A stretch of DNA of 64,000 bases from Owenia fusiformis (Eukaryota; Annelida; Polychaeta; Sabellida; Oweniidae): positions 13,872,714 through 13,936,713 of the forward strand of contig CAIIXF020000007.1 of assembly GCA_903813345.2 (NCBI GenBank). Direction: 5' to 3'. Within the stretch, counting starts at the first letter, position 1. Every line of letters starts with the position of its first letter. The position numbers and the translations under genes were made by a program. The notes beneath the pieces are model-generated. The model was not told where the DNA came from, made no database searches, and saw only the letters and a list, made by a program, of their open reading frames with translations. Below are positions 1-64,000 of the stretch, piece after piece.

Positions 1-1024
1 GCCAGCATTACCACGCAAAGCATCTGGCACATTACACGGAACTGGAATGCTCAAGTTCCTTCCTCGTTGTAGCTGCATTGTGAAAACCACAGTAATGTAA
101 ATGGCATTCATTATAGTAAAACCAAATACGACTTTGTTTCGAAGTTCAACTAAACCCATCGCAACCTTTTCTTGATGGACTTTATCGTTTTCTAGCGGTT
201 TCAGATATTTCTCAATGAGCTCCTGGAAAAAGGTGATGTCTTTCTGCAGAAGAGCTATCTGTTTACCATCCCCAAGGTCGGGGTCCTCGATCCATGAGGG
301 ATTGATCATATCGTCACGTCGTGCTGAAAGAATAAATACTACTATAGAATGCAGAACGTTAGTTTTCACACACATCGTGTGTGATATGTAACATCTATAA
401 TTACAAGATTTTTAGATTAGCAAAATAATCACAAAGATACTGTATCTAAAGATTCAGTGTATTACCGTGTATGCGGCTTGGTTGTATATCTCGTTCGGAC
501 GTGACATCGTCATCGTTTGTGTCAGATATGTCGCTCAAAGGTATCACTGGATTAGAAGTTACGACTACTGTTTGGGGAACTGGTGGCGGTGGCTGTTGAC
601 CGCCTGGCATGCACTTGAACAAACCACAACAGTCGATACCATTCTGGATAACAGTTTGCGGGGCGGTTACTATACTTTTGGGTCCTGCAGCCGCCTCTTT
701 CTTGGCGTCAATTACGGCCTGTTCTGTTTTCGTTTTCTTTACCTCTCTCGTTCCCCATGATACGTTATTCATGTTACACAAAGAGAATATCATCAATAAC
801 ATGAACGTGCTCGGAACAGCTAGATAGTACAGAAGTCCATGAATCAAACACCAGAATTCCTGGGGATGGAGCATACCAGTGATGAGAAATATCGATATTA
901 CGGTGATCAAGAATATAGAGCTAGTGTTGCATATTCCAGTCTCGTTGACGCTGATTACAACACTGATCATAACGAGGATCATAACCAGAGAGTAGATTGC
1001 GGATAGAATACCTGCATACAGAAG
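1..1024 (-). other. CHS: Chitin synthase exons 13-14: C-terminal membrane cluster and tail
   Basis: Exon 13 (1024-466) has a cluster of hydrophobic helices (AIYSLVMILVMISVVI, FLITVISIFLITGML, YYLAVPSTFMLLMIF), then NNVSWGTREV, then a cytosolic linker with a Cys pair and PPPPVP. Exon 14 (323 to the edge) has SWIEDPDLGDGKQ, EKYLKPLE and ELRNKVVFGFTIMNA, which matches the conserved C-terminal part of class A/B animal chitin synthases. The last helices and the stop codon lie outside the window. Confidence 0.88.
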
Positions 1025-4000
1025 CTGAAATTCGAGAAATGGAGATTCAATATACTTTAGAAATGCACGAATGTAGCATCATTTAGTATATGTATATACT
1101 GCGTGACACAAAAATGACACCAACCCATATAATTCTTCATAAATTTTTTGTCTGATGATATTCTGACTTGTGTTTCACACCTTAAATAACAATCCATTTT
1201 GCAACTCCACAAGTTTCAGATGACTACCTCACATAGATGCACATTTATATGCGTTAGAAAATGTGTTGTCTATTCCTTTGCTGGCACAACTGAATCTTAC
1301 AACAAAATTGGCACCCACCTTTTGTAACATAATTTTGGAAATAAGTTATAATGATTTTATCAATGACAACTACACTATTTTGTGTTCAATTGAATGGACT
1401 TTTTTTCCCTGAAAGTACAAGCCAAAATCACTAGTATTTTCAAAGTTATGATACAAAAGGTCGGTGGCATTTTTTTGTGTAGAATCCATGTGTGTCTGCA
1501 AAGGAATGGACGACATTTAGAGCAAATATTGTAACGCTCATAAAATTTGACCCACTTGAGCTACACATCTGACATTTCTCAAGGTGCTTTCGCATATAGT
1601 CTACTTAAAATATGAGGTGGATGTCGTTTTTGTGTCACCCTGTATGTAAGCACAAAACAATGAACTTAGTTTTATCACATGAATCCCAAGAATGAAATAA
1701 GCAGATTTAAATTACCTGTGTGTCTGTTTTCGCCTTTAGACCAAGAATAAGAAATGTCCCAATCGCTATTAAGTTGAGGACAAACGCGATCCATAAGGGA
1801 GCAGTTGAAGTAGAATCAAACGCTGGTCGCATTAAATTCTCCAAAGCGCCAATGATAACCAAAAATACAGTAGATGGTCCAAGGACAGAGGCCACGAACA
1901 GAGCGGCTTGGTACACAATATAAGGCCAGGAGATTGTATCGTTGTTCTTGGTCGTCCGTGTGGCCGATCCGATGAGATCCAAGATGTTTGCCATTGTACT
2001 TGGCGTCCATCTTCTTCTTTGGTTGAAGAATTCATTGAAACCCTCAGGGGCAAAGGTAAATGCATCAGAAGCAGCAGAGTATTCTACTCTATAACCTTGC
2101 TGTAAAAGCAATGTACACAGCCACCTGTCCTCGCCTGCAAAGCAATCGTTTACATCGTATAATAATTTCATATACTAACTAATCACTCTCTTGAGAATAA
2201 TGAGTAAACATTTGTTTTATCACAGTGAAACGTACATATCCGAACACATATCGGTTACATTTTTAATCCGTCATGGTAAAACAAAACTTGAAAGGATTTG
2301 TCTCGTTTTGAAGAACGAAGTTCTTTCAGTATACTGCATGTTACACCTGCTTTGGACATATGCTTTCGCTCTTGAATATCCATAATTTAATTTGGGTGTT
2401 ATTTCTATATTTTTCACAAAAATAATTATTAGCCCATTAGTCTTTTCTCCAAACCGAGACTTATCTTTTGAACACCTGCTAATCCGGATCTTTTTGGCCG
2501 GTCCAAGTGGCATTTGGATAAGGTTTTAATATGATATCATTTCTAGGCATTGCATATGTTCAGAAATAATGAGCTGGTGACGCACAACGTAGTGTGATTT
2601 TCATCTATTATAAAATGAGGAAAATGTGAAATATGCTATGTTAATTCTTTGCTCGTACTCATTATCTAACGCACATTCCCAATTCATTATTTCATTCGTT
2701 TTTTATTTTCGCACATTGTTTCACAATGTTCACAACGTGTAATATGTATCAGTCTTACCCTGATCATACTGTACGTAATTAGTTGGCTCAGTGGAAACAG
2801 TAGTATACATCTTCATGACGTTGTCGTCCATTAAAGCTGACCCTCTGAACAAGCTGAAACAGCCAGGACTACATAACACACACCCGATGATGTGCTCCGT
2901 TGACTTCTGAAACCAGTGCCCTACTGCATATTCAAACCTCTGATACCACACCATTGGACCTAAGCAGGAAAAGAGATCACAATATATTTGATAGAGTTTG
3001 TAGATAGATAATCAATTCATTTCATTTTATCACGTAGATGTGTGCAGGCTAGTCATTGAAATAAGCTTCATAGGGTCTGAGACTAACATTTTTTTTATGT
3101 AAGTCTCAGATAAGGTGTACTAAGTAAATTCTAACAAATGCGATGATAACAAAAAACTGTCGGTGTGATTAATTATACTACCTCCCCCAATGGGATGAAT
3201 TCTGCCACATGCAGCTCCGACATTTTCGTTTCGTTTCATCAAATCAACAAGTAGTAGGACGGCCAACGGTTTGAAGTCTACATCACCATCAAGAGCAAGA
3301 ACGAATGTGTTCTCAGCTGTTAACTGCTTCTTTCTCGTTCCATCAATCTCTGCCCATAGTTTGTGTCCAAGGAACATGTACATGTACATCACCTGCAGGT
3401 AGAATTCAAATCTAAAAGCCGTATATAAATAAAAGTTATATTAGATGAAAATTATAAAGTAGATGCGTTGTACTTTCTTATAAAATATTACTAGAGTCAG
3501 AAAACAATATTTTGAGACCCTTACTCTGGTTATGTTTGTTTTGTACATTTTAAAAGCCAATACATTTGGTGAACATATATTACATTTTAATTAGTACATA
3601 AGCTTCAAAGACGAATCAACCATATCATCAACAGAGTAAAGTCAAAGGAGAAACGGTATATTTTAATATTCCAACAATACAACTCAACTAACGATCGATA
3701 CCGGGAAATCAACACATTATGACACACACCTAACTTCAACCACAACATACATATGGAATGTTACCCACACCAACACCTTATGACACAAACTTAACTTCAA
3801 CCACAACATACATAATTATGAAATATATGCCACACCAACATCGTATGACACAAACTTAACTTCAACCACAACATACATATGACATTTTTGCAACATACCT
3901 GACTCCATCTTTTCTTGTGCCTTATCTTGACTTTGTCTTTTAAGTGGGCAATGATCTTGTTCCCTCCTGGCATGCGCCATTCTAGCTTACCACCGTAAGG

Positions 4001-7000
4001 GGTCGGGAATCTGAACGGGGGTGGGAGCTTTAGTTTCACATTGTGGGTAGCACTAAAATGACATTTTCACATTGTAAAACTATGTGACTAACACTCTGAT
4101 AGAATTGTCACATTGTTTGTACACTGTAGTATTAAAATATAATGTGTCAAAATACGGTTATAGAATAAGAATGCCAACTTTAGGGATGGTGTACAGAGTG
4201 TAGAGAATTGTAGAAAATGACGTTATGGTAAACACCCCCCCCCCCATCCATAGAGCAACATTTTAATTTGATTTGCAAAATTGAAAGTCAACACTTTCGA
4301 AACTGTAATAAGTATCACATTTACTACATGTACGCAATTTATTACCATTTTAACTGAAATGAAATATAACTAATTGGACAATCGTAATATCACATGTCTT
4401 CTCATGTTATTATATCACTTTGACACAAGAAAACAGCACTGTATATATGCAGATTTATATATCCCTCATTCAAAAAGGTATATGACTGACTTTGACTATG
4501 TTCCATACGAACTCATGACGTTGGCTTATCTAATTTTTCAATATAGATACAGCTTGAAATCAAATACAGATAACAGACTGAAGTACTACAACTGACACAT
4601 ATACTGTAAGATTAATTTTGAATAAAATACAAGGTAAATAGGTAAGCTCTCAGGTGTTAAGTATGTCTAGGAGGAGCTCTGAAATATATGGGTATCAAGA
4701 CAACTGTCCTATTGTCCACCCAGGAATGCTATGAAACTGACATTGTCTTGTTAAGATAATATTTTAAAGCAAATTTACTGAAGATTATAAAGTTAGTTTT
4801 CAAAAGAGGAAAAATCCTTAAATATAATATATAATATTTTGTCACTAAATAAACAACCGATAAGATTAGGCGAATATGCTCTTCCTAATGTATACCTTAC
4901 CTTGCTGCGACATCTATCGTTTTAACGAGTAATTTGACAAATTCGTTGACCTGATAATCCTCTCCGTCCCCAACGTGGAACTCGAAGGCGTCGTCGAAGA
5001 ATATATGGGCTGTAATTATAGGCAATAGCATATTTATTTCATGAGAATGTTGACTGATGTAACTAATCAATTCATCAGGATATACGATGGGCTCCATAGG
5101 CTAAAGGGCGATAGAAATAACATGGCCTCCAGGCCCGTAGCCAGGATTTGCCAAGGGGGGGGGGGGGGGGGGGGGTTCAGTTTTCAAAAATTTCCAGGGG
5201 GGGGGGTTCACATTTGACAATTTTGGCTAAAATCACTTGAGAAGTGCTCAAAATGGTGAAAAACTGCATGATTTTGAAAGAATTTTTGGCCAGGGGTGGG
5301 TTCGCCCGAACCCTGCGAACCCCCCTGGCTACGGGCCTGGCCTCTGTGGCAGATTGTGCCGCATACTTGTCATCAAATATATAAGGTTGGAGCCTGCGAG
5401 GCGGGAACCATAGCGATGAAATGCCAAACGGTTGCGTCACGAATATATAGTTATAGATAGTATATGAGAGAGTCATGCTCATAAATAACAAGGAATTAAT
5501 ATCTTGACGTGAAATATGACACGAAATACCATTTTAATAATATATTTATCTTATTCACATATACTAATTTACGTAAGACACCAAAGTCCTTAAGACATTC
5601 GTTGGAATCTATATAGTCCAATATACAAAACTTTGGTCAGGGCGACATTTTTAATTTATCGGAGAGATAGCACAAGTGGAGGTGACAACCACTCATTATG
5701 ATATGATATATTGCTATTTCGAAGAAATTGAACATGATATCATCATGATATTATATTATAGGAATTGTTAAATGTTTCTTGGTACCTTCAAATCTGTAGA
5801 AATCTGGGTCGGTGATGTCCAAATATGTCTGCGCGTTCTTCCTCGTATTCTGATCAATGTCCATCCTGAAATATTTAGATGGTATTAATATTACAAACAT
5901 GGATTTAAACGAATGAGTAATCCATACTTGGAGTCTAATTAACATATAAAAAGTATCGTCCTGCATGGTTGTGTGGTGTTACCTAACCTATTCTTCCAAG
6001 CATATTCAGGCATCGCACATTTAGACTATAATGTTCTGTGTATGTGTTCATTTATTGCGATTGAAATTGTCATTAATTATAATCTTTCCTAGATTTTAAT
6101 TAATACATTTTGATTTAAGTGCTGATTGAAATATTACTGATAAATATTTTTACATTTTGGCATGATAAGGAAGAACTGTAATCATATAGAGAGAAAGCGA
6201 TAGGTTTCTAGAAGTCCTATCTTCATTTGTGTTTGAGTGTCCGATATCTTAGCTAGATGAAACTTGATAAAAATGAAATTTAATGACTTTGCATGACACA
6301 TTTTGAAGTGGGCAACGTAACAGCATCTTATTTATTGTCGACAGTTGAGACTTTTTTAAAGCTCTTCAGAGCAACCCACATGCCCAGTACCTGTTAGTGA
6401 TAGGTAACCCAAGTGCCCTTCCCAAAGGGCGGCTTAATTAGCGTCTCTATTTTCACGAAACGACACTTGTAAGATTAACTTAGTTCTGAGAAAATGCCTT
6501 TTAAATCAGGAAGTTCGTAACTTTCAATTTTCATAGGCTATAGGATATGTAAAATAATGACATGATTTGGAATGATGGGTTTCATCATTAATATTTCTAA
6601 TCTAATTGTACACGAACGTTTTTATGAAATGCTTTGGGTACGTAAGGGAATCAATAAAGGTATCGATAGAGTTGTCAGAATGATTGTTAGTTGTTTATTT
6701 GTTGATACCCAACTTTGGAACCTATTTGTAAAGAGAGTTTGTAGGCCTCGTTGAATCGAGTTTGATGATAAAATATTGCAAGATATGAAGAATGTTTAAC
6801 TTATATTGATAGTAAGAATAAATGCATAATATTATTTAAACTGAGAATCGTATACTTTCAAACGAATAATTATCAATCTGAAACAACCACATCCCAACAA
6901 AAAGACCCACCAAAGTATACTACGAAGAAGGGATAACAGAAAACCACCCACCTGAATATAGATTTCAATAAGTGAATCATCTCCTGTTCGTTCTCGTGCC

Positions 7001-10000
7001 ACATTGTTGCACAGAAGTAAAGCATTGGAATTGTTTCCTTTTTGACTCGCATTGAGTCATACTTGTTCTGAATGTCCATCTCAGAGACTGATGCATCGTC
7101 GGGTTCCATTCCAATATCATTCATGACCGTGATCAAGTCAAGTTGCTGAAACAAGAAATATATATTGACACATGAATGCTATCTATTTTGTTTTGTTTTA
7201 TCTTTTATTATTTATTTTACTAATTTGACTGAATGAAGACATATATATTTCGTTTATATAATTATCCTCTTCAAGGATCTGGTGACAGACAAAATTAAAA
7301 TTTTATATAAGTTCGTGTGTATTTTTATCTTGTACATATCTAATGCTACGTTATATGCATGCTTTCTAAGTAAAATATTCCATTTTCTAAAGTTCTACCT
7401 TGTTTTCTGTAGGTACACTCTCATCAATCCTTCTGTTCATCATTAGTGATTGTTCTATCATCACACCACAGAACATGGGCAACACAAACAACCTGGAATA
7501 TATTCGGTTTACATGTTAACTTAGAAAATATATATGTAACAAATCTCATCGTCATTCCCAAGCATATTACATTTTTGGTTATACTTGACAACACAGTAGC
7601 AATTAACGTTTTGTGCTATGAAATGTTACTTACTTTTCAGTTTTGGCCAGCCTCTCTGCCTTTGGGAACCACATGTGTCTTGTAATCCATAGCTGAGAGA
7701 GCCACCACAGCAGCATCAACCAAATGAACCTGTCCTTTATCATCTCAGAGAACGACATTGGGGAACAGTTCCAGAATACGTGGTTGGGAATAAAACCATG
7801 CAGGAATCCAGGGGCGTTTTTCCACCTATCGCAGCCGAGAACCATGAGAAGAACTGTCAATGGCGTGCTGAGTAGGAGAGGAAACGCTACGCAGAGTTCT
7901 TGCATGAGTAGCTTAGTCGCTGTTTTTGCTCCGAAGTAACAAAGGAATGATGAGGCGAACTGTACTCCCCACACTGCAGCCCATACCCAGTTCATATTGG
8001 GTATATCGCTGACAGCTGCTTTGGTTGTACCATTAATACGCACTCTTTCGCTATCCCGTAGCCCTCCACACGTCGCATTGTTACCGTGATTCCCGAAAAC
8101 AAACCACTGATCGAATGTTAGATTTCCATTTTGGAACATATCATAGTGGACAATACCCATCATTCCAGCCAGCGTTAAGGCGATCTTCCAAAGGCTCACT
8201 ACTGCATACATCTTACTCCTTGACCTCCTCGCATTCGTCTTAACTCTTGACAACATTTTGCCAAATTCTCCGAGCTTTGTGCTCTTAACACTGATAAAGT
8301 TCTCCCACCATCCGAACGATATCAAAACCAGGGCTAAAGGTATTGGCCATATTCTATCTGGCTGTTCGTTAAATGGTTTATGTATGGTCAAAACAAGCCA
8401 CATGAATAGGGCTGACATTTGGACGATCATTGCTAGGACGTTTAATAATCGCTGAACAGGACTTGCAATCTCTCGTTTGGGTCTATAGAATATGGCCAGT
8501 ATGCTCGGAAGGAAGTAGACACCGGTGAGAAGGGCCATTGCTCTAAGAGTGTCGAAATACCTGAACAGGTAAAATACCAAAAATACAATGCCGATTGAAT
8601 GAAGGGACTCCGCTATGGTAACCTACAACAGATAAGACACTGCATATTGTATGTATTTATATGGACTACTTTCCAAACAACTGCCCTATTGAACTGTATG
8701 TTATTAAATGGCTTTTTGTGATTTCGCGATTTCAAAGTCCTAATATTTTCGACCTAACATGAAAAAATAAATAAGGAAGATAATGCTAAAATATGATTAC
8801 ATGTCAAATGTGTTACATTCTGGGATATGAGGTCAGTCAGAATGAGAATAGTCCAAAAGGCTGGAACACACACACACTGATATTATATGGGAATATGGTA
8901 TGGTAAAAAAGAGTGTAAAAGAGACAAAAATTGTAACTATATGAAATAATCATTATCACCACCTTATGAGGCCAGAGTAATAGTATTAGATTAGAATATT
9001 GACTTGAGCAATAGTAGGAGCCATAGTGGCTGGCCCATAGAAGTTATTATCCGCCCTGGTTCAGGGCCCGGTTCAGGGCAAATAACGTGTTTGTACTTAG
9101 TTTTCACTGGTGGTGATGATGTCTAACCTCATTTAAACAAGATTGCCTTGGGCCAAGATTTCACTATGTTGCCTTTTGAAATGAGGTTATTGGTATACAT
9201 GAAGGGCGGTCGATACTGTTAAGATTATTGTATTTAACATATTTTAAAAATTATACAAGCTCAATATTTTACCCCTTATCACATGCTTTACAAACTATAG
9301 ATATTAAGAAGCAATAAATTAGTGACATCACTGGCATATAACCTTCTTTTTGATATTTTTGTGTTATCGTTAAAATATAGCATGTCATATCAGCCTGTCC
9401 CTTTAGGCTTAACATTGTGGACTTAATTTTAGATTATGACTCTAAAATGCATATTATGTATATTTATGAAACTTACTATTACAAATGTGCTGGTTTTTGG
9501 CATTTGTTTGGTTTTGAATATTACCCTCCAGAATGATCGGAAGAATATAAATAGGTATGGAACACAAACTGCCATGGTAAGACCCCATATCCAACGCACT
9601 GTGTTTACGTCGCACTGGGCAACTACCCCATCATATTGGACTAGGTCTATTTTCTGAAAAATATGGATTTAAGTTACCAACCAAGTGTTGATTTAAATGC
9701 CTCACAAGAGTATGTCTCGAGTGAAAAGAGTACAACAATACCATTCTAGCCAGTAAATTGATTTGTTAAATTCGATCTAAAGAATAGCTTACAGTTACAT
9801 TCTCCAGTGCTGTCGAACCGCCCTCTGTTACATTCTCCTCTACAACTCTTGTTATTTCATAGTCTATGAAGTCTGATTCGTGATTGTTCCCTGGTAGTAC
9901 GACGCATCTATCTAGGGTCGTATTAGAACAGTTGAGTGATATCCCGAGTCGCGTATTAGCAGCTATTAGAAAAAGGGCTGATTTACTAAATATGGCACTT

Positions 10001-10859
10001 CCCAAGACCAAGAAGAAGAGAAGAAAGTATGTGAAGATTTTGAAGGCTTTTTTCATAGTTTCCATACATGAGTTTTCGTCGTCCACCTCTTCGACTGGCA
10101 CGATTCGGAAAGGATCCCATTTGAGATTAGAAAGAGCCCTGAAAAGACCAAAAGGCGTATTTTGTGTTCTCAGCTTGTGATCAATGAAGGCGTTAAATTG
10201 TCCCCCCAATGCAAATCAGTTACTAATATGAAGGCTGTAAAATTGACTTACTTTCTTGATTCCCTTGTAATTTGGTTTGAATCAGCTTCAAGACCTCCCA
10301 ATGAGTCAAAACTGGCACTTTCAGGAACGCCTGTTTGTAATGAAGGTACATCGCTTGTGGATGGAATATTGAAGCCAACGCCATTACTGACTGGTTTGGG
10401 ATTTGGTTTTGTTATAGCTGGCAGTTCAACAATTGTCTCTTCAACATCCTCCAATGGTTCGTAAGTGTTTGTAGTTGTAGTTGTAGCAGGTTTCAGATCG
10501 GTCTCATAAACATCGTCAAATCTTGCATTTTTATGTAGTGCAGATACTTGACGTGTAAACTTTTCAGGACTATAGTCTGGTGCGACATCCTTTGTTCTTG
10601 GAGGTAAATTAGGAGGTTTGGTAGAAGTCAAAGGTGTAACAAAGTCTTCACTATTTTCACGTGTTCCCCTTCCACTGTCCGGGGCATCGCCATAGTCGAC
10701 CGTTGGGTGATTTAGATCTAAGTCTCTTCCATTCCAATTTGGAGTGTAATCTCTATGCAATTTGCTATCATCAAAACCTTGGTTTTCAAAGTAGCTGTCA
10801 TAATCTGGGGGAATGAGGTCGTGATCTTTCTGAGAACGGCGGATTCGATTTGCCGCCAT
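1..10859 (-). CDS. CHS: Chitin synthase (14 coding exons in window, 3' end beyond left edge)
   Basis: Membrane glycosyltransferase (GT2) that polymerises UDP-GlcNAc into chitin and extrudes it through the plasma membrane. Exons, in transcript order: 10859-10252, 10138-9793, 9653-9525, 8622-7634, 7492-7399, 7145-6952, 5865-5786, 5009-4901, 4052-3899, 3392-3182, 2959-2759, 2134-1716, 1024-466, 323-<1. Every junction is GT-AG and keeps phase, giving 1472 codons before the edge. Seen directly: WHEN, ALDGDVDF, GRIHPIGGG, EDRWLCTLLL and QRRRW motifs in family order, SWGTREV after the catalytic core, and many membrane segments. The start ATG has an in-frame TAA 18 bases upstream with no intervening AG, so it is firm. 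No myosin motor precedes the synthase, unlike many molluscan homologues (family knowledge). Introns 2135-2758, 4053-4900, 5866-6951 and 8623-9524 show nothing recognisable apart from a C run in the second. Confidence 0.95.
1099..1642 (-). mobile_element. Mariner-like MITE in chitin synthase intron 12
   Basis: A 544-base non-coding insertion. Its ends read CTGCGTGACACAAAAATGAC and, as reverse complement of the right end, CAGGGTGACACAAAAACGAC. It is flanked on both sides by TA, the Tc1/mariner target duplication. No transposase coding was found inside, so it is a non-autonomous copy. Confidence 0.6.
3718..3890. repeat. Tandem repeat, about 62-base unit, beside exon 9 donor
   Basis: Nearly three copies of a unit with the shared core ACTTCAACCACAACATACAT, each starting TATGACACA. 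The array stops about nine bases short of the splice donor of chitin synthase exon 9. Confidence 0.75.
5130..5339. mobile_element. Palindromic MITE with CAGGCCCGTAGCCAGG ends
   Basis: A 210-base element in chitin synthase intron 7. It has perfect 16-base inverted ends (CAGGCCCGTAGCCAGG / CCTGGCTACGGGCCTG) and is flanked by the direct repeat GCCTC at 5125-5129 and 5340-5344. The interior holds a run of 21 G and one of 10 G. Short open frames across it are not genes. Confidence 0.75.
7399..10138 (-). other. CHS: Chitin synthase exons 2-5: N-terminal membrane bundle
   Basis: Residues 203-722. Exon 2 begins with WDPFRIVPVEE and carries the first membrane helix (FTYFLLFFLVLGSAIF), then an extracellular loop with several N-glycosylation sequons. 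Exon 3 has VRWIWGLTMAV, the family's second helix. Exon 4 is unusually long (989 bases) and encodes about eight further hydrophobic segments. Exon 5 has LFVLPMFCGVMIEQSLMMNRR, the conserved lead-in to the catalytic domain. This layout (multi-helix bundle ahead of the GT2 core) is the standard metazoan chitin synthase topology. Confidence 0.85.
10252..10859 (-). other. CHS: Chitin synthase exon 1: cytosolic N-terminal leader
   Basis: Codes residues 1-202 plus two bases. The segment is polar, with no membrane helix, and rich in Asp, Pro, Thr and Asn. It has a proline cluster (KPPNLPPRT) that could be an SH3-type ligand and a run of five threonines. It looks disordered. The donor is AA|GTAAGT; the matching acceptor lies inside an open stretch at TTTTCAG, joining K to ALSNLKWDPFRIVP. 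A longer reading starting at 10209 was discarded because no acceptor supports it and all upstream joins hit a stop. Confidence 0.8.
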
Positions 10860-11833
10860 AGCGTGATGATTTGATTACAGGGCACCAAAATAATGTAGTT
10901 CAGACCATCATCTGAAATGCATATAAAGGGTATAAATGCCAAGTATTCAAGCTTTATCACCTAACTTTATCTTGTTGTTATTATCAGCATTTTGTGGCAA
11001 TGTTTTTGAGAAATCCAATTTTCTAAATATACTTCAAGGTAAGCATTATATAAAAGAAACAGAGGTTCTAATTGTGATAGTGAATTCCCTCTTAACTTTA
11101 TAAATTCCTATGAATACATTTAGAAAAAGAAGATGGAATATCACAACAAGTCATCATAGGAAAAAAGTACAAATCTGTGAAAATAAACAGCTATTTTATT
11201 AACTGATATTGAAAACTGATACAATCAAAGTATATCAAAAATAAGCGTAATATCAACAGATACAAAATTATAAAAAATAACGACTTACCTTACTCAATTT
11301 GTTTTTCCATTTAGCTGCGAAATATCGTTGATGTTTATATAAGTGAAGGTAGTTGTGTGTTTAGTATACTTATGTTGCAATGATAAAAAATGGTCAAAGT
11401 TTTCTCTTTATCACCCCAACTTATTTGATTGGAGTGTTTTTTAAATTAAGATATGTGGCGGATCACAAGGCTTTTGTATATACTGTATCTGAGAGGAAAG
11501 GTTATCAGTCGATACTTGATATCGTTAATGAGTACATCGAATTTTGAAGTACTGCAAAAAAACATTTCCTTCGTGGAAGATATTGGCTATATTTATACAA
11601 TTGATAAATTAAGAACTTGAATTGTATTTGTTTTAATATAACCTGTTTTTGATATATCCCAGTCTAGTTAGACACAATCGGTACCTGTTTTAATTAACAT
11701 ATATATGATTTGTATACATGGCGACTTCCTTGTATCAACTATAAAAGTATACAATTATTGACTCAATCAGATGTTGACTGCTAAAAATTATATCCCGAAA
11801 CTGAGGTCTCAAAGGAGCACTTGATCCAACAGT

Positions 11834-11945
11834 GTATGTAACTTAAGTGAGGAATTAAATCGACGATTCTGTTGTCTTCTGAGCTATTTTTTGCAAACTT
11901 GTACATTTTCTAAAACATATGATACTGATACACGTCTGTGAGAAA
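11834..11945. repeat. Fragment of the 537-base foldback element found at 37055-37591
   Basis: Shares GACGATTCTGTTGTCTTCTG and CATATGATACTGATACACGT, in the same order and spacing, with the right arm of the foldback at about 37345-37460. Only this part of one arm is present, so it is a truncated relic. Confidence 0.75.
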
Positions 11946-11976
11946 AACCTTATATGATAAATACGATATTATATAA

Positions 11977-12193
11977 TATAATATAAATATAGATTATTTC
12001 ATGCTTGATTTTCAATATGAATTTTATTCCACGAGAAATATGACATTGACCTCGGTAAATACTAGTATCATATTGACACTCACTCACTACGCTCGTTCGG
12101 CCAATATCATATTTCCCTTCGTCAATATCATATTACCCAGGAATAAAATTCATATTGAAAATCAAGCACGAAATAACCTATATTTATATTATA
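11977..12193. repeat. Hairpin element with 54-base arms
   Basis: Arms 11977-12030 and 12140-12193 are inverted copies with two mismatches (core GCTTGATTTTCAATATGAAT). The loop contains repeated AATATCATATT motifs and CACTCACTACGCTCGTTCG. A MITE or foldback element. The motif recurs in 15178-15292 and 12600-12670. Confidence 0.8.
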
Positions 12194-12276
12194 TTTAGAG
12201 GTTATGTCACTATCGTTGCATATATGCCCGAGGTTTTCAGTGATATATGCCCTGACCTTGGGAGGATTTTTCTTGC
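12194..12276. repeat. Left half of the hairpin family at 52807-52922
   Basis: Reads AGAGGTTATGTCACTATCGT then GCATATATGCCCGAGG, almost identical to the left part of the element downstream of DNAJC1. The matching right arm is absent. It abuts the preceding hairpin. Confidence 0.65.
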
Positions 12277-14171
12277 TGTTCAACAAACTGTCGAATATTT
12301 TCACGTTTTACAGATATGTCTTCCAGTGCATCATCATCAAAAAATTGCATTGATTCATCGAAATCGTCGAAACCTCAGGCGAAATCCATTTTTTTTATTT
12401 ATGATTTCGACAGGAAGAAAAGTACCCTGATGTTCACAGGCTGGTATCGAAAAAATTGTCCGCTGTGACGGAGCGTGCTATTTTGCATAGAAACACTAGG
12501 AAATCCACACAATTTATTAGTACTGATGCCCTTTTAGGGCCAAACGTACATCCAATATACAATTTTCAATAACAGTAAATATACATAATACATACAAAAT
12601 ATAATATGATATTGACCGAGGGAAATATGATATTGACCGAACGAGCGGTAATTTACCGAGGTATATTTCCGACTCCAAGGATGCGATTGTAGCTCAAGCC
12701 GATTGTTGGTGAAAGATCAGGAAATGCGTAGTTTAGTCCCACGTCGTCTTTACAAGTGCGTGCATGTAAATAAAATATGGATTTTTACCTAAGACTTAAA
12801 GACACACAGTTATGTGTGAAGGTATTAAAGATACATACCGATAATTGAAAGAATATAGAAGTAATACTAAACATATTTGAACTGTTCATCTTTTATCTGG
12901 TTTATACCACAAGTAGGTATTCAAATCTTTGATACATTTGAGTGTCATGAACCTGGAGATATTGTGTCATCAAGTAGGGAGTTGACGAATCTTGAACCCA
13001 ATGTTCTCTCAAACTGTAGACGTGTTCTGTCATTTCATATGTATCACCCTTATATCAAACAAAACAATAAATGTTTAACAATACTAATTGCATTATGTAT
13101 ATGTACAAAATCACATTTAGGTTCCAGATACGAATCACATGGCTGGCATCGTAAGGTGTCGTCGAAGATGCAATTTTCGAAATGGAAAGCATCGCAGTCC
13201 CAGTCTATTAATAATAGGGTAGATACGTAATTATCATGAAGCAGACTTCTAAGAGAAATTCAAATCTAATTAAAATGTCTATTTTTATGATCCTAAATTG
13301 CTAATATAGATAGAAATTCCAAATCTTTAACATAGGGGTGTTCTGATCTTGGCCAAGTCTAGGGGTCTATATTAATATTAGACAATAAGCGTTGATACAA
13401 TATTATATATAGAAATTAAGTTTGTCAAGTAAAACTCAGACGAGAATGTTATTTTAAGGATGAAAGTAGATCTCAGCTAAGCTCGAGCTATAAGTATTAA
13501 GTACTTGAATGTTGAAATCGAACTCAGAGGAGGGTTGTAAGCTTATATCTACAATAATATAAATTAGATAGTTTTGAAAAAGAATACATAATATAAAGTC
13601 GTTGAAAATGAAAGAGACTTAGGCTAATTAACGCGAAGCAGCCATTTTTTATGGTTGAGAGCTTAATATGAAAACATCCATAATTCATTATTAAACTAGA
13701 TGGAGATTGAGTTTCTGAGAACGAACAACAGGACGAATAATACTGGAACGGGCACATCAGACAAACAATCCCCGTATCTTTCATTACGAAGAGAATAGAA
13801 AGTATATGTCCCCAATATATGAAAATACATTAATGTGATAGCTACTTTAACAAACGCATACGGTTTCAGAAAATTAGCTGATGAGTTTGTTTTGGTAAGT
13901 GTTGTGAAATTGCTGATAATGTTTGCAAACAAAGAATTAGCAGTTTTGGAAAATCAACAATAAGCTAATTTAGTGGCGTGGCCCGCTAAACAGTTAAAAC
14001 AATAATATCATGTTGTTCACCGGATTGGTCAAAAGCAAAAAGGGTTTAATTATAAGTTGATGTTACCCAATAAATATGAATTAATAAATTGTATTAACAA
14101 TTTTCCAATTGTTTCACAAAACGAGTCCGTTCGGAGGACCACGCGACGGCTTGGATAACGTGTGCTTTAAC

Positions 14172-14668
14172 ATGTATGAAGTTGATTCGGATCATGAGAA
14201 AATGAAGTCAGAAAAGGGAGATAAGATGCCTTCTCCAAAGAGTAAGGAGATATACTGGACAGAATGTGATGATACTGTTGCGAGAATGAGTGAAATTCGA
14301 ACTTGTACCACGGCACCTCAAATCTCTGAGGTAAATCCTATACAGCGACCATTGGAGTTAGGGTGTAGTGAAATTCGCAAAAATAACCAAATCATTGCAG
14401 CAAGAAGCATTCAAACCATGAACACAACATCATTACAAAATGGCTCTAGTGTGAGACAATTTCAAGGAGAACGCAATGTTACTGTTATCTCAAATATAAA
14501 TGATCCCTCCCAGGTTGTTAGGGGAACGCAGACAGATATTTTGCAATGTGATGTCACACAGACCAAAGGAACATCAACAAAGTATGGATTTGTAAAAAGT
14601 CAAAAGAAAAGGCCCAGTATACTTGATTGTGGACGAAAGAACAAAACTCATCCATCAATACAAACAGA
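14172..14668 (+). other. NOX5: NOX5 exon 1: N-terminal extension
   Basis: 165 residues of polar, probably disordered sequence (MYEVDSDHEKMKSEKGDKM...) ahead of the first EF-hand. The donor ACAGA|GTAAGT is phase 2 and completes GAA with exon 2 to give EEERQENKWLMWVEKQF, the conserved NOX5 lead-in. Human NOX5 isoforms have much shorter leaders (family knowledge). The linkage of this exon to the rest rests on phase and an absence of other genes, not on a transcript. Confidence 0.65.
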
Positions 14669-17600
14669 GTAAGTTCTTTTGACAATTATGTTTGTTTGAG
14701 CGATTCTTTGTTTTTGAGTTGATGTGCGCTAACTTGTACGCCTCAATCACATTTGCTCTACGGCTACCGTACGGCGGCCGTAGCTTTACAATCGATATGG
14801 AAAATATGCGTGAAGTCTAGTCAATATACGTGTATGTTATGTAAGTATATACTTTTATTCCACAATAACATGTTTCCATGGGAAATAAACAAGGAATAGA
14901 ATTGAGATTTAAAAAGTCCCGTATCAGATCCCGTATTAGCCAAAATCCCGTATTGGATCCCGTATCAGCCAAAACCCCGTATTAGATCCCGTATCAGAAA
15001 TATTCCCGGGGATTCCTCTTGATATTTACACTTTTGTTTTATTTTAAAACGTATGTTATATGATAAATCAAATTGTATCATTTTATGTCACCATCATTTG
15101 GTGATGACAATCGAACTTGAAAATGAATAAGTTTCAGCAAAATTATTATTGCATAAATTGGTTATTGATGGTCGGGATGGAATATGATTTTTTTCCTCGA
15201 GAAAATATAATATTAGCCTCGAAAAATATCATATTGACACTCGAGCTGTCGCCCTCGGTCAATATGATATTTTCCTTGGCCAATATCATATTCAATTGAC
15301 ATTTCATTTCCTTTGAGTGTTTTGCATTAATTGCGTATAATGAAGTATAAAGTTTAAGTTGGTTGGTGAATCGATCAAATGGTATAATTGAACATCTCAA
15401 CAACCTGTACCAATCATAAAAACATTACATAAGAATAATGACAAATTACTTCTGATAAATTGCAAAACCAGATGCTTGATGATAAATAGATGTTATGTGC
15501 TTATTTGTTTATTTATTTGTAAGTTGTACAACGCGCAATTCCATGATAGAAATAGACGCATCTGTGAGATTTCTTATATCTGGGATCTCTAGGCAATCAT
15601 ATATGTACAGTATGTTGACTTTGACTGGAAATGATCCTTTATGGACGAGTTATAAAATACTTCTTTATGTGCATGTTTACAGAGAAGAAAGACAAGAAAA
15701 TAAGTGGCTGATGTGGGTGGAGAAGCAATTCAATGATATTGCCGGTGAGGATGGGGAAATTGATTTAGAGGAATTCAAGGCAGCTCTAAAAATAAAACGG
15801 GTACGTTTGTATAACAGAGAAGGGAATTTGACATTGAACAAACTGAATATCAAAAGTAAAAACAAAGATTCTATTTGAACCTAGGAGTTTTTGAATAGTC
15901 TTTGATAAACATTAAAAAGACAAACATTTAATAGACGAACATTGATTATTAAACGGTTATTCAGTAGCTCCCCATGTGAACTATTTTATTTATGTTTTAA
16001 ACCCCATTTAGGTAGCAACACAATAAAATAAACTGTAGTTTATGTTAAGAATACACAGTTGTAATAAAGAAGAGTTCATTCTTTATCTATTGTTTTTAAA
16101 GAACTGACACTTGGCAAGCTATCCAAATCCAGTGTGGCACAAAAAACGATCGACTTGCCACATACAGTGCATTAAAGTAGCAACAAAGACTGCCGAGTCG
16201 TATCCAGTGATCCTGGGTCTAACGTAATCAAAGCTTTGAATGTGTTATAGCCTTGAAAATGTATCTATTTTCCATACATGCAACTAGAATTTGTGCACAT
16301 ACCTTATATTGATCGATAATGGCAAAAGAAAATCCTCTAATTCTCCGTCATCCTCATTCCATTCGTCTCCGCCACTTTTAGATTCAATTTCACCCGCTTT
16401 GTCAGTTCTACTGGTTGATAAATATTGCCATAACATTTTAATAAAATTGGAATGAGGAAGAAGATGTTAGACCAAACTTTGCCCTGATAGATCAGAAAAG
16501 GTAAAATTTATCCATTTTCTCTTCACAGTCCTTGTTGCCGCTTTAAAGCTAAACTAATTATTATACCCTATTCATTCATTGTTGAAACACGAAAGAAATC
16601 AAATTTTAAACCGTACCTGCCCTGTTACATGCAGTGCATTGAAGCTGTGCACCCACACATTTCTCAATAAACATACCTCATAGTCAATACAAAATAAGTC
16701 AAATTTTCCTTAAATTGGATCATGGGCCATTTACCTTTGATAAAATTAGTGAGGGGTTTATTATTTCTCCTAAAATCCAGTACTCATAATTTATCCACAA
16801 CATAACTCATGGTTATTGCAGTCGTTTTTTGCTGAGCGGTTCTTCAATTTGTTTGACGAGGATGACAGCGGTACAATTGATATATCGGAGCTCATGTGCG
16901 GATTGGATAAACTCATAAATGGGACAGCCACCGACAAACTTAAGTTTCTATTTGATGTCTACGATGTTGATGGTACGTGGTTAATGGTTCCATTACCTTC
17001 TGGTAACGAAACCGTTTTTCACATAAATTGTTTTGACTTTGTTCTACATATTTTGATGGAATTGCAGTTTTTTTGTACAGTATAGTTTATTTTTATTTTT
17101 GGCTACAGCAAAATGAAACGTATAGACCTGTTTTGATATCCTTTTGTCGAATTAATTCCAAGTATAAAAATCATAGTAATCTTTTTTTGTAATATTATAT
17201 TGTTTAAGATGAGCTTGTAGCCTCGTGTAGCCTTGGTATCTTTTTAAAATTTCAATGAAAAGGAAAATATGTGCACGACGCGAAAGAGGTTATAATAGTT
17301 TATGGTTCAAAGTAATAATAAAATCCAGTTGACACTCCCGTTGTTCAAATTCAGGAAGTGGGACGATAGAACTGGGGGAATTGAAGACAGTGTTACGGTC
17401 CTGTATGGAGGAGAGCTCAATTACACTCAGTGAAGACGATTTAACTGAGCTCACCAAGGCACTGTTTCATAGCGCGGATGAAGATAACAGTGGCGAAATT
17501 TCATTTGACGAACTGAAAGTGGAATTAGAGAAACATCCAGGAGTCTTGGAAAATCTTACTATGAGGTAGTTCCTATTTGAATAGTATTGTTTCAAATGCC

Positions 17601-20600
17601 TTTGTGTTTCTCATAATCAGAAAACAATATCATTATCTAATCTTGCAACCATGGTATCCTACAGTAATGATTAATACATTTTGTTTTACTTGACCAATTT
17701 CCGATCTCTTTCAGTGCTGCAAATTGGCTCAGACCCCCAGAGATCAAAACAGCAAAACCAAAATATGCCCCGAGATATCTTACACAAAGCTATATCATGA
17801 ACAACAAACGCAAAGTTGGGTTTGTCGCCTTCTACATCCTCATTAACATTGCACTTTTTCTTGTCTCTGCGATCAGATATAGAGCAGAAAATTGGTTCGT
17901 TATCATCGCACGTGGTTCTGGGATGGACTTAAACTTTAACTGTATGTTTGTACTGGTGTTAATGCTTCGGAAATGTCTGACATGGCTACGGTCAACAACC
18001 TTGGCACAATTTCTTCCACTCGATCAGTCCATTATGTTCCACAAGATGGTCGGCATTGTAATTGCAGTTCAGAGCTTGGTACACACTGTTTGTCACCTTG
18101 GCAATTTAGGTATGTTCACCATGAGTATACCATGATAGGGGTTTGTCAACTTTGACCCACAATGAAATGAATTACGGATACAAGGACCATCTTGCATGTC
18201 TTAAATCATCCCTATGTAAATGTGCTTGTAAATCATAAATTCCGTCATACTTGTAACGTATCATGTAGTAGGTGGTTTTCGTTAGCTATCTAATCGCTAT
18301 ATCTATATTTGCCTTATTATTTTCAGCGTTGGTTGTAGCAAACGTGAACAGTTTTACGTATATGGAATACTTATTCACCACAAAACCAGCGATTGGTTGG
18401 ATTGCTGGGTTAGCTCCACTGTCAGGGGTAGCGCTTGATCTCGTCCTTATTATAATGCTCATCTGTTCCATGCCCTTTGTAAGACGCGGAGGACACTTCC
18501 AGGTAAATATGTAAGCACGTACCAGACCGTCGGATTGATTAGTTAAAGACCAAAATGTAGGATTAACTAACGTCAAGACAATAATGTAGGATTAACTACA
18601 GCTAACTAACACCAATAACCCGATGCCTCTGTCAAATCTGCTAATACAATAAAACTAAGGCGAACACCATTGGGACAGGTTTTAAAAGCGTTCGGTTTTA
18701 GAGGTGTTCACATTTCGAGGTTTTGCATTCTCGAGATTCTGAATTTTGAAGAAGTATGAACACGTTCATCGCATTTCTTTTCACCACTTAGATTTATGGC
18801 ATCCCAGTTATCTGGAAATTTAGTCATGCTGGAAAGTCCCACTATAGATGAGGCCATTTTTCAAAAAGGTTTAATATCAAAAATGACTGTTTACATGTAA
18901 CTGTTCATATTGGGAGGTGATCACATGGGATTTTTAACATGGGAGTTAATAGGAGGAAAAACGGGACCAAAAAAGTCTTCAGATTTTCTTAAAAAATTAT
19001 TGCTGGTATGGTTCGGAGTAAAGATTGTGAAATGAAGCTATGATTGATGATTGTCGTTGTCTATATGTGTATTATTAGTTTCTTCTGACTTACAACACAA
19101 TTGTAGACCTCTCCATTCGGTCAACAGTCAACATCATATACCTCGACTGTAAACCTTGAAACAACTGTTGTCGTAGTTTCTGGGTTTACAGACTCGGTAT
19201 ACAATTTTTTTAAATATCAATTTACAAGTTATTATAATGTATGACTTTTACCTTTGTGTTACGCCCCCAATTTCAGGTATTCTATTGGACCCACTTGTTA
19301 TACGTCATATTTTGGGCGCTCCTGGTGATCCATGGACCAATCTTTTGCTACTGGTTTGCCTTGCCAGGAGTCATATTCATCATAGAGAAGATTTCTAGCT
19401 CAAAGTTCGTGAAATTGGCCCACTATGGGGAGACATATATTAAAGAAGTCAACCTCCTTCCTTCAAAGGTAAGTCTCAAATAATGTATAGAGGCCTAAAC
19501 TTATTTCCTCATAGTAATGCTGCAGTCACATTTGATCTACGGCAACCGTATGGCGGCCGTATCTTGCCAAAATTGAGAGAAATATTATGCAGCATAAAAT
19601 AATGGGATAAACAATATATCCTTTTCAAGAGTTCGATTTCTTGTTTTATTTCAGTGGGAATCGATTTATCCTTTGGAATATTAGTAAAGCGGAGATGTTT
19701 TCTCCAACTTTCACAATGACAGTTGGCCCCTCAATATGTAAATCATGATTTAAAATTTGAATTATGGCACATGCTTTAAGGTGTGGACCTTTATGGATTA
19801 AAATGAGAAATTAAACGTTTCTCATAAATCTTTTTTTAATGATTACAGGTCACACATCTCATCATATCAAGACCAGATAATTTTCGTTTCAAAGCAGGGG
19901 ACTACATTTTCATCAACATCCCCGCACTTGCAGAATATGAATGGCATCCATTTACAATAAGCAGTGCACCAGAATTACGCAGTGAAATATGGGTCCACGT
20001 GCGATCTGTAGGTCACTGGACGGGAAAACTGAATGAATTCTTCGAAAAATATGAAGATTACGAACACGCACGGATTCAGAAGAAAAATACCAAGGTTCGA
20101 CATTGCTGTTGCCCAATATATACAAGTGGTGAGAAAACAAACTATAAATCAAGCTATATCATCAAATTAATATATTTTTGATAGGCAAATATAGAAGTTC
20201 CTGCTAATCTGCTTATATTTTGGTATTTGGCTCTATCATGTTTATCAGATGACATCACCATATGATAATAAACAACATGGACAGATTTCGGGGATAGTGT
20301 GTTATGTGTTTTAACATTATATAATGTAATTTTGTTCCATGGTACGTTTCCCTATTCTTTATATTTTTAACTCATTGATACTCAATATTGATATGAAGAT
20401 AGTGGAAGGGATAGAAAGGGTAAATTGTTGGAACCAATCTTTTCATATAAGCATGCATATGATTTCCTCGCTGTTCTAATTTTATAGAGGATTTTAAGAT
20501 GCAGGAATTTTCAAATTTATTAGATTTTCTCAGAATTATTGTCTAATAACAATAACATTCGGAGGATTATCCCGAGATAAGCTCACAAATGTTTGACATT

Positions 20601-23600
20601 TGCATATTGTAAAATTGTGACATTTTTTTCGAAACTCAAACATTCGTCTTTCTAATGTATGTATCCCTCTTACTTCCTTAATCAAAGTGTAAAGTGTACA
20701 CCGCATTGGCGGGTCCAGAAGCTAACAAGGGTGGGGGGGGGGGGCACATTTCAAATCAGAAAATGTCTGCCAAACTATTTTTATGCACTAAATTCAAGGA
20801 ATTGGGCTCAAATCTCGGGCCCATTTTTACAATTTGGCCTAAAAAAGGCCCCAAATCGAACCCGACAATATACTCACTAGTCAGACTTTCGACAGTGGTC
20901 GGGTCATATTTTTCAATTAGATCATAAAACACTCATTTCAACCATATTTTTAACAGTTTTATCTTTTACTTCAGATGGTGGTCATAGTAAGGATGGCAAA
21001 TGTGCAGATGCCATTGATAATAAGTTTGAAATACCAGTTATTACTATAGCTGGAGAAAAACATAAGGATAGAAAACATGTGAGTGCGCAAATTGGTACCT
21101 GACACTGGGGAATTCAGTTGTACGTGAAAGTTATATTTTTAGTGTTATGTTGTTCATATTATACTCTTTATTTTATTCATTCCATTAGATTTTCGTCCAT
21201 AGAAAATTAATTTATGACAAACATAAATTCGAAACTTTCATTTCAATACATATAAATTTCGATACGCTACTTTCAAATACAATCGTGAAGACGACTTGTT
21301 GAACCTGTACTTTACTTTGTGTTTATTTCTGTAACAAGTAACAACTTGTAGAATGTGGTTCTACATGTAGACATATGATTAACTTGTTAAACATTTCTTC
21401 GAATCAACAATAATTATATAAGATTGTAATAAAAATGCTGTTAGTCATATCGCAATCTCAATTTCAGACAAGTTCATCGAATCCCAAGCAGGAAGAGCAC
21501 ATAGTGAACAGGAACGAGGAGGTAGCAAATAGTAAATTAACCAATGTCAAGGTACAGTCATTGTAAATTCGAGGTTTTGATACACAAATATCTTTGTTCA
21601 CAAGTTGTTGATACTAACGATGTTAACATGTGATAAGAGTATCAAATCATTCTAGTATCCCGGACAGATTTAACGACGGTGTATAGTTTATATTACCTCA
21701 CAATTATTCACACTCATTAAAGTACAATAATTGCATTCCTAATCCAAATGACACATTAGCAAAGAATGTTTCACTAAAACATACACTAAAGTGAAACTTT
21801 GACAAACTTTGTCCAATTCTACTTATATGGACATTCCCATTATTGTACGTCAATGTGGTAGTAAATAATACTGAGTGTAATTAAAGAAACATTTTGAAAA
21901 ATATGTGGAAATCTTCCATTCACCATGATCAAATAGAACTGTCTTGAAAAGGAGTGCTATCGATATGGTGAACTTTTTGAACACGCGTTTCTCTTAACCC
22001 TAGAAGCCCTAAGGTAAAAATAGTCACACGAACACCTAAGGGGGGGGGGGGGTCAAAAGGGCACCCCCTTGTAAAATTGTTATTAGTAAAGCTAGGATGT
22101 TCAAACTTTTCCACATATACTTGGGTGCATCAAAAAGTTTTGCAATTTTGACTCTATCGTAATAACTATATTGAGTTATGTCATAATATTCGGCACATAC
22201 AATGATCATACATTTGTGGACATACCTGCAAAATTTTGAGACTGGATCTTCATTTTTCAAGAAAATATGGTTGTCATAGTAATATAAGAAGCGACCTCAT
22301 GGTTCAATGCAAGTTTATTATTACGCAATAAACAGAATAAATGACATCAATTTGCCAACACCTTGTTTAGTCTCATATTAACAATTTTCTGCATATTAAA
22401 ACATTGTTCTCAAATTCCTATTATCAATTTTCTGCAAACATTGTTCTCAAATTATTCAAAATAATTGCTCCCAGCTGCCAAACATTGTTGATGTCTGTGG
22501 ACCCAGTCTCTGAAGACAGCCTGAAATCCCCTGCTGATAAAACAGTCAATCGCTTCCTCACGGCTGAGGCAAGTTCCTATTGGGTTTCAAAGCACATGCC
22601 CCTCAATCCCCTCTTCATATGACTGAACAAGAAGAAGTCGCATGGTAATGTGTCTGGGAGTAAGCTGCCTGTTGTTACACGCTCCCAATCCAGGTCCTCT
22701 TGAGCATCAATTGCCACCCTACTTGTATGGGGCCATGCGTTGTCCATATGGAAGTGGGGTTTGTAGCAGAAAGAGAAAATTTACTTGAAACAAAAATGGC
22801 TGCCAGAATTCACAGGTTTTCCCCACAATTTACATCACAATGTAAATCCATATGTCATAATAGCCTTGTGTGATGTCATCAGAACAATAAGAAATAGAAA
22901 GGGGGAATGAAAAGACACACAAACCTGTAATTTTGGTGACTGAATCATAATAATAACAGAATATAATAGAATTTAAAATTAACATATTCTAGGTGGAACC
23001 GAGTACCCTCGGGTCCCGTTACCATAGCAACCATATCTTTTTACCCAATCACAGATGAGCAACCAAATCGTTACACACTATGTATAAATATATGATCTAT
23101 AATTGTGCCAAATTTCAAAACAAAGCTAAATGTATAACTTGAGATAGTGTCAAAATTGCAAAACTTTTTGATGCACCCAAGTACTTCATTCAATTATCTA
23201 CAACTTGGTGTAAAAATTTTAACAACTACGATAATGTAAGATTGCGTAATTTTAATCTTAAGACAACGCATATGGTAGAATTAGTGCTAGCTTTTTTCTG
23301 ATTTTGTCTATTGGAGCTGATGATTACATAATAATAAATTAATAATAATAACAAATTAGTAAAGCTAGGATGTTCAAACTTTCTCAAAATATACTTCATT
23401 CAATTATCTACAATTTGGTGTAATAACTTTAACAACTATGATAATGGAAGATTGTGTAATCTTATTCTAAAGATAATACGCATGGTAGAAATAGTGCTAG
23501 CTTTTTCCGATTTTGTCTATTGCAGCTGATGATTACATCATAATAAATCAATTACCCTATGTACAATTTTGCTGATTTTTTCAGAAAACATTTGTTATAT

Positions 23601-26600
23601 CTGTAGCTTCAGCTACTGAAAATCTGAAGACCCTACTAGATGCCAATGAAAAGTTATGGGGAAAAAACTTAACAGGGGGGGGGGGGGTCATTTTGATTTT
23701 ACACATCGTCAATTTAATGGTCATCTTTTGGATGGTAAGATTATAATTTGAAATATATTTATATACTTTTCTCTATATTGTTTTAGAAAACATATAAGAT
23801 ACTTCTTTTGTTCTTGGCATCATATGTTCGGAATGAAATGAAACATCTATCTGAACCTCACTGGAACAAAACGACATAAACACAACGTGTTTAGGTCTCT
23901 CAATATTGTAATTGTACAAAGGAAAGTTTGGTTGATTTTAAAAAAGTATCTTATTAATGAAATAAAAGGTTTATCTTAATTTTTATCTATTTCGGGGGGC
24001 TTTGTTTTAAGTTTTTGCATACTTTTTGTCAAATCAACCAGAATCTCCTAAAGTTGTATAACTATAATATTGAGAGGTCTAAGAAAGTGTTGTATACGCT
24101 ATTTTGTTCCAACAAGGTTCGGAGAGACATTTAATTTCATTCTCAAGAATTTTTTATTATTATTATTATTTTTTTTTTATTTCCTATTTTGTTACATTCA
24201 TACATTGTTCATAATGATTACAAATAATGTAATGCATAAAATATAAACAAAAAGAGACGAAATGATACATTCATACAAAGTCAATTACATTTCTACATTT
24301 GGTTATCCATTTTGATAATATTATATATTTTGTCATATTAAAAATTTGCGAATAATAAAACGCATTTTTGATAAATGCATCTGTTATGTCAAAAAATTTT
24401 CAGTTTTCTTTTTCTTCCGAATATTTACACCAGTTATTGTATATAGTCAATCCTGCTATTGTTAAAATTATGTTTCTATATTTAGTTATAGTGTTTCCGA
24501 ATGGATAACCAATTACAATATGTTTATATTGAATATCACATTTTAACACTCTTCCAATTTTATTCCACAAGGGTTTAACCTTATGGCATTCAAATATCAT
24601 GTGCTTTATATTGTGCAATTGAATACATATTAAACAATTTTTTGAGACTTTGTTATTCCATTTTGATACGAGAGATCCACATGCCAATAAGTTGTTTAAG
24701 AGTTTAAAATTAAACTCTGAAAAATATGTATAGCTCATATTTATTAATTTTTGATCATATATATTTTTCCATAGGTGTTAAGTTGTTCTTTAATATTAAA
24801 ACAAGCATTCCAGTGAGTCTCTTGAATATTTCTTTCAAGAATTGGTAGAAATGAACAAAAAACAATTGCACTAAAAACAAAAAATGTTAACAAAAACAGT
24901 TATAGAAAATATATACAAATAATTTTTGCATTTAATTGTTGCCAATCGGTCAACATTACATAAAGGACCGTCTGTTTTACAGAATGTTTTCAATAATTGG
25001 TTTAAGAGAAAAACATTGTTGAATTCAGTTCACCATATCGATACATATCCTTTACATAATAAATATTATTAAGGATTGAACACACAGAAAAGTCTAAAAT
25101 CATGTGAATTGAAATAAGATATTTTTAGCAAAGGCTTGCATATTGCAACTTAAATACCGTACCTTGTAGATTTCTGTAGTTTTGCACATCTATCAGAAGT
25201 AATTGATTTCATCCTGCAATATCTACAGTACATATGCAGGATGAAAATCAATTGCATCCCCATGTTAATTCAATTAGACCCTTGCCGAAATCCTCATTTT
25301 CTCAGTTGAACTCAAGTTGATTGAGTCTCAACAAGTAGATTCGTGTTGGTGAGTATTGCTAGAATCCATTTTCAATAGTTAGAAATAGGGCACTGGGCTT
25401 GCTTTTTAGAACTTTTTGCTGGTACTAAAATGGTAATAGACCAGTTGTATAGAGAATAAAAAACAATTGACAGACAATTAAATTAAAGTTGTAAATAAAC
25501 CATTTGACACTTAAACGATATTGAAACGTTAACTGAAGATAATCTCTCATAAGATTCACATATCTTCCACAACCTGTCAGGGCTACTATGCTAGATATTT
25601 TCGTAAGATAATGGAAGTCAAAGATTATCACAAATTTCTACTTCATTGAAAACCTGTTTAAAAAGAACGTTCGAAGTTCAAAGGCAATTCATAAATAAGC
25701 TTTACAAACCCTCTCGCAAGAGACTTTTTTATAAATAACCCGCTGACTTCATCTAGAAAAAGGTGTATTTTGATACAATCGATGCTAATAAAACTACAAT
25801 GTATAAGCGTTGAGGTGAGTCTAGATTATCATGTCACAGTAAAGTAATAAAGTAAAACCCTCTTATTTGTCAATTACTTTTTATCGAATCTCTGTAGGAC
25901 ACTTAAAGAAAGTCCATTAATCAGATTGAATTATAATTGTTCACAAAGGAATTTTTCTGAGTGAATACCTCCGAATCTTGACCAATTAAATTTTTACCGT
26001 CCAGCTAATTATTTTTGTGATGAAATCACAAATTCACACCTGAATCTCACCATCCCGTGTAAAATATCAAATGGCACCAAAATTGACACCCCTTACTTAG
26101 AATTCCTCATTCTGTTGGGATGATTATATACCCCCACCAGGGTCAATCAAAATTGTCCACTACATCCCTGGCCCTCTACAAATTCACAGCGGAGATGTCT
26201 TTGTAATTAGTAATACATGCAATCAAATCGTCACTTACAATTATAGAACACTTACGATTGTGCAATTCAGTATCAGTTTTTTTCAAGATATTAATTATAA
26301 GATATCAAATTAAAAATTACAATTTCAAATCAAAAATTAAAATCTCAAGGTCATAAATGTTTTTCATGAATATACGTTATATATTATTCTCTATTCTTTT
26401 AAAAGGCTTTAGGTCTCATTTGTTGACATTTACCCAATTGTTCTAACTGATTTGACAGATTGTTACAGGTTATATCATTATCTTGTGACTACAACTATTA
26501 CAACAAGGTCGAATGTCATTTGAGCATGCATACGGAAGTGTACCTCAATGATATCAGTATACATGTAATACTTTATGTTTTATATCTCTTAATCAGACTT

Positions 26601-28280
26601 TATAATATGTCATTTTCTGGTTAATTCAGATCTACATAGATGGCCCATATGGTACGGCCACCCGAGAGATCTTTGAATCAGATCATGCCGTTCTTATCGG
26701 GGCTGGAATAGGGGTCACTCCATTCGCCTCCATTCTGCAGAGCATTATGCACCGCCACAAGCCAGCCAGACTTAAATGTCCAAATTGCAGTCACACGTGG
26801 TTTAATGACACTGCAACATCGACAATGAATCTCAAGAAGGTACCAATCAAAGATGTCGCTTTAAGCCGATCCTACCATCCATTTACTTGAACCATTTGAT
26901 GTGTGGGAGGGAAGGTTACAGTAAATTTCGCGCGAACTGATGCGTTTGGGTTGTCAGACATTCCCCAACTTGCGACTAAAAACCGTTCATATGATAATCA
27001 AGGCGTAATAATAGGCTTGTTAAAAAACAGGGGGTCATTAGATAGTTAAAAAATTACTATGTTAGAGTTATATAGTGCGAACGATCAAGCACTTTAAGTT
27101 TGAACCTCAATATGTTGAAAACAAAAGCAACCTTCTGTTTTTGCCGCTCATCTTTGTTACGGCTTGGTGCAAAACAGTTAGTGGTACAGTTTGTAGTTTG
27201 GTTGCTTCATTAGTTTTAGTGACAAAGACCAAGGATTTGAGAAAAATTATTCGTAACGACATGATTATTTATGTCTCTCTTACCTTAAAAATGTTGACCT
27301 AATTATTTTCAAACTAAAAGTGAGCCAAGCTACATGTACAGTTTCGAAATTGTTTTGGAATGTGTTCTTTTAATTGTTCTGAAACATTCCCAATGGGGGG
27401 TGGGGGGAGGGGTGAAATAATTTTAGAAAAATATTTGAGTTATAGAATTATATATTTGATATTTTATTTTTAATGAGGAGGTATTCGATGAAAATTAAAA
27501 TATGTTTACTTCAAATAAATCTTTTGCCTGTAATAAAGATGGCAAATATGTATCGAACAATTTCAATCATATTTCTCATGAACATCATGTGACATAGCAT
27601 AGTTTAGTGGAATGGGATATTGTTGGAATAACTTCTTAAAATATAAACTATAGCAGTTCTATTTTCACGTGCAGTGCTAAATAAGTTTGGTCATGTCCAC
27701 TAGTCGAATTTTATCGTTTTAGGTTGATTTCGTGTGGATCAATCGGGAACAGAAGTCATTTGAATGGTTTGTATCTCTGTTGACCAAACTAGAGCTGGAG
27801 CAGGCAGAGGGGGGATCGTTTGGCAATTTCCTAGATATGCACATGTATATGACGTCAGCACTGAAGAAGACAGACATGAAGGGTATCGGTCTCCAGATGG
27901 CGTTGGAGATCATACATAAAAAAGAGAAACGCGATATGTTGACAGGATTGAAAACTAGAACGCAAGCCGGTCGACCGAACTGGGAAGAGGTTATAAGACT
28001 AATAATGTTATCTTAACATAAATCTATGCTATTTTATAAACTAGTTAAAATTAAAATGTGTTACGAATGAGTTCGCAAAAGATGAGTCATGTTTCAACTT
28101 TGTCTTGTTTGTCATTCTCAAATTGAATTGAAGTACATTTATTTTCAGCTATTCTCAAAAATTTCGCAAGAGAATAAAGGAAAGGTGAAGGTTTTCTTCT
28201 GTGGATCACCAGCATTGGCTAAGACGTTGAAACAGATTTGCCAGAAATTCAAATTTGATTTCCTCAAGGAGAATTTCTAA
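14172..28280 (+). CDS. NOX5: NADPH oxidase 5 (13 coding exons, complete)
   Basis: Calcium-activated transmembrane oxidase passing electrons from cytosolic NADPH through FAD and two hemes to oxygen, making superoxide. Exons: 14172-14668, 15683-15800, 16822-16972, 17355-17565, 17715-18109, 18327-18502, 19277-19468, 19849-20128, 20975-21078, 21468-21551, 26630-26839, 27723-27989, 28149-28280. They join in phase to 938 residues. Seen: EF-hand series, six-helix heme domain with His435/His449 and His522/His535, EWHPFTISSAP (FAD), GAGIGVTPFASIL and CGSPALAK (NADPH), and the C-terminal Phe. The first ATG in the open exon was chosen (A at -3); the frame stays open upstream to a TAA at 14085 but with no other ATG. 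The exon 12 donor is GAG|GTTATA, weak but forced by phase. Nearest canonical AATAAA is 28951. Introns 15801-16821, 18503-19276 and 26840-27722 hold nothing recognisable. Confidence 0.94.
14747..14784. repeat. Short repeat fragment (TCACATTTGCTCTACGGC...)
   Basis: TCACATTTGCTCTACGGC followed by ACCGTACGGCGGCCGTAG in NOX5 intron 1. A second, slightly diverged copy lies at 19525-19563 in intron 7, and the start resembles the end of the MITE at 33774-33920. It probably derives from a short palindromic element. Confidence 0.55.
14917..15003. repeat. Minisatellite of CCCGTATTAG/CCCGTATCAG
   Basis: About two and a half copies of a 36-base unit made of alternating ATCCCGTATTAG and GCCAAAATCCCGTATTGG blocks, in NOX5 intron 1. 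Confidence 0.65.
15178..15292. repeat. AATATCATATT-rich palindromic patch
   Basis: Repeated and inverted copies of AATATCATATTGAC separated by CTCGAG-type spacers, in NOX5 intron 1. It is the same motif family as in the loop of the 11977-12193 hairpin. Confidence 0.55.
15683..17565 (+). other. NOX5: NOX5 exons 2-4: EF-hand calcium sensor
   Basis: Four helix-loop-helix units. The first, IAGEDGEIDLEEF, is a shortened non-canonical loop. The next three are canonical: DEDDSGTIDISE, DVDGSGTIELGE (split between exons 3 and 4), DEDNSGEISFDE. Each canonical loop keeps acidic residues at loop positions 1, 3 and 12. Calcium binding here opens the dehydrogenase domain, which is how NOX5 is activated without cytosolic organiser subunits. 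Confidence 0.9.
17715..19468 (+). other. NOX5: NOX5 exons 5-7: ferric-reductase transmembrane domain
   Basis: Six hydrophobic helices. Paired heme ligands are visible: His435 and His449 in HKMVGIVIAVQSLVH, 14 apart, and His522 and His535 in WTHLLYVIFWALLVIHG, 13 apart. This is the spacing typical of the NOX family. RRGGHFQVFYWTH matches the helix 5 entry. Both hemes should therefore bind. Confidence 0.92.
19525..19563. repeat. Second copy of the CACATTTG...CGGCGGCCGTA fragment
   Basis: GTCACATTTGATCTACGGC then ACCGTATGGCGGCCGTAT in NOX5 intron 7, matching 14747-14784 with a few substitutions. Confidence 0.55.
22120..23181 (-). mobile_element. Mariner element, decayed, with intact ends
   Basis: A 1062-base element in NOX5 intron 10. 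Its 39-base inverted ends (start CTTGGGTGCATCAAAAAGTT) differ at one position, and it is flanked by the TA target duplication at 22118-22119 and 23182-23183. It contains a minus-strand piece of transposase (22759-22475). The neighbouring duplicate copy 23355-23551 has the same flanks joined at a single TA (23392-23393), which confirms both ends. Confidence 0.9.
22475..22759 (-). pseudogene. Mariner transposase fragment (DD34D type)
   Basis: Translates as HMDNAWPHTS, then LLPDTLPCDFFLF, then HMKRGLRGMCFET and a stop codon. Exactly 34 residues separate the Asp of MDNA from the Asp of PCDFF, the spacing of mariner DD34D transposases. The N-terminal half is missing and at least one in-frame stop is present, so it cannot encode an active enzyme. 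Confidence 0.85.
23355..23551. repeat. Duplicate copy carrying the empty mariner site
   Basis: Direct repeat of 22082-22119 joined to 23182-23341 (shared ATTAGTAAAGCTAGGATGTT, CTTCATTCAATTATCTACAA, GATGATTACAT), with about 10% substitutions by eye. The mariner is absent and only one TA lies at the junction. Confidence 0.85.
24150..24890 (-). mobile_element. 5'-truncated LINE, ORF2 C-terminus
   Basis: The minus-strand reading frame runs from about 24890 to the stop at 24400. It includes NIQETHWNACFNIKEQL and CLICIQLHNIKHMIFEC, a CxxC-H-C zinc knuckle of the reverse-transcriptase-associated zf-RVT type. On the minus strand it ends in an A/TAA-rich tail, seen as T and TTA runs at 24150-24180. 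The reverse transcriptase domain itself is missing. It lies antisense in NOX5 intron 10. The rest of that intron (24890-26629) shows only a small hairpin around 25200-25255 (CATCCTGCA...TGCAGGATG). Confidence 0.8.
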
Positions 28281-28511
28281 ACTTGCACTTCTGAAAGATA
28301 TAACCATGTGGTTTTTGTGCATGGAATACAATCAATTATAAATGGGACGTGATATGTTCATGTAGCTAATGTTTGGTATCTAATATAATAGACTAAATGT
28401 GCATAAAATACTCTTAATTTACGCCCATCACCTGGTACAAAACCAATAGTGTACCAATGAACGGAGGAAAAAAAGAAGAAGTTTATTTCCATTTTGTATA
28501 CATGTCTTATG

Positions 28512-29815
28512 TGCAATCTGATTGGTCCATGTGACTTAAATATATCCTGTATTTACACACACTTTCCACTTAGCGTTGGATACAGAGTGAGAATGACGTC
28601 AGCGTACGGTTGGCGTTGGGATACGGTTCAGTATCCCAACAATTTATACTTTCAGGATAAAAACCTCGCATCTGTAAATATAAGAAAACAATTTGAAGCA
28701 TACACACATTGTTTTCATGAAATTATAAAAATCCAATATGACAGACGAAATTCGAAAAAACGTTTCGCTACACTGCACTTTCAGCTGATGAAATTGAAGG
28801 GAAAGGACATAAGATTAAACGTACCGTATAATACGAAATACATCGATCAAAAAAGCTACGGGGTGAGTAAGGTTCATCCGTCTGAATTTTCTCAGGCCAG
28901 TCCAAGGAATTGGACTTGATTTTGGGACAGTTTCATCTGAGTGATCATGAAATAAAAACGTTATTCAATGATTTCTCGTGAAGTACAGAAACCGCCTCGT
29001 GAAATACAGATCTTCTCGGGCATAATATTTTCTGTATTTCACTCGAATCATTAAATAACATTTAATGCCCCCGTTTATTCCATGATGGTGAAATTCCCTG
29101 CAATCTGATTGGTCCATGTGACTTAAATATATTCTCTATTTACACGTACTTTCCACTTAGTGTTTGATACAGAGTGAAAATGACGTCAGCGTTGGTATAA
29201 GGTTCAGTATCCAGGATATGACTATTACTGAAAAAATCAATGGTGATTAGTTTACACCAACGCGTTCTAATCTATGCATTTTGCTAGAAATGTCTGATTT
29301 AAATATCAGGAAATGATACGATGATCATCACAATTGATAATATAATATTAGGATAAAGAACACGCATTTGTAAATATAAGATATCAATATGAAGCATGCA
29401 CATTGTTTTCAAGAAGTAAAAATCCAATATGGCAGACGAAGGTCGAAAAAACGTTTCTCTACACTGCACTTCCAGTTGATGAAATTGAAGAAGACAGAAA
29501 ATCAAAAGTACCGTATAATACAATAAAACAAGGCCGAAAGGATTTTGAAGGAATATCGATCAAAAATATCTATGAGGTGTGAACATGTGAACTGAGGTTG
29601 ATCTGTTTCTACGGTCACAAGCCAAAGAAATGGACTTGATTTGGGGGGGGGGGGTTATCTTCTGAGTAATCATGGAATAAAAACGTTATTCAATGATTTA
29701 TTGTGAAATATTCTTCACTTGAACGTCTGTATTTCACTCTTCTAGCGCATCGTGTAATACAGACCTTCTCGGGAAGAATATTTCTGAATTTCACTCGAAA
29801 CATTGAATAACTTAT
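28512..29815. repeat. Direct duplication of a foldback-bearing repeat
   Basis: Unit 1 (28512-29062) and unit 2 (29099-29815) share TGCAATCTGATTGGTCCATG, TTTCCACTTAG, ATGACGTCAGCG and AATAAAAACGTTATTCAATG in the same order. Both units end in a hairpin with inverted AATGATT...GTGAAATACAGA / TCTGTATTTCAC...AATCATT arms. The same hairpin type recurs at 35530-35666. Confidence 0.75.
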
Positions 29816-30168
29816 AGCACCCATTCACCGAGGCTAGGTAAACGATTCTGATTACGTATACTTTAGTGACGCATATACATTAAAAACGTGGATTTTAATT
29901 ATTTCGATAAAATTGATTTATAACTAAAATATAACCTTGTTGTTACTTTGCCGGCGTTTGTCAGTTCACCTGCATGTGAAACTAATGTAGACCTAATGTA
30001 GATAGTCGTCACAATACACCTTTCTAACTAATAACTAATATTATCTGGTCTGCAATAAATAAATGAATCTACAATATGGCCATGGGTGTCACAAAAAAGT
30101 GTTGCTTCACGTGAATTTTAATTGGGACCGCCTTTGTTTCACATTATTCTGGCACAAGGTACATTCAA

Positions 30169-30175
30169 TATAAAA
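30169..30175 (+). promoter_or_regulatory. Candidate TATA box for the S1 protease homologue
   Basis: TATAAAA lies 61 bases before the start codon at 30237, a position that would put transcription initiation near 30200 and leave a 5' UTR of about 37 bases. Position and match are the only support. Confidence 0.4.
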
Positions 30176-30236
30176 TCACATTGCAGTTTGTTGAAATTGA
30201 GACGAGACTAAACAAAAAAATCACATTACATTCAAT

Positions 30237-33200
30237 ATGTTGCTGTTAACCTTTGTTTGTCTGACTTACTTAACTACAGGTACGTATTCATGATAATCGC
30301 TTACAGTTTTATTTGTACACCATCGTACATCAAAAAACAATCATTTTTGATTTCATATTTGAAACCTTTGCAATTGTTATAGTAAGAAAGCGTATCGATT
30401 TTTGTGAAATGCCCAATATTTCAGGTATAGATACATGTTTATATGAGCGACATTGTAGATTAGTCTCATTTTGATATCTTATTTCATTTCCGCAAAATGC
30501 AACTCAGGTAAACAAATAAAAGGACTTTTGCGTTCCAAAACCAAAGTGACTCTTAAGGCATGGGCGTTAACTTGCAGGTTTTTACTTTGTTAATTAAATT
30601 GACCGAATTATAGCCAACGATTACAAAAATTCTTTAACTTTTTCAAGCTGTTTGCACCAAATGTTGCGATATTAGGATCCATCATTATTTATTGGAATTT
30701 TGAGGCATCGCAATAATATTGTCAGTGTTCGAACACATGTGAATATCAGCACTGCAATTAATCTTTCCAATGTGCTTTGCAGCCAACGCTGTGACGTTGG
30801 GAACAGCAGCAGCATCTGATTGGGGTTACTGGACTGCGTCAATCTTAAAGGTTGATGCAGTGAACTCCAGCATCTACACCCATACATGCGGTGGAGTCCT
30901 CCTGAATACGACTGGTTACGGCAACAGTGATAGGTTATGGATACTGTCAAGCGCAAGATGTTTTGCAGAAAAGTAGGAGTTTTTATATTCTTCCAATATA
31001 AAGAATAGCCACTGATCATACGAGGGGTTATCATAAAGTTCTCATAATATGTCTGGAAAACAAACAATTAAATCAAAACTATTTTCATTTATTCTTTCAC
31101 ATATACACTTACCAACCAGTATCTTACGTAAAAATACTATTCTGTAGGTTTTAGATAAACAAAAAAGTTAGGGGGTCTTAACCAACTTTCGATCTTCAAC
31201 GAAGGGGGGGGGGGGGTGTTTTCTAAGGGTCATTTTTACCCGAATTTTGCCAAACTGAATTATATTGATCAACAAATCCGGAGGGTTCCGATAACCCATT
31301 CACTCAAAAGAGTTTCCTTTTGCTAGTATACATTTATTTCACCTTTCTTTTCCCATTGATCAAATAAATGTAAAAATCCATTGGAAGAGACATTAATTAT
31401 CCCAAGATGATCTTGGTAAGAGTCAATAATTTGTCTGTTTTCTTGGAAAATAGGTTTCATTTCCTTTTCCCCCAGTCACATAGATTATCACAGAAATTGG
31501 AAAACATAAAATCGTTGAAACTCGGAAATAAATCATATTTGTGAAGTATGGCGCAAATGAGTTTACGACATAGGTTTTGGGATAAACAGAATAGTCAGGT
31601 TTAAAACGTTGGCATTACCCCTTGGTCAAAATAATGTACAGGGTGAGCCAAAAAGGTAATCAAATAATAACTCAGACACTATGGGTTTAGGTCATATTTG
31701 GCGAAATTGAACTTTGTTCAATACTAGTATCCTTCCATTCTACGAAGTCTCATTGTCCTAATCCCAATGATTAAGATTTTAAATGGCAATTTTACAAAAT
31801 ATGCTAAAAACGACTTGTATATTGAATGATAAACAAAAATGTAACCATATAATGCTTTTAAACGATAAGTACTTTTTTTGGAAAACATTTAGTTTTTTTC
31901 GAAAAATATAGATACAGACAGAAGCCATATACTCGTAGCATACAACTCACCTACCATAGCTTAATGTTACGTAATAATGGATACATATGATTTTAGCCAA
32001 ATCACTGCTGATTGGAGGGTTGAGGTGGGTAGACGACACATTCTAGACGACGATCCCTCAACTGTACAACTTAAGCCAGTCTCAAGGATCATTAGGGTGA
32101 GTTTCTGGACAACTCATAAGTAGGGAACAAAGCGCACATTTTTTAAATATGACTTTTTTGAGTGAATGAATTTTTATCATCATATAATATATTTTCGACC
32201 TGTATTGTTATATTTCTTATTTTGAATCAACTAACTTAAGACAATGCCAACATTACAAGGGTTCAAAGGTAGAATCAGATCTCATATACTGAGTGACAAA
32301 ATTACAAGCAACATATACAGTTGATGTAACAATGTATTCCTTACAATCCCAAATATTTTGTTTCAAAAGATCTCACTTGTTTAAGTTGCGAAGTGTAAAA
32401 ATGCAGAAATGTTTAATTTCTCACAAATAATAAATATGGTAAGCATATTTATAGACAAATGAATGCATAGTTGAAAAATCTTTAGTTTTTCTCGAAGACA
32501 TGACAAGGAACGATTAAGCCCAAAATATTCTAAATTAAATCAAAACAACTTTTTGTCAATGTTGGGCGCTGGTATAACTATATATTGTGTCTCGAAAATT
32601 GTACCCAAAAGTATATCAACAGCAAAGATAAACCAATCAATATTTTCAGATATGTTTTGCATAGTCATTTTGGCAAAACATGTACGTTTTCTCCCCAATA
32701 CTAAATTATCGTTCAGTCTTGCCTTTTTAATGCTTTAACCCTTTTTATAGCATTTGTTAAATTTAACCTCCTCATATTTCGATGACAGCCTGTACCCTTA
32801 CTACTCTCCTACACTGTGATCACATTTCGAAATGTTTCTGGTGGAATGTTTTGAATTTCTTTCAGATGTTGGCCTTTTATATGTTGTTATAGGTCTTTTG
32901 GCTTGGGATTAGTATGTTATTAATATGGTTCAATCTCCTCACAATGTCTTTATTCAGAGAGATCATGCAGACGTTGAAATTGCTTGAATTCTTGTGTGAC
33001 CCTTGCTGTACGTGGAGGGGCTCAATCTTTTTGAGACTACATTGTTCTCATTTGTCTCCATAATTCTGGAAATTGAAGCTCCATTATCAACTGCTGCTAA
33101 AACATTTGACGAAACTGGACCTGGTTCTCTATGATTGTTCTGTCGTCTTCATCGTCGAATTTCTTTCTCTGGGGCTATTTGAAGGATTATTTTAAGCTTA

Positions 33201-36200
33201 TCTCAAGCCAAAATATCTTATTAGGCCCGAACAACTTAAGGCCGACATCCAAAGAGAAATTCAAAACATTTCACCAGAAACATTATCAAATGTGATGTAA
33301 CATAAGGATGATCATGAAAGAAATGTTTGAAAATATTGATTGGTTTAGCTGTGCTGTTGATATACTTTTGGGTACATTTTTGAGACACCCTCTTGCTAGA
33401 TCTGATACTACTTTATAGCGTTTTAAAGCTATGCATCATCAATCAAATACAGGGAAGTTTGGATTACTTATATATTGAAGCTTATACACCTTAAGGATAT
33501 TCAAGGAGGTCAAATTCATCCACATATGGGCCTTTGTTTCAGTACCCCACTTACGACATCAACGACTACCAAGTGAACGACATTGCGCTTGTAAAGATGG
33601 GTAGCCGAGTTTCTTTGAACAGTCGAGTGGGAGTAGCTTTTCTTCCATCCAGAACTAATGAAAATTACGTGGGCAGAGACTGTTATCTGAGTGGCTGGGG
33701 AAAATTAAACAGTATGCTCTTTCTCACAGTGTTTTTCTGATTTTTCGGGTGTTACAAAAAGTGAACCGCTTTACTAATGCCTGGGTCACATTTGCTGCGA
33801 TTCATCGACCGGCGCCCGGCCGATGAGTACTCTGTTCAAAACTGAATACATTTGTGAACAGGATACTCAATAGGCCGTTCGCCGGCCGTTGAATCGGAGC
33901 AAATGTGACCCAAGCATTAGCAAATGATTATTCAAATCCATTATAAAATAGCCAAAGGGTATCATCAGCAACGTGTACAAACATGAAAGAGATCTGTTAC
34001 ATATTGTGTGAGAACTGACAAATCCAAAAATGCATGTAAAGAGAATCCAATATCAGATCGAGCTGCGCAACGAGACCTTTATAGCGCTTGTGCCTGCAAT
34101 CTGGTGATAGCATCTATATCAATCAGTTTTAGTCTCAAAAACAATTTGTCTGTGTGTCAGATTTCTAGGTTTCTTACATTGTTCTCTGTTTCCGAAATAC
34201 GCTCTGTCCAAAGGACCACGTGCAGTATGGCAAGTGATTTTAGACGGTCATATCTTTCACCATGAGTACTTTCTGGGCGTAAATACAGTGGTTTTCATTA
34301 AAACAACATGTTTTCTTTCAAGTTAAGTCCCCATGATGATAAAAATATCATTCGAACAATTCGAAAAATTATAAATAGGGACCCCACGTCAACAATTTTT
34401 TCAAAATGTTGACTTTATTTGCTCAAAAGAAGATCTTCTTTTTCTGATTTTTATTGTACGAAAATATTATTCAATAAGGGGTCTATTTAACATCTAGATC
34501 TTCAAAAGTAGAATGGTATTGAAAGTCTAGTTCTGAAGATATCAATTTTCGATGACCAAAAGCATGCTGAAAACAATGGATAGCATGAGTTTTCCCTATG
34601 GGAAAATAACATGGGAAATGTTGTTTTTAACTTTATCGCATTTCAATACCCACCCCCTTTTCAGAAGTTATTAATATAGTGTAGAAGAAACTTTTGATAT
34701 ATTTAAATTGAGAAAAACACGATCCTCTTTTTAGAAAATAAGCCTTACATTTTCAAAAAAGTGCAAAGATGGGGTCCTAGACCATAATTTTTCAGAGAGT
34801 TGGATTGATATTTTACTATCATGGGGACTTCACTTTAAAGAAAACATATTGTTTTAATAAAAACCACTGTATTTATATCCAGAAAGTACTCATGGTGAAA
34901 GATATGGCTGTTTAAAATCACTTGCCATACTGCACATGGACCTTTTCAGTTTGGAGGGACAAAGAATTTTAATGATAAGCGATGGGGTTACTCCTGAAAA
35001 CTGTTTAAAGTGAAAGTTTTCGGTGGAAGATGAATCGTAAAGAAATTAAGAGCAACATTCATGTTACTGTAAACAGACTTAAGAACAAAAATGCACTACA
35101 TCCAACTTGCATTAAAGTATGGAATGATTATTATGTTATTGGAGGCGAAACAGCTTCTTTAAGTCTGAAATAAGTTACTTTTCCATTGATATCGGATATT
35201 TTGGCATGGATTTTCTGGTATAATTTGCAACTGATCTCTTTTACATTTTTTATGATACCCTATTCCTTATAAAAAAGCGATCGGCTTATCTAGCTATATC
35301 CTTAAGTGAGAAAATACTTGCAAAAAGCGGATCACCTTTTTGGGACACCCGATATATCATTTTATCGTATATGATCTGTAAAATGAAGCCTTCTGATTGG
35401 TCAGTTCTTGTGCTGTGCCAATCTGTATTGCTACTGAGATTGTCCCCATTGATCATCTCCGTCGTAATAAAGAAAATGTTGGAGGGGCCATTCTCAGTAG
35501 CAATACAGAGGATCACACGATGAAACCGTTATAGAATGATTTGAAGTGCAATACAGGATATATTCTGCTCTCGATATTCTGTATTGACTTCGTCTCGTTG
35601 CAATACGGAATTTCTCGAGCAGAATATATCCTGTACTGCATTTTCAAATCATTCAATCACTTATAGTATTGAACATGTTGCCTGGAAATCTATCCATCAC
35701 GTGTTCGTATTATTAACTTGATTCTGTGTCATCCTCCAAACACAGGGGTTCCGTGATCCAGAAGTAAGAGTGGATGATGTCTTGACCCCATCTTTCGGAC
35801 GATGATCTTTTTAAAAAGTCACGATAAGTGTGGGAAAGAAAAGTCTCTTTTTTGAAGTGAACTGTATATAGCAGTATAGTGAATGAAACAAATGTATTCT
35901 TAGAACGTAAAAGGCGGGCCTTCCTGGGTCAGTCAAAATTCCACATCGAATGATGGCGTCAGTGTGGGGTACTTAACAAGTACTGTCTACGTTTATTATA
36001 AAGGCTTTGATGAAGACACCGCCCCGGAGTTCATCCTAGGAGGTCGAGCTATGCAGATCGCAGACACGTTTACAATCTCCAACGCTGACTGCTCCAGCCA
36101 GTACCCTGCCATTGTAAACACCATGGTCTGTGCAATGAGGTCAGAAACAGAATACCCAAGTCCGTGTGGAGAGGTAGGTGGACTAGACTTGAATTGCATT

Positions 36201-37808
36201 TAGACATGTAGTCTGAAGAGCTCATTTTCTCAATTCATATATAAAATGACAATGTTTGATATATTATTATTATTATTATGAGCTTTATTATACTTGTATC
36301 CCACATTTGGGCAAAGTGTACAGCTTAAACAGAAAAAATGAAAAAGCGTAACTAATTATCTATATATTATATTAACTAATCAAAGGGTGCTTGATCATTG
36401 CAAGATTTTATTGGTTGCATTTCGTGTTTTTCTCTCTCGATAAAAATATTAGATATATATTTTGCTAGTATATTTAATATTATTCCCTCTGAATTAAATA
36501 GAAACATTAATTTATGTTCCACGTTATTCATGTTTTCTAAATTTTGACAGTGTTTTTTTATTTTATCCATGTAACTTGACCGAACATCTTTTAACTTATT
36601 GCATTCTAATAGGAAATGGCATTCTGAACCGGTTTTCTTGTTACACATTAAACATTTTCTTTCTTCAATAGGGGTGAATGGTTTTGTGTAACGACCTGTT
36701 TCGATTTCTAATTTATGTGCGCTAATTCTAAGCTTTGTCAAGTTATTTCTGTCTATTTCATTTTTGATTAAATCCAAGTAGGGTTCCTTGTTCCATTTTG
36801 CTTTTATTATCTTATAAAACCTCAATTTACCATTATTTGATTTTATTTTTGTTTCCCAAAATTGTATGTATCTATTTTCCAGTAATTTATACGTACACAT
36901 ATCAGCCTCTGGTTCCCAGCAGTGCTTGACTATATATCATCACCGTAAAATCCTATTTTTGATTCTTGTTTTTGAATTAAATATGAAGTAAAAATTGAAA
37001 TAAAAAAACTTGAAAATGGCTTCATGTATATTGTATTATACAGTATACACTATACACTGGTGATCCACTCGATTACGCTGGTTACCAAAACGAACCGTTT
37101 TGGTAACAAAATGTCGGAACGTCGAAGGCACGATTTTTCTTTTTTCCTTATTTCACGCGTTGTAGGCAGAATCCCCACGACGTTTTTTCTCACAACGTGC
37201 ATCAGTATCATATGTTTTAGAAAATGTACATGTTTGCGAAAAAATAGCTCAGAGGACAACAGAATCGTCGATTTACTTCGTCACTTAAGTTACATAAACG
37301 GTTTTTCGAAAAACAGTTAAGATCTGCAATTTTAACCCAAACCGTTTATGTAACTTCAGTGAGGAAGTAAATCGACGATTCTGTTGTCTTCTGAACTATT
37401 TGTTCGCAAATATGTACACTTTCTTAAACATATGATACTGATACACGTTTGTGTTAAAAGATGCCATGGGAATTCTGCCTACAACGTGTAAAATTAGGAA
37501 ACGAGAAAAATCGTACCTTCCGGATGTTCCGACATTTTGTTACCAAAACGAACCGTTTTGGTAACCAGCGTAATCGAGTGGATCACCAGTGCTATACAGT
37601 ATTGATGGTGCTTTTTCAGAGAGATTACGGCTCTCCATTGATTTGTAACGCTGGGAGCGTTAACAGCCCCATCTATCGAGCAGCTGGTATATCAACTGGA
37701 CAGTGGCCCGGGCAGAACTGTGGAGACAACTCTCTAACTCCAATACCACTATTTACAAGAGTAGCTCCATTCATCACCTGGATCCAGGATACCGTCACTA
37801 ACAATTAA
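30237..37808 (+). CDS. Secreted S1-family serine protease homologue, catalytically inactive
   Basis: Chymotrypsin-fold protein of 316 residues. Exons: 30237-30279 (signal peptide), 30783-30972, 31997-32096, 33543-33711, 35914-36173, 37620-37808. The signal peptide MLLLTFVCLTYLTTANA is followed directly by VTLGT, at the place of the IVGG mature start, so there is no zymogen propeptide. The triad His is Arg (SSARCF, residue 73), the Asp is kept (VNDIALVKM, 124), and the Ser is Tyr (RDYGSPL, 257). Cys pairs typical of the fold are kept: TCGGV/ARCF, RDCYLSGWG/PLIC, ADCSS/MVCA, SPCGE/GQNCG. The start of exon 5 is uncertain (35914 keeps phase; 35904 has the better pyrimidine tract but breaks it). 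Likely role: binding, decoy or regulatory protein outside the cell (inference). The polyadenylation signal is at 37836. Confidence 0.85.
30783..30972 (+). other. Protease homologue exon 2: His57 position is Arg
   Basis: Encodes ANAVTLGTAAASDWGYWTAS and, further on, HTCGGVLL and LWILSSARCFAE. In active S1 enzymes the last motif reads AAHCF. Here codon 30956-30958 is AGA. All three bases differ from CAC, and at least two from CAT, so this is not a single-base accident. Confidence 0.85.
32583..33391 (+). mobile_element. Internally deleted mariner/Tc1-like relic in protease intron 3
   Basis: Inverted ends of about 65 bases. The left reads GTGTCTCGAAAATTGTACCC, and the reverse complement of the right reads GTGTCTCAAAAATGTACCC; both continue AAAAGTATATCAACAGC. 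Near the right end the plus strand reads RPEQLKADIQREIQNISPET, resembling the C-terminal segment of mariner/Tc1 transposases. Frameshifts and stops are abundant. It ends 151 bases before exon 4. Confidence 0.7.
33774..33920. mobile_element. Palindromic MITE (CTAATGCYTGGGTCACATTTG ends)
   Basis: A 147-base element whose two halves are inverted copies: CTAATGC then TGGGTCACATTTGCT on the left, AGCAAATGTGACCCA then GCATTAG on the right, with a GC-rich centre (CGGCGCCCGGCCGATGAG). It lies in protease intron 4. Confidence 0.75.
34213..34942. repeat. Foldback element with about 130-base arms
   Basis: Arms 34213-34344 and 34812-34942 are inverted copies (left GTGCAGTATGGCAAGTGATT; right, reverse-complemented, the same with few changes), continuing through CCATGAGTACTTTCTGG and AAATACAGTGGTTTT. 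The spacer of about 470 bases is non-coding. It lies in protease intron 4 and would form a long hairpin in the pre-mRNA. Confidence 0.8.
35422..35512. repeat. Small hairpin (TCTGTATTGCTACTGAGA arms)
   Basis: TCTGTATTGCTACTGAGA at the left and TCTCAGTAGCAATACAGA at the right, perfect over 18 bases, separated by about 50 bases. It lies in protease intron 4. Confidence 0.7.
35530..35666. repeat. Hairpin element (GGATATATTCTGCTC arms)
   Basis: Left arm TATAGAATGATTTGAAGTGC then AATACAGGATATATTCTGCTC; right arm is the inverse (GAGCAGAATATATCCTGTA, then CAAATCATTCAA, CTTATA). It belongs to the same family as the hairpins closing the 28512-29815 duplication. Confidence 0.75.
36258..36950 (-). mobile_element. 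5'-truncated LINE, ORF2 C-terminus, in protease intron 5
   Basis: The minus-strand frame with stop at 36376 includes LTKLRISAHKLEIETGRY, PFTPIEERKCLMCNK and ECHFLLECNKLKDVRS, which is the zf-RVT zinc-binding C-terminus of a non-LTR reverse transcriptase. The 3' end has a (TAA)n tail, seen as TTATTATTATTATTA near 36260-36276. The reverse transcriptase domain is missing. Antisense to the host gene. Confidence 0.8.
37055..37591. mobile_element. 537-base foldback transposon with near-full-length inverted arms
   Basis: Begins CACTGGTGATCCACTCGATT and ends with its inverse. Each arm is about 260 bases, meeting near 37320. The internal palindrome GGTTACCAAAACGAACCGTT sits near both ends. It is flanked by CTATA at 37050-37054 and 37592-37596 as target duplication. 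No coding. It inserted in intron 5, just 28 bases before the acceptor of the last protease exon. Confidence 0.88.
37620..37808 (+). other. Protease homologue exon 6: Ser195 position is Tyr
   Basis: Encodes RDYGSPLICNAG where active enzymes have GDSGGPLVC. Tyr is codon TAC at 37626-37628. The oxyanion Gly is also Arg. The rest of the C-terminal barrel is normal, including AAGISTGQWPGQNCGDNS and FTRVAPFITWIQDTV, ending TAA at 37806-37808. Confidence 0.85.
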
Positions 37809-37835
37809 ATTTGCGTGCTCATTCTTTTATTTGCT

Positions 37836-37841
37836 AATAAA
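37836..37841 (+). terminator. Polyadenylation signal of the S1 protease homologue
   Basis: AATAAA 28 bases after the stop codon, within a short 3' UTR. A canonical hexamer at a plausible distance. Confidence 0.6.
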
Positions 37842-37937
37842 GACAGAATTAAATTACCATAATTTATCTTCAGCAGCATCGTCTATCTTGGGAATTTACA
37901 TGTAAAAGTAGTAAAAAAGTAATAAAACATATCCTGT

Positions 37938-38120
37938 CATCCTCCCAAGCTGGTGTCCAGAATCCGTACCTCCTTCTTCCCCCTGCCAATTTGGAAGCCC
38001 CCGGTTTAACAGAATCACGTGATGTTATTATGCGCAATGGCTATAATCGGGGAAATGGTAATCGCAGGGGGTAAAAGAAAGAATATATTCTGGATTTTGA
38101 AGCCCTTTGATCGGAGGATG
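37938..38120. mobile_element. MITE copy A (CATCCTCC ends)
   Basis: 183 bases from CATCCTCC to GGAGGATG. Its inverse is present at 41936-42157 (shared CCAGAATCCGTACCTCCTTC, TTCCCCCTGC, TCTGGATTTTGAAGCCCT). Flanks TATCCTGT and (A)TATCATGT look like a decayed 8-base target duplication. Confidence 0.75.
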
Positions 38121-38372
38121 ATATCATGTCCAATATCTAAATTATTATAATATTCCATCGAGAAAACGACTTCTGTCACAACTTTAACACGTAGCCAGCT
38201 TTTAGTCAGGGATACGTTTGTGGCATAAACAAGCCAAAAAATAAGATTTATTTTGAATTTTGCAGAAATTGATGCAACTTTCATGTGTGTGTGTGTGTGA
38301 GCGCGCCTATGTGAGATTGTACACCTCAAGTTTTGTAGATACATGCATCCATCAATAAAAAAGAAAATAGTA

Positions 38373-40536
38373 CAGGGTGGTAAAAAAAACTGGAAACCCC
38401 TACACCATTTTCCTTATATCTTTATTAGACTCCAGATTGAAAATCTGGAGTCTATTGTTTTTGCCTGTTTTCTTTTTATTATTCTTTTTCTTTTTTCTTC
38501 TTCCTCCTAACAGATTTTCTCTCCAACTATAACATCTTACTTAATCCAACTTACATGGGTAACTAAAGACTGTATCCGGCTTTCTGGGAAATTAGGTCAA
38601 ATTTTTACCTAGGTCAAAGGTCAAGAACTAGGTCAAATCTTACATTTTCAACATTCTTCATCATATCTTCGTCAATATTCTTCGTAACTCCTTCATCTTT
38701 TTTTCATCGTGTAGCTTAGAAAAAGGCGAATCAAAGATATGACATCAGAATTTTGATTACTCTTACCGATTTTGAGATATGGCGTCCGGAAAGTAGGTCA
38801 GAACAAAAATGTCTCCAAATTCAACATGTGAGTTATACAATAAGTGAAGAATGATCTCAGGAATCCGAATCTGCAAACCAAATTTAGATCGGATTTCCGG
38901 TTTGGAAGTTATGGCGTTTTGAAAGCTCAAAAATCGCTAAATTTGGTGCCTATGTTAAGTCAATGGGAAAAAAGACTTTTTCGAAGTGTAAAATACAAGA
39001 TATAGACTGAGTTAAGCTTAACATAATGAATGTTTATAAAAGAATGGGACCTCAAAAGCTACATAGCTTCAAAATTTGGACACCAAAATGCCTAGGTCAA
39101 AATCTAGGTCAAATTCATAGTTTTTCCTTATTTTTACGATTCTGACACTACACTTTAATAATTTACTTCAAAATTTTGTATACAGGTAGCAAAGAGTGTG
39201 ACCCACTTTTGAGATATGGTGTCCGAAAAGTAGGTCAAAATAAAAAGTTCTCCAAATTTAACATATGAGCTATGGATTAAGGGTAGAATTTTCCCAGGAA
39301 TCCGAGTCTGCAAACCAAATTTCAATCCAACTTTCGGTTCGGAAGTTATGGCATTTTGAAAGCTCAAAAATCGCTAAATTTGGTGCCCCATGTTATGTCA
39401 ATGAGAAAAAAGATTTTTTTGAAGTGTAAAATACCAGATATAAACTGAGTAGGCCTACAGCTTAACATTCTGAAAGCCTATAAAAGAAGGGGACCTCGTA
39501 GGCTATCTAGCTTTAAAATTTGGACACCAAAATGCCTAGGTCAAAATCTAGGTCAAATTCATAGTTTTTCCTTATTTTTGCGATTCTGACATTACACTTT
39601 AATGATTTGCTTCGAAATTTTGTATACATGTAGCAAAGAGTGTGCTTATAGTGTTAGCCTTCTGCCGTCAGAAAGTATTTTGACCCACTTTTGAGATATG
39701 GTGTCTGAAAAGTAGGTCAAAATAAAAAGTTCTCCAAATTTAACGTATGAGTTATGAATTAAGGGTAGAATTTTCTCAGGAATCAGAATCTCCAAACCAA
39801 ATTTCGATCCAACTTCTGATTAGATAATTATAGCGGTTTTAATATATCCCCATGTTAAGCCAATGGAGTCGAAGATAACATTCTTAAGAGTTGTCTAAAT
39901 GTCTATATTCTAGCTGACTCAGCTTATTCTGAATGACTCAGCTTACAAGTATTTGGATGACTCAGCTTAGAAAAAGTCTGAAATCTGGAGTCTTAAATTG
40001 AACTTGTTCAATTTACATGTCTAGTTATTTTAAGAAATAACTTTGCACATTTGTACATCACTCAATTTCCAACCAGCCTACCATATTTCATGACCATCTG
40101 AGTGATAGTCACCGTGTTACAGCACTTTAAAGAACATTCCCGGTGGCCACTATTGCGCTGAAGACCAACCTGCATATGTCGTGCAAAGTGTCCCTACCTA
40201 TGGGGATATGGCAGAGATAGAGCGTATGATAATGACCCCAGGACAATTGCAGACCTCAAAAGTAAGATCATCTGTATCATTCAGGCCATACCTGCTGAGG
40301 AATGCATTTGGATCATTGACAACTGTGCATGTTTGTCTACAGCGCAATGATGGCCAAACCTGAAGCATGTTGTTCAAAGTGCTGTAAAATTGTGACTATC
40401 AGTCTGATGGTCGTGAAATATGGTAGGGTGGTAGGACATTGAATGATTTACAAATGTGTGAAATATCAGGGAGTAATTTCTTAAAATGACAAAGATATGA
40501 GGAAAATACAGGGTCTCCATTTTTTTGACCACCCTG
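38373..40536 (+). mobile_element. Mariner/Tc1-like relic with long inverted ends, interrupted by a nested element
   Basis: The left end CAGGGTGGTAAAAAAAACTG and the right end (reverse-complemented) CAGGGTGGTCAAAAAAATGG open inverted repeats of roughly 200 bases once the nested insertion 38428-40024 is removed. On the plus strand near 40230-40380 it reads DPRTIADLKSKI, IIQAIPAEECIWI and, after a stop, NLKHVVQS, the C-terminal part of a mariner/Tc1 transposase. TA flanks the left end; the right flank has drifted. Confidence 0.75.
38428..40024 (+). mobile_element. Helitron/Helentron-like non-autonomous element with tandem-block core
   Basis: Starts with the palindrome AGACTCCAGATT...AATCTGGAGTCT and has the inverse AATCTGGAGTCTT about 35 bases before its right end. 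The right end has the hairpin AATTGAACTTGTTCAATT and then ACATGTCTAG. The core is three direct blocks of about 440-480 bases (marked by GAGATATGG...GTAGGTCA at about 38771, 39211 and 39693). Aligned with the other inverted arm of the host mariner, the host site reads ATCTTTA|TTATTTTAAG, with no obligatory target duplication. This matches the HINE/Helentron plan (family knowledge). The 5' TC of classical Helitrons is absent. Confidence 0.6.
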
Positions 40537-40749
40537 TTTATCAATATTGAGAATTTTTTGTCATGATTTCAAAACCCGCTGCCCAATAGCTAAACAGGGG
40601 CCAAATTAGATAAACGAGGGCCTCATTGGGCCTAAAAGCCATACAATGTATAGGAGCCATGAATGTCCCTCCAGAAAAAAGCTATACCAGTCGTTCAATA
40701 AGTTCACAGAAAAATGCTCTCATTTCAAAGGTTTTTGATATTTTTGATT

Positions 40750-41840
40750 CATGAATCGACAATGTCTTGATGGTTGTTTTATAATCAACCTTCGAATACA
40801 ATCCACTGACGGCCTCTATTTTATATTGGTCCATATCGGTACCATCCATGACATACGGTATGGATATCCTGCCATTGAAACAATGTGATTATGATACCCT
40901 TGAATTGACACATAGACAAATAGCAAAACGTATTCAACAATTGCCATGTAATGTGCATAACGAAGCTTCCTTGGCACAACTGGGCTGGTCGAGGATTCGT
41001 GCGGTCATAGATACAAAAAAGTTAATGTTTCTGTGGTGTATCCTAAATCTACCAACCACATGTGTGTATAAAATGATTTTTATAATTGAGTTCTTTAGAT
41101 GGAAGTCAATTTCTGAACACTCAAAGTTGTATAGCAACTATTCAGTAATAAATGCAGTTTTGAACCTTGTGACAAGATACAATTTATGGCGATATATTGA
41201 TGAATATTTTTTGAATTATGACCTGATGCCCAAATGTGCGTGGAAACGGATTGTTAAAGCACGCATAATGCAGTATGAAGAAGACAGATGGCACTTGTTA
41301 TGTAACATATCTAACAGACTTAGCGTTTATAGAACGATACAAGTTACGATAAAACCATGCGTATGGTGGAGAATCTGTCAATCGAATTGTAAATATATAG
41401 GGATGTGTAGGGATATGGTAAAACTGCTAACAGGTGCTTTCCCACTCAACTATGACACCATTTGTCCTCTGTGTGGGATGGCAAATGAAACGACAAGGCA
41501 TTTTCTCTTAGATTGCCTTGAACTTCATGAAAGTAGGAGTGACTTGTTGGCAGTTTTAAGTGACAGAATATTTGATGGATATAATATGGTTGAAAAAATG
41601 GAGGTCTTACTAGGAAAAAATGAAGCATTAGACTACAGAATGTATGTGAAGATAATGTTAAGTGTCAAACACATGTTAAAAACAAGAGCTGCAGCTATAG
41701 CTCTATAAACTATTAAATCAACACAGTTTGCGTTGTAAATATATATATTTTTATTTTTATATTTTTAATATTGCCACATTAACTTTATAATTATTATGTA
41801 CTCATCTGCATAGGTGGAAATAAAGATACATAAACATAAA
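40750..41840 (+). mobile_element. 5'-truncated LINE, ORF2 C-terminus
   Basis: An open frame to the stop at 41708 reads SILYWSISVPSMTYGMDILP, ALTHRQIAK-type palm/thumb sequence (LELTHRQIAKRIQQLP), then a long connector and CPLCGMANETTRHFLLDC, a zf-RVT knuckle. It is followed by a 3' UTR and a short (ACATAA)n tail near 41830. Intact over almost 290 codons, so probably a fairly recent insertion, but it lacks the reverse transcriptase active site. Confidence 0.8.
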
Positions 41841-41935
41841 CATAAAACTGGAGAATATCTAACTTCGAGAAATAGATTTTTAGCTGTAGTCGCAATTAGT
41901 CAAGGAAGAGGAAAAGACCCTCACCGCGGAATAAC

Positions 41936-42157
41936 CATCCTCCGATCACAGGGCTTCAAAATCCAGAATATGTTCTTTTTTACCCCCTGTGATAAGCAGT
42001 AAGCATTTCCCCGATTAAGAACTCGCAATCTGATTGGCTGTCCCAACACTGCGACAGAAATCATGTATCACGTGACTCAGTTTAATCGGGCGCTTCCAAA
42101 TTGGATATAGCAGGGGGAAGAAGGAGGTACGGATTCTGGATACCTAGTAGGAGGATG
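41936..42157. mobile_element. MITE copy A' with perfect 8-base target duplication
   Basis: 222 bases from CATCCTCC to GGAGGATG, the inverse of 37938-38120. It is flanked by GGAATAAC at 41928-41935 and 42158-42165. An 8-base duplication is typical of hAT-type elements (family knowledge). Confidence 0.85.
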
Positions 42158-42760
42158 GGAATAACAGTCCATATTTCAAAACGTATTGAGACCCATTTTG
42201 TGAAGAACTAGCATAATTTAAGCATTTGTCATTCTAATATAAAGATGATTCATTTCGTACATTTATCTTATTAATAACTGAGAAACAATACAAAGCGTCG
42301 ATGTACTGATTATATAAGCTTACTTCTTGTATTGATGAGATAACTTCAAACATTCAGTTTAGAAACCTGAATCATATATTTAAAATCATTTTGTATAATT
42401 TTTTGTTGCATTGTGTACTTCAAATTGTAAAAAATGGATTTTAGTTTTTGGTAATTTTTTGACCTCTGCTAATGACAGGCATAATTCAGTCTAAAAGCCG
42501 GAAGTTTATGAAACAGTTATAATTAAAAGTATTAAGGAAAATATGTAGGTATGTTAAGATTAGGTCAAATATCGCTGCACTAGAGTGTGCTACCGGCTCC
42601 TTTATTAGACGTCCTAGAGATTTCATACCATGGACTAAGTGGGTAACGTTCCACTTTACTTGAGTTGGGTCATTGTGTGCGTTATAGTTTAAGGTCAGTC
42701 CTAATGAATCTAGGGGGAGAGCTTGGCCAGAGCCAGATCCCGCTTCCATGGCTTCGACCA

Positions 42761-43425
42761 GGCTTTGTTACGCTTGAAATCACGCTTTGACAAGCTTTGA
42801 TAAGCATTATTACGCTTTGATGCGATTATGACGCTTTATAAATCAGGCCCTGATACGATTGCCTAGTTCAACAAGTTAAACCTAGTCTGGGCCTTATTTC
42901 TTATCTGACATATCTTGTGGCCCGCCCTAGGTTTAACTTCCGTGCCTATTCGGCCCTTGATGCAAAAAAAATAAATGGTGGCCTATGGTAGCGCATGAAA
43001 TTCTATGCGCGTTTAATTAATAACTGATGGTGAAAATTTGCAACATACGAAAGCATAGCACGGAAGTTAAACCCAACCACGGCAACACGAACATTCAGAT
43101 TAAAAAAAGAAAGCCGTGGTATTGGGTTTAACTTGTTGAACTAACGATTGCCAAGCTCTGTTGTGTATTGTTACGCTCTGTTAAGCTCTGTCACGCATTG
43201 GAAAATGTCGAAATCGCCGATCTTCATGTCGCTTTTGATATAGATTTAGTAGTCCGGCCATAAAACCATTGCATCTTTGACTCGAGAACACGATGGCAGA
43301 ACAACAAGAACCAGAGCCAAGATGGACCAGAGCATTGCCTATCTGAAGCCCAGACATGATGTTTGTCGAACGGCGTGAAAGAGCGTGAGAGAGCGCGAGG
43401 AAGCTTGCCAAGCGTAACAAAGCCA
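42761..43425. repeat. Block bounded by GGCTTTGTTACGCTTG inverted ends, filled with ACGCTTTG-type short repeats
   Basis: Left GGCTTTGTTACGCTTG and right CAAGCGTAACAAAGCC are inverse copies. Between them are many degenerate TTACGCTTTGA / TTACGCTCTGTTAAGCTCTG words. The 280-base MITE 42864-43143 interrupts it. Confidence 0.55.
42864..43143. mobile_element. MITE with 19-base perfect inverted ends and 9-base target duplication
   Basis: Ends TAGTTCAACAAGTTAAACC and GGTTTAACTTGTTGAACTA. Direct flanks ACGATTGCC at 42855-42863 and 43144-43152. Nine-base duplications are typical of MULE-type elements (family knowledge); the superfamily is therefore only suggested. Confidence 0.88.
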
Positions 43426-43508
43426 AAAAACCTTATTAATTAAGCGTCTCAATTCGTTGGAAAGCTTGAGAGTCCCTCGGAAAGCGTAACACAACAGTGT
43501 CAGATATT

Positions 43509-43969
43509 TATTTATTTATTTTTTTGGTTATTGTTATTTATTTCTATACTAATTCAACATAATTATTTACATAGATTGTGAGGGGCCGAGGCTACATAGC
43601 ATTATTGGCCCCCTCTAGAAAGTTAAAAACATATAATAAATCACTGGAGTGTGTAGGATTGCAACGGACAGACGGTCGTCATCCAGGTCTTGCCCATGAT
43701 GATGTATATGAGTGTTAATGAGAGATGATGTGAAATGAGGAGGATGGTCATTCTAAGATGTTATCGATATAATTTGAAGATAGTTGAAGGCATTTTGTAT
43801 TCAGTTCACTATTTAAATTTTCATCTCCAAAAAGTATAAATTCAATTTTTTGCTTTCTGGTTTTTCCAAAATAGCACATAATATCAAGATTATCTAACTT
43901 TAGGATGTTCTGTATGTAATCATTTCTGGGTATGGCGGTTAGAGGGCAGTCGAGTAAAAGATGAATCTA
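43509..43969 (-). mobile_element. 5'-truncated LINE tail with 9-base target duplication
   Basis: The minus-strand frame reads HLLLDCPLTAIPRNDYIQ, LDNLDIMCYFGKTRKQKIEF and ends NYIDNILE-stop at about 43757, the last part of a LINE ORF2. The 3' UTR follows, ending in an (AAAT)n tail, seen as TTTATTTATTTATT at 43507-43520. Direct repeat TCAGATATT at 43500-43508 and 43970-43978 marks the insertion. Confidence 0.82.
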
Positions 43970-44201
43970 TCAGATATTGATGAAAGCGTCTGACCTCGTG
44001 TCAGATCTTCATGCCAGATCGTAGCATATCTTGAGACATCTTAACGAAGCAATTTAAAGGCAAATTCAAAACAACAAAGAGTGTCAGTGGCCATAGAATT
44101 AGAATATGGTAAGCTTATCCAACTATCTAAAAATTACAAACTTTGTCGAAACTACTTATCAAGACGTTCGGCTTTTCAACGTAAGCATATCCGGTTTCGC
44201 G

Positions 44202-47200
44202 ATGGCTGGTCGAAAAAAGATTTGGACAATATTTATCGTCATATTTCTGTTAATATCACCGATTAAGGCATGGGATACTGACGAACTGGAGCTCTTTGAT
44301 ATCGTTGAAGAAGTGAACCAAAATTTTTATGAGTTGATGGGTCTTGAACAGGTAAAAATGTATTACATTTAAAAAAAAAAAAATTTTCATTTTTATTTTG
44401 TTAGCATTAGTCTAGCCATAAGGCCTATTTTTTATTCATTCATGAATTTCTTAAACTGTAATCCATTTTTGAATGAGGTTTTAAAGTCGTTTGTACGTAT
44501 TTCTACTTTTGTGTAAAAGCTGAATCAATGGTAACATATAAGGACAATCTCACATTCAATTTGTTCCCATATGGTGATAACATATATAATATTGACCCCC
44601 TAGACTATATCCTATTTAGTCTGAATTATATTCAAACTGACTTCTAGTCAGTCTGTTGGATACATACTAATTGACCCCCTTCCTACAGGAACTTGGCTGG
44701 AGGGTCGAGCAAGCCCTCCAATAAGTCTGTACTGTTATAAAGAGATTTTTTACCTCAGTGTATTCAGTGCTCTATTTTCTCCATCCTAGAAATATAGTGG
44801 AATTTGTGTCCATAATGACAAATAAGAACTTAAAAAGTTGCAGTGGATATTCACATGTTAATACCGACTCTTCAAAATGTTGAGGTGATTTTGTAGCCCG
44901 ATTATGCTGCAACGGAAGATTGGCTCCCAGAGTGCAACATGACACGTGCCAGCTTTCAAAATGCTGTTCCGCCATTTTGAAACCTGTCACAAGTAAATAA
45001 GGTTAACTGATGTTGCATTCTGAGAGTCAATCCTCCTTGGATCACAAACATGGCAATTCATGAAAACTTTCGTTCGATTTGGTATGGATTTATCCATCAT
45101 TTGCAGGTATGAAGCTTTGAATTCATTTATTGTGCTACTTAAAGTGAACAGGAATTATTTTTCTACCGCTTGGGAGAGTTTGAGACACGAAACTTGGAAT
45201 TTAGCTCATTGTGACAACTTTTGATGGTTGAGGTTTATTTTTGTCCCCCACTTTATGTTGATGCTTCCTGAAATTGGTAAAAAGAGGTTGTTAACAGTAA
45301 GTAAAATTTTAAATGTTTGGAACTACTTTGAATTTAAAAAATAAGTAATCAAAGGACCATATTGAAACAGTACATGTATATGTAAAAATAGAAACATTTA
45401 TACATGTCCTAACTTTTGTATATTTTAGTTTGTTTTGTAGTTTAGCTATCATATCTGTGGTCCCTTAAATTTTGATGCTTCTCTGCCATGCTATTTTCGG
45501 AAAAATAAACATAGCTGAAACTCCCTAAATTACAAAAGGCCACAGCTTTACTGCACATTATATATAACTATCTGAAATATACAAAAGTAAGGACAAGTAC
45601 CTACATTTCTATTTTTATTTTATATACTGTTGCAATATAGTCATTTGATTGCTTATTTTTTAAATTCAAAGTAGTTCCAAACATTTAAAATTTTACTGTA
45701 GATATATCTAGTAAAAATATGTGGAATCATTTCAATAATAAATATACTGATTCAAACAACCCTACAGAGCAAGGTTACTAAAACTGGGAGCAATCCATCC
45801 ACTAGTGACTGAGAAATCTGAAGAATATGTAAAATATTGATTATATGCCAAATCCCGAAAAACTTTACGTCAAAATTATTAGCTCTAGAATAGATTTCTT
45901 CCTTAAGACATATCAAGACACATCCACTGTTAAAACTCTGTAGTTCAGAGAGTTCTTCGTTTCCTTCAAGGTTTATTTTGGTTTATTATTTTATTGAAGG
46001 ACAGCCAATAACAACTGCTACATACATAAAGTTGAAAAGAATTTGAACACCCAAGAGTGGTATAGTCTCAAACAAAGCATAACGATTGTAGGTGGCAATA
46101 CTCTTACTGTGGGGTTAGTGCTGCAGAAAAACATGTGCATATAATGATATTCACAGGTTAAGTGTCAAATATTTGTCAATCACTTGTCAATGATACAGCT
46201 ATAGATTGTCATTTATGACTTATGTATCATAGTTCATGAAAATGCTTTGTCTTTTAGAGTGCATCAACTTCAGAGATCAGGAAAGCTTACAGGAAGCTCT
46301 CACTGCAGCTGCATCCTGATAAAAACAAAGAAGAGGATGCTGAGATAAAGTTCAGGCAGCTTGTAGCTGTATATGAGGTGCTAAAAAATGCAGAAAAAAG
46401 ACAGAGGTAATGAAGATAAAAGTAACTCTCAATAATATGTTGCAAGCTTTCAACTTGTTATTACATGAATTTCCTAAATATTGTTATCTGGGGTCCAGAT
46501 AAGCTGAAAAAAATTATTAGCCAACGTGGCTAATATTTTCAAAAATATATTTGCCACTCTGAAAATTTAAGTCAAAACATTTTTATCAAATGACATAAAA
46601 AGCATACTTCAAACAAATTTCACATGTCATAGTCCCCCTAACGCTACCTTGTGACAACCAAGGCTGCCCCACCTTCTAATCTGGTTGGAAAGTGTTCAAT
46701 GCTTGGGCCTAGCCCTTGGTCCTGGCGATAGGAAATGCATACCTTTTCCATTTGTCTGAAATCCAATTGGCTAGTTTTTAAATATAACACATCACTTTGA
46801 TGTTTTAATCAATGTTAGCATTTTCCTTACATCTTTCATTATCTTGATGTGAAATAACAAGCTATGATATTGGTCAAAAGGCCACAAATCTACATCAAGT
46901 AGAAAACATTTCATCCACAAAAAACAAACCAACTTAACATTTTATTCCTCCAGGTACAATGAAGTCTTGGAGCACGGCCTCCCAGATTGGCGTCAACCAG
47001 TGTATTACTACCGTAAGATGCGCAAAATGGGTCTCCTGGAGATGTCTTTACTGCTCTTAGTTATACTTACTGTGGGGCAGTTTGCTGTTGTCTGGGCAGC
47101 TTATTTTGAAAAAAAGTTTGAAATGGTGAGAATTTTGTTGTATTTTATAAAGTTTATTCACAGAAATACAAAATCAATGATAGTTTCTTTGAACATTTTG

Positions 47201-50200
47201 TGCAGTCAAATGCAAAAATAATGTTTTATAAGAAAATATATTCGAAGGAAACAATTTTTTTTTGAAGTTTCACTGTTTTGTTCAATGATACTTAACTTCT
47301 TTGTTTTTCTCAGAGAAATCATGAGAGTCTATTACCAACTTTTTTATTACAGGAAGAAGTTTTTCGCTCCATGAAACGTAAGGCTAAGAAGACTAAAAGG
47401 AAGCAGAGAATCCAAGAAGAAGAGAATGATGAGATTGAAGACATCTTGCAGGAGGAACTTTCTGCAGTCCCTCGTCCAAAACTCATTGATCTTTTACCAT
47501 TAAAACTGGTCAGGTATTCAGCCAACGCTACTGTCTTTTAGGTTTATCTATTGACCCATTTAGAATATTCTCATACAGTACTAATATTTATCGTTGGAAC
47601 ATTTAATTATCCAATTGTAATGTTTTTTGTAGTGTATCTATTTGTCCCCAACACCCCCTCCCCGATTTCAAAATTCCTATTTCATATCTAACCAAAGCTA
47701 ATGTATGGGTTTATTGGTTGTAATATATCCAATTTGATTTCATTTTGCATCTCTTATTTTAAGATCCTGGCTATAGACTATTTTTATCCCATCGAAAGAA
47801 GTATGGAGGGATATAGGGAACGCCTCCGTCCGTCCGTATGTACGTCTGTAGGGACGTACGTACAGACCGTCCGGGCAATAACTCAAATACGGTTGGCCCG
47901 ATTTTATTCATATTTTGTACACATATACCCTATGGGGGTAGAAATTGTGCTTGAAAGCCGATTTTCAAAATGGCCGCTCATTTAAAAATGGCGGCCATTT
48001 TAGTGCCGATTTTACAGTAATTTAGGTGCAATATGTAAAACTGTAATAGCAATATGTTTTAAATGTAAAAAAAATAATATAGGACATTAATAAAGCTAGA
48101 AATGTAGATATTAAAAAAGCATATGGCAGCCATCTTGAAAAATGGCGGCCTTTACTCGTATTTTACGATTTTTGCTGAAACTCGAAAAGTAGTAGAGCGA
48201 TTTTGTTCATATTTGGTATGTGAATACTATAAGCATGGCACACTGTCTAGTGACACTTTTGGTAGAAGGCGGCCATTTTGAAAAATGGCAGACATTTTGA
48301 AAAATGGCCGCCATTTTAACTTATTTTACTAAAACTCGAAAACAAGGAGGATTGGCTCCCAGAGTGCACCACCGATATTCTGTCCCATATATGGGTATGT
48401 CGTAATACAAAATTCGAATTCAAACAGCCGCCATTTTGTTCACTTCAACATTTAAATCGTGAATTTTGGTCTTATTTCCAAACGAAAAATTCCAAAACTC
48501 ACAAGAAACGATCGAGATATTGGTTCGAATCTTTTGAACTGTTTATTTTGAATTTATAGTCGGTTTTAATTTCAGAAAATAACGACATTTCGACGTTTTC
48601 ATTGTTGGAAAATATCGAGTTTCGATCCTGGGAGCCAATCCTCCTTGCTCGAAAAGTAGTGGAGCGATTTTGTTCATATTTGGTATGTGAATACGTATAA
48701 GCATGGCACACTGTCTAATGACACTTTTGGTAGAGGGCGGTCATTTTTCAAAATGGCCGCCATTTTAACGTATTTTATTATAACTCGAAAAGTAGTGGAG
48801 CGATTTTGTTCATATTCGGTATGTGAATACTGTAAGCATGGCACACTGTCTAATGACACTTTTGGTAGAAGGCGGCCATTTTGAAAAATGGTGGACATTT
48901 TGAAAAATGGCTGCCATTTTAACTTATTTTACTATAACTGGAAAAGTAGTGGAGCGATTTTGTTCATATTTGGTACGTGAATACGTATAAGCATGGCCGC
49001 CATTTTAACATATTTTACTATAACTTGAAAAGTAGTGGAGCGATTTTGTTCATATTTGGTATGTGAATACTATAAGCATGGCACACTGTCTAATGAGACT
49101 TTTGGTAGAAGGCGGCCATTTTTCAAAATGGCCACCATTTTAACACATTTTACTATAACTCGAAAAGTAGTAGAGCGATTTTGTTCATATTTTGTACACA
49201 TATACCCTATGGGGGTAGAAATTGTGCTTGAAAGCCGATTTTCAAAATGGCCGCTCATTTAAAAATGGCGGCCATTTTAGTGCCGATTTTACAGTAATTT
49301 AGGTGCAATATGTAAAACTGTAATAGCAATATGTTTTAAAGGTAAAAAAAATAATATAGGACATTAATAAAGCTAGAAATGTAGATATTAAAAAAGCATA
49401 TGTCAGCCATCTTGAAAAATGGCGGCCTTTACTCGTATTTTACGATTTTTGCTGTAACTCGAAAAGTAGTAGAGCGATTTTGTTCATATTTGGTATGTGA
49501 ATACTATAAGCATGGCACACTGTCTAGTGACACTTTTGGTAGAAGGCGGCCATTTTGAAAAATGGCGGACATTTTGAAAAATGGCCGCCATTTTAACTTA
49601 TTTTACTAAAACTCGAAAAGTAGTGGAGCGATTTTGTTCATATTTGGTATGTGAATACGTATAAGCATGGCACACTGTCTAATGACACTTTTGGTAGAGG
49701 GCGGTCATTTTTCAAAATGGCCGCCATTTTAACGTATTTTATTATAACTCGAAAAGTAGTGGAGCGATTTTGTTCATATTCGGTATGTGAATACTGTAAG
49801 CATGGCACACTGTCTAATGACACTTTTGGTAGAAGGCGGCCATTTTTCAAAATGGCCACCATTTTAACACATTTTACTATAACTCGAAAAGTAGTAGAGC
49901 GATTTTGTTCATATTTGGTATGTGAATATTATAAGCATGGCACACTGTCTAATGACACTTTTGGTAGAAGGTGCCCGTTTTGAAAAGTGTTCGATGGGAT
50001 TTGCTACGCTTTGGCATTGCCGTTATTCTGGTTATGTGTTATTGATAAAAGTCTGCTTGTATATTTATAGGTTGGTGGTAGGTGCAGTTATTGGCATCCC
50101 AGGTGCAATATTAGAAGCTAAGGCAAGGTATGAGGAATACAAAGAAGAGAAGAGGAGGCAGAAAGAAGAGGAGGAGCTGGAACTGGAGGAGGCTAATGCT

Positions 50201-52596
50201 GCAGGTAGATTGACTATAAAAAGTATTTTAGGACCAGGACCAGATAAACTGTTCCATTAGAATTTTCTGTCTTATCATTGTAGATTGATTAACCAAAGTA
50301 TACATGTAGCTGAAATCCCCACGATATTCTTAGTGCACAGATGCAGAAGCTTGTCCTGTATCTTAGAATACAAAGTTTGGCCACTTTTCTACATTTGAAA
50401 TCATAAGCTTCAATATTTGCTACATAAACAAAACTATTGATTTCTATGGATAAAGCTAGACCTACAGAAGTTGTGAATTCTGAATCGTATTACATCCTTG
50501 TACTTACTCATTTTTTTACTCATTTTCTTGTACTTAGTGCAAATATCAATCAATATTTAAGGCTTCATATATACTGTTTCAGGAGAAGTTGTGAAGCGTC
50601 CTAAGAAACGTCAGAGGGTTGTTATACAAGAGTATGATGCAACACTATACAGTAATTCAAACCCTGTGATCTACAATGCTTCAGCTGACCAAGATCAAAA
50701 TGAAGTGGATACAAAACAGATAACAACTAAAGTTAGTGTTCTTATTCATTCATTTACACACATGAAGTTCTGTAAGGTTATCATTGTTTCTGTTCAAAAA
50801 GCTTGAAGTTGCACAAATGTAGAACATTAGAAGTTAACAATAGATAATATGTTAGTTATTCTCACACAGAACACACTGATAGATTAAGGACATCGATACA
50901 CATTCTTACAAGTGACAGAGCTTCGCAACTGTGACAATTTTCAAAAACATGTATTTTAGGTTATCATTGCATAGACTCAACATAATAACTAGTCTAAACT
51001 GTGAGGAAAACTTGATATGTAAAAATGTTAATAATTTGTTGTTAAAATTTCAGAATGAAGGAGAATGGACAGATGAACATACATCATTACTTGCTAAAGC
51101 AGCTAAGAAATTTCCTGGTGGAGTTTCAGGCAGATGGCAGAAAATAGCAGAATTTGTTGGGCGCCCTGTATCAGAGGTAATAAGCATTAAATGTTGAGAC
51201 TCATTCTTCTCATTCTAAATAATGGGTCACTTGCAATTGGTTTGTGTAATTCTAAACAAGTTCCTTGGTAATGCATTCATCTCTAATTTCCTGAACTCAA
51301 CAGACAAATTACAGTGTGAGTATTTAAGAGTTTTTAAAAGTCAAAATAGTCAAATAGAAATAATGAAAATACCAAACAGTCTCATAACCCCCAATGGTAC
51401 ACATAGGGATTTAGATGGGCAGAATGGAACCTCTTTAAAGTATACAAGGCTGCATGTTAAAGACAATAAAACCTCGTCCGTATATTCGATGTTATTCGAA
51501 GTATTTTTCATATTTAAGTGGTTGCTGTCATTTCAGGTGATTACCCACTCTAAGAAGATGAAGGCTGGCTTTGCTGTTTCCATAGACCCTTCAGCTCAAG
51601 GTATCGTAGGTGCTGCAAAGGACAACTCTAAAATACTGAAAAAGGGCAGTCATATAAACCCAGATATCTATAGTAGAAACGAAGAAGACATTAAACCTTT
51701 ATCCAATGGCAATGTGTCCAACACAAGCACCAAATCTAGTGCCAATACTAATGAAACTACACAAAAGATCTCTAAAAGTAGTAGTAATAATACTTCATCT
51801 GTGAAATCCACAAGATCTGATGGTGCTGCTTCTACTGAGGTGGGAAGTAATGAAGGTGACTGGTCTCAGAACCAGCAGAAAATATTAGAATGGGCTCTTG
51901 GGCAATTCCCTAAGGGCACTGAAGCTAGGTGGGACAAGGTAGCAGAGCATATACCTGGAAAAACTAAGGTGAGAACACTGGGAATATAGATTGACTGACA
52001 TTCGTGGACAGGGTTTCCACAGTCAGGAAAAGTTTTAGAAAATTTGATAAGATTCAGTGAAATTTTGGTAACGAAAATGCATTGTATTCATTTTTTGTCC
52101 ATAGATAAAAGCTCATAAAATTTGACAAGATTCTGTGAAATTTTAATAACGAAAATGCATTGTATTCATTTTTCGTCTATAGATAAAAGCTCAGAAAATT
52201 TGACAAGATTCGGTGAAATTTATGCATTATATTCATTTTTCGTCCATACATAAAAGCTCATTTGGTTATGGTGTTTCACATTTGAATGAGGGAAAAATCA
52301 ATGAATTTTTATATGAAAATGTTATGGTTGTACTAACCCTGTTGAACTGTGAGTCTGTTTGGTTGTCTGCCAATGTTTATGTTTCTTTATTGGCATCCTT
52401 ATACCGTCTGTACAATGTATATAGGCATAAATTGCTTCGATTTGTTTAGATGTGCAACCATCAGATTTTATAACTGTGTAACTGTTAAGTACAGGATATA
52501 ATGTGCTATTTATTTTATTTTCAGGATGAGTGTGTTACTAGAGTAAAGTTCTTGCTAGAATTAGTAAAAAAACGTAAAGCAGCCACCACAACATAG
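44202..52596 (+). CDS. DNAJC1: DnaJ homologue subfamily C member 1 (9 exons, complete)
   Basis: ER-membrane J-protein that stimulates the luminal Hsp70 BiP and exposes SANT domains to the cytosol. Exons: 44202-44351, 46258-46406, 46954-47125, 47353-47513, 50071-50204, 50583-50731, 51054-51176, 51537-51968, 52525-52596; in phase, 513 residues. Seen: signal peptide ([20 protein letters not shown], cleavage near KA|WD), [20 protein letters not shown]-domain with HPD at 69-71, [18 protein letters not shown], a membrane helix, a basic coiled segment, SANT1 ([20 protein letters not shown]) and SANT2 ([20 protein letters not shown]), and a basic tail. The start was chosen for its signal peptide and G at -3 and +4; an in-frame ATG at 44106 would add 32 residues. 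The exon 6 donor AAA|GTTAGT is weak. AATAAA at 52988 is the nearest signal. Confidence 0.95.
44910..45039. mobile_element. Diverged short copy of the CAAGGAGGATTGG MITE
   Basis: Left CAACGGAAGATTGGCTCCCA then GAGTGCAACA; right end, reverse-complemented, CAAGGAGGATTGACTCTCAG then AATGCAACA. About 28 bases of imperfect inverted ends around a 70-base centre. Same family as 48343-48647. No target duplication remains. Confidence 0.6.
45300..45697. repeat. Foldback with about 130-base arms in DNAJC1 intron 1
   Basis: Left arm AGTAAAATTTTAAATGTTTG then GAACTACTTTGAATTTAAAA; the right arm is its inverse with few changes through a shared AAAAATAGAAA and TGTCCT(A)ACTTTTGTATATTT. Total 398 bases. It would form a long intronic hairpin. 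Confidence 0.8.
47786..50000. mobile_element. Tandem-repeat element filling DNAJC1 intron 4
   Basis: Begins TATCCCATCGAA (in ATCCCATCGAAAGAAG) and ends with the inverse TTCGATGGGAT. Near the left is a GTCCGTCCGTATGTACGTCTG segment. The core is about ten copies of a unit of roughly 137 bases containing GGAGCGATTTTGTTCATATT, AAGCATGGCACACTGTCTAA and AAAATGGCCGCCATTTT. The 415-base stretch 47928-48342 recurs almost unchanged at 49190-49619, and 48656-48890 at 49620-49850, so the core grew by segmental duplication. Open frames here are repeats, not genes. Confidence 0.8.
48343..48647. mobile_element. 305-base MITE with 20-base perfect ends and 8-base target duplication
   Basis: Ends CAAGGAGGATTGGCTCCCAG and CTGGGAGCCAATCCTCCTTG. 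Flanks CTCGAAAA at 48335-48342 and 48648-48655. The duplicated copy of the host repeat at 49612-49619 has a single CTCGAAAA running straight into GTAGTGGAGCG: the empty site. The 8-base duplication suggests hAT-type mobilisation. Confidence 0.93.
51054..52596 (+). other. DNAJC1: DNAJC1 exons 7-9: paired SANT domains
   Basis: Exon 7 encodes SANT1 with the three spaced Trp/Phe core positions ([25 protein letters not shown]). Exon 8 is a Ser/Thr/Asn-rich linker and the first two helices of SANT2 ([20 protein letters not shown]). Exon 9 completes SANT2 ([18 protein letters not shown]) and ends TAG. Intron 8 carries the tandem repeat 52029-52262. Confidence 0.9.
52029..52262. repeat. Tandem repeat, about 80-base unit, DNAJC1 intron 8
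   Basis: Almost three copies of a unit with AAAATTTGACAAGATTC, GTGAAATTT, AAAATGCATTGTATTCATTT and ATAGATAAAAGCTCA. Confidence 0.75.
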
Positions 52597-52806
52597 TGAC
52601 TCTCTTGCAAGCACAAAATAGTCTAATCACCCAATGATATTCTACATAATGACTACATTATGTATTTCCTATAAGGACTATCCACTGATATTTACCCAGA
52701 ATATGATCAATGTTTTCACATAGCAACGATTATATTTGTATTTAATGATAACAGATCAACAAAATGACCCAGCTAATATTGTGGACAGTGCATAGGGTAT
52801 TTAGAG

Positions 52807-52922
52807 GTTATGTCACTATCGTGGCATATATGCCCGAGGTCTCAGTGATATATGGCCCGACCTTGGGAGGGACATTGATCTCTGAGAACCGAGGGCACAT
52901 GTGCCACGATAGTGATATAAAC
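52807..52922. repeat. Hairpin element in the DNAJC1 3' flank
   Basis: Arms GTTATGTCACTATCGTGGCA (left) and TGCCACGATAGTGATATAAAC (right), continuing through GCCCGAGG / CCGAGGGC and CTCAG/CTGAG. About 116 bases. The left half also occurs at 12194-12276. It may lie within the transcript if the AATAAA at 52988 is used. Confidence 0.75.
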
Positions 52923-53885
52923 GATTTATAACATGCCTATGATGATGTAGACTGGTCAGAGAGTACCATTTTCTTAAAGAATTGACAAATAAATGGTTTG
53001 AAAATGATTGAAATGAGTTTAGAAAAATTGCTCGCGCAGTTTTATCTTCGATTGATTGGTTATGACGTCAGCGCCTTGACCAATCAGAAAGTTAGCGGGC
53101 GCGGGCTTTTCGAAACTTATATTGGACCGCTGTCTTGTGTACACTTTGCACTATACATCATCATAGGTATGTTATAATATGGCTTATTCCAGAATAGGTG
53201 TGTGGATATCATTTCAGAATAAAAATGATATTTTTGTTACCAGCGGATAAATACTGTATTTTGGCAAATAGTGTCTTAACAAATAAGTACAGATTCTAAC
53301 CATGAGATGTTGGATGGTTAACAAATTTTCTACGTACTTGTTTCAAAATGAAGAATCATTTAACTAATATAAAAGAACAAGTTATGATTTATTCTGAATC
53401 TAAAAGTTCGCCATTAAGAAGCCTGCATCAGCACAATAAAATGATAATTTAAGGTTAATTTAAGGTTTGATATTCAGTACCTTTACAGAATATTTTTTAA
53501 TTTGCTAAATTAGGCGATTAGTAATTGTTTGATATTAAATTGGGTGGTGCACCTCTTGAATATAGTGTTCAACTAACTTTGTTATCTCTTAAGTTTTATA
53601 GTCTTTAACTTCTTTTGGTTGGGTCCAGAGTAGGTTTTGGTGTTTTCGTCTTTTCTCCGTGGGTTAAACTGAAAGACCATTGATTACCTGTTGTTGCTGA
53701 CGTCATTGGACATGTGACTTCTGATCGATCATTTTTACTTGTTACGACTTATTATCTTTATATTTTGTTGCACCATGGGCTTTCAACTAGATAATTAAAA
53801 GCCCATGGTTGCACTAATCTTTTATTCTCCCCGACAAACTGTTATATTTTCATAAATCTAAATATTGCATATTTATTATTATCCA

Positions 53886-55070
53886 ATGGTTACAAGGATA
53901 TATATCGAATATCAGGTGAAGATATATTTGATATGTGGATCAAGATATCATATTTTAGCAAAAAATCCCCAAACCATCGAATATCACTTCTCAAACCATC
54001 GAATATCACTTCTCAAAAAGTGATATTCGATGGTTTCAAAAGTGATATTCGATGGTTTAGATTTTTTCAATAATTTTTTGTCAATTTTTTTCTAAAATTT
54101 TTTTCTAGAGTTTTTTCTAAAATTTTTTTTTAGATTTTTTCCTTCAAAATTTTTTTTCAAAAATTTTTTCCCTCAATTTTTTTTTTCAAAAATTTTTTCC
54201 TTCAAATTTTTTTTTTCAAAAACTTTTTTTCAAATCTTTTTAAATTTTTTTTAGATTTTTTCCTTCAAAATTTTTTTTCAAAAATTTTTTCCCTCAAAAT
54301 TTTTTTCCTTAAACTTTTTTTCGAAATCTTTTTAAAAAATTTTTTTTTACCATTTTTTTCGCTGGGTTAAGATTTCCCATGGGATAAACGGACAATCCTA
54401 TGGTTTTTCAAAAATATCAATTATATCCACTCATGGATATCAATATCTTCACTCATTCGCTGCGCTCACTCGTAAAGATATCAATATCCACTCATGGATA
54501 TAAATGATATTTTTTCAAAACCATAGGATATTCCTATATTATCCCATGGTTGCAAGGATATAGATCGAATATCACATGAAGATATATTTGATATGTGGAT
54601 CAAGATATCATATTTTAGCAAAACATCCACAAACCATCGAATATCACTTTTAAACTATCAAATATCACGTCTTAAAAAGTGATATTCGATGGTTTGAAAA
54701 GTGATATTCGATGTTTTGAAAAGTGATATTCGATGGTTTCGAATTTTTTCAAAAAAAAATCTTTTTACACTTTTTAATTATTTTCAAAAAAATTTCAAAA
54801 TTTTCAAAATTTTTTTCAACATTTTTTCACAATTTTTTTCAATAATTTTTTTAAATTTTTTCTCAAATTATATTTTTCAACTTTTTTCGCTGATGATGAT
54901 TTCCCATGGGATAAACGGACAATCCTATGGTTTTTCAAAAATATCAATTATATCCACTCATGGATACAAATATCTTCACTCATTCGCTGCCCTCACTCAT
55001 GAAGATATCAATATCCACTCATGGATATGAATGATATTTTTTCAAAACCATGGGATATTCCTATATTTTC
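53886..55070. repeat. Two direct copies of a composite palindromic repeat
   Basis: Copy 1 is 53886-54547, copy 2 is 54548-55070. Each has AAGGATATA(G/T)ATCGAATATCA, a cluster of inverted AAGTGATATTCGATGGTTT motifs, a long T-rich stretch, and a closing hairpin with arms of about 85 bases (CCCATGGGATAAACGGACAA, ATATCCACTCATGGATA) around TTCACTCATTCGCTGC(G/C)CTCACTC. A partial third piece follows to about 55190. Confidence 0.75.
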
Positions 55071-55723
55071 TGATGATATGATTTTTATCCACCCATGCAT
55101 ATTTGACGCTGCTCTCTTGCTACACTCGCTTATTACACCCACTCGTGGAGATATTTTCCACTCGTGAATAAAATTTGTATCACTCATAAATCGTAGGATG
55201 TCCCCCATTTCAACATACAGATATATGAGTGTGAGCAACATTGCTTGATGTTGTATGTAGTGAATATCCTATCATGAAACATTGCTCTACCTCGTATACG
55301 GTTGATATTTAATTTAAACGAATATTGGAATTATTGCAATTTCTAGAGAAGAATTAGACACAAAGGATAAGTCAGGATATGTGTCCTTTTTGTCCCTCAT
55401 TAAGATCTTGTATGCTTTTTGTTACTGTCCTCGTTATATTTGATAAGTAAATGCACTTTTTCCTGAGTTTTGATGCATAATGAATATATAAGTCGTTATC
55501 ATATAAAAAACACCAATGGCAACATGTATGACATACAAAGTAAAAATAAATTAAAGACCATGAAGAATTGAAAAGAAAATTACATTTATAGATGCATTTT
55601 AGTTTTCAAATTTTTAAACTTTTGAAATTCCTGCCCGTATAATTCGAAGAGGGAAAAATAAGATGACTGCCATTTGATGTAGGAGATATCAGAAAAAGTT
55701 GCTTCACTTTTAATTTTCACATT

Positions 55724-55823
55724 GAGCACAGCTTTATGGTTTGGATTTTTTTGATTGATTCTGACTGTTCATCATCAGGATCATGCATACAGATTATAGA
55801 ATTGAAACCATAAAGCTGTGCTC
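55724..55823. repeat. 100-base hairpin with 19-base perfect arms
   Basis: GAGCACAGCTTTATGGTTT at the left and AAACCATAAAGCTGTGCTC at the right, with a loop of 62 bases. Confidence 0.75.
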
Positions 55824-57171
55824 AGCATGAATTTGGCAGAAATATAAACAACTCCACCAACACAACTGAAGTGTCAAAATTGGTTGCTCAGTAACTTTGA
55901 GTAACTGTTATCTCTTGATTACCCAGATAAACAACAATTCACTTAATTAATCATTCAATGTTTACATAAAGAAAGTAAGCAATGTTTAGAGGATATGTTT
56001 CAAACTTTTTCTATAACTTACTCTGTTAGTATTTGCACTTGAAATTCTTTCAACTCTGGCATATTAATATGCATTGTCTTTGATGCCAATATTGTTCATT
56101 AATCATGACACAAATAGATATTTTTGACTCTCAGAAGAAGGATGTGATATCCTGGTGTGATTGAGTTGGTTTTTCAGACATTAGAAGTCGATAACCGGAC
56201 TCATTCCCTGCCTGTTCTATGTTCCATATGGCATGATATGAATACAGTGCCTGATGAATCTGAGTTGATTTAGTGTGTAGTAAGAGAATTTCTGAAAAAA
56301 CTACACATTGGTGGTGGATTATATTTGTTTTGTAAAAGTTTATTTTACAACTTTCTTCAAGGTAATGTAATTTTCAAAAAAGTATCTTGTACTTTTCTAA
56401 ATTATGAAATAATGTGAGCTGTAGTAGGGTTAAGAGAGATACGTGTACTTATTTAACTCAAAATCTTTGCATGCAAGCCTGCATTTTTGTTTAACATGGA
56501 TGTGTACACCTGTGTACAGTATAAAATTGCAAAATCATGACATCATTATTTTATTCCAATTTTTATCCTTTCATGAAAATAGGTAAAATCAAGATTATGC
56601 AACCAGTTCTAGAAACAGGATCACTTAATACACCAATGCATAAGTATTCAGACCACACATGCCTTCTTAACCTTGACCCATTGTTTCTGATACGCACATA
56701 TAAGTGGACGAGCCACTTTTAATGAAATACTTCAGGCAAGGTGACAGCAGGTGCATTTACATCCAAGAGTGCATGCATTAAAGCACCAACCAAATATACC
56801 AGATGTTTTGTTTTTATGAAGTAGAATAATGTCGATTTTTTCATCCCACCTTAAAAAGGGCTATATTGTCGTCTTGTGTTGCTGGGCAGGCGCCACAAAA
56901 AATCTTGTCAGCAAAAGTCCAGGAAATTATCAACCCATTAAACTGATTTTTTTTATCAAAGAGGAATAACAATTTGAATAATACAAACTAACAGCTAGAC
57001 TTTATTTTAGTCACCTTTCCATAACTGGCAATTGTAGAATGTTTTCCAAAATTTGAAAAATGAGGCAAGGATTCATACATGTATGTAGTTTAAAACCTTT
57101 TCCTGCTAAACTATTTAATAGTACATAAAAATAGTAATTTTGGTCCGTTTTGATAAGGTATTCAAGGTTTT

Positions 57172-57446
57172 TAGCTCACATGGCGAGCTATTTCTCACTT
57201 GATCGTCTCACGGTCTATCCGCCCCTCCTTCAATCTGACCAATCCCAAAATTCACTTTCGGAACATTTAGTAGCTTTATAAGTTATTTCATGTGTATTTC
57301 AATGGTAAAATGTTACTGTAAATAGTAGTTTTATGAAATAATTCTGTTACAAAATGCTGGCAAAAATATCCAAGTTTTATCGTCTGTCATTATACCTTCC
57401 TTTCAAATCATTAACTTGTGGACCCAGTATCCACGGTGCTATTTTT
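57172..57446. mobile_element. Short AGCTCACATGG-type element, upstream tandem copy
   Basis: Starts TTTTAGCTCACATGGCGAGCT and ends CCAGTATCCACGGTGCTATTTTT, after which a second element of the same kind starts immediately. Its centre matches one block of the longer element (CCCAAAATTCACTTT, AGCTTTATAAGTTATTTCA, ATGAAATAATTCTGTTACAAA). Confidence 0.65.
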
Positions 57447-57719
57447 AGCTCACATGGTGAGCTTTTGCAATCACTCACTTGTCCGTCTGTCCGTCCGTCC
57501 GTCTGTCAGTCCGTCTGTCTGTCCGTCCGTCTGTCCGTCCGTCAACAATAGTGGCACGTTTTAAAACCTCTGTCGATAGGATTCCTGCTTTAAGTTATTT
57601 CTGTTCAACATCAATACAGAAAACTCCCCTATGACTCCTGGTTCAAAAGCTCGCCTATTTTCAAAATGGCCGCCACTTTTGTCTCGCGAAATTCACTTTT
57701 GACCCATTTGTTGAGGTAT

Positions 57720-59405
57720 ATCCAGAATTATGGCAATGTCTATACTTTCTATCTGTCTATACATTGTCTATACTTTCTATACTTTCGATCTCCTTTTTCA
57801 TACTATCTGCCTTCGACGTTTCTATACTTTCGAACTGCTTTTTCATACCAACTGCCTTTGACAAATCAGATGTCTATAGTTTCTATACTTTCGAAATGCC
57901 TTTTCATACTAACTGCCTTTGACAAAGCAGATGTCTATAGTTTCTATACTTTCTATACTTTCGATCTGCTTTTTCCTATAACTGTCTTAGACAAATCAGA
58001 TGTCTATAGTTTCTATACTTTCTATCTGCTATTTCCCAGAACTGTCTTCGACATATCAGATGTCTATACTTTCTATACTTTCTATACTTTCGATCTGCTT
58101 TTTCCCATAACTGTCTTTGACAAATAAGATGTCTATAGTTTCTATACTTTCTATCTGCTATTTCCCAGAACTGTATTCGACATATCAGATGTCTATACTT
58201 TCTATACTTTCTATACTTTCGATCTGCTTTTTCCCATAACTGTCTTCGACAAATCAGATGTCTACAGTTTCTATACTTTCTATACTTTCTATCTGCTTTT
58301 CACAAAACTGTCTTTGACAAATAAGATGTCTATATTATCACATGCTCTGTAAAATTCCAGTAATCTGATTGGTTGATTACCGTGTGAGTTTTCCCGTCTC
58401 ACACGGCCGTCTCACACGTTACTAGAGGCAACCAGTGATGATCAATAGCAACGATGTGACGTCACTGATTATATCACTTCTAGCTAAGGAAAACAATATG
58501 ACGTCATACTATTTCACAAACAAGTACGAATACAACGGTATGACGTCATATTGTTTCAAAGCGAAATCAAAAATTATAGTAGTTACCAGAAGTACTGAAC
58601 ACAATCATAACTGACCAAATCAAAATGCTTCAAAATTCCTAGACATGTGATAAAATCGTCATCACACGTTTCAGCTTATGTGATACAGGAAATATTCCAC
58701 TCGGGTAACAATGTATCACCACTCAAGCTTCGCTTTCGTGGATGATACAGTATTACCTTTCGTGGAATATTTCCTGTATCACATGCTGAAACGTGTGATA
58801 ACTGATAGTTTCTATACTTTCTATCTGCTATTTCCCAGAACTGTATTCGACATATCAGATGCATTCGATCTGCTTTTTCCCAGAAATGTCTTAGACAAAT
58901 CAAATGTCTATAGTTTCTATACTTTCTATACTTTCGATCTGCTTTTCCCAATAACCGTCTTCGACAAATCAGATGTCTTTAGTTTCTATAGTTTCTATAC
59001 TTTCGATCTGCTTTTACCCATAACTGTCTTCGACAAATCAAATGTCTATAGTTTCTATACTTTCTATACTTTCGATCTGCTTTTCCCCATAACTGTCTTC
59101 GACAAATCAGATGTCTATAGTTTCTATACTTTCTATCTGTTTTCCCCATAACTGTCTTCGAAAAATCAGATGTTTTACAATGTATAGAAAGTATCGAAAG
59201 TATAGAAAGTATAGACATAGGGATTTCGCCAAAATGTAAAGTATAGAAAGTATCGAAAGTATAGACATAGGGAATTCAAAAGTATAGACAGTATAGAAAG
59301 TATAGACATGTATAGACTTTAGAGAGTCCAATCGTCTAAGACTGAAAAAAGTATCATTTAAAAAAAAGCAGTTCGAAAGTATAGAAAGTATAGAATATGC
59401 CATAA
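57720..59405. repeat. Minisatellite of TCTATACTTTCTATACTTTC units, partly inverted
   Basis: Units of about 60 bases: GTCTATAGTTTCTATACTTTC, GATCTGCTTTTTCCC, ATAACTGTCTTCGACAAATC. From about 59170 to 59400 the orientation flips to GAAAGTATAGAAAGTATAGAC. Its open frames, rich in Phe, Tyr and Ser, are by-products. Confidence 0.85.
58335..58801. mobile_element. 467-base hairpin-bearing insertion in the minisatellite
   Basis: TTATCACATG at the left and CGTGTGATAA at the right bound it. Inside, 58665-58795 is a second hairpin with arms of about 45 bases (TGATACAGGAAATATTCCAC / GTGGAATATTTCCTGTATCA). Contains several TGACGTCA-like words. Confidence 0.7.
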
Positions 59406-61927
59406 TTTTGGATATACATGCATTTGTTTTAAAACCTCTGTCGATAGGATTCCCGTTTTAAGTTATTTCTGTTCAACATCAATACAGAAAACTCCCCTAT
59501 GACTCCTGGTTCAAAAGCTCGCCTATTTTCAAAATGGCCGTCACTTTTGTCTCGCGAAATTCACTTTTGACCCATTTCCTAGCTTTACAAATAATTTCAG
59601 GTGTCCTTCACTGTAAAAATCCATGTCAATGTAAAGGGTAGATATATGTAATAATATTGTTACAAAAAATCAGCGAAAAATTATATCCATTTTTTTATTT
59701 TCAGCCATTTTAGTTAACATTGATTTGTCTATCTGACTCGCGAAATCCACTTTCCGTCAATAACAGTGGCACGTTTTAAAACCTCTGTCGATAGGATTCC
59801 TGTTTTAAGTTATTTCTGTTCAACATCAATACAGAAAACTCCCCTATGACTCCTGGTTCAAAAGCTCGCCTATTTTCAAAATGGCCGCCATTTTTGTCTC
59901 GCGAAATTCACTTTTGACCCATTTCCTAGCTTTACAAATAATTTCAAGTGTCCTACATTGTAGAAATCCATTGCAAAGTAAAGAGTAGATGTATGAAATA
60001 ATTTTGTTACGAAAAATCAGCGAAAAATTATATCCATTTATTTATTTTCAGCCATTTTAGTTAACATTGATTTGTCCATCTGTCTCGCAAAATCCACTTT
60101 TGGACCATTTACCTTAAACCCTCTGTCGATAGGATTTCCGTTTTCAGTTAATTTTGTTCAACATCAATACAAAAAAACTCTCCTATGACTCTTGGTTCAA
60201 AAGCTCGCCTATTTTCAAAATGGTCGCCATTCTTGTTCCGCGAAATTCACTTTTTGCCCATTTCCTAGCTTTACAAATAATTCCAGCTGTCCTGCATTGT
60301 AAAAAGCCGTGTCACTGTAAAGAGTAATTGTATGAAATAATTTTGTTACAAAAAATCGGCAAAATATTATATCTGTTTTTTTTTTATTTTCAGCCATTTT
60401 AGTTAACATTGATTTGTCCATCTGTCTCGCGAAATCCTCTTTTGAACCATTTGCTTAAAACCTCTGTCGATAGGATTCCAGTTTCACATTATTTTTGTTC
60501 AACATCAACACAAAAAAACTCCCCTATGACTCCTGGTTCAAAAGCTTGCCTGATTTCAAAATGGTCGCCATTTTTGTCTCGCGAAATTCAATTTTGGCCT
60601 ATTTCCTAGCTTTACAAATAATTTCAAGTGTCTTGCATTGCAAAAAGCCATGTCACTGTAAAGAGTAGTTGTATGAAATAATTTTGTTCCAAATAATTGG
60701 CAAAAAATTATATCCGTTTTTTTTCTCAGCCATTTTACTTAACATCGATTTGTCCATCTGTCTCTCAGTCAGTCCAAAATAGTGGCAAGTGGCTTGAAAT
60801 AATTTTGTTACAAAAAATCAGCAAAAAATTATATCCGTTTTTTTCTGTCACCATGTGAGGCCAGTACCCATGGTACTTATTTTTACATTTAACAATGGGA
60901 GATTGAACTGTGATTGCTTGAACTTCAGATGTTATATTGGTGGAAATGAGGTAAATCTGTATTTCTAGCAGATGTAGATTGAACATGTGCTTTCAATTGC
61001 CCATGGATTGGGCAATAAAATGGTGCTAAATGAGATACGACTGATTGATTTTATCTAACTGCACTTTACAGATTGGATATGAAATGTATTTTAATTGAGA
61101 TTGGCATCAAGATCACATTTGACATCAAGATGTCATTAAACTCTAATATTTCGAGAAGGACCAATCTCTGTAATGGACGTGGCCATTTTATGATGTATGT
61201 ACTTTGATGATCAAAGAAAATCTGGTGGTTTGATTTGTGTATTCATGGCTAAATGCACGATGTGTCAAGAATCATATGATAGGTTATATCGCGAAAGCTC
61301 AGATTGTTATCTCCAATGTTTACTCTCTAAATGATGGAAATGGGGCTTCCATCTCTCGTCTCCCTGAATAGCGGGGATTATCATAATTGACGGTACTCTA
61401 GTCTCCGATAAATGAACAGCAAATTAACAGTATTTGTTTTAAAGATATTGTTAACGATTTATTAGTTTTTCTGTAAATAAGATATTTGCCATATTTGTGT
61501 CTGAACTTTTACAGACGTAATATTAATTGCTAGAACCATCGACCTCTTTTTTAGACCAATATATCAACATTTTGTACAAATGTATTACCAATTATGTGTG
61601 ATATACTAGTTAGATTGTGTATCCCTCTGACATGGATCATTTTATCATCATTTTAAACTATCAAACTCACAAAACAACTCTATCCAGCTGGTGAATTTAA
61701 GTGTCAGAGGTTTAAAAGTGATATTTTCGGTCTATCATCGAAAAAACATTTTAATGCGGAATCAGATCTTGCAAGGAGTTTTTCCCAAAGTTTAATATTT
61801 TTGGATTGTAAAATACACTTTTGATTTCAAGTAGCCTAACCATATGATAAACCCTCATCATACGATTAACCCTCATCGGTCAATAGTAAAGATTACAATT
61901 GCAAGCTCAAGACTCATTGTCTCATTG

Positions 61928-62438
61928 ACACACTGGAATAGCCTGACAACGGTTAAGTCAGATACCGTTGTCACAAATGGCGGACATAACCATCACTGCA
62001 ACTCTTCAATCACTTGGTCCTCATTTCATGGGACTTTATCGTCGCTTAGTTTGTGCATGTGTTAAGCTCTTATGATGTATCATATGAAATCCCAATTTCG
62101 AGTCGTGAATCGCCACAATATAGCGTCTTCGATATCGTCAATGACAACAGAATCTGAATTTGAAATAATTTACAAAGACAACGGCATATGGTAATACAGT
62201 GTCCGTTGTCCCGTGTCTCATTTTGATCGGTTAAATTAAACACTTTATTTCGATGGTAGAACATTATTGACTGTAGTGAGTATAAAAGACACTTTGATTG
62301 ATTGTTGTTCCAAGGGAATTTAGTCTTGGTGCTCTATTAAACATACAGTTCATGAAAATCTAATTGAAACGACGGTTATGTCCACCATTTGTGACAACGG
62401 TATCTGAAGTTACCTTTGTCAGGCTATTCCGGTGTGAT
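61928..62438. mobile_element. MITE with about 66-base inverted ends
   Basis: Left end CACACTGGAATAGCCTGACA; the right end, reverse-complemented, is CACACCGGAATAGCCTGACA. Both continue CAGATACCGTTGTCACAAATGG and GGACATAACC. Flanks ATTGA and ATTGG may be a decayed 5-base duplication. No coding. Confidence 0.82.
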
Positions 62439-62739
62439 TGGGTCATATGAATACGCCAAAAACGTTGTTGGCTCACCAGTACAATCCCACTAGGTCCCAA
62501 TAGGTCATCTAAACATGTCAAAGACAAAGCCAATGGATTGTCCCATTAGGTCATCTAAACATGTCCAAAACAATAACACATTCAATTCGACCAATATGCT
62601 GAATTAGGCCATCAGCTTCACCCCAAAATTTAGGTTATCGGTACCAAGTTAGGGGAATAAGCCTCATTGTGATTTTTGGCAAGGTAAATACCTGTAGAGT
62701 AAGAAATTATATGATAGCATTGCAGAAGTGGCAGCTAAA

Positions 62740-63440
62740 TGGGTGTTATCACCCATTTTTCAAAATGGCCACCGGTGCGCTTGCTACCAAATAAAAGAAG
62801 TTCTATCTAAGCATAGTGAGAGACAAAAACAGTCATTTTGAGGTCTATTTCGGGGTTTTAGGGGTCACGGATTTCATTTAAGTTAAAATCTAAGTCATCA
62901 AAGAATTGGAAATCCAAGATGGCCGCCAAAATGGATGTGAAAACAAATATGTCACTATTGATATATGCTCAAAAAGCTCAAAGAACGGTTAAAAGTGATT
63001 TTGCACACCATGAAAGGGTTCTAGAGGCTAGGGATTTTATTTGTGTCTAAATCTAAGTGATCAAAGAACTACTTTTCAAAGAAATCCAAAATGGCCACCA
63101 AAATTGGTGTCAGAATGAATATGTAACTATTTATGTAAACTCAAAAAACAGTTAAAATGTGCTTTTGCAGACCATGGTAAGGTTTTAGAGGTTAAGGATT
63201 CCATTCATGTGTAAATTGAAGTGATTAAAGAAAACCTTTATATAGAAATCTAAAATGGCTGCCAAAATGGCTGCAAAAATGAATTCATATGCACATAGAA
63301 AAATTAGAATAGTTATGTTGTAGATATCTGAGACTGGGTTTCAGGAGAAAATGGTTTCAATTTACTAACCTTTACCTAAGTTATCTTAACCTTTCATCAT
63401 ATTAAAATCCAAAATTGTCAACAAACTGGCTGCCAAAATA
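62740..63440. repeat. Degenerate tandem repeat with AAAATGGCCGCC motifs
   Basis: About four units of 165-180 bases, each with AAATCCAAAATGGC(C/T)(G/A)CC, ATGAATATGT-type and GTTTTAGAGG(T/C)TA words. Substitutions between units are frequent. Confidence 0.65.
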
Positions 63441-63456
63441 AATGAATAAATATATA

Positions 63457-64000
63457 CAGGGTGGTCCAAAAAAAATTGGAACATTTGTTAATTGAATGCA
63501 AAACCTTTATTTTTCTTCTAAAATGTACCAAACTTTTACTGAGCATAGTCCAGTCACTTATTTATCTGATGTAAAGTTTATAGGTGAAAACCACAAAGTT
63601 AATGCATTAAACTAGTCAATGTTTGAAAGGACCCCCTTTTCTTAAATATACACTTGTCAATTCCGGCTACTTTTTCAAGTATTATTGATTTCAAAGCTTT
63701 GATGCACATGTTAATTGCTATAAATATGTTATAAAATCATATTCAGTTGACAAAGGGTATTTACATCTGGGGTTTGCCAGAAAAATATTGTGTTAACTTA
63801 AACTTAAACAATACCCAAAATGATCATTTTCATTTAAGAATAGGCAAGAAGGAACATGTCAGAGGTGAGCGATCGCATAACCCTCACAGCTACTCAAGTG
63901 ACAAAAAAATTGTTCCCACTTATCAGTAAAGGCAAAACTGACCAGTTATTCACAAAAAAAACCAACGCTAAGCACATATACTATGGTATATGTATATATA
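63457..64000. mobile_element. Possible mariner-like element, left end only
   Basis: TA followed by CAGGGTGGTCCAAAAAAAAT, the same start as the mariner relic at 38373. The other end is beyond the window. No transposase motif is readable in the 540 bases visible. Confidence 0.4.

Follow-up and report, generated by a model that had tools for sequence, protein, structure and literature searches.

A probable secreted trypsin-like pseudoprotease of Owenia fusiformis with a replaced catalytic pair and no recognizable activation site

A six-exon gene in a 64 kb stretch of Owenia fusiformis DNA (64,000 nucleotides, hereafter the window) encodes a chymotrypsin-fold protein whose active site is predicted to be dead. 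We consider it likely that the product is a secreted, single-domain, non-catalytic S1A homolog (a serine protease homolog, SPH, or pseudoprotease) that works as a zymogen-shaped binding protein. The sequence basis of this reading is a signal-peptide-like start, eight core cysteines and a frame that stays open under several splice choices, combined with the loss of His57, Ser195, Gly193 and the activation cleavage site. The gene is real and probably functional, and it is probably one more representative of the numerous, well-known inactive proteins that resemble proteases. An earlier note on this DNA had described a catalytically dead chymotrypsin-fold homolog with an open frame, a description that the residues, the Pfam match and the splice forms all support.

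The six joined exons (30237-37808; Table 1) give 951 nt, or 316 codons plus a stop, running from a start codon at 30237 to a stop codon at 37806-37808 with zero internal stops. Splice sites were scored with approximate weights against a background of 571 GTs and 582 AGs, and on this approximate scale the donors of introns 1 (the exon 1 donor), 3 and 5 all fall in the 99.8th percentile of the background GTs. The G+C content of exons 2-6 is 0.44-0.50 and that of exon 1 is 0.35, with the introns at 0.32-0.36. A TATAAAA (30169-30175), downstream of which the start codon is the first ATG, and an AATAAA are suitably placed around the gene and were counted in favor of a working gene; the two motifs occur 23 and 75 times, respectively, on the plus strand of the 64 kb. 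Codon-usage support is modest and was counted against the main reading. The score was derived from seven open frames in the window, some of which lack a proven identity, and by it the true frame is the best of six in 3/7 segments (exon 2, the later part of exon 5, and exon 6); exons 3 and 4 score positively, yet frames with stops score higher, and neither exon 1 nor the initial 126 nt of exon 5 is remarkable.

Table 1. Features of the pseudoprotease gene and of its intron 5, in window positions
Feature	Positions	Strand	Remarks
Possible TATA box TATAAAA	30169..30175	+	begins 68 nt before the start codon
Exon 1	30237..30279	+	signal-peptide-like MLLLTFVCLTYLTT, judged by eye; phase 1 at end
Exon 2	30783..30972	+	mature N-terminus without basic cleavage site; Ser32 and His40 positions, C42, C58, Arg at His57 (30956-30958); phase 2 at end
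Exon 3	31997..32096	+	acceptor at 50th percentile; phase 0 at end
Exon 4	33543..33711	+	Asp102 kept (33579-33581), C136, SGWG; phase 1 at end
Exon 5, long form	35914..36173	+	C168, C182, C191
Exon 5, short form	36040..36173	+	TAG acceptor 36037-36039; gives a standard-length domain
Open frame in intron 5, 186 codons	36376..36936	-	resembles a LINE remnant by eye; unmatched in Pfam
Large foldback element in intron 5	37055..37591	.	inverted repeats I2, I3, I5; ends 28 nt before exon 6
Exon 6	37620..37808	+	Arg at Gly193, Asp194 kept, Tyr at Ser195 (37626-37628), Ser at Gly197, C201, C220, altered segment around 214-216, stop
Possible polyadenylation signal AATAAA	37836..37841	+	27 nt past the stop codon

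The product belongs to the S1A (chymotrypsin-fold) family, and its match to the Pfam Trypsin domain (PF00089) is far above chance. The product with the long exon 5 matches in two stretches (E 8.9e-24, 85 bits), with Trypsin the sole family returned at a limit of E 1, and the product with the short exon 5 matches in one stretch covering profile positions 22-220 of 220 (E 1.4e-27, 97.4 bits). The best solved-structure matches have E 4.2e-16 (long) and 3.2e-19 (short), with 282 and 338 distinct solved-structure sequences, respectively, under 1e-5. Digestive trypsins, elastases and plasma kallikrein rank at the top, and none of azurocidin, haptoglobin or named serine protease homologs is among the best 60 of the 282 or the best 60 of the 338. 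After the signal-like start, cysteines stand at residues 50, 74, 158, 227, 240, 252, 263 and 288, which an alignment to rat trypsin places at C42, C58, C136, C168, C182, C191, C201 and C220 in the standard numbering. The four core bridges have all eight of their cysteines, as the earlier note had claimed. Three yardstick sequences (chymotrypsin, elastase and rat trypsin) are identical at 62 aligned columns, among which the long product keeps 36 and the short product 35. The kept columns include S32, H40, D102, D194, W51, W141 and W237 and seven of the eight cysteines, the last being placed elsewhere in this alignment; the changed columns include V17, H57, G193, S195, G197 and S214. Gly43, Gly44, Gly140 and Gly142 are retained as well.

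Where an active S1A protease carries His57, Asp102 and Ser195, the window protein carries Arg, Asp and Tyr, the same three residues that had been read from this DNA before. The catalytic His is replaced by Arg73 (AGA) in SSARC, where the family has AAHC; the Asp is kept as Asp124 (GAC) in NDIAL; and the Ser is replaced by Tyr257 (TAC) in RDYGSP, where the family has GDSGGP. The earlier estimate of at least two base changes for His to Arg was too low, AGA differing from CAT and CAC at 3/3 positions, and the conclusion once drawn from those changes, that the loss is not recent, does not follow, since a three-base difference between His and Arg codons gives no date. Judged from the aligned sequences, the loss is deeper than the earlier note saw: the activation site is absent, and Gly193, Gly197 and Ser214 are replaced as well. 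The CQGDSGGP of rat trypsin corresponds to CGERDYGSP, with one residue extra, and the alignments to rat trypsin and the yardsticks put Arg at Gly193, of the oxyanion hole, and Ser at Gly197. Ser214 becomes Thr in the three-yardstick alignment and Gln in the rat trypsin alignment. The substrate-binding strand is altered and less certainly lost, because both alignments retain Trp215 behind a two-residue insertion, with Gly216 possibly kept. Asp189 of trypsin aligns with Pro or Ser, at a position that varies among active enzymes too.

The mature protein begins AVTLGTAAAS, where active enzymes show a basic residue and then IVGG; position 16 is Val (residue 18, right after the signal-like start) and position 17 is Thr. 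No basic activation site precedes I/V16, and with no Lys or Arg before residue 37, the first in the whole protein, the usual activating cut cannot occur. The pseudoprotease would fold, would escape cleavage at residue 15/16, and would hold a zymogen-like shape through the kept Ser32-His40-Asp194 set. Asp194 of an active enzyme swings toward the newly formed N-terminus; since no new N-terminus is expected in the window protein, Asp194 may stay with His40, and we suggest a zymogen-like contact between the two. A factor XII structure paper names Ser32, His40 and Asp194 the zymogen triad (PMC4418343), and all three residues are present in the window protein. Active enzymes conserve these residues too, so that keeping them supports a zymogen-like shape weakly. 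Such a protein could act as a binding scaffold or decoy and not as an enzyme, and its partner might be an inhibitor, an active protease, or a ligand of microbial or dietary origin.

Several splice choices are available at intron 4. On the approximate scale described above, the donor at 33711 scores -1.3 (84.9th percentile of the 571 background GTs), and another donor, at 33728, is weaker (-4.7). The first acceptor, a TAG opening exon 5 at 35904, lies at the 50th percentile, level with the accepted exon 3 acceptor. Its junction with donor 33711 breaks the frame and gives eight internal stops, so that the earlier claim of intact splice phases throughout holds for several routes and fails for this one. 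From donor 33711, an AAG acceptor opening exon 5 at 35914 leaves the frame open (GWGKLNSGPSW) with a score of -8.8 (23rd percentile of the 582 AGs), and a TAG acceptor opening it at 36040, 126 nt further in, does the same with a score of -1.7 (76th percentile), dropping 42 residues and giving the usual domain length. That acceptor 35904 is out of frame and outscores 35914, and that the intron 4 donor is middling, was counted against the main reading. Donor 33728 joined to 35904 also gives an open frame, as does donor 33711 with any of five other in-phase AGs inside exon 5. Every open form computed retains all eight cysteines together with the dead active site. In our view the long form is no more probable than the short one.

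A dead active site in an open frame could arise by decay as well as by selection. If the gene had descended from an active protease and decayed neutrally for a long time, its catalytic residues having drifted by chance, widespread change would be expected, and 26/62 invariant columns are indeed changed. The activation and catalytic machinery (columns 17, 19, 57, 102, 193, 194, 195 and 214, a list picked after the sequence had been seen) is kept at 3/8 positions against 8/8 core cysteines (Fisher p 0.026), or at 4/10 when positions 15 and 16 are added (p 0.013); set against the other invariant columns, of which 21/54 are changed, the 5/8 machinery changes are not significant (p 0.26). An ungapped reading in which Trp215 and Gly216 were lost (8/12 machinery positions, Fisher p 0.005, joint chance ≤4.5e-7) was rejected, since the alignments keep Trp215. 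Neutral drift was simulated with substitutions only and no indels, in 3000 copies at each of six levels. At 28% changed residues the frame stayed open in 24/3000 copies of the long form and 50/3000 of the short form, at 35% in 5/3000 and 15/3000, and at 41% in 2/3000 and 9/3000, with 0/3000 at that level also keeping the eight cysteines. The 5/8 machinery columns set a lower 95% bound on change of 0.29, and the joint chance of at least 5/8 machinery changes, an open frame and eight cysteines is ≤7.5e-5 at the six levels. The simulation thus speaks strongly against long neutral drift, and we regard an old neutral pseudogene as very improbable, because so much neutral change nearly always brings stops. 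From the sequence we infer selection for a non-enzymatic role.

The simulation leaves a recent death of the gene untouched. A formerly functional non-catalytic homolog could have been lost lately, for example through damaged intron 4 splicing with the frame otherwise unbroken, and both the pairing of the better donor, 33711, with the first acceptor, 35904, and the large foldback element that ends just upstream of exon 6 are what such an event might leave. This course of events is unlikely: the in-frame TAG at 36040 gives a standard-length product with the better Pfam score, the donors of introns 1, 3 and 5 are among the strongest of the background, and the TATAAAA and AATAAA are both present. 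It is rather improbable, too, that the gene model itself is in error, with other exons or splice sites in use and parts of the protein wrong, in which case the dead active site would still stand. Exon 4 ends in phase 1 where phase 0 is needed at 35904, a mismatch that an extra small exon in intron 4 or donor 33728 would reconcile, and the first 126 nt of exon 5 look ordinary by codon usage (288/3490 background segments are open in frame, as this one is, and 68/3490 are open with a codon score at least as high). Set against this, donor 33711 has seven in-phase acceptors between 35890 and 36110, all open; the 126 nt have an exon-like G+C of 0.484, which 85/3227 overlapping background windows reach; and the position and phase of intron 4 suit a trypsin-type gene.

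A working, non-catalytic homolog is the reading we prefer, and its class can be compared with that of characterized SPHs. In a study of Tenebrio molitor, an SPH is an S1A domain with at least one triad residue replaced (PMC11172050), and the window protein, an S1A domain with 2/3 triad residues replaced, is accordingly an SPH. The same study counts 269 S1A sequences in this beetle, of which 125 are SPHs, 102 of them without regulatory domains; H57 remains in 42 SPHs and S195 in 24, 13 have a changed D102, and Tyr is among the residues found at position 195 in 1-4 SPHs each (PMC11172050). Tenebrio single-domain SPHs resemble the window protein in being a bare secreted S1A domain with His57 and Ser195 replaced and Asp102 kept, in a processing site that is sometimes unrecognizable, in a commonly acidic pI, and in the rare Tyr195 replacement (PMC11172050). 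The window protein has lost Gly193 and Ser214 too, losses that other SPHs may share, and it differs from the Tenebrio SPHs in a possible 42-residue extra loop.

The two likenesses proposed in the earlier note, to clip-domain SPHs and to azurocidin, fit poorly, given the absence of any detected clip domain and the non-cationic character of the protein. Clip-domain SPHs, of the masquerade-like and PPAF-II type, have a dead S1A domain in common with the window protein, but Pfam at a limit of E 1 found Trypsin alone and no clip domain, and this gene model leaves no room for one between the signal-like start and the core. Azurocidin (heparin-binding protein) is, like the window protein, a single dead secreted S1A domain, although it is strongly cationic and carries other replacements. 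The predicted mature pI of the window protein is 4.9 (long) or 6.2 (short), with 21 Lys and Arg against 27 (long) or 22 (short) Asp and Glu.

Pseudoproteases have been sorted into ligands, cofactors and scaffolds in a paper on PRSS23 (PMC13194640), which also describes an extended loop for receptor binding in haptoglobin. The haptoglobin protease-like domain and PRSS23 are secreted pseudoproteases, as is proposed for the window protein. PRSS23 shares with the window protein the want of a working activation switch; in keeping the triad and losing Asp194 and His40 it is the reverse of the window protein (PMC13194640). Set beside these two, the window protein has no further domain found by Pfam. 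By analogy with the haptoglobin receptor loop, we speculate that the gene could yield a zymogen-locked pseudoprotease in two forms through the choice of 3' splice site at intron 4, with the 42 residues of the long form (35914-36039), which carry one N-glycosylation sequon near the autolysis-loop site, providing a glycosylatable loop that binds a partner; we think this elaboration improbable. Taken alone, the gene is an unexceptional case within a large class. If it is expressed and conserved, it would be useful for asking why a protease fold persists after catalysis ends, since the activation site, the catalytic pair and the oxyanion glycine would be lost where the core fold and the zymogen triad stay.

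No relative was confirmed in prokaryote genomes (0 of 25 pattern matches), and none of the literature titles listed names this gene, a single search having been aimed at an Arg/Tyr replacement. No second copy was seen in the 64 kb: a tblastn search with the spliced protein returned its own six exons and three other places at E 6.9-8.9, and one with the N-terminal half of rat trypsin returned two of this gene's exons, all else being at E 1.5 or worse.

Ten inverted-repeat pairs were found, of which 0/10 overlap an exon and 9/10 lie in introns. Large inverted-repeat elements occupy 32595-33381 (intron 3), 34210-34945 (intron 4) and 37055-37591 (intron 5), and are perhaps non-autonomous transposons. 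Open frames resembling LINE remnants by eye lie at 24400-24777 (minus strand), 36376-36936 (minus strand) and 40785-41708 (plus strand); a zf-RVT match, under the Pfam cut-off, is confined to the first of these. Elsewhere in the window, a chitin synthase gene lies at 446-8622 on the minus strand. Its segments 1707-2174 and 7630-8622 reach the Pfam thresholds (Chitin_synth_2, ChitinSynthase_IV_N) and 446-1078 gives a sub-threshold match; 10248-10874 has no match. The frame at 17671-18135 (plus strand) belongs to an NADPH oxidase 5-like gene (best solved-structure match NADPH oxidase 5, E 6.2e-32), to which the frames from 14088 on may also belong. At 51219-51989 (plus strand), perhaps with 49898-50260, lies a DNAJC1-like gene, a 43-residue piece of which matches DnaJ homolog subfamily C member 1 (E 3.1e-10), and two open frames of repeated units of the kind FYTFYTFDLLFPITVFDKSDVYS follow at 57594-59151 (plus strand).
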